Below, piece by piece: positions 1 to 64,000 of a stretch of DNA of 64,000 nucleotides. Both the position numbers and the translations under genes were made by a program. The stretch is from Mollicutes bacterium. GTDB taxonomy: Bacteria; Bacillota_I; Bacilli_A; Izemoplasmatales; Izemoplasmataceae. The stretch is taken from the NCBI GenBank assembly GCA_003553945.1, contig PWEL01000038.1:31028-95027 (forward strand). Reading direction: 5' to 3'. The stretch's first letter is position 1; the number at the start of each line of letters is the position of its first letter. A model generated the notes under the pieces. The model was not told the origin of the DNA. It ran no database searches and saw only the letters and a list, made by a program, of their open reading frames with translations.

Positions 1-612
1 GAGCCATACACCGATGACGATGAACCCGCCGGCGGGCCCGACGAACACTTCCATGTTCAAGGGGGCGATATCGAAGCCCAGTATCGCGCCTTCGACGGGG
101 AGAGGGATGAAGACGCCGTAAGCGATCGCGCCTGTCGCAAGGAATTCCCGCGTGAGCCCGATCAAGCCGAGGGCAAGGCCGAATCCAACAGCCATGCCCA
201 GGCCGTCTATGGCGCTTCTGCCCACGTTGTTCTCAGAGGCGTAGGCCACCGCGCGGCTCATGATCAGACAGTTGGCCACGATCAAAGGGATGAAGATGCC
301 GAGTGAATCGAAGAGCGCAGGGGCGAACGCCTCCGTCAGCATCTCCACGATCGTGACGAAGGTCGCGATGACAATGATATAGGAGGGGATCATGATCTCC
401 TCAGGAATCAACCGGCGGATCAAAGAGACGACGATGTTGCTGAGGGTGAGCACGAACACAACCAGGACGCCCATTCCGAGGCCCGTCTCCAGACTGCTCG
501 TCACCGCGAGCGCGGGACAAAGGCCGAGCAGGGCGACGAACACGGGGTTCTCCTTGATGATGCCCTTCGTGAACACTGCAAGCAGTCCGGGGTCTTTTTT
601 CGGCTTCGCCAT
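1..612 (-). CDS. rnfE: Electron transport complex subunit RnfE (partial; runs off window start)
   Basis: Reverse-strand reading from ATG at 612 gives MAKPKKDPGLLAVFTKGIIKENPVFVALLGLCPALAVTSSLETGLGMG... with RnfE-like hydrophobic helices, open to position 1; next to rnfG. Not in the supplied ORF track because it is truncated. Confidence 0.9.
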   Translation of the reverse strand, partial: MAKPKKDPGLLAVFTKGIIKENPVFVALLGLCPALAVTSSLETGLGMGVLVVFVLTLSNIVVSLIRRLIPEEIMIPSYIIVIATFVTIVEMLTEAFAPALFDSLGIFIPLIVANCLIMSRAVAYASENNVGRSAIDGLGMAVGFGLALGLIGLTREFLATGAIAYGVFIPLPVEGAILGFDIAPLNMEVFVGPAGGFIVIGVWL

Positions 613-614
613 GC

Positions 615-2039
615 TTATTCACCCTCCTCTATGTTCTCGCCGTTATGGGCATAGATGGCTTCGATGATGGTGTTGAGTGCATCCCCGGAATATGTCGCGC
701 TGCTGAAGGCATCGCTGACATCCTCTTCTTCCATCGGGCCTTCCATGCCGCGGTATCTGGCAATCTCTTCCTCGAGAAGGTCGTTCGCGAAATTACTTTC
801 ATTAATCTCTTCAATCACGGCGTTGTGGATCAGTCCGTCAAGATCGATGGACACTTTGATGCGGAGGAGGCCTCCGGAATAATCATCCGTCAGATCCGAG
901 GTGTCCATCTCGCCGATATAGACATGGCCGAGCAGTTCATCATCTTCGTCATAATAGGGCTGATAGGATTCTACATAGTCGTTATCGATTGTTTCGACCT
1001 CGCCGGTGCGGGTGGCCCAGCGGAAGAATTCACGCAGTTCGCGCTGTTCATCGTCCTCGACACACCGCACGAAGGATTGCTCGAGGAGGTGGGTGATCGA
1101 GGAATCATATACGGTGTCGTCATACGCGGCGATATCGATGTCGCCGACATGCTCGCCGGTATAATCACGGTACTTATCAAGCGCATCCATGAGCGTCTCG
1201 GACGCCTGGTCCTCGCGGGCGACCACGACATCCTTGAACGTCTCGTCCTCGACAGCGACGACGAGGTCGATAGGATCGTGCCCCTCATCGTCGTATTGCG
1301 CCATATAGACGTGGCCCAAAAGATTGCCCTCGATATCGTAGACCGCATCCCTGTACCGGATGCAGCCGAGTGTATAATCGAAGGCCCTCTCGTAATTGTC
1401 GGCTTCAGGGTAGACCTTGCGGTAGGCATCGAGCACGCGGTCCGCCTCGGCGTTCGCAGCTGTCAGATTGACAGCCTGCCGGATGCTGTTGTAAGTGATC
1501 GTCGCGCCGGTACTGCCGTCGTAGAAATCGACGTCACGGATATCCTGCCCGGCGAAATCCCCTAGATAGTCATCCTCGATGCGCTGCACGTAGTTCGGGG
1601 TGTTCGTCGTATGCACGATCCGGACATCGAGAATCTCGAAATTTCCGTCAAAGGCCACGAGCGTCGAAATCTCACCGTGATTGTTCACATCGTCGACGCG
1701 GAACACCTGACCGAGCCGGTTTCCGTCCTTATCATAAGCGACGGCGCGCTCATACACATCCTCATCGGCCACACAGAAGAACACGATTTCGCCGATTGTC
1801 TCGCGATCGGCGTCATAGCCTTTGACCTCGCGGCGACAATAGACGTCTTGCGGTTCTTCATCGACATCGAATTCCTCGGGCATGTCGAGACCGAATATAT
1901 CGAAATATGCTTCATGTTCTTCACGGAGACGGTTCGCTTCAATGATATCCTCAGTGAACGAATTCACGCCGACAATCCCGGCGCCGCTCACTGCTCCGAT
2001 GACGAAGAGAATCAATGCAATCTTGAGTTTAGGCAACAT
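615..2039 (-). CDS. rnfG: RnfG-like FMN-binding subunit, enlarged (three FMN_bind-like repeats)
   Basis: N-terminal TM anchor MLPKLKIALILFVIGAVSGAG, canonical FMN-threonine motif STGATIT, position between rnfD and rnfE. Start trimmed to the internal Met (track ORF 615..2054). Confidence 0.85.
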   Translation of the reverse strand: MLPKLKIALILFVIGAVSGAGIVGVNSFTEDIIEANRLREEHEAYFDIFGLDMPEEFDVDEEPQDVYCRREVKGYDADRETIGEIVFFCVADEDVYERAVAYDKDGNRLGQVFRVDDVNNHGEISTLVAFDGNFEILDVRIVHTTNTPNYVQRIEDDYLGDFAGQDIRDVDFYDGSTGATITYNSIRQAVNLTAANAEADRVLDAYRKVYPEADNYERAFDYTLGCIRYRDAVYDIEGNLLGHVYMAQYDDEGHDPIDLVVAVEDETFKDVVVAREDQASETLMDALDKYRDYTGEHVGDIDIAAYDDTVYDSSITHLLEQSFVRCVEDDEQRELREFFRWATRTGEVETIDNDYVESYQPYYDEDDELLGHVYIGEMDTSDLTDDYSGGLLRIKVSIDLDGLIHNAVIEEINESNFANDLLEEEIARYRGMEGPMEEEDVSDAFSSATYSGDALNTIIEAIYAHNGENIEEGE

Positions 2040-3285
2040 AATATACCCCCACATTCGTGATTACAATCGCCAATACGACGACGATGGAGAATACAAGCAC
2101 GCTTCGAACTGTGAATCGGCTCTTCGCCCACTTCGCATAATCGAGGGCCGGCACGAACATGTTCATGATCAGGATGGCGAACACCACGCCTTCGGGGAGA
2201 TTCCCGAACAAGCGGATCAGGAATGTCAGGACACCGAGGCCGAAGGCGAAATAGATGCGGCCCGGCCTGGTGACAGGCGAGGTGATGGGGTCGGTCGCCA
2301 TGAAGACGGCGCCGAACAAGAGCCCGCCGCCGAGGACATGCACCGCCGGGAACCAGAATCCGAGATCCTGTGTGAACATGACTGTGAGACTGAGCAGGAA
2401 AACGGTGCCGATATACGTGATAGGGACGACGATGTCGAACGAACGCCGTGCGGCCAGATAGATGCCGCCGACGAGGATGAGCAGCGCGCTCGTCTCCCCG
2501 AGCGACCCCGGCAGACCGATGCCGGAGAATAGCATCCAGTAATCATAGTTATCCACCACGCCGGCATTGAACATCTGCTCGTTCAGCACTGACATGGCTG
2601 TCGCGCCGGCGTCGGCGTCGACGAACGCTTCATAGCTCAAGGCGGCGCCGAAGCTCAGCACGACGAAGACACGGGCGAACGCCGCGGGATTGAAGATGTT
2701 CTGTCCCATGCCGCCGAAGACGAGCTTCGCGAGCAACGCGCCCACGACACCGCCGACGATGACCTTGGAGAGCGGGATGGTGTCGGGAAGCGTGAGTCCG
2801 TAGATAAGCCCGCTCGTGATGATGGTGAAATTGTAGATGGTGAAGCTCCTGTTCGCAAGGCGGAAGGATTTGTTGTCGGATTTCTTCGCCGCCCTGTTCT
2901 CTTCTTTCAGGGTTTCCCTGAGCGACGCCATCCGCTGTTCATAATCCTTCATGAAGGCCTCGTAATCCTCCCGTGCTTTCTGGGTCTTCTCCTTCAGGGC
3001 CTTCTTCTTTTCCTTCTTCTGCCAGTTGAGCTCGCGGATCTTCTCCTCCGTCTCGCTCTTGGCTTCACGTTTTCGCTCCATGAAGTCCTTGATCTGATAG
3101 TAGACATATTCGGTCGCCACCATCGAGAGCACCGCGGCGAGCAGTATCAACAGGGCATCCACGCCGTGTTGATAAATCGCGAACACTATGAGCGGCGTGA
3201 GCGCGATGGATACATCGCGCATCATGCGCACGACAGTAGCGTTGGGTCTTCTCAGATGCGGTGCGTTCTTTGTCACGATATTCAT
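2029..3285 (-). CDS. rnfD: Electron transport complex subunit RnfD with a charged insertion
   Basis: Polytopic RnfD-like sequence (GGMGQNIFNPAAFARVF, ATDPITSPVTRPGRIYFAFGLG); DADAGATAMS near the expected flavin site; in rnf operon. Confidence 0.92.
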   Translation of the reverse strand: MNIVTKNAPHLRRPNATVVRMMRDVSIALTPLIVFAIYQHGVDALLILLAAVLSMVATEYVYYQIKDFMERKREAKSETEEKIRELNWQKKEKKKALKEKTQKAREDYEAFMKDYEQRMASLRETLKEENRAAKKSDNKSFRLANRSFTIYNFTIITSGLIYGLTLPDTIPLSKVIVGGVVGALLAKLVFGGMGQNIFNPAAFARVFVVLSFGAALSYEAFVDADAGATAMSVLNEQMFNAGVVDNYDYWMLFSGIGLPGSLGETSALLILVGGIYLAARRSFDIVVPITYIGTVFLLSLTVMFTQDLGFWFPAVHVLGGGLLFGAVFMATDPITSPVTRPGRIYFAFGLGVLTFLIRLFGNLPEGVVFAILIMNMFVPALDYAKWAKSRFTVRSVLVFSIVVVLAIVITNVGVYYVA

Positions 3286-3289
3286 ATTA

Positions 3290-4585
3290 TCACCTTAGCA
3301 TTTTCATGGCTTCTCTGACGTAGTCGGTCACATGGATCTTCGAGGTGCAGACATACGCGCACAGGCCGCACTCGATGCACTTGTCGGCTTCGAGGGCGCG
3401 GGCGGATTCCTTATCCTCGCGCTTCACTGCGTTCATGATCTGTACCGGCTGGATATCGACGGGGCAGGCGTAGACGCAGCTCGCGCAGCGGACGCATGGC
3501 TCCTCTACATAGTCGACGCTTTTGAGCACAAGGATCGACGTCGTCGTCTGTGTGACGACGATGTCGTCGCTCTCGATGCTTTCGCCCATCATCGGGCCGC
3601 CGACGATGACTTCGACCTTCTCCTCATCCGTGTAGCCATCGCTCAGTTCGATCAATTCCCGGACGCTCGTCCCCACGCGGGCCCTGATGTCCTGAGGAAA
3701 ATTGACAGCGTCGCCGTTGACAGTGAGATGCCGCTTGATGATGGGGAGGTTGTGCTTGACGGCCTCATAGACGCTCGCCGTCGTCGACACATTGAAACCG
3801 AGGATGCCGTATTCCATCGGCAGCGTCCCGACCGGCACTTTGATGCCGACAGCGTTCTCGAAGGTCATGTTCTCCCAGCCCTGGGGATAGAAATCATCGA
3901 GGGTCGCGATCTGGATGTTCCAATCGGAGAATCTTGAGATCTCTCGTTCGAGGACCTCGACGAGCTCCTTCTTGGTCTTCTTGACGGCGATGACGCCGCG
4001 GGTCGCATCGACCGCACGCATGAGGTAGGTGAGGCCGCGGAAGATATCCTCGGGCTGGTCCTTGATGAGGCGGTAGTCGCTGCTGAGATACGGCTCGCAC
4101 TCCACAGCGTTGATGACGACGGTGTGGATGTCCTTGTCCGTGTTCAGCTTGATATAGGAGGGAAAGCCGCTCCCCCCCAGACCGACGAGCCCCTTCTCCT
4201 TGATGATCTCCACGAAATCCTCCTGGGTGAACTGTTCGATGACGCTGTCGGGGCGGTCGGTGATGCTTTCATGATAGGTATCCTTGAAATCGTTGCGCAC
4301 GATCAGGCATTCAACTTCATCGCCGGAGCTATGATACTTGTTCGTCCTGCCCTCTATGACACCGCTGACGGTGGAATAGATGGGCTGTTCAAAGAACTTG
4401 CCCTTGCGTCTGCCGAGAATCTCACCCAGCTTGACATGATCGCCAACTTCGACATCGAGCGTATACTCCTTCGCCCTGGCGTTCTGAAGATTGATGTAGA
4501 TATAATCGGGATCGACATGCCTTAATGTCGGGAGTTCCCTGTCGAGCTGCTTGTAATCCTTGACTCTTCGGGAGTTTGTGATCAT
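3290..4585 (-). CDS. rnfC: Electron transport complex subunit RnfC
   Basis: GLGGSGFPSYIKL NADH-binding region and two 4Fe-4S motifs (CVRCASCVYACPVD, CIECGLCAYVCTSKI). Confidence 0.95.
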   Translation of the reverse strand: MITNSRRVKDYKQLDRELPTLRHVDPDYIYINLQNARAKEYTLDVEVGDHVKLGEILGRRKGKFFEQPIYSTVSGVIEGRTNKYHSSGDEVECLIVRNDFKDTYHESITDRPDSVIEQFTQEDFVEIIKEKGLVGLGGSGFPSYIKLNTDKDIHTVVINAVECEPYLSSDYRLIKDQPEDIFRGLTYLMRAVDATRGVIAVKKTKKELVEVLEREISRFSDWNIQIATLDDFYPQGWENMTFENAVGIKVPVGTLPMEYGILGFNVSTTASVYEAVKHNLPIIKRHLTVNGDAVNFPQDIRARVGTSVRELIELSDGYTDEEKVEVIVGGPMMGESIESDDIVVTQTTTSILVLKSVDYVEEPCVRCASCVYACPVDIQPVQIMNAVKREDKESARALEADKCIECGLCAYVCTSKIHVTDYVREAMKMLR

Positions 4586-4609
4586 TCATATGCACCCTTT
4601 GCTATATTT

Positions 4610-6301
4610 TCAGTCCTCTATAAATGGATTAATCATCTTGTTGATTCGTTTCTGCATCTCATCGAGCATCGCGTCGGCGGATGCTATTGAAGATGCCTTC
4701 ACATTCAGATAGATCTTGAGTTTCGGTTCCGTACCGCTCGGCCGCAGCACGAACCAGCAATCATCCTCGAAGATGAACTTGACCACATTGGAGGATGGGT
4801 AATCGAGCGGTTCGCTTGTGTCCGCTTTCTCCCGGACACCGCGGAGATAATCCTCCTTGACCAGCAGCCTCCTGTCCATGAACGTCTCCGGCTTCCAGCG
4901 GCGGAAATGCTCCATGATGGCTTTGATTGTCTCGGCGCCGGCACTACCTTTTAAGACAATGTTCATCAGTTTATCGCGATAGGCGCCGTAGGTCTCATAG
5001 AGGCTATTGAGATAATCGACGAGCGTCATGCCTTGCTGCTTGAGCTGATCTGCCATCTCCGCGGCCATGAGCGATGCCTGCACGCCATCCTTGTCGCGGG
5101 TGATGTCCGCTAGCACATAGCCGTAGCTCTCCTCATACCCCATGATGAACCGCTTGCCTTCGTCCGGGAGCGCCTTCATGCGCTCGCCGATGAATTTGAA
5201 ACCTGTGAGGGTCGACTCGACCTCCACGCCATAAGCGCGGGCGATCGCTGCGCCGAACTCGCTGGTGACGACAGTGTTGAAGATAAGGCCGTCATCGGGC
5301 AGCGTGCCGGATTGTTGCATGCTGCCGAGTATATAATCGATGAACATCGCCCCGGTCTGGTTGCCGGTGAGGAACACGTATTCCCCTTCGTGTCGGCACA
5401 TGAGCCCGAGCCGGTCGCTGTCGGGGTCCGTGGCGATCAACAGGTCGGTGTCGTTCTCATGCCCGATTCTTTGCGCTTGTTCAAACGCCTCGGGATGTTC
5501 GGGGTTGGGAGAGTTCACCGCCTTGAAATCAGGATCGATGACCATCTGGGACGGAACGGTCCTTACATCATAGCCGCAGCCGGAGAGGACATCGGGGATG
5601 ATCTCCCGGCTGGTGCCGTGAAGCGGTGTGAACACCGTGCGCAGGCTGCGGGAATAGCCCTCATGGAACTGCAGGGCCTTCACGGCTTCAATGTATCGTC
5701 CCTTGACACCTTCGGGATGCTGGATGAAACCTTCCTCTTTAGCTGCATCGGCATCGAGCGATTCGATGGAGAAATAATCCTCGACAGTATTGACTTTCTC
5801 GATGACGCGGTCGGCAAGAGCGGGCACGAGCTGACAGCCGTTCTCGTCATACATCTTCACACCGTTATAATTCGGCGGATTGTGCGAAGCGGTCACCATG
5901 ATGCCTCCGGACGCACGGAGGTCGCGGACCGCGAAAGAAAGGAGCGGTGTCGGTTCGAGACTGTCGAACAGATACGTCCTGATGCCGAGCGCCGCAAGCA
6001 CACATGCCGCCTCCAAAGCGAATTCATCGCTCTTGTGACGGTTGTCGTGCGCGATGACGACGCCGCGTTCAGCACCCACTTCCCGCAAAAAAAGCCCGTA
6101 ACCGTAGACGGCTTTCCGGAGCGTGTAGGCATTCAGCCGGTTGGTTCCGACACCGACAATTCCCCGCATGCCGCCGGTACCGAATGACAGTTCCTTGTAA
6201 AAGGCGTCTTCTATTTCCTCTTCGCTCATCGATTCGAGTTCGCGACGGCTTTTCTCATCGAGCCTGGAATCCTCCAGCCAGCGTCGATAACGTGCATGCA
6301 T
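4610..6301 (-). CDS. pgcA: Phospho-sugar mutase (phosphoglucomutase/phosphomannomutase family)
   Basis: TASHNPPNYNGVKMY phosphoserine loop, ATDPDSDRLG metal loop, RPSGTEPKLKIY C-terminus. Start at internal Met of track ORF 4610..6325. Confidence 0.92.
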   Translation of the reverse strand: MHARYRRWLEDSRLDEKSRRELESMSEEEIEDAFYKELSFGTGGMRGIVGVGTNRLNAYTLRKAVYGYGLFLREVGAERGVVIAHDNRHKSDEFALEAACVLAALGIRTYLFDSLEPTPLLSFAVRDLRASGGIMVTASHNPPNYNGVKMYDENGCQLVPALADRVIEKVNTVEDYFSIESLDADAAKEEGFIQHPEGVKGRYIEAVKALQFHEGYSRSLRTVFTPLHGTSREIIPDVLSGCGYDVRTVPSQMVIDPDFKAVNSPNPEHPEAFEQAQRIGHENDTDLLIATDPDSDRLGLMCRHEGEYVFLTGNQTGAMFIDYILGSMQQSGTLPDDGLIFNTVVTSEFGAAIARAYGVEVESTLTGFKFIGERMKALPDEGKRFIMGYEESYGYVLADITRDKDGVQASLMAAEMADQLKQQGMTLVDYLNSLYETYGAYRDKLMNIVLKGSAGAETIKAIMEHFRRWKPETFMDRRLLVKEDYLRGVREKADTSEPLDYPSSNVVKFIFEDDCWFVLRPSGTEPKLKIYLNVKASSIASADAMLDEMQKRINKMINPFIED

Positions 6302-6336
6302 AGGACCACCTCGCATTTTCCACATTTAGCACCTGT

Positions 6337-6365
6337 ATTATAACTTATCACCCACCACTTTTCAA
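6337..6365 (-). promoter_or_regulatory. Candidate sigma70-type promoter for phosphoglucomutase-rnf operon
   Basis: Reverse strand TTGAAA - 17 nt - TATAAT upstream of the 6301 start. Confidence 0.6.
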
Positions 6366-6423
6366 CATAACGGATAATTTCGATGCATTTTATAATATAG
6401 AATAGAAAAGCCTTCTTCCAAAT

Positions 6424-6456
6424 AAAAAACCCTGCGGCTTCTGATGAACCGCAGGG
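6424..6456 (-). terminator. Rho-independent terminator after peroxiredoxin
   Basis: Reverse strand CCCTGCGG-N-CCGCAGGG hairpin followed by TTTTTT. Confidence 0.85.
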
Positions 6457-6465
6457 GGAATGCAT

Positions 6466-7041
6466 CTACTCGATGAAATCGTCGCCTTCCTTCCAGTTGC
6501 AGGGGACGCGTTTCCCCTCGGCTTCCATCTGAAAGACGCTGAGTGTTCTCAATACTTCATCGACGTTGCGACCGCCTTCGCCGTGATTGACGTGCGCGGC
6601 CTTGAGGGTGCCGCCGGGCGCGATGATGAACGTCCCGCGCCATGCGATGCCGCGGTCCTCATCCAGCACGCCGTAGGCCTCGCTGACGGTGTGCGTGTTG
6701 TCACTGGCATGGATATGGTTCAATCTTCCGAGTGCTTCATTCTGCCAGGCGAGATGCGCATGGGTCGAATCCGTCGACACGGCGACGAGCGTCGCACCCT
6801 TTGCTTCAAAGGAAGCAGTCAGCTCGTTGAAGCGACGGATCTCCGTGGGGCAGACATAGCTGAAATCGAGCGGGTAGAAATAGAGCACAACCCATCTACC
6901 ATCATTCAATAGTTCATCGAGCGTCACCGTAGAGAGCCGTTGATGCCCTTCGCCTTCGGGCATGACGGCTTCCATCTCGAAGCGCGGTGCCTGCTTGCCG
7001 ACTTTCGCCGCGGTGACATAGAAATCATTATCGTATTTCAT
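6466..7041 (-). CDS. ahpC: 2-Cys peroxiredoxin (AhpC type)
   Basis: FYPLDFSYVCPTEI peroxidatic Cys motif and C-terminal VPCNW resolving Cys. Confidence 0.9.
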   Translation of the reverse strand: MKYDNDFYVTAAKVGKQAPRFEMEAVMPEGEGHQRLSTVTLDELLNDGRWVVLYFYPLDFSYVCPTEIRRFNELTASFEAKGATLVAVSTDSTHAHLAWQNEALGRLNHIHASDNTHTVSEAYGVLDEDRGIAWRGTFIIAPGGTLKAAHVNHGEGGRNVDEVLRTLSVFQMEAEGKRVPCNWKEGDDFIE

Positions 7042-7109
7042 GACGGGCCTCCTAGTGTTTTTCTGCTCTTAGCATACGCAATGATGTTTGGATATTCAAA
7101 TGATATGCG

Positions 7110-9494
7110 CTATGTTGTTCTTTTCAGCTTCCAGATGTCATCGACATAATTCTCGATCGTACGGTCGCTCGAGAAGTATCCGCTCTTCGCGATATTCACC
7201 AGACAGGTCTTGGCGAAACCTCTTTTGTCCTTGAAGCGTTCATTCAGCCTCTCCTGCGCGTCGGAATAGGCGCGGAGGTCCTTAAGCACGAAGAAACGGT
7301 CCTCGTTCAAAAGATTGTCCTTGATCTCGGCGAACTCATCGCGTCTGACGTGGGCGAAGAATCCGTCCGTGAGCTGGTCGACGACCTGTCTGATCTCGGG
7401 GTCGTTCTCATAGATCTCCCCGGGGTCGTAGGTACCGGCTTCATAAAGGGCGGTGACTTCATCGCTGTTCATGCCGAAGATCTCGATATGGTCTTCACCG
7501 ACACGCTCGGCGATCTCCACGTTCGCCCCGTCAAGTGTGCCGAGGGTGATCGAGCCGTTCATCATGAACTTCATGTTGCCGGTGCCGCTCGCCTCTTTCG
7601 TAGCGGTGGAGATCTGCTCGCTCACATCACATGCGGGCATGATGCGTTCAGCGTAGGTGACATTGTAGTTCTCGACGAATACGACCTTGAGAAAGTCCTT
7701 GGTGTCCGGGTCGTTGTTGACGATGTCTCCGATGGTGTTGATGAGCTTGATGACCTTCTTGGCGAAATGATAGGAAGCCGCCGCTTTCGCACCGAAGATG
7801 AAACTCCTCGGGACGAAACGGTTTCGGAAGGCGACATCCGTCTTGAGGCGATGATGAAGCATCATGATATGGAGCGCGTTCATGAGCTGGCGCTTGTATT
7901 CGTGCATGCGCTTCACCTGGACATCGAAGACGCTGTCGACATCGAGTCGGACGCCCTGCTCGCGCTCGATATGGTCGGCTAGGGCCTGTTTCTTCTCGCG
8001 CTTGATCGCGAGGAACCTATCCTGCACGTCAGAATCGTCGGCGGCGTCGAGAAGCGGTTCAAGGGACAAGGTCTGCTCCCACTCCGGCGCATGTTCGCTG
8101 ATGAGGGCGGCGAGGTCCGGGTTGATGTGCTTAAGGAAACGCCGGTGCGTGATGCCGTTGGTCTTGCTGTTGAATTTGTCAGGGTACAGCGCGTGGAACT
8201 TCTTCATCTCGATGGTGGTCAATATCTTCGTATGCAGCTCCGCAACACCGTTCACACTGAATGAGCCGACGATGGCGAGATGCGCCATGCGGACTTCCCC
8301 GGCGGCGATGATGGCGAGTTCACCGATTGCTTCCTCGCTCTTGCCGTGTGTGTCGAGCAGTTCACCGCAGAAACGCTTGTTGATCTCCTCGATGATCTGA
8401 TAGACCCTCGGAATCGTCGGCTGCAGAAGACTCACAGGCCATTTCTCGAGCGCCTCGGCGAGGATGGTGTGGTTGGTATAGGCACAGGTCGATTGGGTGA
8501 TCGACCACGCCTCGTCCCATTCAAGGCCGTAATCATCGAGCAGCACGCGCATCAGCTCGGGGATGATGAGCGCGGGATGGGTGTCGTTGATCTGAAAGAC
8601 ATGATAATCGGAGAAATTCTCGAACGTTCCATGCCTTTCATAGTGGTTCCGCGTGATATCGCGGACACCGGCCGCACTGAAGAAATACTGCTGCTTGATG
8701 CGGAGGATCTTGCCCTCGCGTGTCGTATCGTCAGGATAGAGGAAACCGCTGATCTGACGAATCTCCTCGTTATAGTCGAAAGGATGGATGTCATCGGGAT
8801 AATAGTCCGTGGGCTCGGCATTCCAGAGCCTGAGCGTATTGACCACGCCGTTCGCCTCACCCGGGATCGGCATGTCGTAGGGGACGGCGCGTATCGTCTC
8901 TTCAGGGGTGTAGTGCGCATCGCCAGCTTCGAAGGAGACAGTGCCGCCGAAGGGGATGTCGATCGCTTCCTCCTCGCGCCGGACCTCCCAGGGATACGGA
9001 TTCTTCAGCCAGTCATCCGGCACTTCGCGCTGATAGCCGTGGCGCAGCGTCTGTTCGAAAAAGCCGTAGCGGTAGCGGATCCCGAAGGCGTGCCCCTTGT
9101 AGCCGAGCGAGGCGATCGAATCCAGAAAGCAGGCCGCCAGCCGGCCGAGACCGCCGTTACCAAGACCCGCATCGACCTCCTGGTGCTCGATGGCATCGAG
9201 GTCGAGCCCGATGGAATCGAAGGCGCGCTCGACAGTGTCCCGGATGCCGAGATGATAGAGATGATTCGTGATCAAGCGCCCCAGCAGGAACTCCATGGAG
9301 AAATAGTGCAGTTCCTTCTGCTCGCCGTCGCTTTGTTCGAGCCAGTCCTCGCTGATGCGTTCGAAGACCATCTGTGCGAGCGCCTGATAATGCTCCCTTT
9401 CGCTCGCCGATTCAATATCGGTCGCGAACTGGGTGCGCAGACGCTGTTTGAATTGTTCCAGGAATTGTTGTTCATTGTCGAATAAGTTCATCAT
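7110..9494 (-). CDS. glgP: Glycogen/starch/alpha-glucan phosphorylase
   Basis: GLGNGGLGRLAACFLDS, MHEYKRQLMNALH, EASGTGNMKFMMNGSITLGTLDGANVEI PLP-site region. Confidence 0.96.
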   Translation of the reverse strand: MMNLFDNEQQFLEQFKQRLRTQFATDIESASEREHYQALAQMVFERISEDWLEQSDGEQKELHYFSMEFLLGRLITNHLYHLGIRDTVERAFDSIGLDLDAIEHQEVDAGLGNGGLGRLAACFLDSIASLGYKGHAFGIRYRYGFFEQTLRHGYQREVPDDWLKNPYPWEVRREEEAIDIPFGGTVSFEAGDAHYTPEETIRAVPYDMPIPGEANGVVNTLRLWNAEPTDYYPDDIHPFDYNEEIRQISGFLYPDDTTREGKILRIKQQYFFSAAGVRDITRNHYERHGTFENFSDYHVFQINDTHPALIIPELMRVLLDDYGLEWDEAWSITQSTCAYTNHTILAEALEKWPVSLLQPTIPRVYQIIEEINKRFCGELLDTHGKSEEAIGELAIIAAGEVRMAHLAIVGSFSVNGVAELHTKILTTIEMKKFHALYPDKFNSKTNGITHRRFLKHINPDLAALISEHAPEWEQTLSLEPLLDAADDSDVQDRFLAIKREKKQALADHIEREQGVRLDVDSVFDVQVKRMHEYKRQLMNALHIMMLHHRLKTDVAFRNRFVPRSFIFGAKAAASYHFAKKVIKLINTIGDIVNNDPDTKDFLKVVFVENYNVTYAERIMPACDVSEQISTATKEASGTGNMKFMMNGSITLGTLDGANVEIAERVGEDHIEIFGMNSDEVTALYEAGTYDPGEIYENDPEIRQVVDQLTDGFFAHVRRDEFAEIKDNLLNEDRFFVLKDLRAYSDAQERLNERFKDKRGFAKTCLVNIAKSGYFSSDRTIENYVDDIWKLKRTT

Positions 9495-9512
9495 ATCACT
9501 CCCTCTTGTACC

Positions 9513-11909
9513 TTAAACCATGCTCTGATAAATCTCAAGCATCTTCTGCGCTTGTCTTTCTATGCTGAAATCGGCGCGCATGCCTGCATCCATGATGCGG
9601 CGCCATTCATCCTTGTGCTCATGAAATACCTTATAGGCGTCATCGATGCGTGCGGCGAGCGCCTCGGCGTCGTAATTGAAGAATGTGAAACCTGTTCCAT
9701 ACCTGGTGATGGGGTCGTAGTCGACGATGCTGTCGGCGAGACCGCCCGTCTTGCGGGCGATCGGCGGAGTGCCATAGCGCATAGCGATCATCTGCGAGAG
9801 CCCGCAGGGTTCGACCCGCGAAGGCATGAGGAACGCATCGGCGCCGGCGTAGATGTGCGCCGGATTAGCGGCATCGAAGCCGATATTGAGGCGCACCCTT
9901 CCAGGATGGGCCTTCTCGAGCTCCCTGAGACTTTCGATGTATCTATCCTCCCCGCTCCCGAGCAGTACGAACTGCAGGGCCTTATACCTCTCAAGCATGG
10001 TCGAGAGCGCCGGAATCAGTATCGGGAAACCTTTCTGTTCTGTGATCCGGCTTACCATGCCGAGCGTGAATTTCTCCACGCCGAGGGAGAGTTGCATCTT
10101 CTCCTGCAGGTGAAGCTTGTTCTCGCTCTTCTTGCCGATCGACTGGCGGTCGTAGGGAGAGAACACATTGGGGTCGTTCACGGGACTGTATTTCTTCGGA
10201 AGGCCGTTCAATACGCCGTGGAAATCCCGTTCGCGCTTGAGCAGCAGGGGCGTGAGACTGCCCCCGTAATAATCGTAGCGGAGCTCATCGCGATACGTCT
10301 CCGACACCGTCGATAGCTTCGAGGCTTCACTGATGCCCGTCTCGAGGAAATTCACCGTGGGGATCAAGGCGTTCGGGCGCGATTCATGCAGCAGGGATGC
10401 ATCGCACTGTCCCTGATAATCGATGTTGTGGATGGTGAGCAATGTGGGAATCCTGTCCTCGCTCTTCTGCATCAGCCCCGGAAGCAACCCGGTGTGCCAG
10501 TCATTGAGGTGCAGAAGGTCGAAAGGTCCTATGTGCTTGAAGGATTGATATACCGCGTAGTTGAAGAAGGCGAAACGCAGACAGTCGTCTTCATAGCCGT
10601 AGGTCTCCTCCCTCTCGAAGAAGGGAAAATATTCGATGAAATAATAGCGCACCTTTTCACGGAGCAGGGTGTAGATGCGGATCTTCCGCGGCTCGCCGCC
10701 GAAATCGAACGTCTCGCTCGCCACGTACTGATAGGTCTCCGCATAATTGTCCTTGATGGATTTATAGAGGGGGATGACGACATTCGTGTCCACGCCCTTC
10801 TTGCTCAAGGCACGGGAGAGCCCCTCGATGACATCGGCGAGACCGCCCGTCTTGACATAGGGGTTCGCCTCGCTGGCGACGATCAGAACACGAAGGTCGC
10901 TCTGGTCGGTGATGATCTGGCCCTTTTCCGTGACATAAGGGCTGTCGATCGTGCCCTCGACGATTGTATCGGCCTTGACCACGGTATCCTTGTCGAGGAT
11001 GACATGGTCGAGGACGGCCCCCCGTTCGACGACCGCATTGTTCATCACAAAGCTGTTTTTGACATGCGCCCCTTCCTTGATGATGACGTCGCGTCCGATG
11101 ATGCTTTTCTCGATATGGCCGCGGATATAGGAACCGCTCGATACCATGCTGTTCGTCACTGTCGAGGCGTCACTGTACCGCGCCGGCGGCGCCGTCTTCT
11201 CCTTGGAGACGATCGGACGGTCGTTTCGGAAGATAGTGCTGCCGATCTCAAAGGCGAGCATGTCGAGATTGGCCCTGAGATAAACGGAGGGTTCATCGAT
11301 CAACCGCGTGTACCCTTCATGCGTGATGGTGTTGACCCGGACCTTAGGCGAACGCCAGACAAGGTCGTTCATGGTCTTATAGGGCAGCGCGTCGTAATCG
11401 AGGATGTATTTCAACAAAAGGTCCTTCGACAGGATGAACGTCTTCAAACGGCTGTAGGGGGTCATTACCTCGCTGATATCCGCTTGCGAGGCGACATGGG
11501 CATCCAGCATCGCTTGAAAGTCGACGTTCCAGACCAGTGACGCTTGTGTGATGAGCACGTACTTCTGCGTGCTGCGGCGGAAATATTCTATATGTTCATG
11601 CATGCGCTGAAACGTCAGCATGTCCCCCAGCGGCAACATCATGTTCTTCGGCGGCAGGATGAATAGCCCGTCGCGGCGACGGTCGAGATGCCAGCGCTTG
11701 CCGCTGCCGATATGATCCTGCAGCGAGCGGTAGTTTCCGGAAGGGAAGATCGCCACATTCGTCACATGCGCATGCTTCAAGTTCGAAAGCGTGAAATCGA
11801 TGAGGCGGAACTTACCAGCGAAGGGGAGCGCACCGGGCATGCGGTGCAGGGTGAGCTTTTCAAAATTGTCACGGCTCGAGGCGTCGACCACGGCGAAGAG
11901 ATCACGCAT
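9513..11909 (-). CDS. Fusion protein: GlgD-like ADP-glucose pyrophosphorylase regulatory subunit + GlgA glycogen synthase
   Basis: One uninterrupted ORF. N-terminal ~340 aa GlgD-like (MRDLFAVVDASSRDNFEKLTLHRMPGALPFAGKFRLIDFTLSNL...); C-terminal ~460 aa GlgA-like (RVLIVASEANPYVKTGGLADVIEGLSRAL ... PSRVEPCGLSQMIAMRYGTPPIARKTGGLADSI). Confidence 0.93.
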   Translation of the reverse strand: MRDLFAVVDASSRDNFEKLTLHRMPGALPFAGKFRLIDFTLSNLKHAHVTNVAIFPSGNYRSLQDHIGSGKRWHLDRRRDGLFILPPKNMMLPLGDMLTFQRMHEHIEYFRRSTQKYVLITQASLVWNVDFQAMLDAHVASQADISEVMTPYSRLKTFILSKDLLLKYILDYDALPYKTMNDLVWRSPKVRVNTITHEGYTRLIDEPSVYLRANLDMLAFEIGSTIFRNDRPIVSKEKTAPPARYSDASTVTNSMVSSGSYIRGHIEKSIIGRDVIIKEGAHVKNSFVMNNAVVERGAVLDHVILDKDTVVKADTIVEGTIDSPYVTEKGQIITDQSDLRVLIVASEANPYVKTGGLADVIEGLSRALSKKGVDTNVVIPLYKSIKDNYAETYQYVASETFDFGGEPRKIRIYTLLREKVRYYFIEYFPFFEREETYGYEDDCLRFAFFNYAVYQSFKHIGPFDLLHLNDWHTGLLPGLMQKSEDRIPTLLTIHNIDYQGQCDASLLHESRPNALIPTVNFLETGISEASKLSTVSETYRDELRYDYYGGSLTPLLLKRERDFHGVLNGLPKKYSPVNDPNVFSPYDRQSIGKKSENKLHLQEKMQLSLGVEKFTLGMVSRITEQKGFPILIPALSTMLERYKALQFVLLGSGEDRYIESLRELEKAHPGRVRLNIGFDAANPAHIYAGADAFLMPSRVEPCGLSQMIAMRYGTPPIARKTGGLADSIVDYDPITRYGTGFTFFNYDAEALAARIDDAYKVFHEHKDEWRRIMDAGMRADFSIERQAQKMLEIYQSMV

Positions 11910-13035
11910 CGCCATCACCCCCCAGTTTCCAGAGACGGTCGTTATCGATGACTTCGACCTCATCGTAGACAAGCTCCGTCCCGGGCATGACGAGGGTGTC
12001 CTCGAGTATCATCGCATTTTTCAGCACCGCGCCTTCACCGATGGTCGCCCCCTGAAACAGCACGGAATTCTCCACATGGGCGCCGTCCTTGACCACGACG
12101 CCATTGGAGAGAATGCTCCGGCGGATCTTGCCGCTCACGAGGCACCCATCGCCGATGAGCACATCCGCGAGCGGTTCCTTCGTCGTGATGTGATGCGGCG
12201 GGAGGTCGCTTGAGCGGGTATAGACGGGAAGCTCCTTGTAATCGTGGAGCTTGAGGAGCTCGGGATGGTCGATGAGGTCCATGTTCGCTTCAAAGAGGCT
12301 TTCAATAGTGCCAACGTCCCGGAAATAGCCGTCGAAATGATAGGCATTGATCGTATATCCTTCATCAAGGGCCCTGGGGATGATATCCTTTCCGAAATCG
12401 AAGCCCTCCTCCAAGGAGTCGGTGAGAATGCGCTTGAGCGCCTCGGTGTTGAATACATACACCCCCATCGAGGCGTAGTGGCCTTCCGGCTTCTTCGGCT
12501 TCTCCTCGAAGTCACGGACGCGATTGTCATCGTCGACATTGAGCACCCCGTATCTCGAGAGCGAGTCATGCGGGGAGAAGGCGGAGATCGTGAAATCCGC
12601 ACCGCTCTCGGCGTGGACGTCGATCAGATGGTTGTAGTCCATCTTGTAGATATGGTCGCCCGAGAGGATGAGCACATACTCGGGATCATGACTGCGGATG
12701 AAGCGCATGTGCTGCCGGATGGCATGCGCCGTGCCTTTCTGCCAGACATCCCCTTCGTAGCTCGTATAAGGCGTGAGGAAATGGATGCCACCGTCCGGGA
12801 GGTCGAGGTCCCACGTGCTGCCGTGTTCGATATAGTCCATGAGGCTGTGGGGTTCGTACTGTGTGATGACGCCGACAGTATCGATGGCGGCGTTGGTGAG
12901 GTTGCTGAGGACAAAATCTATGAGCTTGTACTTCCCACCGAAGGAGACGGCGGGCTTCGCCATCCGTCTCGTGATGGGCTGAAGCCTGGTGCCGCGTCCT
13001 CCTACAAGCACCATGGCGATCGCTTTTGCCTTCAC
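11902..13035 (-). CDS. glgC: Glucose-1-phosphate adenylyltransferase
   Basis: LVGGRGTRLQPITRRMAKPAVSFGGKYKLIDF and EYVLILSGDHIYKMDY motifs. Confidence 0.96.
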   Translation of the reverse strand: MKAKAIAMVLVGGRGTRLQPITRRMAKPAVSFGGKYKLIDFVLSNLTNAAIDTVGVITQYEPHSLMDYIEHGSTWDLDLPDGGIHFLTPYTSYEGDVWQKGTAHAIRQHMRFIRSHDPEYVLILSGDHIYKMDYNHLIDVHAESGADFTISAFSPHDSLSRYGVLNVDDDNRVRDFEEKPKKPEGHYASMGVYVFNTEALKRILTDSLEEGFDFGKDIIPRALDEGYTINAYHFDGYFRDVGTIESLFEANMDLIDHPELLKLHDYKELPVYTRSSDLPPHHITTKEPLADVLIGDGCLVSGKIRRSILSNGVVVKDGAHVENSVLFQGATIGEGAVLKNAMILEDTLVMPGTELVYDEVEVIDNDRLWKLGGDGDA

Positions 13036-13036
13036 A

Positions 13037-14884
13037 CTACCCCTCCCATTTCAGAATGGAGATTGAAAGCGGCGCCAGCAGGACCCTGATGTGCTGGTCC
13101 CTGCCGTGCATCGGCTCGTCGATGCTTTCACGCGGAGCGCCGTTGAACAGGTTGGAACCGGCGTAGACATTCTTGTCGCTATTGACGATCTCGTGATAAG
13201 TGCCCTTCCGGGGGACGCCGAGGGGAAAATCATGACGGGGCGTCGGCGTGAGATTCAGAACCACGACAAGCATCTCCTCCCGCCCCCTGCTGTAGCGGAC
13301 GAAGCTGATGACACTCTCGTCCGCGTTGTCGGCGTCGATCCATTCAAACCCTTCGGGGACGTGATCGGCTTCATGAAGCGCCTTTTCCGCATGCATCACG
13401 CGGTTCATATCACGGGTGAAGCGTCTCGCACTGTCATGGACGGGATAGGAAAGCAGCTGCCAGTCGAGCTCATCGGCATCGTTCCATTCATTCATCTGGG
13501 CGAACTCGCTCCCCATGAAGAGCAGGGGCTTGCCGGGATGAGTGAACAGATAGCCGATGAGGGCGCGGTAATTGGCGAACTTCTGCCAGTAGTCCCCGGG
13601 CATCTTGTCGACGAGGCTCCCCTTCCCATGGACGACTTCGTCGTGGGAGAAGGGCAGGATGAAATTCTCCGTGAAGGCATACATCAGGGAGAAAGTCAGA
13701 TTGCTGTGGTGGTGCTTGCGATATATGGGATCCTTCTGAAAATACTTGAGCGTATCGTTCATCCAGCCCATGTTCCATTTGTAATTGAAACCGAGGCCGC
13801 CGTGTTCGATAGGATGGGTGACCTTCGGGAAGGCGCTCGAATCCTCCGCGGCGAGAATGGCGCCGTCGCATTCGGCGAACACGGCCTTCGAGAGCGCACG
13901 CAAAAAAGCGAGCGCGCCTTCGTTCACACCACGGTCGCTCTCGCCCATGTAATAGACGATATTGGAGACGGCATCGATTCTGAAACCGTCGATATGATAC
14001 TTGCGCATGAAGAAAAGGGCGTTGGAGATGAGGAAACTCCGTGTCTCGCCTTTCCCGAGGTCGAGGTTCGCAGTCCCCCACACAGGGTTCTCCCGGATCG
14101 AATCATCGTCGTATTCATAGAGGAATGACCCGTCGAAACGGTAAAGGCCGTGGGCGTCCTTGCATATATGGCCCGGCACCCAGTCCACGATCACCCCGAT
14201 ACCGGCCTGATGCGCGGCATCGACGAAGTAAGCGAAATCCTCCGGGGAGCCGTAGCGGGAAGTCACACTGTAATACCCCGTCCCCTGATACCCCCAGGAG
14301 CCGTCGAAAGGATGCTCGATGATCGGCATCAATTCGATATGCGAAAACCCTAGCGAGGCCACATAGGGTATCAAATGCCCGGCGAGTTCACGGTAGCTGT
14401 GAAATCCGCCGTCCGGTTTCCGCATCCAGCTTCCGAGATGCACTTCGTATATGGAGACAGGCTTGTCGTACGGAGCGCTTTCGCGGAGCCGGCGCATGTA
14501 GGAACCATCGCCCCAGGAGAAATCCAGCCGTGCCACCCGAGAGACCGTATCAGGCCGATTGGCGCTATAGAAAGCGAAAGGGTCGCTTTTATAGAGACGT
14601 TCCCCCTGTTTCGACAGAATGGCGTATTTATAACGCTCTCCTGTCAAGTCTCCTTCAAGAGATGTCTCGAACACGCCGGCGTCATCGACCTTCTCCATCG
14701 GATGCGCACCGAGGGCATAGTCGTTGAAAGACCCGACAAGGTCGATTGATTCCGCATTCGGCGCGTAGACACGGAAGCGCGTCTTCATACCCTCGTTTGA
14801 ATCCATCACATGGGCGCCGAAATGTTCATAGGCGGTATAGAGCGTCCCCTTGTGCAGATGGTACATGACATCCGATAAACTCAT
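13037..14884 (-). CDS. glgB: 1,4-alpha-glucan branching enzyme
   Basis: GH13 motifs: DWVPGH, GFRIDAV, AEDSSAFP, FSHDEVVHGKGSL. Confidence 0.95.
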   Translation of the reverse strand: MSLSDVMYHLHKGTLYTAYEHFGAHVMDSNEGMKTRFRVYAPNAESIDLVGSFNDYALGAHPMEKVDDAGVFETSLEGDLTGERYKYAILSKQGERLYKSDPFAFYSANRPDTVSRVARLDFSWGDGSYMRRLRESAPYDKPVSIYEVHLGSWMRKPDGGFHSYRELAGHLIPYVASLGFSHIELMPIIEHPFDGSWGYQGTGYYSVTSRYGSPEDFAYFVDAAHQAGIGVIVDWVPGHICKDAHGLYRFDGSFLYEYDDDSIRENPVWGTANLDLGKGETRSFLISNALFFMRKYHIDGFRIDAVSNIVYYMGESDRGVNEGALAFLRALSKAVFAECDGAILAAEDSSAFPKVTHPIEHGGLGFNYKWNMGWMNDTLKYFQKDPIYRKHHHSNLTFSLMYAFTENFILPFSHDEVVHGKGSLVDKMPGDYWQKFANYRALIGYLFTHPGKPLLFMGSEFAQMNEWNDADELDWQLLSYPVHDSARRFTRDMNRVMHAEKALHEADHVPEGFEWIDADNADESVISFVRYSRGREEMLVVVLNLTPTPRHDFPLGVPRKGTYHEIVNSDKNVYAGSNLFNGAPRESIDEPMHGRDQHIRVLLAPLSISILKWEG

Positions 14885-14896
14885 GACATTCTCTCC

Positions 14897-15682
14897 TCAT
14901 TCAAGATGCTTTTTAATCATTTCATAGGAGAAGCCTTCGCGGAGAAGCTTCGCGATCATGCGCCTTTTCTCTGCCGCGTCGCGCGTATCGTACTTCTCAG
15001 CGAGCTTTTCCATGCGCCCTTGCAGAAGGGCATCCTCATCCAGTTGCTCGCCGAGGGCGGCGATCTTTTGCTCGAGGTCCCGCTCGAAGACCTCGCGGTC
15101 GAAGCCCTTTCGCATGCAGCGCTGCATGGCTTTCTCCTTGAGCTTCCTCGCCGGAAGGCGTTCCTGATGCTGCGCGAGGACCTCATCGATCAGCGTCGAT
15201 GCCTTCCTGCGCTGGATGTTGTCCGTGTAGGCCTCGAGCGCGAGGCGGACATCATCCGGGGCGAATCCCTCCTGCACGAGCTCCCTCTCAAGGAGCCGGG
15301 GGCCCTTCTCACTGTATTGCACGGCCTCATCGACGGTGCGCTCGAGGATGCGCGCATCGTCGATATAGCCGTAGTGCTTCAGATAATCCAGAACCCACTC
15401 GAGCACCTGGGCCCCGGCATCCGGAGCAAGAGCGCTACGCAGTTTCTTTTCTGAATAGGGACGTCTGGAAAGGCGCTCGAAGGCATTGTCGAGTGTCCGG
15501 TAGTAAAGGTCGTCCTCCTTGATGCGTTCGAGATGCCCCGCCTCTATCGTGTCCGCATTCAAAAGCCGATGACGTGCGACGGTGTCACGATGTAGCCTGA
15601 CGTCCACCGTCTTCGCTTCCTGTGCCAGGGAAAGCGTGAAATATCTCCCTTTCGCGGTGACATCCTTGATCCGGTGACTCAC
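14897..15682 (-). CDS. recX: Regulatory protein RecX
   Basis: Repeated three-helix RecX modules (AFERLSRRPYSEKKLRSAL, VLDYLKHYGYIDDARI, KLLREGFSYEMIKKHL). Confidence 0.85.
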   Translation of the reverse strand: MSHRIKDVTAKGRYFTLSLAQEAKTVDVRLHRDTVARHRLLNADTIEAGHLERIKEDDLYYRTLDNAFERLSRRPYSEKKLRSALAPDAGAQVLEWVLDYLKHYGYIDDARILERTVDEAVQYSEKGPRLLERELVQEGFAPDDVRLALEAYTDNIQRRKASTLIDEVLAQHQERLPARKLKEKAMQRCMRKGFDREVFERDLEQKIAALGEQLDEDALLQGRMEKLAEKYDTRDAAEKRRMIAKLLREGFSYEMIKKHLE

Positions 15683-17121
15683 TCGAGAAGATACTCCTTC
15701 GCCGCCTGGAACTGCTTGTCGTTCTCTATATCGCGCCGATACTCCAACAAGGCGTCGGAAAGCGCGGCGGCGGTCTCCTCATCGACCTCACCGGTCGCTT
15801 CAAGGCCTTCTTCTGCCTGGAACGCCTCCACGGCCGAGACCGTCTCCTCATCATAATAGCCGTCGGTGCGCATCTCATACCCGAGCGCGCTCAGGATATT
15901 CTGCACATTCGCCACCGCTTCCGATACGGTATCGTAGACAAGGGGTTCGTCAATATAGACATTGTAGGCAAAGAAATGGTCACTCTGTTCAACTTCGACG
16001 GTCGGTGTGACATAAGGGTCGTCACCTTGGATGTTGTCGATCCAGCGGCCCTCAGGGGTAAGCCAGCGGCCGGAGGTCACTGAGAGCTGGCTTTCCGAAG
16101 ACAGGCTCGCGAGCGACTGCATGGTCCCCTTGCCGAAACTCGGCGTGCCGTAGACGTCATAGCCTGCGTTCTCTTTCATCGCCACCGCGAAGATCTCCGC
16201 CGCACTTGCGCTCTGGCTGTTCATGAGCGTGACAATCTCGTAAGGACGCGCTTCATCGCCGGTGGCGTCGTAATCCATGCTGATCGTTTCGCCCCCTATT
16301 TGCTGCTCGATGGTGAACATCGGCTGATCGGAAGCGGGGATGAATAGGTCGATCACATCACGCGCCGCATCCAGATAGCCACCGCTGTTGTCGCGGACAT
16401 CGACGATGAGACTGTCGATGCCGCTCGCTTCCAGATCATCGAGGGCCTCCTCAGTGAGTCCGGCGGTCTCGGGGCCGAAGGCGTTGATCTCGAGGTAACC
16501 GATGACCTCGTCGTCTATTTCAAAGACCTCATGGGTCACCGTGGGGTTGTCTATCCGCTCTCTCGACATGGTGAAATAGAGCGTATCCTCGACATTCGGA
16601 CGATCTACGCCGAGTTCAACCTCCGTGCCGACCTCGCCGAGTATGGCGTCGACAGTCTCGAAATAGGTCTTATGCTCTTTATCGACACCGTCAACGTGTG
16701 TCACCACATCGCCGGGGATCAGACCGGCCGCTTCAGCCGGTGAATCCGGGAACACTTCGATGATGACGACACGTTCATCGACGTTCTGCACTGTGATACC
16801 GACGCCGACGAACTCCTCCCCGAGGCCCTCATCGAACTGCCGGCGCTCCTCCTCGCTCATATAACGCGAATAGGGGTCTCCGTCGATGCCGTCGAAGATG
16901 CCGTATATCGCAGCCTCGTAGAGCGCCTCTTCGTCGAGGTCCTCATAATGCGTATCGATAACTGTGTCGATGACCTCCTGCAGATATTCAGCATTATAAT
17001 CCGCGGGGTCGGGGTCGGTGTTGCCGTTGCCTAGGTCTATGTCGAAATCGCATGCGGCCAGAGCAAGCACAAGTGCGAAAACAGAGACAAGCAGTAGTCT
17101 GCGGAACAGTTTCATGATCAA
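15679..17121 (-). CDS. S41 family C-terminal processing peptidase with PDZ and peptidoglycan-binding domains (lipoprotein-like signal)
   Basis: Lipobox-like ALAACD, PDZ GVGITVQNVDERVVIIEVFPDSPAEAAGLIPGD, catalytic NSQSASAAEIFAVAMKE and GKGTMQ, C-terminal PG-binding-like repeat. Confidence 0.92.
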   Translation of the reverse strand: MIMKLFRRLLLVSVFALVLALAACDFDIDLGNGNTDPDPADYNAEYLQEVIDTVIDTHYEDLDEEALYEAAIYGIFDGIDGDPYSRYMSEEERRQFDEGLGEEFVGVGITVQNVDERVVIIEVFPDSPAEAAGLIPGDVVTHVDGVDKEHKTYFETVDAILGEVGTEVELGVDRPNVEDTLYFTMSRERIDNPTVTHEVFEIDDEVIGYLEINAFGPETAGLTEEALDDLEASGIDSLIVDVRDNSGGYLDAARDVIDLFIPASDQPMFTIEQQIGGETISMDYDATGDEARPYEIVTLMNSQSASAAEIFAVAMKENAGYDVYGTPSFGKGTMQSLASLSSESQLSVTSGRWLTPEGRWIDNIQGDDPYVTPTVEVEQSDHFFAYNVYIDEPLVYDTVSEAVANVQNILSALGYEMRTDGYYDEETVSAVEAFQAEEGLEATGEVDEETAAALSDALLEYRRDIENDKQFQAAKEYLLE

Positions 17122-17999
17122 TCATCCTCCCAACGGGTAGTGAAATCTCCTTGTATTTCGGTCGCCGGCGAGGCGAAGACGAACGCCTCGGGATCGACCT
17201 CCGCAATGACATTGCGGACCTTGTAATATTCCTCACGGGTGATCACACTCACGAGCATGGTCTTGTCCTTGAGCGTATAGCCGCCGCGCGTGGGCACAAG
17301 GCTCACGCCGCGTTCGAGTGTGTCGTAGATGAGCTGTTTCATCTCCCGGGGCTTGTCGGTGATGATGTGCACCGCCTTGAGCGTATTCGAACCGACAACC
17401 ACATAATCCGCCATGCGGCCGCTGATGGCCATGACCAGCAGGGCATAGAGGCCCGGGGTGATGCCACGGTCGGTGTAGAACGCGATGATTCCTGAAAGGA
17501 TGATCGCGCCGTCGACGATATATAATGAATAGCTGAGCGGGAGCTTGAAGATCCTGTGCAGTATCTTGATCGGGATGTCCGTCCCGCCGCTCGTGCCGCC
17601 GTACTTGATGACGAAACCGAAGCCGATACCGAGGAAGGACGCGCCGAACGCCGCATAAAGCAGCGGCTCGTCGGCCATCCTGAGCCGCTCCGGGAACAGT
17701 TCCTCGAAAACGAACAGGATTGCGGGGAACATGAGGGACCCATAAAGGCTGCGCCAGAACGCTTTGAAACCGAGTGCGAGCCAACCTAACCCCAGCATGA
17801 GGGCGTTGAGAATGAACGTCACCAAAGAGACGCGGACTTCTAGAAGCTCATGGAACAACACACCGACGCCGCTCACGCCGCCGATGACCCAGGAGGCGGG
17901 CATGATGAAGAAATAGAGCCCCATGACCATGAGCGTTATGCCGAAGGTGATCATCGTGTAACGGTGAAAGAACCCGAGCTTCTTAAGCATCCTTTCCAT
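17118..17999 (-). CDS. YitT family membrane protein (DUF161/DUF2179)
   Basis: Multi-TM N-terminus, GFVIKYGGTSGGTDIPIKIL, C-terminal ERGVSLVPTRGGYTLKDKTMLVSVITREEYYKVRNVI. Start trimmed. Confidence 0.88.
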   Translation of the reverse strand: MERMLKKLGFFHRYTMITFGITLMVMGLYFFIMPASWVIGGVSGVGVLFHELLEVRVSLVTFILNALMLGLGWLALGFKAFWRSLYGSLMFPAILFVFEELFPERLRMADEPLLYAAFGASFLGIGFGFVIKYGGTSGGTDIPIKILHRIFKLPLSYSLYIVDGAIILSGIIAFYTDRGITPGLYALLVMAISGRMADYVVVGSNTLKAVHIITDKPREMKQLIYDTLERGVSLVPTRGGYTLKDKTMLVSVITREEYYKVRNVIAEVDPEAFVFASPATEIQGDFTTRWEDD

Positions 18000-19101
18000 C
18001 GCTTGCCTTCTCCTTCGATACCTGCTTGAGATACGACATGATGAAATCATCGATGTCGCCGTCGAGGACCTTCTCGACCTGCGAGGTCTCCTTCTCGGTC
18101 CGGTGGTCCTTCACCATGGTGTAGGGATGCATGACATAGGAGCGGATCTGGGATCCGAAGGCATTGCTCATATCCTCGCCGCGCAGACGTTCGATCTCTT
18201 CTGAACGCTTCTTTTGCTCGAGCTGATGAAGCTTCGCGCGGAGAATCTTCATCGCCTGCTCGCGGTTCTTGATCTGCGAGCGCTCGTTCTGACAGCTCAC
18301 CGTAATCTCCGTCGGCAGGTGCGTGATGCGCACCGCGGATTCGGTCGTGTTCACGCTCTGGCCGCCGGCGCCGCTTGAACGGTACGTGTCGACGCGGAGG
18401 TCCTCGTCCTTGATATCGACCTCGACATTGTCATCGATATAGGGAATCACACTGACGCCCGCAAAACTCGTGTGGCGGCGCTTCGAAGCGTCAAAGGGGG
18501 AGATCCTCACCAGGCGGTGCACACCGTGCTCCGCCTTGAACTTGCCGTAGGCATGGTCGCCGTCGACGGTGAACGTAGCGTTTTTAAGCCCCGCTTCGCT
18601 TCCGGGGAGATAGTCGTTCACCTCGAGGGAATACCCCTGGCTTTCCGCATAACGGGTATACATCCTGTAAAGCATCATCGCCCAGTCGTGGGACTCCGTG
18701 CCGCCGGCCCCCGGATGAATCTCGATGATGGCGGGGCTGTCGTCGTAGGATTCGGAAAGATACAGAAGTGTCTCGAGCTTGTCGAACTGCGCCTTCAAGG
18801 CGTCGACGTCCTCCTCGGCGCTGTCGACCTCCTCGCCCATCTCCAGCAGTTCAATGGCGACGGAGAGGTTGTCCATGCCTTCTTTCAAATCTTTATAGGC
18901 TTTATAGCGCTTTTTGAGACGGTTCAGCTTCTGAACAGTCTTCTGCGCTTCATCGTGGTTGTCCCAGAAATCGTTGCGGTAGGTCTTTTGTTCGATGGTG
19001 TCGATCGTCTCCTTGAGGGAATCGACATCGAGCAGCTGCTCGATGTCCTTGATCCGGTCCTCAAGAGCGCTATGTTTCTGCTTGAGTTCATAGAGTTCCA
19101 T
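17983..19101 (-). CDS. prfB: Peptide chain release factor 2 (no in-frame UGA frameshift site)
   Basis: GGQ motif (SSGAGGQSVNTTESAVRITHLPT) and RF2-like N-terminus; uninterrupted ORF. Confidence 0.95.
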   Translation of the reverse strand: MELYELKQKHSALEDRIKDIEQLLDVDSLKETIDTIEQKTYRNDFWDNHDEAQKTVQKLNRLKKRYKAYKDLKEGMDNLSVAIELLEMGEEVDSAEEDVDALKAQFDKLETLLYLSESYDDSPAIIEIHPGAGGTESHDWAMMLYRMYTRYAESQGYSLEVNDYLPGSEAGLKNATFTVDGDHAYGKFKAEHGVHRLVRISPFDASKRRHTSFAGVSVIPYIDDNVEVDIKDEDLRVDTYRSSGAGGQSVNTTESAVRITHLPTEITVSCQNERSQIKNREQAMKILRAKLHQLEQKKRSEEIERLRGEDMSNAFGSQIRSYVMHPYTMVKDHRTEKETSQVEKVLDGDIDDFIMSYLKQVSKEKASDGKDA

Positions 19102-19113
19102 GGAATCACCTTC

Positions 19114-21615
19114 TTAAGCGCCGTGGCAGTGTTTGTACTTCTTGCCGCTGCCACAGGGGCAGGGTTCGTTGCGACCGACTTTCTTCCGGCGCACGGGTTT
19201 TTTCTTCTGCTGTTCTTCCTTGCCGGAGCTGGTCTTGGTCGGTTTCGCAACCTGGACCCGCTCGGTGTTGTCGCGGACTTTGGCCTTGAGGAGATAGCGG
19301 GTCACATCGCGTTCGATGGCCGCGATCATGTCCTCGAACATCTCGTACCCGATCTCCTGATATTCGCGCAGCGGGTTCTGCTGACCGTACTGCCTGAGAC
19401 CGATGCTCTGTCTGAGGTCGCTCATCTGATCGATATGCTGGATCCAGTGGGTATCGACCACGCGGAGCACAACGGCCTTGAGGAAATCGTTGAACTTCTC
19501 ACGCCCGAAGCGCTCTTCCTTCTCGGTGAAATCCGCTTCAAGCAGTTGCTCGAGATACTGATAGGCCTCATCGGGGTCGGTCGAGAGTTTCTCCCTCTCC
19601 ACCTTGTCCTGGGCGAAGAGCCTACCGTTCAGGGCGTCATAGAGCGAGTCCCTGTCGACGGTTTCATCCTTCTTCTCTTCATCCGTGTGTTCCGAGACAA
19701 GACGGTCGAGATGGCGTTTTGCAAGCGGCTTGATCATATCGATGATGTCGTCGTTGAGCAGGATGTCGCGCCGCTGGCCGTAGATGGTCTCGCGCTGCTG
19801 GCGGAGCACCTCGTCGTATTGAAGGATGGTCTTGCGCCGGTCGTAGTTGTTGCCTTCAATCTGGCGCTGGGCCTTCTTGATGAAGCGGGAGAATATCTTA
19901 TAGTCGACCGGCCGGTCGTCGTCTTCGCCACGTCGCTTGCTTAAGGATTCGAGCTGCTTCTGGAAGCGTTCGCCGCCGAAACGACGGACAAGGTCATCCT
20001 CACCCGAGAGGAAGAATTTCGAATAGCCGGGGTCGCCCTGGCGTCCGCTTCTTCCGCGGAGCTGATCATCGATGCGGCGCGCCTCATGGCGCTCGGTGCC
20101 GATCACGGCGAGACCGCCGAGTTCCTTGACGCCCGGGCCGAGCTTGATGTCTGTACCGCGGCCGGCCATGTTGGTGGCGATGGTCACGGCGCCCTTCTGT
20201 CCGGCGTTCTCTATGATCTGTGCCTCGCGTTCGTGATTCTTCGCGTTCAACACCTCGTGCTGGACGCCGCGGCGCTTGAGGAGTTTGCTCAGGCGCTCGC
20301 TGCTCTCGACGGAGATCGTGCCGACAAGCACGGGCTGACCTTTCTTGTTGCGCATTTCGATCTCATCAGCGAGCGCTTTATATTTCGCCTTCATGGAAGG
20401 ATAGATGACATCGTTGGCGTCATGACGGATCATGGGCTCGTTCGTCGGAATCTGGATGACGAGCATGTTGTAGATGTTGCGGAACTCCTCCTCCTCTGTC
20501 TTGGCGGTGCCTGTCATGCCTGAGAGCTTCTCGTACATGCGGAAGAAGTTCTGGAAGGTGATGGAGGCCAGGGTGCTGGATTCCTTCTTGATCTCGACGC
20601 CCTCTTTGGCTTCGAGCGCCTGATGCAGTCCCTGGGAGAACTGTCGTCCGGGCATGAGGCGCCCGGTGAACTGGTCGACCAGCACGACCTGCCCATCCTT
20701 GACGACATAGTCCACGTCGCTTTCCATCGTATAGTTGGCCTTGATGGCATTGTTGATGTGGTGCAAAAGCGTCACATGCTCGAGGTCGTAGAGATTCTCG
20801 ATGCCGAAATAGCGTTCGGCCTTGGAGACGCCTGAATCCGTGAGGGTCACGTGGCGGGCCTTGATATCGATCTCGTAATCATCTTCATCGAGGCTTCTCG
20901 CGAACGCATTCGCCTGCTTATAGAGATTGGCGGTCTTCTTCGCACCGCCAGAGATGATGAGCGGGGTCCGCGCCTCGTCGATGAGAATGGAGTCGACCTC
21001 GTCGATGATGGCGTAATGCAGTTCTCGCTGCACCATCTGATCCTTATAGATCGCCATGTGGTCGCGCAGATAATCAAAGCCGAGTTCGTTGTTCGTCGAA
21101 TAGAGCACATCCGACTTGTAGGCTTCCTTCTTTTCCTCGTGGGTGAGGTCGCGGTGATTGAGTCCGACGCTCATACCGAGGAATCGGAAAATATCCCCGA
21201 TCTCACCTTCGGCCTCACGGCGGGCGAGATAGTCATTGACCGTCACGATGTGTACGCCGCGGCCCGTGAGCGCGTTCAGGTAGGCGGGCATCACGGCGGT
21301 GAGTGTCTTACCTTCACCGGTCTTCATCTCGGCAATGTTGGTTTCATGGATGACGCGGGCGCCCATGATCTGGACTTTGAAGGGGGTCATCCCCGTGACG
21401 CGCGTCGATGCCTCGCGGACGATCGCATAGACCTCTTCCTGAAGGTCATCAAGCGTCTCGCCCTCGGCGAGGCGCTTCTTGAACTTTTCCGTCTGATTCT
21501 TGAGCGCTTCATCGCTCATGTCCTTATATTCATCGGCAAGCGCCATGACCCGCTCGGCGAATTTACGGAGCGGTTTTTGTTGACGGCGGCTGGGGTCGAA
21601 GAATTTTTTCAGCAT
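19114..21615 (-). CDS. secA: Preprotein translocase subunit SecA
   Basis: MKTGEGKT Walker [16 protein letters not shown]-terminal zinc motif [14 protein letters not shown]. Confidence 0.97.
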
Positions 21616-21691
21616 ATTCTCACCTCGTCTGTAATCATACACATGTTATCACAAAAGGCCGTGGATAAAAAGCGCAGGGCGCACACCATGC

Positions 21692-21721
21692 AAAAAAATG
21701 CGCGATGTCGCCACCGCGCAT
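21692..21721 (-). terminator. Rho-independent terminator after hpf
   Basis: Reverse strand ATGCGCG-N10-CGCGCAT hairpin followed by a T tract. Confidence 0.75.
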
Positions 21722-21730
21722 CCTGAAGGC

Positions 21731-22270
21731 CTATTCCGTCTCGATGACGGCGTAATCTCCGTCATGTCTCAGATAAAGCACATGGATATTCTCCGTCTCA
21801 TCATCGCGATAGATGTAGAAATCATGTCCTAGCATCTCCATGGCGGTGATCGCTTCATCGGTGCTCATCTGTTCTATCTTGTGTTTCTTCCGCTTGACAG
21901 GGCGTCCGACGAGCTCCCTTTCGAGGGCCTCGAGGTCGACATCGTCATCGAAGAGGTCCTTGACGCCTTCGCGTTTCCTCAGACTGCGGTTGATCTTCGT
22001 CTTGTGCTTCCTGATCTGCCTTTCGAGTTTATCAATGGCCAGGTCGATGCCGGCGTACATGTCTTCCTCTTTGACCTCCGCTCTCATGGTGAAGTACTTG
22101 GTGGGGATGGTGATTTCCACTCGGTGATGGTCGCTGTGGGTGGCGCAGAGCACGACAGCGTCGAGTTCTTCCCGGAAATAGCGCTCGACTTTCAAGAGCT
22201 TGTCCTTGGCGTAGTTCTCGATGGCTTCTGTCACTTCAAATCCGTCTTTTCCGCGTACTTCGACGTTCAT
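21731..22270 (-). CDS. hpf: Ribosome hibernation promoting factor, long form
   Basis: RaiA/HPF N-domain plus conserved C-terminal dimerisation domain (EAITAMEMLGHDFYIYRDDETENIHVLYLRHDGDYAVIE). Confidence 0.93.
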   Translation of the reverse strand: MNVEVRGKDGFEVTEAIENYAKDKLLKVERYFREELDAVVLCATHSDHHRVEITIPTKYFTMRAEVKEEDMYAGIDLAIDKLERQIRKHKTKINRSLRKREGVKDLFDDDVDLEALERELVGRPVKRKKHKIEQMSTDEAITAMEMLGHDFYIYRDDETENIHVLYLRHDGDYAVIETE

Positions 22271-22301
22271 TCTATCAACTCCTTCGTGGAATGGTATTTA
22301 T

Positions 22302-22310
22302 ATTATAACA
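22302..22310 (-). promoter_or_regulatory. Extended -10 promoter candidate for hpf
   Basis: Reverse strand TATGTTATAAT (TGnTATAAT) upstream of hpf; no good -35. Confidence 0.45.
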
Positions 22311-22342
22311 TACTATGAAAAAATGACGTGTGAAAAACGATG

Positions 22343-22702
22343 TTATTCATCGAGAGCCTCGAGCAGAATCTCTATCTGATCCAGCGTAAGCGCGCGGTCG
22401 GAGAAGAGCACACAGGGCGAGAAGGCCAGAAAGAATACCTTCAGGACCTCCGGAGATTCATCGTCATAATAGAAAAACGGCGCATCATTGGATGCTTCAA
22501 GCAGCCGCACGAGAAGGAGGGGATGCATCCCTTCCTCGTAGGTCAGCGTGACGACCTCCTTAAGACTCGTCGGCAGGACGGAGACCATCAGGCGCTTGTC
22601 TGACGCTTCTTTGCATTCAATGCAGAGTATGGACATGCGGAAGAGATTCGCGAATGACACATCCGGTGTGAACGCCGTGCCGCAGAATCTGCAGATCGCC
22701 AT
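22343..22702 (-). CDS. ComFC-like N-terminal zinc-finger protein lacking the phosphoribosyltransferase domain
   Basis: CRFCGTAFTPDVSFANLFRM...CIEC resembles the ComFC N-terminus; 119 aa only; lies upstream of hpf-secA-prfB as comF genes often do. Confidence 0.5.
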   Translation of the reverse strand: MAICRFCGTAFTPDVSFANLFRMSILCIECKEASDKRLMVSVLPTSLKEVVTLTYEEGMHPLLLVRLLEASNDAPFFYYDDESPEVLKVFFLAFSPCVLFSDRALTLDQIEILLEALDE

Positions 22703-22737
22703 AAAAAACCACCCGTGCGTATGATACGCGCGGGTGG
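22703..22737 (-). terminator. Rho-independent terminator after butyrate kinase
   Basis: Reverse strand CCACCCGCGCGT-ATCAT-ACGCACGGGTGG followed by TTTTTT. Confidence 0.9.
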
Positions 22738-22748
22738 TGCTTCCTGCT

Positions 22749-23825
22749 TCAGTATTCTTTTGCTTCGACCTCGCCGTCGAGGAGAGCCTTCATGTTGAAG
22801 GCGAGGGCTTCGAGTTCGTTCTCGCCGGGATAGATGCTGATGTCGCCGAGATGGTCGATCATCTCTATGAGCGGCTGGATGATGTCCTGATTATAGGCCA
22901 GGCCGCCGGTGAGGATGATCGCGTCCACCTGGGAGGCGGCGACGGCGTAAAGCCCGCCGATCTCCTTGGCGATCTGATAGACCATGGCCCGGATGACTTC
23001 CGAGGCTTCGACGCGACCCTCGCTGATCATATCGGAGACCTGTTCCGCATCCTTTGTATTCAAGTAGCTGAACATGCCGCCGTAGCTCCGGATCAGTTTC
23101 TTGAACTCCTCCTGGGTATGGCCGGCGAACGCCATGTCGATGACGCTCGAGACAGGTAGACCGCCCGAACGTTCCGGACTCATCGGACCATCCCCATCGA
23201 GGGCGTTGTTCACATCGACCACGCGCCCCTGCTTATGATAGCCCACGCTGATACCGCCACCGAGATGCGCGACGATAAGGTGCAGATCTTCATAGGGGAC
23301 GCCGCGTTTCTCGCTATAATCGCGGGCGACCGCCTTTTGATTGAGCGCATGGAAGAGACTGCGTCTGGTGATGCCGTTCAATCCTGAAAACTTCGCGACG
23401 TCGTCCATCTCGTCGACGACGACAGGGTCGGCGATATAGGCATCCTTGCCGACCTCGCTTGCCAGCGCCTCGGCGAGGAGCCCTCCGAGATTCGATGCGT
23501 GTTCGCCGTGCGTGTTGTTTTTGAGCGCCTCGATCATCGCATCGTTCACACGGTATATCCCGCTCTTGAGAGGACGGAGAAGGCCTCCTCTTCCGATGAA
23601 GCCCTCTATGGAGGAGAGTGGGATCTCATTATCCTTCAGAAACGCTTCGATGAGCTGCTTGCGCATCGGCAGCTGATCGACGAGCGATTCATACTGCAGC
23701 ATCTCTGAGCCGTCGTGACGGATGGTCGTCTTCGCATACGGACGTTGTTCCTTGAAGAACACCACCTGGTCGAACACCGCGATCTTGGTGCTCGTCGACC
23801 CGGGGTTGATTGTTAGAATGCGCAC
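22749..23825 (-). CDS. buk: Butyrate kinase (butyrate/branched-chain fatty-acid kinase)
   Basis: MRILTINPGSTSTKIAVFD, GRGGLLRPLKSGIYRVN, VAHLGGGISVGYHKQGRVVDVNNALDGDGPMSPERSG. Confidence 0.94.
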   Translation of the reverse strand: MRILTINPGSTSTKIAVFDQVVFFKEQRPYAKTTIRHDGSEMLQYESLVDQLPMRKQLIEAFLKDNEIPLSSIEGFIGRGGLLRPLKSGIYRVNDAMIEALKNNTHGEHASNLGGLLAEALASEVGKDAYIADPVVVDEMDDVAKFSGLNGITRRSLFHALNQKAVARDYSEKRGVPYEDLHLIVAHLGGGISVGYHKQGRVVDVNNALDGDGPMSPERSGGLPVSSVIDMAFAGHTQEEFKKLIRSYGGMFSYLNTKDAEQVSDMISEGRVEASEVIRAMVYQIAKEIGGLYAVAASQVDAIILTGGLAYNQDIIQPLIEMIDHLGDISIYPGENELEALAFNMKALLDGEVEAKEY

Positions 23826-23844
23826 GGCTTCATCTCCTTTCAGC

Positions 23845-24393
23845 CTAAGCGCTCACAGCGTCCATACCGGCTTCGAGCGCCTTCCTATTGAGCGCTACAA
23901 GGGCTTCCTTTCTGCCGGTGAAAAGCTCGTCGAAGACCTTGAAGATCGCTTCCTTGTCGAAGAGGTCTGTCACAGCGATGTAAGCGCCGAGCATGACCAT
24001 GTTCGCGACTTTGAGGTTGCCGATGTCGAGCGCGATCTTGTTCGCATCGACCGGGTAGAGGTCGACATCATCGCGGATGCCGTCCTGTTCGACGAGGCTG
24101 CTGTTGATGAAGAGGGAGCCTCCGCTCTTGAGCTTGTTCTCGAACTTGGCGAGCGACGGATGATTCATCACGACAAGGGAGTCCGGTTCGCTCACGACAG
24201 GTGAGTTGATGCGTTCATCGGATATCGTCACCTGGCAGTTCGCAGTCCCGCCCCTGGTCTCGGGTCCGTAGGAGGGAATCCATACAGTGTTCCTATCTTC
24301 GTGCGTCGCCGCATAGGAGAGGATCTGACCCATCAGCATGACGCCCTGTCCGCCGAAGCCGGCGACAATCAATTTTTCCTCAAGCATCGTCAT
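23845..24393 (-). CDS. 2-oxoacid:ferredoxin oxidoreductase gamma subunit
   Basis: VAGFGGQGVMLMGQILSYAA ... PSYGPETRGGTANCQVTIS, operon context. Confidence 0.92.
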   Translation of the reverse strand: MTMLEEKLIVAGFGGQGVMLMGQILSYAATHEDRNTVWIPSYGPETRGGTANCQVTISDERINSPVVSEPDSLVVMNHPSLAKFENKLKSGGSLFINSSLVEQDGIRDDVDLYPVDANKIALDIGNLKVANMVMLGAYIAVTDLFDKEAIFKVFDELFTGRKEALVALNRKALEAGMDAVSA

Positions 24394-25141
24394 CCTCCTT
24401 CGTCATATCTTTGTAGACACCGAGGGGATAATAGGGGATCATGTTCTCGACCGCCCAGTCGAGTGAATCCTTCGGCTCCATGCCCCAGTTGATCGGGCAG
24501 GTGGAGATGAATTCGATCAAAGTGAAACCTTGTTTCCCACTCTGGATGTCGAAGGCTTTCTGAAGCGCCTTCTTGGCCTTCCTGACATGCTTGGGGTCAT
24601 GCACGCTCACGCGTTCGAGATACGTAGCGCCGGGCACATTGGAAAGCAGCTCGCAGACTCTGAGGGGTTCACCGGCCTGCGCTTTTTCACGTCCGTGCGG
24701 AGAGGTGGTGGTCTGCTGGCCGAGCAGCGTCGTCGGCGCCATCTGGCCGCCGGTCATGCCATAGATCGCGTTGTTGACGAAGATTATGGTGATGTTCTCG
24801 CCGCGGTGCGCAGCGTGGACGGCCTCGGCGAGACCTATGGATGCGAGGTCGCCATCGCCCTGATAGGTGAACACAGTGCTTTCGGGGCGGACCCGCTTGA
24901 TACCGGTCGCAACCGCCGGGGCGCGGCCGTGGGCCGCCTGATGCATATCGCAGTCGAAGTATTCGTAGGCCATGACGCTGCAGCCGACGCTCGCGACACC
25001 TACCGAACTCTCGATGAGGCCCCTCTCTTTCAGCACCTCGCCGACGAGATTGTGGATGATGCCGTGGGTGCAGCCGGGACAATAGTGGTATTCCCTTTCG
25101 GTGAGACCCGCCTGCGGTCTGTAGACAGTCTTCGTATTCAT
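24380..25141 (-). CDS. 2-oxoacid:ferredoxin oxidoreductase beta (TPP-binding) subunit
   Basis: YCPGCTHGIIHNL, TYQGDGDLASIGLAEAVHAAHRGENITIIFVNNAIYGMTGGQMAPTT. Confidence 0.93.
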   Translation of the reverse strand: MNTKTVYRPQAGLTEREYHYCPGCTHGIIHNLVGEVLKERGLIESSVGVASVGCSVMAYEYFDCDMHQAAHGRAPAVATGIKRVRPESTVFTYQGDGDLASIGLAEAVHAAHRGENITIIFVNNAIYGMTGGQMAPTTLLGQQTTTSPHGREKAQAGEPLRVCELLSNVPGATYLERVSVHDPKHVRKAKKALQKAFDIQSGKQGFTLIEFISTCPINWGMEPKDSLDWAVENMIPYYPLGVYKDMTKEDDDA

Positions 25142-26208
25142 TATGCATCCTCCTTGAGCGCGGCGCGCACATGCTCGACAATCTCTTCGGGCTCGGGGAC
25201 GACGCCGCCGGTGCGGCCGAAGAAATCGAGCTTGTAACGTCCGTTGTTGATGATCTGTACGTCCTGATGCATCTGTCCGAGACTCATCTCAAGCGTGATC
25301 AGGCTATGCGTGCGCTCCGGCAATGCCTCGAACGCCTTCTTTGGGAACGGGAACAAGGAGATCGGACGGATCATGCCGACCTTCACGCCTTCCTCCCTGA
25401 GCATTTGCACGGCATTGCGCGCGACACGCGCCATCGTTCCGTAAGCGACAAAAACGATATCCGCATCCTCTGTCTCGATCATCTCGTAGCGCTGTTCCTT
25501 TTCGCGCATTTCATCGTATTTGCCCTTGAGTTTCAGATTATGCTCTTCTAGCTTATAGGGGTCGAGATAGAGCGACGCGATCCGGTTGCGGTATCCGCGT
25601 TCCCCGTAACCACCGTCCGCGGCCCATTCCTTCTTGCCGGCCGCCTGCGTCTTCTCAGTCTCTTCAAGGGTGATCGGCTCCATCATCTGTCCGAGCAGCC
25701 CATCGACCGCGACCATGACGGGATTGCGGTAATGATCGGCGAGCGGAAAGCTCTCCTTGATGAGGTCGACCGCCTCCTGCAGGTTTTCGGGGGCGAAGGA
25801 AAGCACCTTGTAGTCGCCGTTGCCGCCGCCGCGCGTGATCTGGTTGTAGTCGGACTGGCTGGGCTGGATGCCGCCGAGCCCCGGTCCGCCGCGCATGACG
25901 TTGATGATGACGCAGGGGATCTCGCTCCCGGCGAGATAGCTTATGCCCTCTTGCTTCAGGGCGATGCCCGGACTAGAAGAGGATGTCAGAACTCTCGCGC
26001 CGGCGCCGCCGGCGCCGTAGACCATGTTGATGGCCGCGACTTCGCTCTCGGCCTGCACGAAGACACGGTCGTTCGCGGGCATGTGATGGGAGAGATATTC
26101 GGGCAGCTCGTTCTGCGGCGTGATAGGGTAGCCGAAGAACGCATCGGCACCACCTTTGATCGCTGCGAGCGCCATCGCTTCATTGCCTTTCATCAATACC
26201 TTGCTCAC
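25141..26208 (-). CDS. vorB: 2-oxoacid:ferredoxin oxidoreductase alpha subunit (VorB-like)
   Basis: GNEAMALAAIKGGADAFFGYPITPQNELPEYL, TSSSSPGIALKQEGISYLAGSEIP. Confidence 0.9.
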   Translation of the reverse strand: MSKVLMKGNEAMALAAIKGGADAFFGYPITPQNELPEYLSHHMPANDRVFVQAESEVAAINMVYGAGGAGARVLTSSSSPGIALKQEGISYLAGSEIPCVIINVMRGGPGLGGIQPSQSDYNQITRGGGNGDYKVLSFAPENLQEAVDLIKESFPLADHYRNPVMVAVDGLLGQMMEPITLEETEKTQAAGKKEWAADGGYGERGYRNRIASLYLDPYKLEEHNLKLKGKYDEMREKEQRYEMIETEDADIVFVAYGTMARVARNAVQMLREEGVKVGMIRPISLFPFPKKAFEALPERTHSLITLEMSLGQMHQDVQIINNGRYKLDFFGRTGGVVPEPEEIVEHVRAALKEDA

Positions 26209-26438
26209 TTTGACCCCTCCTTCACGAACCGCTCCACGGTGATCACGTTATCCGGGCACATCATCGCGCAGAACGAGCAGGCGATGCATTGTTCCGGATC
26301 CGTCACATAGAGCGGTGTGTAGCCTTTTTTGTTGGTCTTGCTCCGGTCGAGGTCGAGGATGTCGACCGGACACGGATGAATGCAAAGACCGCAGCCCTTA
26401 CATCTGTCCTCATCGATGATAATCCTTCCTTTTGCCAT
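26205..26438 (-). CDS. 2-oxoacid:ferredoxin oxidoreductase delta subunit (2x4Fe-4S ferredoxin)
   Basis: CKGCGLCIHPCPVDIL and CIACSFCAMMCPDNVI. Confidence 0.92.
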   Translation of the reverse strand: MAKGRIIIDEDRCKGCGLCIHPCPVDILDLDRSKTNKKGYTPLYVTDPEQCIACSFCAMMCPDNVITVERFVKEGSK

Positions 26439-26447
26439 AGTAGCCTC

Positions 26448-27104
26448 CTATAACCACGTTTTGGCAAGGTAGCGCCTTAGGGGCCTCACAGTGCCGGAGA
26501 AATCGCTCTCCTTCACATCCACATTTTCAGGATGGAACGTGTAGACGATGGGGATGTCTGTTTCGGCAGAGACCTCCCTCAGGATGCTCTCACCTTGCTG
26601 GATGGTTGATGCGTCGGTTTCACGCATGAGATTGGAATTGTTTACAAGTCCGCTCACTCTCAGCTGGGCGGCGCCCTCGAGCGTCTGTATGAGTGATACG
26701 ATCTTTTCGGTGGTGCTTGTCTCCGGACGGAATACGTTGATGACAACGAAGAAATCAAGGGGCGTCTCGGCGTCGATCAGACTGCTGAACTGTCTCATGA
26801 GTTTCGCCCCGGCCTTTGTGCCGGCGAGGTCGTAGACAGCGCGGAGCGATGTGTCGATGAATGGGCGCCTGCTACCGGCGCTGATATACGGCAGGTCGCT
26901 CCCTGAAGATCTCGGCAGCGATGACTCGATGAGATCGACACCGTGTCGCGTCAATAAATCGTGGACACTACGGGAGCGGAAATAGGGATTGACGACATCA
27001 AGGTCGATGAGGGCATCGAGCTTGAAATCGATTGCGAGATTTACGGCGATCTCCGTCTTTCCCGCTCCGTAGTGTCCACTGATTACAGTCAGTCGCTTCA
27101 TCAA
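26448..27104 (-). CDS. P-loop NTPase (MinD/CobQ-like)
   Basis: SGHYGAGKTEIAVNLA Walker A, ALIDLDVVNPYFRSR; 4-bp overlap with upstream dehydrogenase. Confidence 0.75.
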   Translation of the reverse strand: MMKRLTVISGHYGAGKTEIAVNLAIDFKLDALIDLDVVNPYFRSRSVHDLLTRHGVDLIESSLPRSSGSDLPYISAGSRRPFIDTSLRAVYDLAGTKAGAKLMRQFSSLIDAETPLDFFVVINVFRPETSTTEKIVSLIQTLEGAAQLRVSGLVNNSNLMRETDASTIQQGESILREVSAETDIPIVYTFHPENVDVKESDFSGTVRPLRRYLAKTWL

Positions 27105-28177
27105 CGGTTGATGGTGTTGGACTGGATCCTGCCGATCTCCTCGATGCGGTTGCGGGCGAAGATCTTCGCCGCTTCCTGGGTATGCGTATCGTTATCGCGG
27201 GCCACTTTATAGATATCGAGGATCCTGTCGTGGATGCTTTCTATCTCGTTGAAGGCTTTCTCCCGGTTGTAGCCTTCCGGATGAAGCTCGTGAGAGACGT
27301 TGATCAGACCGCCGGCGTTGATGACGAAATCGGGCGCATAGAGGATGCCTTTGTCCTTGAGGGCCTGGCCGTGCTTCTCTTCATCTTCGAGTACGTTATT
27401 GGCAGTACCGGCGACGATCGGGGCCTTCAGACACTCGACTGTCTCGTCGTTGATGACAGCGCCCAGCGCACAGGGGGCGAAGACATCGACGTCGAGCTCG
27501 CAGATGCTTTCAGGCTTGACGAATTCAACGCTGGGATACTTGTCATTGATCTTTTCAATATGCTTTTCATTGATCTCGGTGAAATAGATCTTCTCGGCGC
27601 CCGCCTCGAGCAGATAGCCGATAAGATAGTCCCCGGTCTGTCCGGCGCCCTGTACGGCATAGGAGTATTTGCTGATGTCATTGTCGCCGTATTTCTCCTT
27701 GAGGGATGCGCGGATGCCGTGGAAGGCTCCCCAGGCCGTAGCCGGAGAGGGATTGCCGCTTTTTTCCGGAATGGCGACGACGTGGTCGGTCTCCATGTTG
27801 ATGTACTTCATCGCCTTCACATCGGTATTGACATCGGGCGCGGTGATATAACGTCCGCCGAGTGTCTGGACATACCGTCCGAACGCCCTGAAATATGCTT
27901 CGGACTTGACTTTTTCAGGATCGCCGATCAGCACTGACTTGCCGCCGCCGAGATTGAGACCGGCGCATGCGGCCTTGTACGTCATGCCGCGGGCGAGACG
28001 AAGCACATCGAGCGTCGCTTCTTCCTCGTCATCATAGTTCCAGAGCCTCGTGCCACCCAGGGACGGACCCAGGGTCGTGTTGTGGATGCACGTGATGCCT
28101 TTGAGACCCGTGCTCTCGTCATGGAAGAACACAAGTTGCTCGTATCCGTGCTTCTCCATGTACTCGAATTTTTTCAT
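27101..28177 (-). CDS. Glu/Leu/Phe/Val-type amino-acid dehydrogenase (leucine dehydrogenase-like)
   Basis: GGTRLWNYDDEEEATLDVLRLARGMTYKAACAGLNLGGGKSVLIGDP; PCALGAVINDETV; APDFVINAGGLINV. Confidence 0.93.
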   Translation of the reverse strand: MKKFEYMEKHGYEQLVFFHDESTGLKGITCIHNTTLGPSLGGTRLWNYDDEEEATLDVLRLARGMTYKAACAGLNLGGGKSVLIGDPEKVKSEAYFRAFGRYVQTLGGRYITAPDVNTDVKAMKYINMETDHVVAIPEKSGNPSPATAWGAFHGIRASLKEKYGDNDISKYSYAVQGAGQTGDYLIGYLLEAGAEKIYFTEINEKHIEKINDKYPSVEFVKPESICELDVDVFAPCALGAVINDETVECLKAPIVAGTANNVLEDEEKHGQALKDKGILYAPDFVINAGGLINVSHELHPEGYNREKAFNEIESIHDRILDIYKVARDNDTHTQEAAKIFARNRIEEIGRIQSNTINR

Positions 28178-28223
28178 TAAAAAAGCCTCCCTTTAGAGAA
28201 TTAGTGCACAAAATTTAAACGCT

Positions 28224-28238
28224 ATGAAAGCGTTTTTA
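28224..28238. promoter_or_regulatory. cre-like (CcpA) operator candidate upstream of the dehydrogenase operon
   Basis: ATGAAAGCGTTTTTA, one mismatch to TGWNANCGNTNWCA, just downstream of a -10 element. Confidence 0.5.
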
Positions 28239-28245
28239 CAATGTG

Positions 28246-28274
28246 ATTATATCATGCCGCGCCCTTTCTTGCAA
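28246..28274 (-). promoter_or_regulatory. Candidate promoter of amino-acid dehydrogenase/VOR/buk operon
   Basis: Reverse strand TTGCAA - 17 nt - TATAAT. Confidence 0.55.
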
Positions 28275-28314
28275 TCCCAAAAAAGTCCTCCCGCTACTTC
28301 TGAAAAGGGCATCA

Positions 28315-28346
28315 CTAAAAAATAAGCCCTCGGCTGAGGGCTTATT
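28315..28346 (-). terminator. Rho-independent terminator overlapping the leuS stop codon
   Basis: AATAAGCCCTC-GGCT-GAGGGCTTATT hairpin followed on the reverse strand by a T-rich run. Confidence 0.8.
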
Positions 28347-30741
28347 GAGCGACGACATTGACGAGTTTATTGGGAACGACAATGACTTTCTGGATGTCCT
28401 TTCCTTCGGTGAAACGTTGTATGCGGTCATTGTCGAGGGCTATTCGCTCGAGTGTCTCCTTATCGGTGTCCTTCGCGACTTCCGTCTTCGCACGCACTTT
28501 TCCGTTGACGCTCAGGACGACTGTGACTTTCTCGGCTTCAAGCTTCTTTTCATCCGCTTCGGGGAAGGGGGCGAAGACGAGGGAGTCGTTTCCGAGACGT
28601 TCATTGAGTTCTTCAGCCATATGCGGCGCGAACGGGTTCAAGAGTCTCAGAAGGGTCTCGAAGGCGGATACGCTGATCGCTTCACGCTTCGAGGCTTCAT
28701 TGACGAATGTCATGAGCTTCGAGACCGCAGTGTTGAACTTGACGGCTTCTATGTCCTCATCGACACCGGCGATGGTGCGATGGAGTTCGGCGGTGAGGGC
28801 ATCGTCATCCTCGACGTCACCGACCTTCTCATAGAGGCGCCATACCTTGTCGAGGAACCGTCGCGCCCCCTTGACGCCGCTTTCGCTCCAGGGGGTGGAC
28901 TGTTCATAGTCGCCGATGAACATGATATAGACGCGCAGCGTGTCGGCGCCGTAGGTCTCGATGACATCGACGGGGTCGACGACATTGCCTTTCGACTTGC
29001 TCATCTTGTTGCCGTCGGGGCCGAGGATGAGCCCTTGCGCGGTACGCTTCCTGAAGGGTTCCTTCGTCGGCACCACACCGATATCGTAGAGGAACTGATG
29101 CCAGAACCTCGCATAGATGACGTGGCGCGTCACATGCTCCATGCCGCCGTTATACCAATCGACATTGAGCCAGTATTCCAGCTTGGGGTAATTCGCGAGC
29201 ACCCTGTCATTATCGGGGTCGATATAGCGGAGGAAATACCAGCTGCTCCCCGCCCACTGGGGCATGGTGTCCGTCTCGCGCTCGGCCGGGCCGCCGCAGG
29301 AAGGACAGGTCGTATGGACGAATTCCTCCACCGAGGCGAGAGGACTCTCGCCGTCCTCGCTCGGCGCTACCTCGTCGACCTCCGGCAGGCTGACGGGCAG
29401 GTCGTCTTCGGGCACGGGGACCATGCCGCACTGCGGGCAATGGATGATGGGGATGGGCTCGCCCCAGTAGCGCTGGCGGTTGAAGGCCCAGTCCTTCATC
29501 TTATAGTTGACGGCGCGTTCGCCGAGACCATCCGCCTCCAGACGGTCGTTCATCGTCTCGATCGCGTCGGCGACATCCAGTCCATTGATGAAATCGCTGT
29601 TGACGAGCGTGCCTTCCTCGACGTCCGTGTACGCCTCCCGCTCGATGTCACCGCCCTTGATGACCTCCACGACGGGGAGGTCGTGCTCGTGGGCGAAGGC
29701 GTAATCCCTATCATCATGTGCGGGGACTGCCATGATCGCGCCGGTGCCGTAGTCCATCATGACATAATCCGCCACGAACACAGGAATCCTATCCTTTGTA
29801 AAGGGATGCACGGCTTCGAGACCTTCCACCTTGACGCCGCTTTTGTCCTTCGAGAGCTCCTTGCGTTCGAACTCCGTCTTCTCCTTCGCTTTTCGCTGAT
29901 AACTTTCGATGGCCGCCTTGTTCTCGATCTTCTCCGACTCCCTGCTGAGGATCGGGTGCTCGGGGGCGATGACCATGAAGGTCGCCCCGAACAGGGTGTC
30001 GGGCCGTGTGGTGAACACCTTGAGCTGTTCGTCCGAATCCGCGATGGGGAAATAGATGTGCGCCCCTTCGCTCTTGCCGATCCAGTTGCGCTGTTCGCGC
30101 TTGATGCGCGGCAGGGTCTCGAGCGATTCAAGGCCTTCGAGGAGTCTCTCGGCGTATCTGGTGATGCGCAGGAACCAGACGTCCTTCTCCTTCTGGACGA
30201 CCGTGCTGCCGCAGCGGTCGCATTCACCGCCCTGGGATTCCTCGTTCGAGAGGACGACCTTGCAGGAAGGACAGAAGTTCACATTCGTCGTGCTCCTATA
30301 GGCGAGGTCATGCTTGAAAAGCTGCAGAAAGATCCACTGCGTCCACTTGTAATAGTCAGGGTCCGTCGTATCGACGAGGCGGGAGAAATCGAAACTGTAT
30401 CCCATCCGCTTGAGCTGTCCGGTGAAGATACTGATGTTCTCGTCGGTGATCTTCCTGGGATGGACGCCTTTCTCCATCGCATAGTTCTCCGTCGGCAGCC
30501 CGAACGCATCGAAGCCGATGGGGAAGAGGACGTTATAACCCTCCATACGACGTTTCCTGGAGACAACCTCCAGGCTCGTGTAGGCACGTATGTGCCCCAC
30601 GTGCATGCCGGTGCCCGAGGGATAGGGAAACTCGACAAGGGAATAGTATTTCGGCTTCTCGCCGAAATCCTCCGCTTTGAACGCATCAGTCGCGAACCAG
30701 CGCTCCTGCCACTTTTCTTCAATCTCCTTGTGATTGTACAT
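28342..30741 (-). CDS. leuS: Leucyl-tRNA synthetase
   Basis: FPYPSGTGMHVGHIRAYT (HIGH), DGNKMSKSKGNVV (KMSKS), CP1 editing domain. Start trimmed to MYNHKEIEEKW, since the track start lies inside the leader terminator. Confidence 0.97.
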   Translation of the reverse strand: MYNHKEIEEKWQERWFATDAFKAEDFGEKPKYYSLVEFPYPSGTGMHVGHIRAYTSLEVVSRKRRMEGYNVLFPIGFDAFGLPTENYAMEKGVHPRKITDENISIFTGQLKRMGYSFDFSRLVDTTDPDYYKWTQWIFLQLFKHDLAYRSTTNVNFCPSCKVVLSNEESQGGECDRCGSTVVQKEKDVWFLRITRYAERLLEGLESLETLPRIKREQRNWIGKSEGAHIYFPIADSDEQLKVFTTRPDTLFGATFMVIAPEHPILSRESEKIENKAAIESYQRKAKEKTEFERKELSKDKSGVKVEGLEAVHPFTKDRIPVFVADYVMMDYGTGAIMAVPAHDDRDYAFAHEHDLPVVEVIKGGDIEREAYTDVEEGTLVNSDFINGLDVADAIETMNDRLEADGLGERAVNYKMKDWAFNRQRYWGEPIPIIHCPQCGMVPVPEDDLPVSLPEVDEVAPSEDGESPLASVEEFVHTTCPSCGGPAERETDTMPQWAGSSWYFLRYIDPDNDRVLANYPKLEYWLNVDWYNGGMEHVTRHVIYARFWHQFLYDIGVVPTKEPFRKRTAQGLILGPDGNKMSKSKGNVVDPVDVIETYGADTLRVYIMFIGDYEQSTPWSESGVKGARRFLDKVWRLYEKVGDVEDDDALTAELHRTIAGVDEDIEAVKFNTAVSKLMTFVNEASKREAISVSAFETLLRLLNPFAPHMAEELNERLGNDSLVFAPFPEADEKKLEAEKVTVVLSVNGKVRAKTEVAKDTDKETLERIALDNDRIQRFTEGKDIQKVIVVPNKLVNVVAQ

Positions 30742-30760
30742 CGTCTCACTCCTTCTGAAT

Positions 30761-30962
30761 AAAAAACACCCTATTCGCAAAGGGCGAACAGGGCCGCGGT
30801 ACCACCTTTTTATCCACTCTCTCCCTTAACGCGGGGCACGGCCGGGCATTTCCTCCCGGCTGCTAGGCGGACGAGTTCACCCGTGGCGTTCCCGGTTCAC
30901 AGCGACCACCGGGTCTCTTTGAAACGGCCGTGCAGGCTACTGCTTCCGCATCCAGGCAGTTG
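30761..30962 (-). ncRNA. T-box leader of leuS (Leu CUC specifier candidate)
   Basis: Reverse strand contains GATGCGGAAGCAGTAG, AGAGACCCGGTGGTCGCTGTGAACCGGG, GGTGAACTCGTCC (CTC in the specifier region), T-box AAGGTGGTACCGCGG, then CCCTGTTCGC/GCGAATAGGG terminator with TTTTTT. Confidence 0.9.
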
Positions 30963-30969
30963 TAAAGAC

Positions 30970-30998
30970 ATATTAGCACATTTCTCGCAACGTGACAA
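30970..30998 (-). promoter_or_regulatory. Promoter of leuS T-box transcript
   Basis: Reverse strand TTGTCA - 17 nt - TAATAT. Confidence 0.6.
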
Positions 30999-31000
30999 GG

Positions 31001-31834
31001 TCACTTGCGGGTCTTCTTCAAAAGTTCATAACCGAGCTTGCTGGTCTGGCGGAACGCGATGAAGAGCAGCACCAGAAACAGGATGATGGAGAACTGCATG
31101 ATGTCGTAGAACTGATTGAAGATCAGCACCGCGAACAAAAGCGTCGACGCGTAGGTGATCATCGTGAACATCTGCCTGAACGGCACCCCCGGAATCCGGA
31201 AACCGATCAGATAGCTGTTGAGGAGCACAAAGATGAGGAATATGACAACCCCCGAGAAGAACGACCCGATGATCTGAGGGGCACCCCAAAGCAGACGGTA
31301 ATCGACGAGCATGCTGTCGATGCTTCCAAAGAGCGCGCTGAAAAGCGCCTCTTCCTCCTCCTCGGTCTCGGGATTCAACGTCACATCATGCATGGAGTCT
31401 TCCAGTTCCTCTATATCCACCGCATGGACAGGGTCCCCGAACGCCGTCGGGACGAAGAAATGGACCGCTTCATCGTGAATGACCACATGCGCCGTGTACC
31501 CTCCGTAAGCTTCCGTGTCGAGTGTATCATGGGAATCGACGGAGAACTGGACACCTCCGTGGGTGAACAGCGCATCACGCGTCGGCGCGGCGCAGAACAG
31601 TCTGGCGTTGACGATATCGCAGTCCTCTTCGGGCGGTGTGTAGGCTTCACGGATCTCCCGCTGCTGTGAAAAGGACAGACCGTCGTAGGTGACGACATCG
31701 GCGAATGCCGGAAGCGCGAAAAGCGCAGCGAAAAAAAGTATATAGAGAAAGACATAGAACAGGCTGTCTTTCCGGTATTGTATGAGATTGCCCGGCGCGA
31801 CAATCGAATCTCTGAACCTGTCGAACATGCGCAT
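31001..31834 (-). CDS. DUF1189 family membrane protein
   Basis: DRFRDSIVAPGNLIQYRKDSLFYVFLYILFF N-terminus and C-terminal TM helices typical of DUF1189. Confidence 0.65.
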   Translation of the reverse strand: MRMFDRFRDSIVAPGNLIQYRKDSLFYVFLYILFFAALFALPAFADVVTYDGLSFSQQREIREAYTPPEEDCDIVNARLFCAAPTRDALFTHGGVQFSVDSHDTLDTEAYGGYTAHVVIHDEAVHFFVPTAFGDPVHAVDIEELEDSMHDVTLNPETEEEEEALFSALFGSIDSMLVDYRLLWGAPQIIGSFFSGVVIFLIFVLLNSYLIGFRIPGVPFRQMFTMITYASTLLFAVLIFNQFYDIMQFSIILFLVLLFIAFRQTSKLGYELLKKTRK

Positions 31835-31915
31835 CCCTCATTTGAAATGTCATGGTTATTGTAACACATTCACCCCTTCCCCGCTAAAAATTATGTTAAA
31901 ATTAGGGAGGAAAGG

Positions 31916-32851
31916 ATGAGAGCCATGTTCACGCATCGCGAAAAGCGTTATCGGACGCTCAGCGACACCATGAAGAATCGTTTCGGGAAGAAAGTGTTCA
32001 AGGTCCCGCTGAACGGTGGGTTCACCTGCCCGAACAAGGACGGCACGAAGGGCGAAGGCGGCTGTATCTACTGCTCCCCTTCGGGGAGCGGCGACTTCAA
32101 CGCCGACTACCGCCTGCCGCTTGAAAAACAGTATGAGACAGTCAAAAAGAAACTCCTGAAGAAATGGCCCGACGCCTACACCATGCCCTACTTTCAAGCC
32201 AATACCAATACCTACAAGCCTGTCGGCGCATTGCGGAAGCTCTTCGAAGAAGCGCTGACGCTCGATGAGAACATCGTCGGACTGAGCGTCGCCACCCGTT
32301 GCGACGCCCTTTCCGAAGAGAAGATCGACCTGCTCGACGAACTCAATGACCGCACCTATATCCAGCTTGAACTCGGTCTTCAGACGGTGAATCCCCGCAC
32401 GGCCGCCCTCATCAATCGCGGGCATGATTTGAAATGCTTCGATGACGCTGTCGGGAAGCTCAGGAAAAGGGGCATCGACGTCGTCGTCCACATCATCAAC
32501 GGCCTGCCCTTCGAGAATGAGGACGACATGCTCAGGACCATAGAGCACCTCAACTCCCTCGACATCCAGGGCCTCAAGATCCACATGCTCCATGTCATGA
32601 AACACACACCGCTTGAAGATATGTACCAAGAAGGCATCTTCAAGCTTCTCACACGAGCGGAATATGTCGACATCACCGTCAAACAGATCGAAAGACTAAA
32701 CCCGGACGTCGTCCTGCACCGCCTGACGGGGGATGCACCGAAAGAGACACTGATCGCTCCCGCCTGGACGGCGAAGAAATTCGTGGTGATGAACGAAATC
32801 GACAAGCTGCTGAGAAAAAAGGACACCTATCAGGGCATCTATCACGGATAA
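31916..32851 (+). CDS. TIGR01212 family radical SAM protein (YhcC/YtqA-like)
   Basis: GFTCPNKDGTKGEGGCIYCSPSGSGDF (CxxxxxxxCxxC arrangement), HIINGLPFENEDDMLRT; upstream AGGGAGGAAAGG. Confidence 0.9.
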   Translation: MRAMFTHREKRYRTLSDTMKNRFGKKVFKVPLNGGFTCPNKDGTKGEGGCIYCSPSGSGDFNADYRLPLEKQYETVKKKLLKKWPDAYTMPYFQANTNTYKPVGALRKLFEEALTLDENIVGLSVATRCDALSEEKIDLLDELNDRTYIQLELGLQTVNPRTAALINRGHDLKCFDDAVGKLRKRGIDVVVHIINGLPFENEDDMLRTIEHLNSLDIQGLKIHMLHVMKHTPLEDMYQEGIFKLLTRAEYVDITVKQIERLNPDVVLHRLTGDAPKETLIAPAWTAKKFVVMNEIDKLLRKKDTYQGIYHG

Positions 32852-32877
32852 GCGCCGCATTCACGCGGCGCTTTTTT
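32852..32877 (+). terminator. Rho-independent terminator of the radical SAM gene
   Basis: GCGCCGC-ATTCAC-GCGGCGC-TTTTTT. Confidence 0.9.
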
Positions 32878-33997
32878 CATGGGCGCGATAGGCGCTTTGA
32901 AAGAACGCTTCAAGTGCGCGCATGCTCTTATCGAGCCTGAAATGCGCGCTGTATTCGATATAGCGCTTCGAGAGTTCCTCTCTCAGCGCTTCATCCTTCA
33001 GAAGCCTTCGCATCTTCCTTTCAAGGTCGGCGGGATCACCGGCCTTGAAGCGGTTGACGGCGTCGATGGCGAACTGGTTCGTCGCGCTTTTGGGACTGTC
33101 GGAAATGATGGGGACGAGCCCGCATGCGAACGCTTCGATGCAGGCGATCGCCTCGATCTCCACATCGGAGGCATGCACATAGAGGTCGGCGTAGTTCATC
33201 ACGTCGATGAGGTCACTCTGTTCGAAGAAAGCGAATTCCACGGGGTTCGTGAGCTTCCGGGCTTTCTTCCTGAGTCTCTTTTCCCAAGGGCCCGACCCCG
33301 CTAGTATCAGTTGGATATCCGCCTCGAGGGGCGATTGGGCGATGGCGTCGATCAACACATCCTGCCTTTTCTCCCTCGAGAGGCGTCCTACCATGAGGAT
33401 GATATGCTTCCCCTTATGACGCGGGGGTCTCTCGACATCCATCGGCCGGAACCTTTCACCCACACCGTTGCTGATGACGCGGGTATGCGCCGTATAACGG
33501 CGATGCATGAGCTGCTTCTCGATCATCCTGCTCGGACAGTGCACATACTCAAAACGGTTATAGAATCTGCGGAAACAGGCATATAGAATCTCATTGAGCG
33601 GCGAGAGCCGCGCGAGGAGAAGCGTCGAGGTGATGTTCTCGGGCTGCAGATGAAACGCCGCAGTCGTCGCCACCCCCATCGCCTCCGCGATGCGCCTGGC
33701 CTTCCGCTCGAGCGAAAAAGGGAGGAAGCAATGCACCAGGTCCGCGCTCGCAATCGCCTCTTCAAGCAGATTCTCATCGTTTTTCGCCAGATACATCCCC
33801 TGCGCACCTGTCAGCCGAAAAAGGACAGGGTATCGCTTGATGCCCATCTCGTAGACGCCTTGTTCCTCATCCCCCATGCCGGTGAGGACCTCCACCGTAT
33901 GGCCCATCTCTCGAAGCGCTTTAGCGGAACGCCGCGCAGTCATTGTCGTGCCATTGCGCGAACGGGCGAACTGATCGATGACAAACAGTATTCTCAT
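32861..33997 (-). CDS. Glycosyltransferase family 4
   Basis: HIILMVGRLSREKRQDVLIDAIA, LILAGSGPWEK, SDVEIEAIACIEAFACGLVPIISDSPKSA. Confidence 0.88.
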   Translation of the reverse strand: MRILFVIDQFARSRNGTTMTARRSAKALREMGHTVEVLTGMGDEEQGVYEMGIKRYPVLFRLTGAQGMYLAKNDENLLEEAIASADLVHCFLPFSLERKARRIAEAMGVATTAAFHLQPENITSTLLLARLSPLNEILYACFRRFYNRFEYVHCPSRMIEKQLMHRRYTAHTRVISNGVGERFRPMDVERPPRHKGKHIILMVGRLSREKRQDVLIDAIAQSPLEADIQLILAGSGPWEKRLRKKARKLTNPVEFAFFEQSDLIDVMNYADLYVHASDVEIEAIACIEAFACGLVPIISDSPKSATNQFAIDAVNRFKAGDPADLERKMRRLLKDEALREELSKRYIEYSAHFRLDKSMRALEAFFQSAYRAHEKSAA

Positions 33998-34653
33998 GGG
34001 CTCTCCTCCGGAACCACCATGTCGGGGAACGCTTCCTTCAAGCGGTCCCTCGTGTAATGTTCATCGAGGAACTCCCCGTACGGTGTGAGGGGATCCACCC
34101 CTTCTTCTCGCAGATTCTGCCGGATCAAGGCGGTATAGGAGAGGAACATGTTCAACAGGATGAACACGCCCAGCCCCCCGATCAAGAGAGCGCCGATTCT
34201 CGGCGGAATGCGCTCAATGATGTCAGAAAGCGGCGGATAGACGCCGCGCACCATGAAGAGCGCCAACACCCCCCAGAAAAGACTGTAGGGAACCGTCGTC
34301 CGCCCGTTGATATTCAGAAGCCGCCCTTCATAATCCCAGGAGACACGACCGGTGAAGAACTCCTGGCCAAGATTGGCGGCGTACTCGAACGCACCCCCGA
34401 GAAGCGCCCCTGCAAGCAACGCGACATACCATCTCCTGAAAGGTTTGAGCGCATAGAGCATGAGGACATAGCCCGCCCCATAGAGCGGATTGAACGGACC
34501 ATACAGGACACCGCTACGGTTCTCGTAGTACCCTTCCCGCACGAGATGGAGCACTTCCTCATAGACCGTGCCGACAAGCGACCCGACGAGGAATACAGCG
34601 ACGACCTTATAGAAAGAGAGCCCTTCAGCGAAAAGACCCTTCCCCTTGTTCAT
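33994..34653 (-). CDS. Putative ABC-transporter type IV / CmpB-like membrane protein
   Basis: FLVGSLVGTVYEEVLHLVREGYYENRSGVLYGPFNPLYGAGYVLMLYALKPF pattern; multi-TM. Confidence 0.7.
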   Translation of the reverse strand: MNKGKGLFAEGLSFYKVVAVFLVGSLVGTVYEEVLHLVREGYYENRSGVLYGPFNPLYGAGYVLMLYALKPFRRWYVALLAGALLGGAFEYAANLGQEFFTGRVSWDYEGRLLNINGRTTVPYSLFWGVLALFMVRGVYPPLSDIIERIPPRIGALLIGGLGVFILLNMFLSYTALIRQNLREEGVDPLTPYGEFLDEHYTRDRLKEAFPDMVVPEESP

Positions 34654-35867
34654 GGGCGACCTCCTTTGAAAAGATGGTCTGTGGATTCCAGAAAGAATGT
34701 CACCGCAAGCAAATCCGCGGCCCCTCCGGGGGATACGCCCTGTCGCTTCAGGTCCGCTTGCACCGCATCGAGCGTGCCGGAGTCCTCCTCCGCTTCGCGC
34801 AGTGAACGCCTGATCGCTTGCAGGGAATAGGACCTGCCATGAAGGGTCGTATCTTCGGCGCGCGCCGCGATCGCCACGAGCTTCTTTAGTTTCGACGCGC
34901 GATGGGGATACCAGGAAAAGATGCTGGGGAATCCTTCTGCGGCCTCGCCCCTGATGCCTTTCACGCCTTCTTTCCTGTAAAGCCGCTCGCCGCGCGTAGA
35001 AGGCTCGCCGGATGTATCAAAATCACTCCGCATATAGCCGCGCGCCGTCTGCATGATGGCTTCGAGCATATCATTGAACGCATGCCCCCTTAGAAGGGCC
35101 CGCTTGTAAAAGGGGAGCATCAGACCGAAAATATAATTCGCTCCCTTGTGCGTATTCACGGCGACATCCCTCTGAAGCGCCGCCTCCCCACGGCGGCCTA
35201 TTTTCCTCAATACATGCAGGGAGGCGTCGGCATAGGCGCTGAAGAACGGCGCAAGCACCTCGAACGCACTCAGGAAATGGGAAAGGTTCATATCCGCATG
35301 GCGCCCTGTGTCCTTCGGGCTCACAAGCGCGAACGAGGGATACATGAACACCTCCTTGCGAAGCGCCTGCACCGCTTCCCGTGCAAGGGCGCTGCTTGTG
35401 TAGCGTTCAATGTCGCCGCGTCTTTTCTCAAGCAGCTGCGCCAACCTGTGACGGCCGGTGCGGGCACATACGCGCGCATCGTCATGACAGACCCAGCACC
35501 GGCGCGGTGAGAAGCCCAGCGTGGATCTTGTGATCCTTCCGGAGGCGAAACAGTCGATATCCACATAGGCACCGAGGGCATGGTGGGTCTCCAAAAAGAC
35601 AGCGATACGCTTCATATCGCCCGGGTCGCCGTTTACGGCATAGAGTATGTAATCACCATCGGCCGAGGCGTGGAAGGAGGAATGCTTGATGGGAAGAAGC
35701 TGCGTGATGTATCCGGAAAAGAGGTTGAGAAGGAAGCTGCTCAAGGCATCGTTCTTCGCCTCTCCCGGCATATTCGCCTTCAAGAGAAGGACAGGGAGGG
35801 AGGAATACGATTCGAAGCGGGCCGCTCTCTCGCTTCGGGCGGCGAGCATCTCAGTGGCGTGCGTCAT
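34650..35867 (-). CDS. citXG: CitX-CitG fusion: apo-ACP phosphoribosyl-dephospho-CoA transferase + triphosphoribosyl-dephospho-CoA synthase
   Basis: CitX-like GRITRSTLGFSPRRCWVCHDDARVCARTGRH followed by CitG-like KDTGRHADMNLSHFLSAFEVLAPFF, VNTHKGANYIFG, GGAADLLAVTFFLES. Confidence 0.88.
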   Translation of the reverse strand: MTHATEMLAARSERAARFESYSSLPVLLLKANMPGEAKNDALSSFLLNLFSGYITQLLPIKHSSFHASADGDYILYAVNGDPGDMKRIAVFLETHHALGAYVDIDCFASGRITRSTLGFSPRRCWVCHDDARVCARTGRHRLAQLLEKRRGDIERYTSSALAREAVQALRKEVFMYPSFALVSPKDTGRHADMNLSHFLSAFEVLAPFFSAYADASLHVLRKIGRRGEAALQRDVAVNTHKGANYIFGLMLPFYKRALLRGHAFNDMLEAIMQTARGYMRSDFDTSGEPSTRGERLYRKEGVKGIRGEAAEGFPSIFSWYPHRASKLKKLVAIAARAEDTTLHGRSYSLQAIRRSLREAEEDSGTLDAVQADLKRQGVSPGGAADLLAVTFFLESTDHLFKGGRP

Positions 35868-36864
35868 GTGACTTGAGGGCCTCGACCGCCCGCCGGCCGC
35901 TCTCGCTCTTCAGATAACGATACGTCGCCTCGGGCACATATTTCCTGACAGCCTCGACACCGTTCTTCTTGAGCAGTTTCCGGACAGTCGAGGCGCTTAT
36001 GGGTGTCGCTTCAAGCGTCTTGCGCTCGATGATTCTAAGCTTAGAACCGAGATAATGCTTCATGGTGGCGTTATACGTCTTCGTCATGGGACTGTAGGGC
36101 TCCTCCCCCACATAACGTACGTTGATATTGAAGATATCCATGTAGTGCTGTTTGAATGTCAGCACATCGATGACGGCGTGGTCCTTTTGAATGTTCTTCT
36201 CTTGTTTGGAGAAATACTTGGGGAATGTCGCGAAAGAGATGAGATAGTCCCCGCTCGGAAGCACGGTGACACCCTCCCTGTCGGCAAGCGCCTTTTCGAT
36301 GATCGCGAAACGCTCTTCAAAGGGGAAGAACGAACGGTCCTCGCTGACGACGAAGACCAGAAGTTCGCCGCAATCCTCGAGCGCGGTGTCGATCAGATGA
36401 AGGTGCCCCTTGGTCAAGGGGTTCGCGTTGATCACGACACTGCCCTTCGCACGCCGGCTCACTCCGTATTCATCACGCATCGAGACGAGCGTCGCGCGAA
36501 TGTCTCCGCCGCGTTCGAGGAAGGACATGTTCATCGACTCGACAATCGAGGTGAACCCGAGATGCTTGAACAGGTCGACATGCTCGGGGAGCGTGTAGAC
36601 GAAAAGGTGCCGTACGCCCTTTTCGTGCAGCCGCTTGATGAGCGCACTCATCAGCGGATTGAGATATCCCCTGCCCTGATAGGCGGGATGAACGGCGACG
36701 CTCTTGATGATATTCGCAGCCGAGGAGGCCGTCGCGATAAGCGCATCATCCTCGTACAGCGCGAGCGTGATGTCGATATCGTCTTCATACGTAAGATGGA
36801 ATCTTTTCAGAAACCTCCGTATCTCCTGCTTTTCCTCCTCCAGTACAACATCCTTGATATCCAT
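35851..36864 (-). CDS. citC: [Citrate (pro-3S)-lyase] ligase
   Basis: GNAT-like N-terminus plus nucleotidyltransferase GSVVINANPLTKGHLHLIDTAL and PISASTVRKLLK. Confidence 0.92.
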   Translation of the reverse strand: MDIKDVVLEEEKQEIRRFLKRFHLTYEDDIDITLALYEDDALIATASSAANIIKSVAVHPAYQGRGYLNPLMSALIKRLHEKGVRHLFVYTLPEHVDLFKHLGFTSIVESMNMSFLERGGDIRATLVSMRDEYGVSRRAKGSVVINANPLTKGHLHLIDTALEDCGELLVFVVSEDRSFFPFEERFAIIEKALADREGVTVLPSGDYLISFATFPKYFSKQEKNIQKDHAVIDVLTFKQHYMDIFNINVRYVGEEPYSPMTKTYNATMKHYLGSKLRIIERKTLEATPISASTVRKLLKKNGVEAVRKYVPEATYRYLKSESGRRAVEALKSHDARH

Positions 36865-36867
36865 GCT

Positions 36868-38259
36868 TCAAACCACCTTTTTATGGATCGTATCCAGCCG
36901 TCCGCCTGAACGGCTCTCGACAATGCCTATGACGTCACCTTTCTTTACGGCAGCCGGTCGTTTCGTGTAATGATGCGCGAGCGCCTGCATCTCTTCGATG
37001 CTCATGATCGGTAAAGACGTCTTCTCGAGTGAGCGAATCAGATCCCTCCGGGCGGGATTGACAGCGATGCCCCGTTCGCTCACGACGCAGTCCACATGCG
37101 CGCCGGGCGTCGTGATGGTCTGCACGCGGTCCTGGATCAAAGGCGTGCGTGCCTTGATGAGCGGTGCGACGACAATCGTAAGACGGCTGTCCTCGGCGGT
37201 GTCGGAATGACCGCCGCTGCCGCCGATGAGATTCAAGTACGAATCGCTCGTCACATTGACGTTGAAATCCAGGTCTACCTCGCTCGCCCCGAGAAGCACG
37301 ATGTCGAGGTCGCCTATGACGCGTGAGGCGTTACTGGGATTGGCGTAGTCGCTCGCACTGATGGGGATGTGCGCTTCGTTCTGTTTCAAGCTCGCAATCG
37401 CCCGTTTATCGAAGCACTGCACATCGTAGAGTCTGCCGACGAGACCTTCTTCAAGCGCCTCGACATGTCCCGCGGTGATGCCGCCGGAATAGAACGACGC
37501 TTTCAGACCGTGCGTCTTGAGATAATCGTTGAACATCGCCGTCACGGCGAGGGAGACGCCGCCGGCGCCGCTTTGGAAAGAGACGCCCTCCTGTATTGCA
37601 TCGAGCGCCTTGAGAAGGCGCATCGCCTCCCGGGCGATCTTCAGTTTGATCGGGTCGCTGCTTATGGCGAGGGTGCCGCTTTCGATACCGGAAGTATCAC
37701 CGATCGAATCGACCTTGAGGACATGGTCGATATGCCGGCCTTCGATCTGCACATGTTCTATTGTGGTCAGGGTGTCGGTCACGAGCACTTTCACCGCCGC
37801 GTGCTGTGCATCCTCGATGGCATATCCGAGGCTTCCGCAGGGGTTCTTCCCTTCGACGCCGCTCGCATTATACGATTCATCGACGGCGGGCGCGGCGATA
37901 AAGGCGATGTCGATGGGACTCCCGCCCTCGATGATGCTGCGGGCGCGGCCGCCGTGCGTCTGCATGGTGAGGCTGCCTTCGAGCCCTTCTTTTGAAAGAT
38001 GATCGGCGACAGGGCCGCTCACATAATTGGTCGTGATATCGGTGACGCATCCGCTCTTCAGCGCTTTTACGACCTGCTTGTGCACCGGAAAGAGGGCCGA
38101 CGCCTTGAGATGCAGATGCTTGTATCCGCGGTCCATGATGGCCTTGAGGACCGGATTCAACACATCATCACCGTTGCGCAGATGATGATGGAAGGAGATG
38201 CGCATGCCGTCTTCAAGCGGAAGGGCGTCTAGGAGTCTCTCGAGGTCCTTCTCAACCAT
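36868..38259 (-). CDS. citF: Citrate/citramalate lyase alpha subunit
   Basis: GMRISFHHHLRNGDDVLNPVLKAI, QTHGGRARSIIEGGSPIDIAFIAAPA, AVNPARRDLI. Start trimmed to MVEKDLERLL (8-bp overlap with citE). Confidence 0.93.
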   Translation of the reverse strand: MVEKDLERLLDALPLEDGMRISFHHHLRNGDDVLNPVLKAIMDRGYKHLHLKASALFPVHKQVVKALKSGCVTDITTNYVSGPVADHLSKEGLEGSLTMQTHGGRARSIIEGGSPIDIAFIAAPAVDESYNASGVEGKNPCGSLGYAIEDAQHAAVKVLVTDTLTTIEHVQIEGRHIDHVLKVDSIGDTSGIESGTLAISSDPIKLKIAREAMRLLKALDAIQEGVSFQSGAGGVSLAVTAMFNDYLKTHGLKASFYSGGITAGHVEALEEGLVGRLYDVQCFDKRAIASLKQNEAHIPISASDYANPSNASRVIGDLDIVLLGASEVDLDFNVNVTSDSYLNLIGGSGGHSDTAEDSRLTIVVAPLIKARTPLIQDRVQTITTPGAHVDCVVSERGIAVNPARRDLIRSLEKTSLPIMSIEEMQALAHHYTKRPAAVKKGDVIGIVESRSGGRLDTIHKKVV

Positions 38260-39082
38260 CCTCCCCCACCTCCATGCCGTAACGTTTCGCTTTATCGAGA
38301 AGCTTCCTCGCTTTTTCGATGACGGGCTTGTCCACCATCTCGCCATCGAGCGAGAACCGCGTGGTCTGTTCACTCTCATATTTCTTGATGATGCGGAGCG
38401 CTTTATAAAGCGCGTCAGGGGAAGGCGACATCGCTTCGTTGATCGATGGCACTTGATTGGGGTGGATGGCGCATTTTCCGTCAAAGCCGAGCGCGGCCGT
38501 CCTCTTGATATCATGCTCGAGGCCTTCCTTCACTCTCGGCCAGGGGGTGTCGATCGACCGTATATCCGCCGCCCTAGCGGCATAGTGGAGCTTGTTCCTG
38601 GGGAAGAGGAGCGCGTCGCCGTCTTCACTGAAGGTACCGCCTGTTTCATTGAGCAAATCCACGGCGCCGAGGATGAGGCCGTCGACCATCTTATCTTCGG
38701 CAATCACATCGAGTTCGAAGAAGGCTTTCGGAGTCTCGATGAGCGCAAGCACCCTGAAACGTCTTTTCAAGCGCTTGAACAAGGTGGTGAGATTCCCGAT
38801 AGCGGCGCTTCTGGCCTTGGGGAGCACGATGTTCACATCATATGGCGCTATAGTGCGCAAATCCTTTTCAAGGTCATCGTCGCTGTTCACACGCACATAG
38901 AGCTCGACCCCTTCTGGACGGTGTTCGTCTAAAAAGCGCGCGAGCAATGCGCGCGCTTCATCTTTTTCATGGGATGAGACTGCATCTTCGAGGTCGAAGA
39001 TCAGCGCGTCGGCTTCAAAGACATCGGCGTTTTGAAGCATGCGGGGGACATTGGCGGGGATGAAAAGATACGACCTAGCCAT
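38252..39082 (-). CDS. citE: Citrate/citramalate lyase beta subunit
   Basis: MARSYLFIPANVPRMLQNADVFEADALIFDLEDAVSSHEKDEARALL; GFDGKCAIHPNQV. Start trimmed. Confidence 0.93.
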   Translation of the reverse strand: MARSYLFIPANVPRMLQNADVFEADALIFDLEDAVSSHEKDEARALLARFLDEHRPEGVELYVRVNSDDDLEKDLRTIAPYDVNIVLPKARSAAIGNLTTLFKRLKRRFRVLALIETPKAFFELDVIAEDKMVDGLILGAVDLLNETGGTFSEDGDALLFPRNKLHYAARAADIRSIDTPWPRVKEGLEHDIKRTAALGFDGKCAIHPNQVPSINEAMSPSPDALYKALRIIKKYESEQTTRFSLDGEMVDKPVIEKARKLLDKAKRYGMEVGEDG

Positions 39083-39350
39083 CATCATTCTCCTCATAAC
39101 GTGCAAGCGCGGCTTCAAGACGCGCCTTGATGGTGTAATCAAGAGCGCCCTGGTCCTGGCAATGGACCTTGATGTTCTTGACGCCGCTTTGTTTCAAGGT
39201 TTCCCTGATCAATGACTCCAAGTGACGCTGGAACGCCTCGTGCACGATGGTGTCCACCTGCACGGACGTCTCCCCCGCCTCAGTGAGCGTAATCAAACAG
39301 TCGCTCGATTCTAAGCTTCCACTCACGACTGATCGCGCCATCTTAATCAC
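39075..39350 (-). CDS. citD: Citrate/citramalate lyase acyl-carrier (gamma) subunit
   Basis: [20 protein letters not shown] (Ser attachment motif), 91 aa, position before citE. Confidence 0.93.
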   Translation of the reverse strand: MIKMARSVVSGSLESSDCLITLTEAGETSVQVDTIVHEAFQRHLESLIRETLKQSGVKNIKVHCQDQGALDYTIKARLEAALARYEENDDG

Positions 39351-40590
39351 CGCTTTCTATGAGCGCAAGCGTGCGCTTCATATGGTTTTTCACAATCATG
39401 ATGCCTTCATCAGTGCCCATGCCCGGCTTGGCGAGGCATTGCTTGGCATTGCAGGCCATCGCGATGGAGGTGGTCACCTCCGCGGAGATGTTCGTCTCGT
39501 TGCATGAGCCGCCGCTGTAGGCGCCGACGCCTTTCTTCAGACAATAGCGGAGGGCTTCGATTGTGTTGTTGACGCCGCCGAGGTCGGGGGTCTTGACCTG
39601 CACCATGTGCGCGGCGTCCTCATCGACGAAGGACTTGACATCAAAGAGCGTGTTGCACCATTCATCGGCGACAATCTCCACATGACAGTCCTCGTCGGCG
39701 TCGATATGGTCCTTGAGCGCCTTGAGCGCCGCCCTGGTCTCTTCCTGGCTCCCCTTGTCGATGGGGCCTTCGATCCGCAGAGTGAATGGATAGGCGATAT
39801 CGGAGAGCCCCTTCAGGTAATGATAGACTTTCCCGATATCGTCATCGAAGATCATCCCCACCGTGCCGTACACATCGATGTGGAATATGGGATGATACGC
39901 TTCATTCAGACGTTTATCGAAAATCCTGTGGCGCAGCCACTTGACATACTCCTCGAGGAGTTCACCCCGGGGGCCGAGTTTATCCTTGACACTATTGATC
40001 AGAGCGTGCGGCAGGACGTCGATCTCCTTCATGATCATCTTGTCGACGTTGTTATAGCGGTCGTCACCCGTCTGGGCGAACATGGGGATCATGTGGTAGC
40101 TGTCGTCCTTGATATCGTACTCCTTGCGAATGAGCTCGCTCATCGTCATGCCGTTGGCTTTCGCGCTCGCCTCTAAAAGCGCCTGCGTGATGCCGTAGCG
40201 CATGGCGGTGTGGAGCGGCCTTCCATCTATCTCAAGCGTATCGAAATGTTCGGCGTTCTCCTTGAAACGGCTGACATCGAGGCCTATGAGCCGCGAGGCG
40301 AGGTGTTCATCGAAGAAGGCCTTCTCCTTCTCGGAGTTGAAGAGCTCGTCGCGGCCGAAGGCTCCGGAATACTGGACGGCGACGGCGTCGCCGTAGCCGA
40401 TCATGTCATTGTCGAGGACGAGCATGATCGATAACGTCTCGCCCGCTTGTCTTATCGCTTTGAAACCTTCCGTCTTCGGCTCGCCGCGATACGTGAAATA
40501 GTCGGTCTGGGCGCCGGCCCTTATAGCGGTCTGGTCATCAAAATAGAATCCAGTGAATCCTGGTGTCGCTATGGCTTTCCTGATTTTCAT
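39343..40590 (-). CDS. Methylaspartate ammonia-lyase
   Basis: [75 protein letters not shown]. Confidence 0.95.
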
Positions 40591-42059
40591 GTTGTTTGCT
40601 CCTTCTTAAGTGTGTGTCCTACGAGTTTCCCTCTGGAGACGGCATAGATATCATCGATGGTCATCTGGAAGGAAACGTCCCTGCCTTCCTTGCGTGCGCG
40701 CCTTTTGAGCGCACGCTCATGATAGGACTTGATATGGTCGTCAAAGGGAAGGTTGCCGAATTCAAGGATGCGTATATGCCCTTCCTCGTCCCGGGCTGGG
40801 AGGATTTTACCCATGTTGCGTTCGCTGGGGGCGAAGGGGATGTCGAGCACTCCCTGTTTGAAGGCTTCGATGACGCCCTGGGCGAAATCGCCCTTGCCGA
40901 CATTCAATGTCGCATAAAGCAGGGCGTTGACTTCTTTCTTGATGAGTTCCTTCTCGCGCTCAAGGGGTCTGGAATGCGCAAAGGTCTGCTCTTCGAGCAG
41001 TCCGGTGACGATCTTCGAAGCTTTAAGGCCTTCAGCGTTGGCTTCCTTCGTCGGGATGCCCGCGGACTCATGAGGGGACTTCGTGATCATCTTCGTCGCG
41101 TTGCCGAGCGTCGCGACAGTCGAGGCGAGCGAGATGATGCCCATGGCCTTGGATTCGTCCGAGGGGAATCCCCCCATCCATTGATGAAAGACCGTCGTGA
41201 CGAAGACGTCCTCGTGGCCGAAGAGCTTGAGATAATAATTGGTGAGGGTCTCGAGCGTTTCCAGCGCAGCGATGTCCTGGACGACATTGCCGCACTGCCC
41301 GTAGCCGACGGTTATGTTCTTGACGCCCTGTTCCGCGGCGAGAAGGGCCTCGATGATGGCGATCGTATGAGAGATCGACGGAGGCACGAGCGTCCCCGTC
41401 AAGGGGCCGAATGGCTCACGGTTTATCTCGATGCCGGCCTCGGCGTAATAGCCGACGAGCCTGTCGACATACTGCCAGTAGCGGATGGTGTCCTCGAGGG
41501 AAATGCTCTTGGCGTATGGGAGGTTATAGGATATGCCGCCGCCTTCATTCGAGGTCCCTCCCGACGCGTGGATGATCTCCGAAAGCAGACGGCCATCCGG
41601 TGTCCCGTGCCGTGCCTGGATGGGCTTGTCGATGGCGTCCTGGACTTTCATGCATCCCTTGACGCCATGATTGACAGCCGGAAAACCGTTGAGCAGCGAA
41701 CGTTTTTTCTTCTTCGACTCCTTGATGGCATCCTCGGCGTTGGAATATCGGTTCTGGCGCGTATAGGAATCGATGGTGGTCGGAAGCAGGTCCGCCTCGC
41801 CTTCCTTCGAAAGATAGTCCAGCAGCTCGATGTGGTCGTCAATCAGTGCAACCCCGGCACGCGGCTGGGTAAGGGTCTTCCCTTCTTCTTTCGCCCACCT
41901 GAGCTTCTTGGCCAGATCCTTTTCTTCAGGCACTGATTTCAAACGCTCCACCGCATGCTCGAAATCGAGCGCCTCGTCGGAGCCCGTATGCCAATGCGTG
42001 AGCACTCTTTCGCGTGTCTCCAAAAACGTCTCTAAAGGAATCTTCTTATTCTTTACCAT
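40587..42059 (-). CDS. glmE: Glutamate mutase (methylaspartate mutase) epsilon subunit
   Basis: [80 protein letters not shown]. Confidence 0.95.
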
Positions 42060-42068
42060 GCCAAACCC

Positions 42069-43466
42069 CTATTTCAAGTGACGTTTCAATAGTTTCAAGG
42101 CTAGTCGCGGCGCCTTCTGGGCGAGCAGTCCCATCGCCGCCATGATGTAGAGTTCATCGATGAGATACTCCGCATCCCGCGGTCGAAGCTCAAGCTTCTT
42201 GTCGCTCTTGTGCTGAACTTCCTCGAGGATGCCCTTGGGGTCCTCGGCGTTGATGAGGACGCCGCCGGTGCCGATGACATACTCGATCTCCGTGAGGTCC
42301 TTGCCTGTCTGATAATACATATTGCCAAGCGGCGTATAGACCACTTCGACCTGGCCGACATGCCGGCTCATCGAATAATCGGCGCATATGCGCGCAAGCG
42401 CCTGGTCGAACGCTTTCTCCTCGTCGCTGTCGGGCAGGTAGTCGACCTCCTCCTGCCGTCTCTTCACCGCATCCTCGATCATCTCTTCGTCCGCACGCTC
42501 GTCCTCGCCGTTCTCGTAGTATTTCTGAAACTCGTACTCCGAGACGAGGGACACCAGTGCGTTCGCGGAGTGCCTGACACCGAGGTCCCCTTCTACGGTG
42601 CGCTTGGCGAAGGGTTCCTGAAGCCCCTTCAGGATGACTTCGGCGCGTTTGGGGACCCCCTGTCCGATGGTGTGGACGTCGGTGGTCGCGCCGCCGACGT
42701 CGATGACGATGAGGTCTCCAAAGCCTTCCATGTCCTCATGACCCTTCGACAAGAGCTCCGCCGCGTTCAATACAGCCTCGGGCGTCGGCATGATGATCTC
42801 GCCCGTCTTCTCTTCAGCTTTCTTGATGCCCTTGCCCTCGATGATCTTGTTGATGAAGATGCGACGAATGACCTTCTTGGCCGCTTCGACCTGCAGCTGC
42901 TTGAGCTTCGGCATCACGTTGTCGACGATGTAGTATTCAATGTTCTTCTCGCTGAGCACAGCGTCTATCTCATCGGCCGCATCCTTGTTGCCGGCGACGA
43001 TGATCGGCACATCCAGTTTCGCTTCCGCAAGCTTTCTCGCGTTGTGCAGGATGCATTCCTGATTGCCGCCGTCCGTGCCGCCGGCGAGGAGTATGATGTC
43101 GATATCAGCCTGCTTCAGCTGCTTGATCTCCTTCTTGCCCAGATGATGGCTGAATACATGCTCGACGAGCGCACCGGCGCCGAGACATGCGCGCTTGGCC
43201 GCCTCGGCGGTGAGCTCCTCGACGAGCCCGATGGCAGCCATCTTGAGGCCTCCGGCCGCACTCGAACAAGCGGAGACAGTCGTGATCTCGCCCATCCTGG
43301 GATGTGCTTTCTCAAGCTTCTCAAGTGCCTGGTTGAAACCTTCGAGCACATCGGTTTTGACCGTCGTCATCGCCCGGGAAGTCCCGACGATCCTTTCTTT
43401 CTTCATATCAACAGCGGTCAGCTTGGTATAGGTCGAACCGAAATCGACAAGGAGGTGTACACTCAT
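42069..43466 (-). CDS. glmL: GlmL/MutL family methylaspartate mutase accessory ATPase
   Basis: [48 protein letters not shown]. Confidence 0.94.
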
Positions 43467-43876
43467 TGCTCTAAGTCCTCCTTCAGCTGTCTGGCCGCCT
43501 CTTCTATATCGGACCCCGGAGGATAGACGCGGTCGAAGCCCATCTTCTTGAATCTCTGTTCGACATCCTTGAAATCCTGCTTACCGACGACGATGTTCCC
43601 TCCGACGTAAAGCTTGACATGTGAAAGTCCGGCCTCGACGCAGTTCTCCTTCATATATTTGCAGTCCATCTCGCCGTGCCCGTAAAGCGAGGATATAAGG
43701 ATTGCATCCGCATCCGTCTCGATCGCGGCGCTTATGAAATCCTCCTGTGAGCTGAGCACGCCGATGTTGACGACATTGAATCCATGTTCTTTTAGCACAT
43801 GCTCGATGATCTTGTTGCCGACGGCATGCACATCGGCACCGATGACACCTATGACGACTGTGTGCAAGCTAACCAT
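43463..43876 (-). CDS. glmS: Glutamate mutase (methylaspartate mutase) sigma subunit
   Basis: B12-binding [16 protein letters not shown] (DxHxxG) and [13 protein letters not shown]. Confidence 0.95.
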
Positions 43877-43902
43877 CTCCCTGCTCGAGTCTTGGGCACA
43901 AT

Positions 43903-43935
43903 AAAAAGGACAATTTTGAAGACAAAATCATCCTT
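43903..43935 (-). terminator. Terminator/attenuator-like hairpin in the glmS leader
   Basis: Reverse strand AAGGATGATTTTG-TCTT-CAAAATTGTCCTT (13 pairs including two G-U) running into TTTTTATT, between the promoter and glmS. Confidence 0.5.
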
Positions 43936-44052
43936 GGGCTTACCTCTTGTCAGCGGATAGAAAACCGCCGCCGCAAACGTCATAACCGGATTCGTTTTTG
44001 CCGCTTCGCAGTTTCTTTTCTCCATCGGCTCGACCCTTTTGTTCATAATGGG

Positions 44053-44066
44053 TGTAAACGCTTACC
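44053..44066. promoter_or_regulatory. cre-like (CcpA) operator candidate at the glmS operon promoter
   Basis: TGTAAACGCTTACC, one mismatch to TGWNANCGNTNWCA, about 11 nt downstream of the -10. Confidence 0.55.
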
Positions 44067-44077
44067 ATTCAATTCTA

Positions 44078-44105
44078 ATTATACGCTTATTGCGCGAAAT
44101 TTCAA
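44078..44105 (-). promoter_or_regulatory. Promoter of the glutamate mutase operon
   Basis: Reverse strand TTGAAA - 16 nt - TATAAT. Confidence 0.65.
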
Positions 44106-44190
44106 GGCCCCGGGGAGATTTTTTTACAAGAAAGATTAGTATCGAAACTATCCGGTTTCAGGAAGGGATTCAAGGTGTTCGCGGCGATTG

Positions 44191-44679
44191 TCAACCGAAA
44201 TATTCCTTTTCCTCGAAACCGATCCGCTTGGAAAGTATACGCATGGGGAACGCCAGGATGAAATGATTGTAGTATAGCACTTTGGAGTTGTACTTGAGCC
44301 TGAGATTCTGTAAGTCCTCGAACTTCTTCTTGAGTTCGGGGGCCGACTGGATGGTCTCCTCATCCATCGACACATACAGCATCTGCAATGACTTGAATAC
44401 CGCCTGACGCTCTTCAAGCGTGAGCGTGCGGAGATTGTCCTCCTCGAATCCGCTCACCTTGAGCAATGTATCGTGGTTCTCAATCTGTTCGAAAAGGTCC
44501 GAACGCTCCACATAGGCGTGAGCGGTCTCGAAGAGCTGTTTATGGAATAGAAGTTCATGCCGGGAGACATCCTGCCAGAGCTTGAGCATGCGGTTCCGGC
44601 GGTTGATGACGAGGAAGACAATCAGACCGATGACAACGGCGAGGATGATGAAGGGTTCCATGTAGGGAAGGGGAAGCAT
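44191..44679 (-). CDS. LemA-like membrane-anchored protein
   Basis: N-terminal TM helix, C-terminal LRLKYNSKVLYYNHFILAFPMRILSKRIGFEEKEYF resembling LemA family end. Confidence 0.65.
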   Translation of the reverse strand: MLPLPYMEPFIILAVVIGLIVFLVINRRNRMLKLWQDVSRHELLFHKQLFETAHAYVERSDLFEQIENHDTLLKVSGFEEDNLRTLTLEERQAVFKSLQMLYVSMDEETIQSAPELKKKFEDLQNLRLKYNSKVLYYNHFILAFPMRILSKRIGFEEKEYFG

Positions 44680-44692
44680 GTCCTCACCCCTC

Positions 44693-46240
44693 TCAGGCGA
44701 GTTTTTGTTGGTAGCGTTTATAGTAGCTTTCGAATTCGTTGCTGTATTTGAGGAAGCGGTCGAGGATGTAGGGTTCGAAGTAATCCTTGAACTCGAGTTC
44801 GAGGAGCTCCTTCGCCCGCTTGTGGTTCAAAGAGGTCTTGTAGTTACGTGGCTGCCTGAGGATGTCGTAGATCTCCGCGAGGAGGATGATCTGTCCCTCC
44901 TGGGTGCGCTGGATGCGCTTCATCCGTTCGATGAAGGACTTGTCGGCGGTCTTCTCGAAGTGGGCGCGGACGATATCCTCGCTCTTTTGGTTGAGCTGAA
45001 GCCTCTTGATGATGACGCTACCGAGGATTGTCTTCTCCCTGATGACTTGATAGTCCTTCTCATCGAGCACTTCCTTGTCCTCATACTCGACGATGGAGAG
45101 GTCCTTGACCTTGTCGATGTGGATCTTCGAGTAGTCGTAGATCTCAGAGCACACATTCGGGCTGAGGCCGAGCACATCCCCAAGGCGCGATGCCATCTCT
45201 GCGACCCGGTAGGCGGAGTGTTTCTGGCTTTCATCGGTACGGGGGTTGAATACACTGATCACATCGAACACATCGCCGACGACCGCTTTGAAGTCGGATT
45301 CCATGTCGCGGCGCTTGAGAAGTTCCTCCTTGCGCTTGTTGTTCATCATTTCACCGATGGCGACCGATGAGAAGAGTGCGATATGGAATACAATCAGCAC
45401 AAGTGTGCGCAGGAGGATGTCTATAGTGACGCTCGGATTGTCGATGATGAGGAAATTATAGAGCTCCTCGATGGATCCCGCGTATTCATAGAGCGGATAC
45501 ATCACGAGCACATGCACGATGGTCATCAAAACGAGCACCCATTTGAAGAGGAACCTGAGCAGTTTCGCATCCTGATAGAGCGCGATGACGACCAGGGCGA
45601 AATAGACGAGCGCGTACCCGGCAAGGGCGATGGAATCGCCGCCTTCGGTCGTGGGGTCGACACCGACGACAAGCTTGATGTACACACCGATGGACGCCAA
45701 CAGGACATAGACGCTCGCGATGTACATCGCCATCTGTTGCTTGAGGAGCGTCCTCGGACGTTCCCGGATTATGCGCTTCAGGGTGGTGTTGATGGCGAAC
45801 ATCAACACACCGAAACCGAATATGACGATATAATTCGGGTCCTGGGATCCGACGATAGTGAAGATCAAGAAGACGACGTTGGTGACGATGAGGATGTTCT
45901 TGATGACGCGGTTGCGTCGATACAGAACACTCTTGTCATCGAGGATGTCCACACCGGATTCAAAATGGAATTTCTCCGTCGCTTTCTTCTTGAGCCTCCG
46001 GTAGATGATGCGGGCGCGACGCCTCATGTTCGAGGGGGAACGTTTGGACTTCGTGCCGTCGCCATAATAATACATCTTGATGCGGTCCGCGATGTTCTTG
46101 AAAAACAGGGCGATCTTGTCCAACCGCGTTGTTTTGACCGGGTCATCACCTTTCTTGATGTGATCGACGTATTCCTTCAGTTCGTCCGGGTCCTTATCCT
46201 TTTTGAAAAAATCTTCAAGGTCCTTATCCTTTTTCGCCAT
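44693..46240 (-). CDS. Multi-TM membrane protein with degenerate HD-GYP-like C-terminal domain
   Basis: About six hydrophobic segments, then HSAYRVAEMASRLGDVLGLSPNV...YDYSKIHI...VIREKTILGSVIIKRLQL...AEIYDILRQPRNYKTSLNHKRA, which parallels HD-GYP but lacks HD and GYP residues. Confidence 0.6.
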   Translation of the reverse strand: MAKKDKDLEDFFKKDKDPDELKEYVDHIKKGDDPVKTTRLDKIALFFKNIADRIKMYYYGDGTKSKRSPSNMRRRARIIYRRLKKKATEKFHFESGVDILDDKSVLYRRNRVIKNILIVTNVVFLIFTIVGSQDPNYIVIFGFGVLMFAINTTLKRIIRERPRTLLKQQMAMYIASVYVLLASIGVYIKLVVGVDPTTEGGDSIALAGYALVYFALVVIALYQDAKLLRFLFKWVLVLMTIVHVLVMYPLYEYAGSIEELYNFLIIDNPSVTIDILLRTLVLIVFHIALFSSVAIGEMMNNKRKEELLKRRDMESDFKAVVGDVFDVISVFNPRTDESQKHSAYRVAEMASRLGDVLGLSPNVCSEIYDYSKIHIDKVKDLSIVEYEDKEVLDEKDYQVIREKTILGSVIIKRLQLNQKSEDIVRAHFEKTADKSFIERMKRIQRTQEGQIILLAEIYDILRQPRNYKTSLNHKRAKELLELEFKDYFEPYILDRFLKYSNEFESYYKRYQQKLA

Positions 46241-46253
46241 GACCGCTCACATC

Positions 46254-46817
46254 CTATAGGTCGAAGTCTAGCTTGATCTCCTTGTATCTCGGGTCTTTCC
46301 TCGCTTCATTCTCGTTCGCGATCTGCGCGACACGCGTCGAAGCGGCGGCCGCGATTGCGCCGACAATGTCGTCAAGGAAGGTGTGGCAGACCTTTTCGTC
46401 ATCTTTTCCCTGCGTGTTCAATGTCTCGATGATCGCAGGCTTGTTGACATCGATATCACCGAAATTCGTCTTGCCGATGGTGCCGAAAAGACCTGCGAGT
46501 TCAAGACCGAACAGTTCATCGATACCGAAGAGGCCCAGATCAGTGTGCAGTATCTCCCTGAGCGGCTGCCTGATACGGTTCTCCTCTGTCAGGCGGTCGA
46601 TTTCAGCACCGAGCTGGAGAATATGGAACGTATCCCGCAACGAGAGAATCTTCTCCACGGATTCGATGCAGTCCTGCCGGGAGACCTCAACGGTCCATTT
46701 CGATTGCTGTGCATAGGCGACGCCGGCGATATCATCCACCGACACGCCTCGTTCCTTCAATGTTTCGATGTTCATCCTCAACATCTCGTCTCGACTGAAC
46801 AATCTGCGCTTTTCCAT
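46254..46817 (-). CDS. PgpA/YutG family phosphatidylglycerophosphatase-like protein
   Basis: LGLFGIDELFGLELAGLFGTIGKTNFGDIDVNKPAIIETL ... CHTFLDDIVGAIAAAASTRVA. Confidence 0.85.
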   Translation of the reverse strand: MEKRRLFSRDEMLRMNIETLKERGVSVDDIAGVAYAQQSKWTVEVSRQDCIESVEKILSLRDTFHILQLGAEIDRLTEENRIRQPLREILHTDLGLFGIDELFGLELAGLFGTIGKTNFGDIDVNKPAIIETLNTQGKDDEKVCHTFLDDIVGAIAAAASTRVAQIANENEARKDPRYKEIKLDFDL

Positions 46818-46847
46818 CTGAAAAACTCCTTCAACAGTTATTTACTC

Positions 46848-46876
46848 ATTATAGCACTTTTTAAAAGAAATGAAAA
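46848..46876 (-). promoter_or_regulatory. Candidate promoter of the pgpA/HD/LemA operon
   Basis: Reverse strand TTTTCA - 17 nt - TATAAT. Confidence 0.5.
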
Positions 46877-46889
46877 CGTGAACAGGGCA

Positions 46890-47825
46890 TCACTCAAGTC
46901 TGATACCTTCTTTCAAGAGAGTCCTTCCGGCACCATTCAGAAAAGACGTGATGTCCATCGCCTTCTTTGACTCGAGCTGCACACGCTTCAGGCTGAGCGC
47001 ACCCACTTTGGCCTTGACAACGGCGTGATGCTTATCAACATGGACCACTGTACCAGGGGTCGCATCGCTCCTCGTTTCTAAAGGACTGGCCGAGAAGACC
47101 TTCAGTTTCCTGCCATCGAGCGTGGTGAACGCACCCGGAGAGGGGTTGAAAGCACGGATCTTCCGGTGGATCTTTGTGGCGGCCATATCGAAGGAGAGCC
47201 TTGCCTCTTCCTTCCCAACCTTGGGGGCATAGGTCGCCTCGCCTTCAGTTTGCGGTTCGGGCTCGATCTCGCCGGAAGCTATCCGCGGCAGTGTCTCTAC
47301 GAGCAGCGCGGTTCCGGCGCGGATGAGTTTCTCACTCAATGTCCCTTTCGTTTCATCACAAGCGAGAGAGACTTCGGAACTTGCATAGACTGGCCCGGCA
47401 TCCATGCGGTCCACCATGTGCATGATCGAGACACCGGTTGTCTCATATCCGTATTCAACGGCCCGGGTGATGGGCGCCGCCCCGCGCAACGCGGGGAGCA
47501 GGCTGGCATGCACATTGACCGGCGCCTTGCGCGGTGCCTCGAGCATGGGGCTGGGCACTTTTTTTCCATAGGCGACTGTGATCAGCAGGTCGATATCATG
47601 CGCCTTGATTGTTTCATGGAGCGCATCAAGCTTCTCGGGCTGCCAGACATCAAGACCGAGGGTGACGGCCTTCTCTTTCACCGGAGTCGGACGCGGTCTG
47701 CGTCGCCGGCCGCGCTGCCTGTCCGGCAGCGTGAGGACGGCTTTTATATTGTAATGGGCGTGCAATGCTTCAAGGAACGGCACGCTGAAGTCGGATGTGC
47801 CTGCGAATAGAATCTTCATCTTCAT
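46890..47825 (-). CDS. fmt: Methionyl-tRNA formyltransferase
   Basis: NVHASLLPALRGAAPITRAVEYGYETTGVSIMHMVDRMDAGPVYA. Confidence 0.95.
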   Translation of the reverse strand: MKMKILFAGTSDFSVPFLEALHAHYNIKAVLTLPDRQRGRRRRPRPTPVKEKAVTLGLDVWQPEKLDALHETIKAHDIDLLITVAYGKKVPSPMLEAPRKAPVNVHASLLPALRGAAPITRAVEYGYETTGVSIMHMVDRMDAGPVYASSEVSLACDETKGTLSEKLIRAGTALLVETLPRIASGEIEPEPQTEGEATYAPKVGKEEARLSFDMAATKIHRKIRAFNPSPGAFTTLDGRKLKVFSASPLETRSDATPGTVVHVDKHHAVVKAKVGALSLKRVQLESKKAMDITSFLNGAGRTLLKEGIRLE

Positions 47826-47879
47826 ACCTCCTGGAATTCTCCAAGTTCACATCGTTTGATATCATGGTCCGTTCGACAG

Positions 47880-50213
47880 TCAAAAGACCCTGGGGTAATG
47901 ATTGACAACGAGTTTGGATGTGCGCATATCGAAAAGCCCGCTCAGTTCGTTCAGCGCCTTATAAACCTCCGCTTCACCATCATGTCTGAGAATAAGCTGC
48001 TGGCGATGCATGCCGTGTTGGTGGGGGAATGTGGGACGCGTAGGCCCTAAAGGCTTGTAGAGGCGTTTCTGAAGGAAACGGCGCGCCTTGAGGGCGAGCT
48101 GATGCGCATAGGCTGAATGTTCGTGTAGCACAAGAAGCTGGGTGAGATTCTTGAAAGGCTCGACATTGGTCTGGCGTCTGAAATCTATCTCGCGCTCATA
48201 AAAGGCTTCGTAGTCACCCTCGGCGACTGCTTGAAAGACTGGATGGTCCTTCTGATAGGTCTGGATGACAACATCTCCGCGCGTACTGCGCCTACCGCTT
48301 CTGCCAGCTATCTGCATGAGAAGCGAGAACGTTTCACTCTGGGCATAGAAATCCGGCACATGGAGCGCCATGTCCGCGGAAAGCACGCCTACGAGCGTGA
48401 CATTATCGAAATCCAGTCCCTTGGCGATCATCTGGGTGCCGATGAGGATATCCCCTTCCCTCTCGAACTGATGCAGCAGCTTCTCATGAGCCTGTTTCCT
48501 ACCGGTGGTGTCCTTATCCATGCGAACGATGTTCGCTTGAGGAAATGTTTCACGGAGCGCTTCTTCCACCCTCTCGCTTCCAGCCCCCATATAACGGATG
48601 TGCGGGCTGCCGCAGGAAGGACACTGTTTTGGGACCGCACGCTTCTTCCCGCAGTGATGGCACATGAGGCGGGAGGTATGCTTGTGGAATGTCAGACTGA
48701 TATCGCAATCCTCGCATTTCTCCACATGACCGCACTGACGGCACAGCACGAACCGCGCATGCCCCCGGCGGTTCATGAGGATGAGCGTCTGTTCATGGTT
48801 GGAAAGTCGGGATTCAATGCCTTTTCTGAGAGTCTCGGAGAACATGGATCGGTTGCCGGAGTGAAACGCGGCCTTCATGTCCACGATATCGATACGGGGG
48901 GAGACGCTTTTCAACGCACGCTGCTTGAGCGTCAGAAGCTTGTACTTCCCCTCCCTCGCCTTGTAATAGGATACAATCGAAGGGGTCGCGCTGCCGAGGA
49001 CCAAGGGTGCATCATGATAAGACGCCCGTCTTCGAGCAACCGCCCTGGCATCATAAGCCGGTGCATCCTCCTGTATATAACTATCGCTCTGTTCCTCGTC
49101 GATGGCGATGAATCCGATGTCCCTTAACGGTGCGAAGACAGCGCTTCTCGCACCGATGACGACGTCGGCCTCGCCACGGAATATCTTCCGCCATTCATCA
49201 TATTGTTCGCCGGCGCTCAACCCGCTGTGATAGACAGCCACACGATTGGGGAAACGGGCTTTGAAGCGGGCGGTGATCTTCGGAGTGAGAGAGATCTCAG
49301 GAAGGAGCACCAGAGCGGTCTCGCCTCTTTGAAGCGCCGCTTCACTCAATTTTATATAGATCTCCGTCTTGCCGCTTGAAGCGACACCATGCAGCAAGAA
49401 TGCGCCATGTGTCCCCAATGTACGCTCAACCGCAAGATACGCTTCGCGCTGTTCGTCATTGAGGGTTACATCCTTGTCCTCGAGTGCATAGAGCATGCGC
49501 TGTTCCCGGTAGGTCTCCCTCGAGAAGATTTCAATCAATCCTCTCTCTTCAAGACGATTCAAGCTTGCGCGTGCTGCGCCGACCTCCTTCAGAAGCCTTG
49601 CTTTCTCCATGGGGCCATCGACCGACTTCAACAATTCAAGCAATGCCTTCTGCTTCTGACCGAGTGGTGAAGAGGGCTCCCTCAGAAAGCGGACAAACTC
49701 GACCATCCTCGCTCGCTCCGCCTGCGAGAGCCGCACGGACTCCTCGAGCGCGCCTTCCTTCACCGCACGCCTCACCTGCGGCATATGATCGGAGAGCTTT
49801 TCCGCAGGCACCGCCTTCCCCGTTTCGAACAGGGAAGAGAGTGACTCGTCGAGGCGCGACGCATCCTTGAGTCGGAACACCCGCTTATAGCGCACAGAGA
49901 GCGCCCGCGGAAGCATCGCATGCAGATAGGCGACATGGGGGTAGACATGTTCATGGCTGAGCGATTCGGAGAGGGCAAGGCGCTCTTCATCGAAAAAGGG
50001 GGGGTCGTCGAGGATGCCCTTCAACGGCTTGACACCCTTTACTTCGCTCTCTTTCTTGAGGGCGAGCACGAAACCGCTTCTCGTGCGGGTCTGAAAAGGC
50101 ACTTCGACACGCTGCCCCTTTGAAATATACGCACGGAGCGCTTTTGGCACCTTATAATCAAAGACGCGGTCGAGCGCTTGGTGCGGGAGATCCACCAATA
50201 CTTCTACGTACAT
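47880..50213 (-). CDS. priA: Primosomal protein N' (PriA helicase)
   Basis: LLHGVASSGKTEIYIKL, DEEQSDSYIQEDAPAYDARAVA, zinc motifs CRQCGHVEKCEDCDISL / CHHCGKKRAVPKQCPSC, AGRSGRRSTRGDVVIQT. Confidence 0.96.
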   Translation of the reverse strand: MYVEVLVDLPHQALDRVFDYKVPKALRAYISKGQRVEVPFQTRTRSGFVLALKKESEVKGVKPLKGILDDPPFFDEERLALSESLSHEHVYPHVAYLHAMLPRALSVRYKRVFRLKDASRLDESLSSLFETGKAVPAEKLSDHMPQVRRAVKEGALEESVRLSQAERARMVEFVRFLREPSSPLGQKQKALLELLKSVDGPMEKARLLKEVGAARASLNRLEERGLIEIFSRETYREQRMLYALEDKDVTLNDEQREAYLAVERTLGTHGAFLLHGVASSGKTEIYIKLSEAALQRGETALVLLPEISLTPKITARFKARFPNRVAVYHSGLSAGEQYDEWRKIFRGEADVVIGARSAVFAPLRDIGFIAIDEEQSDSYIQEDAPAYDARAVARRRASYHDAPLVLGSATPSIVSYYKAREGKYKLLTLKQRALKSVSPRIDIVDMKAAFHSGNRSMFSETLRKGIESRLSNHEQTLILMNRRGHARFVLCRQCGHVEKCEDCDISLTFHKHTSRLMCHHCGKKRAVPKQCPSCGSPHIRYMGAGSERVEEALRETFPQANIVRMDKDTTGRKQAHEKLLHQFEREGDILIGTQMIAKGLDFDNVTLVGVLSADMALHVPDFYAQSETFSLLMQIAGRSGRRSTRGDVVIQTYQKDHPVFQAVAEGDYEAFYEREIDFRRQTNVEPFKNLTQLLVLHEHSAYAHQLALKARRFLQKRLYKPLGPTRPTFPHQHGMHRQQLILRHDGEAEVYKALNELSGLFDMRTSKLVVNHYPRVF

Positions 50214-50222
50214 GCAATCCTC

Positions 50223-51011
50223 CTACAAAAACCCCAGATGTTCAAGGCCTTTACGGATACCGTCCTCATCGACCCTCGCTGTCACATGGGAGGCTCGTTC
50301 CTTGGCCGCTACAGCGGCATTGCCCATAGCCACGGAATGCGGCACCCTACCGAGCATCTCGCAGTCGTTGTTGCCGTCGCCGAAGGCGTAGGCCCGACTG
50401 AGCGGGATATCAAACGCCTGAAGCACACGGCCTATGCCGTCCTCCTTGTTCTTCTTCGCATGGAGCACATCGAATCCTTCCTCGAACCAGGGGACGACCC
50501 TATAACCTTCCGGGACATCGATCGACGGTTCCGAAGAAGTGAACGCCCAGAGCTGATAGATTGGCATGCGCTTGTGAAGGTCCGGGTCCAGTTCCGGCAG
50601 AGGAAGACTCTTCGCATCAAAACGGGAAGCGATGTAGTCGTTCATCGCATTGATTCCATGACTGTATTTCCCCAGCATGCCATACAGCAGGTTTGATTGT
50701 TCAAAGAGTCTCTTGATGCCTCTCACATCCGCCTCGGGCATAGGATCATCGTGCAGGCACGCATCCCCGTGATAGATCAACCGGCCGTTGAGCGTCACCA
50801 GCACATCGAAATACCGCCTTATGGGTTCAATCACACCCAGCATATAGGGGCCGCGCCCTGTAGCGATCGCCAGCAGCACATCCTCCCTGGAGGACAGCGC
50901 ATCCAGCGCCGCTACCGTGGAGGCCGGAACAATCCTGTTAGTGGCATCATAGAGGGTATCGTCAATGTCAAAAAAAATAATCTTTCGTGTTTTCACTTTC
51001 ATCCCCTTCAT
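50223..51011 (-). CDS. HAD superfamily (Cof-type) hydrolase
   Basis: IIFFDIDDTLYDATNRIVPAS, AIATGRGPYML, AYAFGDGNNDCEMLGRVPHSVAMGNA. Confidence 0.9.
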   Translation of the reverse strand: MKGMKVKTRKIIFFDIDDTLYDATNRIVPASTVAALDALSSREDVLLAIATGRGPYMLGVIEPIRRYFDVLVTLNGRLIYHGDACLHDDPMPEADVRGIKRLFEQSNLLYGMLGKYSHGINAMNDYIASRFDAKSLPLPELDPDLHKRMPIYQLWAFTSSEPSIDVPEGYRVVPWFEEGFDVLHAKKNKEDGIGRVLQAFDIPLSRAYAFGDGNNDCEMLGRVPHSVAMGNAAVAAKERASHVTARVDEDGIRKGLEHLGFL

Positions 51012-51032
51012 GCAAATTATAACACAAATCCT

Positions 51033-51061
51033 TTGGTTTATAGCGAAAAATAAGCTATAAT
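51033..51061 (+). promoter_or_regulatory. Candidate promoter of rnjA
   Basis: TTGGTT - 17 nt - TATAAT; AGGAGG RBS before ATG 51097. Divergent TGTTATAAT on the reverse strand serves the HAD gene. Confidence 0.55.
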
Positions 51062-51096
51062 GGGGTGATTAGAAACAAACATAGGAGGACTCGATA

Positions 51097-52773
51097 ATGC
51101 AAAACCTTTTGAAAAAACACGAAGTCGGTGTGTTTGCATTAGGCGGTCTTGGTGAAGTAGGCAAGAACATGTACTGCGTGGAGTATCAGAATGAGATCAT
51201 CATCATTGATGCCGGCATCATGTTTCCTGACGACCATCTGCTCGGCATAGACTATGTCATCCCCGATTACACATATCTAAAGCAGAACGAGCACAAAATC
51301 AAGGCGCTTTTCATCACACACGGACACGAGGACCACATCGGAGGCATCCCGTGGCTCCTCCGGGAGATCAAGATCCCGAAGATCTACGCCAGCGGCATCG
51401 CCGTCGGCCTGATCAAGAACAAGATGCAGGAACACAGGGGGGTTCACTACAACCTCCTCGAATTCTTTGAAAACGACAGGATCCGCTTCAAGCATCTGAA
51501 AGTAGGCTTTTTCCGTACCAACCACTCCATCCCGGATTCCTACGGCATCGTCGTGAGTACCCCGCAAGGCAAGATCGTCCATACCAGCGATTTCACCTTC
51601 GACTTCACGCCCACAGGGCCGGACGCCGATTACGCAAAGATGGCGAGGCTCGGCAATGAAGGCGTCAAACTACTACTCAGCGACTCCACCAATGCCGAGA
51701 TTGAAACCTTCACCAAGAGCGAGACCACGATCAGCGAAAACATCAGGGACATCTTCTCCCGCATCAAGGGGCGCGCTGTCGTAGCGACATTCGCTTCCAA
51801 TATCCACCGCGTCCAGCAAATCGTCGAGGCGTCGATCGCCACCGACCGTAAGATCGCGGTCTTCGGCCGCAGCATGGAACGCACCATCGAAGTGGGCACG
51901 GAGATGGGCTATATCAAGGCGCCCCACGGCACCTTCGTCAGCGCCAAGGCCCTCAAGTATTTCAAGCCCCATGAGATCACCATCCTCTCCACAGGGTCGC
52001 AGGGCGAACCGTTCGCCGCCCTCTCCCGCATCGCCAACCGCACACACAAGCAGATCAAGATACAGCCCGGGGACACCGTCATATTCTCCTCGAGCCCCAT
52101 CCCCGGCAATCAACCGAGCATCAACAAGACCATCAATCAGCTCTTCCGTCAGGGCGCGAACGTCATCACGCACTCGCCGCTCACAGACACCCACACCAGC
52201 GGCCACGCCGGTTCCGAGGAGCTGAAACTCATGCTCAAGCTCATCAAGCCCTGTTTCTTCATGCCTGTACACGGGGAGCACCGCATGCTCAAGAAACATG
52301 CGGAGACCGCGCTATCCACCGGAGTGAAGAAAGGCAACGAATTCGTCCTCGACAACGGCGATGTCCTCGCCATCAGCAACAACAAGGCCCGCATCGCAGG
52401 CAATGTAGAGGCCTCGAGCGTCTTCATAGACGGCAAGGGCATCGGCGACATCGGCAACATCGTCCTGAAGGACAGAAAGATTCTGAGCGAGGACGGCCTT
52501 CTATCGGCGATCGTCACCATCGACGAGGAGAAGAACCGGACGATCGGCAAGAGCGTCATCGTCTCCAGGGGCTTCGTCTACATGAAGGACCACACCGCCC
52601 TCACCAAGGAGATCAGTCATATGGTCGACCAGCATGTCGACAATCTGCTCAAGAAGGAGAACAAACTCCACATCCACTCGCTGAAAAAGGAAATCATCCG
52701 GATTCTCAACCGCTACATCTACAACAAGACAGAACGCAACCCCATGATTCTCCCGGTCATCGTCACCGTCTGA
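51097..52773 (+). CDS. rnjA: Ribonuclease J
   Basis: ALFITHGHEDHIGGIPWLL metallo-beta-lactamase motif, beta-CASP HTSGHAGSEELKLMLKLIKPCFFMPVHGEHRML. Confidence 0.95.
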   Translation: MQNLLKKHEVGVFALGGLGEVGKNMYCVEYQNEIIIIDAGIMFPDDHLLGIDYVIPDYTYLKQNEHKIKALFITHGHEDHIGGIPWLLREIKIPKIYASGIAVGLIKNKMQEHRGVHYNLLEFFENDRIRFKHLKVGFFRTNHSIPDSYGIVVSTPQGKIVHTSDFTFDFTPTGPDADYAKMARLGNEGVKLLLSDSTNAEIETFTKSETTISENIRDIFSRIKGRAVVATFASNIHRVQQIVEASIATDRKIAVFGRSMERTIEVGTEMGYIKAPHGTFVSAKALKYFKPHEITILSTGSQGEPFAALSRIANRTHKQIKIQPGDTVIFSSSPIPGNQPSINKTINQLFRQGANVITHSPLTDTHTSGHAGSEELKLMLKLIKPCFFMPVHGEHRMLKKHAETALSTGVKKGNEFVLDNGDVLAISNNKARIAGNVEASSVFIDGKGIGDIGNIVLKDRKILSEDGLLSAIVTIDEEKNRTIGKSVIVSRGFVYMKDHTALTKEISHMVDQHVDNLLKKENKLHIHSLKKEIIRILNRYIYNKTERNPMILPVIVTV

Positions 52774-52791
52774 ACACCTGCATACGCTAAA

Positions 52792-52825
52792 AAGACACCC
52801 CCTTCCATTGCGAAGGGGGTGTCTT
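52792..52825 (+). terminator. Rho-independent terminator of rnjA (possibly bidirectional)
   Basis: AAGACACCCCCTTC-CATTGC-GAAGGGGGTGTCTT. Confidence 0.85.
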
Positions 52826-52841
52826 ATGTTGATGGTGAATA

Positions 52842-53732
52842 CTAAGCGGGCATCTGCCAGAGAACCCAGGATGCGGCGAGCACCTGGACAGTCACAGCCA
52901 CGATGGCAGTGCCCACGAAGGTCACAAGCCGATGTCTGAACAAGGAACTCGACCTGAGGAGCACAACGCTTAAGACGACAGCGATGATGAGCGCATTGAC
53001 GGTGATGGGCACAGGTAGGACAACATTCAAGACGATGAGGGAGACACCCAGCAGGCCCACCACCAGCCATCCCGCGCTTCTCACCCCGAACAGCACGACC
53101 GACGTGCGCTTGCCGGTCCTTCTATCCGCCGGAGCGTCAGGGAGCGCGGTAGAGACAGCCAGCGCAAGCTGCGCCGGCAGAAGGACAAGAACGGGCGCCC
53201 ATGGTAGTGTTGCGAAGACGCCTCCTTGTGAAAAGAAAGCGAAAAGCGGCAAGACGATGCCGACCCCGACCATCTGCAGACTCTCGCCGAACCCCCGATA
53301 GGAGAGCTTTATGGGGGAGAAACTATACGCCTGAAGCAAAAGAATCCCGGACACCGCGAAAATGATCGGCCACGCGCTACCAATGCGGAAAGAGAGGAGC
53401 GAAGCGAGGGCGATCGTCACAAAAGCCATCACGATCGCGCCTGAGAAAAGCGCGCGTCTCGTGAGCCGCTCCTCGATCAGCACCCTCGATCCCCCTGTGA
53501 ACGCCGTGGGGGCGTCATTCTGTTTATCACTCCAATAATCAGCGACATCATTGGCATACACGATGAATAAATGCAGCGAAAGCCCCGCAACATGCACAAG
53601 GACGACCTGCAGCGCATCCAGTCCTCCGAAGGCATGCGCATACAGCGCATGCCCGAGGATCAAGGGCGGGAATATGAACATATGCGCGGGCAGCCTGCTC
53701 GCTTTAATCCAGTGAATAATCATACGAACCAC
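52842..53732 (-). CDS. UbiA/MenA family prenyltransferase
   Basis: NDVADYWSDKQND and ALPDAPADRRTGKRTSVV Asp-rich motifs; polytopic. Confidence 0.85.
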   Translation of the reverse strand: MVRMIIHWIKASRLPAHMFIFPPLILGHALYAHAFGGLDALQVVLVHVAGLSLHLFIVYANDVADYWSDKQNDAPTAFTGGSRVLIEERLTRRALFSGAIVMAFVTIALASLLSFRIGSAWPIIFAVSGILLLQAYSFSPIKLSYRGFGESLQMVGVGIVLPLFAFFSQGGVFATLPWAPVLVLLPAQLALAVSTALPDAPADRRTGKRTSVVLFGVRSAGWLVVGLLGVSLIVLNVVLPVPITVNALIIAVVLSVVLLRSSSLFRHRLVTFVGTAIVAVTVQVLAASWVLWQMPA

Positions 53733-53781
53733 CTATCTCCATTAAAGCATATCATGATCAACATCTGGTGTGAGACGCATT

Positions 53782-53804
53782 AAAAAACCCCCGACGAACG
53801 GGGG
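53782..53804 (-). terminator. Terminator after galactokinase-like gene
   Basis: Reverse strand CCCCC-GTTCGTC-GGGGG-TTTTTT. Confidence 0.75.
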
Positions 53805-53817
53805 TGGGATGAAAGCG

Positions 53818-54966
53818 TCACAGGTGGCGGATCGGACCGTCGGGAACAATCCGGAACGCCTCCATATGCTTGGACATGCGGATATGGAAACGGTATTTGA
53901 AAGACTCCGCATCAAGCGCCTCGTCAAATAGAGCGAGAACGACCGGCGTCGAGGAGAAGAAACTCCGTTTCGCACCGAGAGCGCCGGTCTCGACAGCCAT
54001 TTTCACCAGCGTCTCCTGGAAGCTGTTCGTCGCATCGAGAAGATGGTGCTGCGAATGGTGGGACTGGTCCATGAGGTCTCCGAGGATCACAGGCTCCCTG
54101 TCCTTGATCGATTCGATGCCTTGTGCGACCCTGTCGTTTTCAAAAACGACATGCTCGGCGTGCATCAAAGCCTTCCGGGACGATATGAACCGCTTGTAAT
54201 CTGTGAATGTCGCCACATCCAGGTCGCAGAGCGCCTCGATCTCCCTATATTCCCGGATGGCATCAAGCGCCTTGGAAAAAGCCCTTATATGCGAAGAGAG
54301 TTCCGGGTCGACAGCGAAAGCGGGCTGCTTGACGACGAACATCCAGAGCGCCACGTCCATATCTTCAAGAGAAAACGGCGTACCTTCAAGCCGCTTGGTG
54401 TCGATGGAAAGCACGCTCCCTTCCGTTCCGAAGAAGGCCGCATAAAGCGGGGAGACAGTCGTCTTATGCCCCAGGACGGCGTCCCTGGCATGCAGGCTGT
54501 AGCGCACCTTCTTTTCCCGGGACAACCGGAAGTCGTTTGAAACATCCACAATCTCCGCAAAAAGCGATAAGAGCGTGGGCGCGATGAAGACGTTCATCTC
54601 CTCGGCGAGGGAGGTCATGAACGTTATGTTGAGCCCGTTCTCCATGGTATGCCCCTCGTACTGGCATTTACTCAGGAAAGCGGCGAAGACATTATAAAGA
54701 GAGTTCTCATGGGTGATGTTCAAATGCCGCATGTCGATCGTCGCCGACGCTTCCTTTCCGAAAAGGGACATATCGAACACAGTCGTGAAATCATCCCTCA
54801 CACTGACCGCCGCGTAGACGCCGAGCGAAGTGTTCAAGGTGAGCGTCGTCCCTCCGCCATAGTCGCAGTAGTCTCCGAGAAGATTTACGGGAATCGGTGC
54901 ATAGAACTGAGATGCCGGCACCCGGTTGAAAGTGTTCTTGTGGCGTTCGGAAAGTCTTTCCTTCAC
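53818..54966 (-). CDS. Galactokinase-like GHMP family protein, probably catalytically inactive
   Basis: APIPVNLLGDYCDYGGGTTLTLN aligns with the GalK signature, and EHVVFENDRVAQGI...LGDLMDQSHHSQ with the GalK C-domain, but key catalytic motifs are missing. Confidence 0.7.
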   Translation of the reverse strand: MKERLSERHKNTFNRVPASQFYAPIPVNLLGDYCDYGGGTTLTLNTSLGVYAAVSVRDDFTTVFDMSLFGKEASATIDMRHLNITHENSLYNVFAAFLSKCQYEGHTMENGLNITFMTSLAEEMNVFIAPTLLSLFAEIVDVSNDFRLSREKKVRYSLHARDAVLGHKTTVSPLYAAFFGTEGSVLSIDTKRLEGTPFSLEDMDVALWMFVVKQPAFAVDPELSSHIRAFSKALDAIREYREIEALCDLDVATFTDYKRFISSRKALMHAEHVVFENDRVAQGIESIKDREPVILGDLMDQSHHSQHHLLDATNSFQETLVKMAVETGALGAKRSFFSSTPVVLALFDEALDAESFKYRFHIRMSKHMEAFRIVPDGPIRHL

Positions 54967-54988
54967 AAAATCCCCTCCCGTCGGGGTT

Positions 54989-55843
54989 TTAGATATTCAG
55001 CGTCTCGTTAGCGTTTACAAGCGCTTGGAAACCATAGAACACGGCCCGTGTCATGCGCGCAACCTCGAGCGCATCATGCAGTTGGTTCTCCTTTTCGTAA
55101 CCGTACGCCTTGTAGGCCTTGAAAAGACCTATGTCATTTTTCCGGCGGAGATAGTTCTTATGCAGTGAAAGCAGGTCGACGAAGCGCGTCGCATCATCCA
55201 GCGAGAGCACGTCATTGATCTCATAGGCCTCTTTCAGTGAAAGGCTGTCGTTGCGGCCCCATACGATGACTGCGGGGCGGTAGGTGGCGAGCACTTCCTT
55301 GAAATGTTCGTAGAATTCTGAAAAATCGATGCCCTCATCGACATCGTCCTGGGAGACGCCCAGGAATTTCTTGGTGCGGAGGCTGACCTTCTCATGACGC
55401 GTAGGTCTTATATAACGGCTGTAGGTCTGGACGACCTTCCCTGTGGCATCCTCGAGGATGTATCCCGCCTGGATGATCTCCTGGATGAAATCATCATCCT
55501 TGCGATAGGGATGCATGCTCATCTCCAGATCGAGGAAGAGCTTGACGCCGAGACTGTTGACAAAGCGTGCGAGTTCACATCGCATGCGGCGCTGTGAATA
55601 GAGGGTCCGCGGACGCCTCCCCGGCTGCTCGATGCGGTAGACATCCTTGATGGGCCATTGGAGTCTCCCGCGGCGCCGCCTCGGCGCCTTTGCAAGCAGG
55701 GCGATAAAATTCCCCGGACGCAGGAAGGGAGAGAAACGCTGATACATAGCGCGTTGAAAATAATACCGCCGTCGCCGGCCCTTATGGGTGAATGTTATTG
55801 TGCGGCTTTTCTCATCGACCGTATGGATTCTTCCGTAATGCAT
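54989..55843 (-). CDS. DnaQ/DEDD-type 3'-5' exonuclease-like protein with a basic N-terminal domain
   Basis: KLFLDLEMSMHP (Exo I), AVIVWGRNDSLSLKEAY (Exo II), QLHDALEVARMT (Exo III-like). Start trimmed to MHYGRIHTVDE. Confidence 0.7.
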   Translation of the reverse strand: MHYGRIHTVDEKSRTITFTHKGRRRRYYFQRAMYQRFSPFLRPGNFIALLAKAPRRRRGRLQWPIKDVYRIEQPGRRPRTLYSQRRMRCELARFVNSLGVKLFLDLEMSMHPYRKDDDFIQEIIQAGYILEDATGKVVQTYSRYIRPTRHEKVSLRTKKFLGVSQDDVDEGIDFSEFYEHFKEVLATYRPAVIVWGRNDSLSLKEAYEINDVLSLDDATRFVDLLSLHKNYLRRKNDIGLFKAYKAYGYEKENQLHDALEVARMTRAVFYGFQALVNANETLNI

Positions 55844-55847
55844 GCAA

Positions 55848-57608
55848 TCACCTTTGCAGGGTTTTGTCCAGATGCGCCTTGATGGCATCGATGGTCGTCT
55901 TGGGAATTCCGAGCTCCCGGAGCTCTTCATCAGGCGCTTCATAGATGTTCTCTATAGTCCTGAACGTTCTGAGGAGCTTCTTCTTCCTCACCGGTCCGAC
56001 GCCCTCGATATCGTCGAGGACGCTTTCGAAGACGCCTTTTTCACGTAGATTGCGGTGGAACGTCGTCGCGAAGCGATGAGCCTCCTCCTGGATGGAGGTG
56101 AGGAAATGGAAGAGGCGGCTCTGCTTCTCGAGCTCGATGATGCCGTGATTCTCATCGATCAGATGCGATGTCCGATGGTCCTCGCCTTTGACAAGCCCGG
56201 CGAGCGGAACACTGACCTCAAGCGCATCCAGCACTTTTCTCGCAGCGTTCATCTGCTGGATGCCGCCGTCGACGAGGACAAGGTCCGGAAGGGCGGCGTC
56301 CTCTAAAAGCAGCCGGCGGTAGCGGCGATAGATGACCTCTTTCATCTGTTCTACGTCGCTTTCCCCTTCGAGCTTGAACTTACGATACTCGTGCTTGCTC
56401 GGTCGGCCGTTCTCGAACACCACGACGGCGCTCACCGCGTTCGAACCGAAAAGATGCGCGTTGTCAAAGGCCTCGATGCGATACGGCACGTCGATCTCGA
56501 GCGTCTCGGCGAGCTCCTCGAGAACGCCGAATGTCTTCTTCTCGGCTTGTTCGGCCTTTTGGCGCTCGTTCTTCAGTGTCTCCCCGGCGTTGACGACAGC
56601 GAGGTCGAGGAGTTTCTTCTTCACACCCCGGCTGGGTGTCTTGATATCAGCCTCGAACAAGGACTGCAGCTCTTTGATTGACTCGCCGGCGTTTATGAAA
56701 ATCTCGCGAGGAATCGGATAGGTCGTATAGAACTGGCCTAGATAATCCCTCACTGCATCGATGGGATCGCCGTGATAAGCCATGATGCGGTCGTCCTTCG
56801 CTGTAATGCGGCCGTGCCGCACAAAGACGAGGGAGAGCGCGACGTAGGATGCGTCGGTGGCGATGCCGATGATATCCCGGCTCACTGAATCATTGAAATG
56901 CACGGCCTGTTTCGTCTGCGTGGTCGTCTTGATGGCATCGATGGTCTCCTTGTATTCCTGGGCGCGTTCAAACTCGAGATTGTCGCTCGCGGCGTGCATC
57001 TTCTCTTCAAGGTCATCGATGACGGGCTTGGTGTGCCCTTTGAGAAACCGTCGGATCTTCTTCTCGATCTCACGGTAGGTTGTCTGTTCGACGTGTTTTA
57101 TGCAAGGGCCGAGGCACTGGCCGAGATGATAGTAGAGACAGGGCTCATCGGGAAGCCTCTGGCACTTCCTGAGCGGATAGAGCTTGTTGAGGAGCCGCAA
57201 GGTATCACGTGCGGCTTTTACATTCGGATAGGGTCCGAACAAGCGGTGGCGGTTCTTCTTCTTGACCCGCCGGGTGACGATGAGCTTGGGGTGTTTCTCG
57301 TTTGTCATCTCTATATAGGGGTAGGACTTGTCATCGGTGAGGAGCACATTGTAGCGCGGCTGATGTTTCTTGATCAGGTCGAGTTCGAGGATGAGCGCTT
57401 CAAGTTCCGTATGCGTGACGATATAATCGAAATCATCGACATGCGAGAGCATCTTCGTCGTCTTGTAGTCGTGGGAGCCTGTGAAATAGCTCAAAAGACG
57501 GTTTCTGAGGCTCTTCGCCTTGCCGACGTAGATGACCTTGCCGCGGTGGTCCTTCATCTGATAGGACCCCGGTTTTTTAGGGACTTGTTTCAGTTTCTCC
57601 TTGAGCAT
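55848..57608 (-). CDS. uvrC: Excinuclease ABC subunit C
   Basis: GIY-YIG domain KPGSYQMKDHRGKVIYVGKAKSLRNRLLSYF, VLVDGGIQQMNAA, C-terminal HhH. Confidence 0.96.
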   Translation of the reverse strand: MLKEKLKQVPKKPGSYQMKDHRGKVIYVGKAKSLRNRLLSYFTGSHDYKTTKMLSHVDDFDYIVTHTELEALILELDLIKKHQPRYNVLLTDDKSYPYIEMTNEKHPKLIVTRRVKKKNRHRLFGPYPNVKAARDTLRLLNKLYPLRKCQRLPDEPCLYYHLGQCLGPCIKHVEQTTYREIEKKIRRFLKGHTKPVIDDLEEKMHAASDNLEFERAQEYKETIDAIKTTTQTKQAVHFNDSVSRDIIGIATDASYVALSLVFVRHGRITAKDDRIMAYHGDPIDAVRDYLGQFYTTYPIPREIFINAGESIKELQSLFEADIKTPSRGVKKKLLDLAVVNAGETLKNERQKAEQAEKKTFGVLEELAETLEIDVPYRIEAFDNAHLFGSNAVSAVVVFENGRPSKHEYRKFKLEGESDVEQMKEVIYRRYRRLLLEDAALPDLVLVDGGIQQMNAARKVLDALEVSVPLAGLVKGEDHRTSHLIDENHGIIELEKQSRLFHFLTSIQEEAHRFATTFHRNLREKGVFESVLDDIEGVGPVRKKKLLRTFRTIENIYEAPDEELRELGIPKTTIDAIKAHLDKTLQR

Positions 57609-57630
57609 GGTATCGCCTTCTTCTTAAAAG

Positions 57631-57658
57631 AATAAAAGCGATGGTCATCGCTTTTATT
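57631..57658 (-). terminator. Terminator overlapping the rbfA stop codon
   Basis: AATAAAAGCGATG-GT-CATCGCTTTTATT perfect inverted repeat. Confidence 0.7.
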
Positions 57659-57998
57659 CGTCGTTCATGACTTTTTTGAGGCCCTCCCTGATGCGTTCGG
57701 AACGTTCGAGGGACTCATCATAACGGAATCTGAGCTGGGGCATCTTGCGGATGTCGACGCGCTGCGCGAGCGCAGTCCGGATGAAGGAATGCGAACGCTC
57801 GAGCGCTTTCTGAGCGGTCTCCCGCTTGGTGCCGGCATCCTCAAAGACGGTGTAGTGGATGGTAAGATAGGAAAGGTCGTTCGTCAGATCGACATCGGAG
57901 ATAGTGATGAACCCGATGTCGGGGTCTTTCATCTCTTCCCGGAGGATCTCGGTAAGTGCGTGGTGGAGATCGGATTCCAGACGTTTGATGTTCGCCAT
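57654..57998 (-). CDS. rbfA: Ribosome-binding factor A
   Basis: ANIKRLESDLHHALTEILREEMKDPDIGFITISDVDLTNDLSYLTIHYTVF. Confidence 0.92.
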   Translation of the reverse strand: MANIKRLESDLHHALTEILREEMKDPDIGFITISDVDLTNDLSYLTIHYTVFEDAGTKRETAQKALERSHSFIRTALAQRVDIRKMPQLRFRYDESLERSERIREGLKKVMNDE

Positions 57999-59845
57999 TA
58001 GATTTTAACCTCCCTCATCACGGATGCTTCTATTGTATCACCGATCTTGATATCGTTGAAATTGTCGACCATGATGCCGCATTCATACCCCTGGCTGACC
58101 TCCTTGGCATCGTCCTTGAAGCGCTTGAGGCTTGCGAGGGAGCCTTCATAGACGACGACGCCGTCCCTAAGGACCCGGACATTGGAGTCGCGCTTGATGG
58201 TGCCGTCCGTCACGTAGCATCCCGCGACAGTGCCGAGCTTGGAGATCTTGAAGGTCTCTCTGACTTCCGCCTGACCGATGACGACTTCCTCGTACTCGGG
58301 GTCAAGCAGTCCCCTGAGGGCGTTCTCGATATCTTCAAGAGCCTTGTATATGACTGTGTAGAGCCGGATGTCGACACCTTTCTCTCGCGCGACATCCCGC
58401 ACTGAGGCGGACGGGCGGACATTGAAACCGAGAATGACCGCGCTCGATGCGACAGCGAGGGTGACATCTGTCTCCGTGATCGTACCTACGCTGGCACGGA
58501 TCACATCGATGTCAGCGCCTTCGACTTCAATATTCTGAAGCGAAGATCGAAGCGCCCCGATAGATCCGTGCGTATCACCTTTTATGATGACGCGCAGTTC
58601 CTTACGGTCCTTTTCCCCCATGCTCTTGAACATCTCCTCAAGAGAGAGGGCCTTATCGCCCCTGTCTTCCTTGACGATCTGATAAGCACGTTCTTTAGCG
58701 ATGCGACGCGCTTCTTTCTCATCATCGAAGACTTTGAACGGATCGCCGGCCTCCGGTACGTCATTGAGACCGATGACCTCTACCGGCTGTGAAGGCGCCG
58801 CGTTACTGACCTGGCGGCCGAAGTCATCAGTCATCGCCCGCACGCGGCCATGAGTGCCGCCGACAACGAGCGTATCCCCGGTCTTGAGGGTTCCGTTACG
58901 AACGAGAAGCGTCGCGACCGGGCCCTTGCCTTTATCAAGTTCGCTTTCGACGACTGTCCCCGAGGCCTCGCGGTTCGGGTTGGCCTTGAACTCCTCCACC
59001 TCGGCGGTGAGGAGCAGCATCTCGAGAAGCTCATCCACGCCTTCTCCGTTCAGCGCGGACATCTCGACAAATATGGTGTCCCCGCCCCAGTCCTCGGGAA
59101 GGAGTTCGAACTCCGTGAGCTCCTGTTTGATCCTTTCAGGGTTGGCGCCGGGCATGTCCATCTTGTTCAATGCGACGATGATAGGACATCCGGCGGCCTT
59201 GGCGTGATCGATCGCTTCCCTGGTCTGCGGCATGACACCATCGTCGGCGGCGATGACAAGCACGGCGATATCAGTGATGGAGGCGCCGCGCGCACGCATC
59301 TCCGTGAAAGCCGCGTGTCCCGGGGTGTCGATGAACGTAATGGTGCCGGCCTCGCTCATATAGCGATAAGCACCGATGTGCTGGGTGATGCCGCCGGCCT
59401 CGCCGGCAACGACCCTCGCATTACGGATGGTATCGAGAAGCGTCGTCTTTCCGTGGTCGACATGCCCCATGACTGTGACGACAGGAGGGCGTATCTCGAG
59501 GTTCGCTTCATCGTCCTCCTGTTCGAAGACGTCGAAATTGACAGGGTCGACTGTCTTGTCCTCTTCCACGTTCTTGTCGTACTCAAGGGCGATCAGCTCG
59601 ACAGTCTCTTTGTCGAGGGACTGATTCTGAGTCGCCATGATACCGAGCGCCATGGCCTTCTTGATGATATCATTGACACCCACGCCGATCTGCTGGGCGA
59701 GATCGGCGACAGTCATGTCCTGAGTGAAGGTGACCGGCCCTTCTTTGATTTTCTGCCGCTTTTTGCGCGGCGCTTGGCGCTGGCTTGACGTATTCTGTTT
59801 TCTACGCGTGTTTCTGCGTTGGTTATTCCGTTTTTTTCTTGCCAT
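57998..59845 (-). CDS. infB: Translation initiation factor IF-2
   Basis: [45 protein letters not shown]. Confidence 0.97.
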
Positions 59846-59859
59846 GAAAACACCTCTTT

Positions 59860-60153
59860 CTACTGCATGCGTCGCAGAGGGTCTGTGAACATAGAATCGG
59901 CGATCGCGCAGACTTTTGTATGGGGGTTGCCCGTCGAGCGACTCAATGCATCGCTGGTGTAGTCATCGATGAGCGTCGCCCGGTATGTATTGGTTTTATC
60001 GTGCATTTTTTTCGTGAGATTCGCACCGGCGTCGCTTGCTAGGAACACACACACATCACTCTTCGTTTTGATCAAAGAGAGCACGGCATCGCTTCCGAAA
60101 TGGACGACACCCTTTCGGCGTGCGAAACCGAGCAGCGTGAGCGGATCAGGCAT
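59860..60153 (-). CDS. L7Ae-like ribosomal protein (YlxQ family)
   Basis: [44 protein letters not shown]; located between ylxR and infB. Confidence 0.8.
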
Positions 60154-60415
60154 CGAGGTGCGCTTCGATGCGCTCATAGACCTCGTCCGGGACCTTTACT
60201 GAAAAGGCTCTATCCAGTGCGCGGTTCTTCTTCGCTTTCTCCAGAGTCTCCCGGTCCTTCTTGATATAGGCTCCGCGACCGTGGGCCTTGCCGGAGGGGT
60301 CAGGGAAGATGTCGCCTTCCTTGTTTCTGACAATCCGGAGCATATCGCCTTTCGGATGACGCTCGCGGGTGACGACGCAAGTCCTCAAGGGAATCTTCCT
60401 ACGCTTCTTCGGCAT
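60146..60415 (-). CDS. YlxR family RNA-binding protein (DUF448)
   Basis: IPLRTCVVTRERHPKGDMLRIVRNKEGDIFPDPSGKAHGRGAYI. Start trimmed. Confidence 0.9.
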   Translation of the reverse strand: MPKKRRKIPLRTCVVTRERHPKGDMLRIVRNKEGDIFPDPSGKAHGRGAYIKKDRETLEKAKKNRALDRAFSVKVPDEVYERIEAHLDA

Positions 60416-61511
60416 CTTCTTCCTCCTCTTCAACCTTTTCATGCAAAGGAGTGTAGTGGATGCCCTCCTCATCCGCCTGGGTGACGGATTTTATATCGAT
60501 CTTCCATCCGCTCGACTGGGCGGCAAGACGTACATTCTGACCCTTGGAGCCGATGGCGCCCGTAAAATCATCGTCATTGACGATTACAACGGCGGTCTTC
60601 TCCTTTCGGTCGGTGTTGATGGCTATGATACGCGCCGGCGCCAGCGCATTGGCGATCAGCTCATCGGGATTGTCCGACCAGCGGTAGAAACTGATCTTCT
60701 CGCCCTGCAGCTGGTCCTCGACATCCTGTTTCCTGCGGCTTCCGCGCCCCAGGCATGCACCGACAGGGTCGACATTGTCATCATGGGAATATACAGCGAT
60801 CTTGCTGCGGCGGCCGGCGTCGCGGGCCAGTCCCATGATCTCCACAGTGCCATCCATGATCTCCGGGACGTTCTGTTCGATCAAGCGCTTGACCAGGTTT
60901 CTATCGGTCCTTGAAACATAGACTTTCGGCCCCTTCGGAGTCATCTCGACCTTGGTGATGTATACTTTTATCTTCGCGCCGACACGGACCGTGTCGGTTT
61001 CGAGGAATTCCTTCCTGGGAAGGCTCGTAAGGAGATCATGACCGAGATCGAGAGTGACAAAATCCTTCTCGCGCGAGATGGTTATGATCTCGGCAGTGAC
61101 CATCTCGTTCTCCTTGTCCTTGAATACATCGTAGACTTTCTCCCGCTCGAGCTGCTTGAGGCCTTGCTTGAGAATCTGCTTGGCACTCATTGCGGCATTG
61201 CGCCCGAAGTTCTTCGGGGTCACGTTTCTCGAAAACGTATCGCCGAGACTGATGCGTTTCTTCTCTTTCTTCGCCTCTTCAAGGGCTATTTCACCCGATG
61301 CTTCCGGTTCTTCGACGACCTTGTAGTCTTCAAAGACATCGATGCGATCCTTGTCCTCGTCGAAGACCACGCGGACATTCTCCCGGTTTTCAAATTCTTT
61401 CTTGTAGGCGTTGAGCAGTCCGTGTTCCAAGATAGCGTACACTTTGTCCTTTTCCAGCCCTCTCTCCCTTACTAGAGCATCAAGGGCCTCGAAAAACTCC
61501 TTGCTTTGCAT
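60399..61511 (-). CDS. nusA: Transcription termination/antitermination protein NusA
   Basis: EFFEALDALVRERGLEKDKVYAILEHGL, S1 domain, KH domains GACLGRGSRRKQDVEDQLQGEKISFYRWSDNPDELIANALAPA. Confidence 0.95.
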   Translation of the reverse strand: MQSKEFFEALDALVRERGLEKDKVYAILEHGLLNAYKKEFENRENVRVVFDEDKDRIDVFEDYKVVEEPEASGEIALEEAKKEKKRISLGDTFSRNVTPKNFGRNAAMSAKQILKQGLKQLEREKVYDVFKDKENEMVTAEIITISREKDFVTLDLGHDLLTSLPRKEFLETDTVRVGAKIKVYITKVEMTPKGPKVYVSRTDRNLVKRLIEQNVPEIMDGTVEIMGLARDAGRRSKIAVYSHDDNVDPVGACLGRGSRRKQDVEDQLQGEKISFYRWSDNPDELIANALAPARIIAINTDRKEKTAVVIVNDDDFTGAIGSKGQNVRLAAQSSGWKIDIKSVTQADEEGIHYTPLHEKVEEEEEDAEEA

Positions 61512-61521
61512 GGTATTCCTC

Positions 61522-61953
61522 CTAAAAATCTATCGCTAGTCGAATCTTCTCGATATCGGTGACGAAAACGGTCTGCAGCTTCCCCTGCTTGTCCTCGACA
61601 TCCACAGAAGTCTCGCTGACACGCCGGAGATGCCCCCGTACCTCAGTATCGGGCGTCTTGACATAGACAAAGCGTCCTCGGGCTCTGTGCATTTCTTCAA
61701 AGTCCCGGAGCGTATGTTCCGCCCCTGCGGAAGTGACTTCGAGGACATAAGCGCTCTCTATGGGGTCGACATCGTCGAGGAAGGCCGAGAGATGCTCGGA
61801 CACGCGGACGCAGTCATCAATGGAGACAGGATCCTCGTGGTCGATCTTCACGCTGAGCACCTTCTCCCCGCGCCTCGGCGCGAGAGTGAGGTCATACAGA
61901 TAGAAACCGAGCCGTTCGACTTCCTTGCGGATCTTTTCCTTCAACGCATCCAT
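61522..61953 (-). CDS. rimP: Ribosome maturation factor RimP
   Basis: YDLTLAPRRGEKVLSVKIDHEDPVSIDDCVRVSEHLSAFLDDVDPIESAYVLEVTSAG. Confidence 0.93.
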   Translation of the reverse strand: MDALKEKIRKEVERLGFYLYDLTLAPRRGEKVLSVKIDHEDPVSIDDCVRVSEHLSAFLDDVDPIESAYVLEVTSAGAEHTLRDFEEMHRARGRFVYVKTPDTEVRGHLRRVSETSVDVEDKQGKLQTVFVTDIEKIRLAIDF

Positions 61954-61973
61954 AACGAAACCTCCCTAGGCAT

Positions 61974-61998
61974 AAAAAGAGTGGGATTTGACCCACTC
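61974..61998 (-). terminator. Terminator/attenuator hairpin in the rimP-nusA leader
   Basis: Reverse strand GAGTGGG-TCAAAT-CCCACTC-TTTTT between promoter and rimP. Confidence 0.75.
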
Positions 61999-62020
61999 CT
62001 CTCACCCATATGTCAATGAT

Positions 62021-62049
62021 ATTCTAGCATAGCCCCGGTGAAAGTGCAA
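62021..62049 (-). promoter_or_regulatory. Promoter of rimP-nusA-infB operon
   Basis: Reverse strand TTGCAC - 17 nt - TAGAAT. Confidence 0.6.
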
Positions 62050-62052
62050 GCC

Positions 62053-62766
62053 TCAAACATCATGAGAGGCGGGCCGATAAAAACGATGCATCAGGATACT
62101 TCCGGCGATGGCGACATTCAATGAATCGATGTTCTCTATGGGAATATGGACATAATCATCCGAGAGGTCGAGCGCCCTTTTAGAAAGCCCGCTGCCTTCA
62201 TTCCCAAGAACAAGAGCCATCGGGGGTTCACAAGCGACGCTGCCCCCCTCTTTCGAATGTGCCGCGAGAAGCCGATGGTGAAAACGATCGGCGAAGGATG
62301 GCAAGGACATCTCGAGGATGTTCAGGGAAAAGACCGCTCCCTGCGTGCTGCGAAGCACCTTGGGGCTGTAAGGGTCGGCGCATTCGTCAAGCACGACGGT
62401 GCGAAAGTCGAATGCAAGCGCCGAACGGAGCAGCGTGCCGACATTCCCCGGATCCTGGATATGCTCGAGTAGCAACGCCTTCTCGTGGGGAGGGCGCTCC
62501 TTTGGAAACTTCGCGACACCTACGACCTTAGGCGGCGTCGACGCGCCGGAAAGCTTCTTCATGACTTTCTCATCGACCAGCGTCGCTTCAGGGTGTCGCG
62601 ATTCAAGCGCAAAGACTTGTTCGAGAAGGGACGCTTTCTGGGCTTCCTCTATGAGGTGCGACCCCTCGATCAGCATCCTTTTCTGCTGGCGGCGGTGTTT
62701 TTTATGTCTGAGCTTCGCTGCGGCCTTGATTCGGGCGTTCTGAGTGGATGTGATGTATTCAGGCAT
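62053..62766 (-). CDS. SpoU/TrmH family RNA methyltransferase
   Basis: LLLEHIQDPGNVGTLLRSALAFDF, ALVLGNEGSGLS, VHIPIENIDSLNVAIAGSILMHRF. Start trimmed. Confidence 0.93.
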   Translation of the reverse strand: MPEYITSTQNARIKAAAKLRHKKHRRQQKRMLIEGSHLIEEAQKASLLEQVFALESRHPEATLVDEKVMKKLSGASTPPKVVGVAKFPKERPPHEKALLLEHIQDPGNVGTLLRSALAFDFRTVVLDECADPYSPKVLRSTQGAVFSLNILEMSLPSFADRFHHRLLAAHSKEGGSVACEPPMALVLGNEGSGLSKRALDLSDDYVHIPIENIDSLNVAIAGSILMHRFYRPASHDV

Positions 62767-63994
62767 CGTCCTCACCCAGCGCTTCTGCGACACTGAACCC
62801 CTTATCAGGAAGACAGGGGGCATCCTCGGGTGTGACGGTCAGCGTCCTGATGCCTTGTAGCGCCGCGTCAACCAGGGCCTGATGATCGAAGAGGTTCTCG
62901 TAGCGTCCGGCGATATAGTCCCTCGGCTTCGTAGCCGGGCTCTTAGGCACATAGACCTGACAGCAGTCCTCGAAAGGGCGGATGGATATCTCATAAGTGC
63001 CGATCGCCTCAGAGAGGGCGACGATATCCTTCTTATCATACGTCGCGAGCGGACGGATGACGGCCGGAGAGGCCACCTGGTCCGAAAGCAGCATGCTCGG
63101 GAGCGTCTGGCTCGCGACCTGTCCGATGGACTCACCGTTGATCAGGACGGGATAGTGCCTCGCTTCGGCATATCTCGAGGCGATGCGGACCATCATGCGT
63201 CTCATGATGGTGATGTGGTACGGTGTCGGCACCAGGTCGAGTATCGTCCTGTGCATATCTAGAAACGGCACCATATGGAGGGTGATGGTGTTCTCCTTGG
63301 CATAACGGGAGAGCTTCTGCGAGATGTCGATGGTCTTCTGAGCGGATTCGACAGGGGTCAGAGGCGTCGATTCGAAATGGATGAGTTCAAGGTCGATTCC
63401 CTTTTTCATCGCGAGGAACGCCGCCACGGGGGAATCGATCCCTCCGGAGATCATTGCAAGTCCCTTCCCCATGGTGCCGACGGGGAATCCGCCGATCCCC
63501 GGAATCTTATCCGCGAAAAGATAGGCCGCATCATGACGTATCTCGACATGCAGCGTGAGCTCGGGGTCGTGCACATCCGCTTTGAGATAGGGGTTCGAGG
63601 GCAGGATGTCCCTCGCGACGTGCTGGGCGAGCTCGATGGAGTTCAGCGGATAGCTTTTATCTGATCGCTTGGCTTCGACCTTGAAAGTCGTCGGGCGTTC
63701 GACACGGGCGTCGACGACTTTTTGTGCGGTCTTCTTGATAGCATCGAGGTCTTTCCCCGACCTCTCCACGAGCGAATAGCTTGCCAGACCGGCCACAAAG
63801 TTAAGATCGCGGATGACGCGCTCATGGTCCTCACCGTGCAGGACGACATAGAGCCGGTCATGGTCGTTCTCGACCGTGACCTTGGGGCTGCTCATTTTTT
63901 CTTTCACTCTTTGGATGGCTGTCCGGATGAACTGTTTCTTGTTTCTCCCTTTGAGCACCAGATCGCCATAACGGACCAGTATTCTCTCTGGCAT
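62759..63994 (-). CDS. thiI: tRNA 4-thiouridine synthase ThiI (no rhodanese domain)
   Basis: RYGDLVLKGRNKKQFI, THUMP region, MISGGIDSPVAAFLAMKKGIDLELIHF PP-loop. Confidence 0.95.
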   Translation of the reverse strand: MPERILVRYGDLVLKGRNKKQFIRTAIQRVKEKMSSPKVTVENDHDRLYVVLHGEDHERVIRDLNFVAGLASYSLVERSGKDLDAIKKTAQKVVDARVERPTTFKVEAKRSDKSYPLNSIELAQHVARDILPSNPYLKADVHDPELTLHVEIRHDAAYLFADKIPGIGGFPVGTMGKGLAMISGGIDSPVAAFLAMKKGIDLELIHFESTPLTPVESAQKTIDISQKLSRYAKENTITLHMVPFLDMHRTILDLVPTPYHITIMRRMMVRIASRYAEARHYPVLINGESIGQVASQTLPSMLLSDQVASPAVIRPLATYDKKDIVALSEAIGTYEISIRPFEDCCQVYVPKSPATKPRDYIAGRYENLFDHQALVDAALQGIRTLTVTPEDAPCLPDKGFSVAEALGEDDA

Positions 63995-64000
63995 GCCGAA

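Follow-up and report, generated by a model that had tools for sequence, protein, structure and literature searches.

A single gene in the window, which is the whole stretch of 64,000 nucleotides that was analysed, joins the coding sequence of GlgD, a helper subunit of ADP-glucose pyrophosphorylase, to the coding sequence of a complete glycogen synthase, GlgA. By sequence comparison, this fusion is real and conserved, and it is a GlgA fusion that appears to be undescribed so far in the open-licence literature. Taken together, the evidence makes it probable that glgDA had a single origin and encodes one chain, in which a non-catalytic GlgD half pairs with GlgC and carries an active synthase. Positions 9513-11972 of the minus strand form one uninterrupted open frame, in which ATG 11909 is the best start codon, because it follows a G-rich Shine-Dalgarno-like run by 8 bases and overlaps the glgC stop by 8 bases. 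The run, a probable Shine-Dalgarno sequence (GGGGGG; 11918..11923, minus strand), lies within the end of glgC. From this start codon, which is also that of the initial annotation, glgDA (9513..11909, minus strand) encodes 798 residues plus a stop, with a computed mass of 91.0 kDa. The product matches the GlgD profile TIGR02092 with 265.4 bits (269.9 bits in a whole-genome search; curated cut-off 236.6) and the GlgA profile TIGR02095 with 440 bits (curated cut-off 328.45), the latter over profile positions 2-476 of 477. These scores, both above the NCBIfam cut-offs, bear out the initial proposal of a single ORF joining a GlgD-like half to a complete GlgA. A combined GlgD-GlgA model was absent among the best 25 NCBIfam matches to glgDA.

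The assembly of the genome that bears glgDA (1.17 Mb) is fragmented and 64% complete, which would leave room for an assembly or sequencing error that removed a stop codon. However, an open frame crossing the join recurs in 52 of the 61 sampled genomes of the little-studied order of the window (Izemoplasmatales-like; the window's own genome included, and a few frames cut by contig ends), and the same join is found in single-contig genomes such as G013, G027, G040, G044, G071, and G082. Thus, chance or mis-assembly is excluded, and an error of this kind has a negligible probability. The remaining nine genomes of the order contain no intact fusion, and the copy in one of them (G030) is decayed by stops. 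We saw no separate glgD-glgA pair in any of the 61 genomes; this conclusion extends to the nine genomes lacking the fusion, because the best matches there score far below the level expected of an intact GlgD from this clade. Outside the order, stop-free full-length fusions are present, among 395 genomes of the class, in families f10 (G097, G105, and G113) and f14 (G071, G082, G092, G100, G108, and G116), and a wider "phylum" search, which covered the same class only, added no further fusion-bearing family. The search for the fused architecture that had been suggested as a check therefore indicates that the fusion is not peculiar to this genome. By contrast, glgD and glgA are separate in all named outgroups, which come from plasmid records only (Anoxybacillus, Lactiplantibacillus, Enterococcus, Monoglobus, Subdoligranulum, Acetoanaerobium, and, from outside the phylum, Fusobacterium). 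The initial view of GlgD and GlgA as separate proteins in Firmicutes thus holds for every named outgroup, but fails for the order of the window and for f10 and f14, where fusion is the rule or common.

Other candidate fusions were rejected. Spanning matches with one stop in f7, f9, f18, f19, and f21 proved on inspection to be separate in-frame neighbours; at these loci (L060-L071), glgD and glgA repeatedly share a frame with one stop between them and are unfused. A Subdoligranulum plasmid match (H13) likewise consisted of separate genes. An 839-aa frame in G326 (L075 355-2871, minus strand) is a GlgA with a Lys/Ala-rich repeat tail and no GlgD. In this frame, GlgA follows a run of Lys/Ala/Glu-rich repeats (PAAKKAEAK...) that spans about 350 residues and resembles a histone tail; it could provide the glycogen synthase with an unusual tail for binding or charge. 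In genus g5, the fusion is intact in G024, is decayed by many stops in a small-genome member (L098; G030:C8:9754-12095), and has no match in G009 and G036.

The first GlgA residue is residue 339 of the glgDA product (window position 10895). Neither a stop codon nor an added linker is present at the join, and the GlgD tail leads straight into beta-strand 1 of GlgA. The earlier description of the join as lacking a linker is correct in that nothing was added; however, the native GlgD tail, which extends for about 14 residues past a conserved Pro and is modelled at low confidence, serves as the connector. This tail (14 aa; 10896..10937, minus strand) has a constant length in 46 of 46 fused sequences, which show no insertion or deletion in the join stretch. 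An AlphaFold single-chain model contains two formed halves (mean pLDDT 83, pTM 0.70), with pLDDT < 50 at residues 330-338 (numbered from ATG 11915), so that the connector would be short as modelled; the pTM of 0.70 implies that the placement of the halves relative to each other is uncertain. Purifying selection acts on the two halves and on the join alike (dN/dS ~0.12 for GlgD, 0.17 for the join, and 0.11 for GlgA in the L008/L009 pair). In most of seven pairs compared, the conservation of the GlgD half roughly equals or exceeds that of the GlgA half. These results imply that the GlgD half is not a decaying passenger.

Two proteins might still be made from this frame, if GlgA were re-initiated internally or freed by proteolysis. 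Consistent with this idea, the start of GlgA still coincides with an ATG in two f10 fusions, and the low-confidence residues of the model may be flexible and accessible to proteases. However, the frame in the window has no potential start codon (ATG, GTG, or TTG) from residue 311 to residue 367, which upholds the claim of the initial annotation that GlgA has no restart codon at the join. Moreover, 35 of the 46 fused sequences lack an ATG near the join, and 40 of the 46 lack a start preceded by a Shine-Dalgarno-like sequence. We therefore rejected an internal start at the join for the window and for most relatives, and we consider the synthesis of two products very improbable.

The fused GlgA halves fall into a single clade (support 0.97-0.98), and so do the fused GlgD halves (0.94-0.96), which adjoin Anoxybacillus GlgD (0.98); support for placing the fused GlgAs of f10 together with those of f14 is weak (0.197). 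The single clade for each half and the constant length of the join favour one fusion over independent, repeated fusions. Based on these sequences, this event most likely took place in a glgB-C-D-A-P operon in a common ancestor of the order of the window and two related families, of which glgDA is a possible shared derived character. In Anoxybacillus, whose GlgD is 40% identical to the GlgD half of the window, glgD likewise follows glgC and precedes glgA, but it encodes a separate protein and overlaps glgA by 4 bases in a different frame. In a relative from f14 (G124), GlgD ends in TAA and the ATG of GlgA comes directly next, in frame. The simplest history suggested by these arrangements is one event involving small sequence changes between touching glgD and glgA genes.

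The same arrangements raise the alternative that the joining was incidental, in that a near-neutral fusion left the halves acting as ordinary GlgD and GlgA, with no gain in channelling or regulation. The genes were collinear and nearly touching before the fusion, and a few base changes sufficed, without a new domain or an added linker. Against this interpretation, the length of the join is identical in three families within the order as well as in the two further families, and no reversion to separate genes was seen in the order. The constant join and the lack of reversion suggest that the arrangement does no harm, at the least, and is possibly favoured. We regard incidental joining as a serious possibility, at somewhat below even chances; it is compatible with pairing between GlgC and the GlgD half, and contests only the importance of the tether.

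The GlgD half (aa 1-338; 10896..11909, minus strand) consists of a degenerate nucleotidyltransferase domain and a left-handed beta-helix. Sequence alignment indicates that it lacks the nucleotide-binding G-loop, the catalytic Asp, the Glc-1-P Lys, and the second metal-site Asp, and a sugar-binding segment of ~37 residues is missing. The Glc-1-P Lys is absent from 48 of 48 GlgD halves, where its whole surrounding segment is deleted; the catalytic Asp is replaced in 45 of the 48, and the second Asp is not conserved. An Arg that matches R52 of E. coli GlgC is kept. The catalytic positions of GlgD and GlgC were assigned by E. coli residue numbering. Judged by these residues, the GlgD half has lost all catalytic function; it is of the short Bacillales type, which is represented by the GlgD of Geobacillus and Anoxybacillus (~340 aa) and is likewise a non-catalytic partner of GlgC. 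The unfused GlgD of G124 has the same deletion around the Glc-1-P Lys, which implies that this deletion predates the fusion.

By contrast, GlgC encoded immediately upstream (11902..13035, minus strand) is an intact catalytic subunit of ADP-glucose pyrophosphorylase that keeps the nucleotide-binding loop and the three residues (both Asp and the Glc-1-P Lys) that the GlgD half has lost. The operon begins with glgB (branching enzyme; 13037..14884, minus strand), and its last glg gene is glgP (glycogen phosphorylase; 7110..9494, minus strand), both assigned from ORFs and profile matches, as was glgC. This glgB-C-DA-P order matches the glgBCDAP layout known from other Firmicutes, such as L. acidophilus (PMC4282360), except that D and A are joined in the window. 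An intact glgC lies immediately upstream of glgDA in 37 of 37 loci tested and overlaps it in most of them. This constant position leads us to expect pairing of GlgC with the GlgD half, and the initial annotation's expectation of such pairing fits these gene orders and the absence of catalytic residues from the GlgD half. In other Firmicutes, GlgD is inactive and forms GlgC/GlgD tetramers; its effect in Geobacillus is modest (a ~3-fold gain in efficiency with the normal substrate), and in other groups it alters the response to effectors (PMC9093745). By analogy with the small effect in Geobacillus, the regulatory role of the GlgD half may be small here.

The GlgD half could instead have ceased to be a partner of GlgC and now serve GlgA alone, as an integral domain for regulation or oligomerisation. 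Its loss of all catalytic residues while conserved residues such as the R52-matching Arg are kept, and its conservation relative to the GlgA half, are consistent with such a role. However, a glgC that is adjacent in every tested locus, and mostly overlapping, is what would be expected of a co-assembling partner, and complexes with GlgC are known for the stand-alone form of this type of GlgD (PMC9093745). We therefore consider a domain serving GlgA alone improbable.

The GlgA half (aa 339-798; 9516..10895, minus strand) is a complete GT5 glycogen synthase. The motifs K-x-G-G, HN..YQG, R..(E)QKG, and EPCG, which bind ADP-glucose and the acceptor in solved enzymes, are present in the window and are invariant or nearly so across 30 fusions. 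The best Foldseek matches (1rzu, 6gne, and 2qzs) are GT5 glycogen or starch synthases. The half resembles stand-alone GT5 GlgA (TIGR02095; E. coli 2qzs and A. tumefaciens 1rzu) in its complete domain, its motifs, and its best structural matches, but it is borne on the GlgD tail. It is not free-standing and has no start codon of its own, features that are usual for GlgA, though outside the TIGR02095 family model. Every catalytic motif checked is intact, and the GlgA half is most likely an active synthase, as predicted from its sequence.

These properties suggest a mechanism in which the fusion of neighbouring glgD and glgA genes gave one polypeptide that would be translated as a single chain. 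The GlgD half would join GlgC, the product of the upstream gene that overlaps glgDA, in a mixed ADP-glucose pyrophosphorylase, and the C-terminal tail of each GlgD subunit in this enzyme would lead into an active glycogen synthase. Synthase and pyrophosphorylase partner subunits would then be present in a fixed ratio, and ADP-glucose would be made close to its point of use. If pairing occurs, tethering follows, but channelling does not. Tethering of ADP-glucose synthesis to the synthase is thus the more modest and better supported proposal, whereas ADP-glucose channelling or allosteric cross-talk between the halves is speculative. A stronger version, in which GlgC and GlgD-GlgA form a stable bienzyme particle that transfers ADP-glucose preferentially, or in which effectors of the GlgC/GlgD core directly control the synthase, strikes us as rather unlikely. 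The covalent tie of an ADP-glucose-making complex to the synthase would make enzyme coupling in bacterial glycogen synthesis testable with one purified protein pair, and would place a pseudo-enzyme subunit, whose known function is modest, within a concrete architecture.

A close known parallel is the GlgA-GlgB fusion of Waddliaceae and Criblamydiaceae, in which glycogen synthase is likewise joined covalently to a neighbouring glg protein; in Waddlia, the synthase half of this fusion has enzyme activity (PMC7935935). In that fusion, however, the partner is a C-terminal, enzymatically inactive branching enzyme, and glgC has been lost, whereas glgC is kept adjacent in the window. The same study of Chlamydiae treated GlgA fusions as exceptional and stated that no further GlgA-GlgB example had been reported (PMC7935935). 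The TreS-Mak fusion of the GlgE pathway (PMC11046441) also joins consecutive alpha-glucan enzymes, but both of its halves are catalytic and the pathway is different. Among fused enzymes, a review from 2024 on the alpha-glucan enzymes of prokaryotes covers TreS-Mak and GlgB-MalQ, and the accessible part of its text leaves GlgD unmentioned. We found no description of a GlgD-GlgA fusion in the open-licence literature; database annotation or subscription papers might mention one.

A second, unfused glgA-glgC pair without glgD is present in the same genome, amid unrelated housekeeping genes (G000:C48:44800-47289; L079 4651-7302), and similar unfused pairs are present in most relatives. This separate pair implies that the fusion is not the sole route to ADP-glucose-type glycogen, and that one tethered and one free synthase would coexist in the genome. 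Elsewhere in the window, reading of the ORFs alone revealed other genes. Those at 34650-43466 (minus strand) resemble the methylaspartate route of glutamate fermentation, which is notable in a relative of Mollicutes, and include glutamate mutase and its reactivating protein, methylaspartate ammonia-lyase, and citramalate lyase and its ligase, all named by resemblance. A cluster at 22749-28177 (minus strand) resembles those for branched-chain amino acid fermentation, with butyrate kinase-like and leucine dehydrogenase-like ORFs and subunits of a 2-oxoacid:ferredoxin oxidoreductase, and Rnf-like genes occupy 615-4585.
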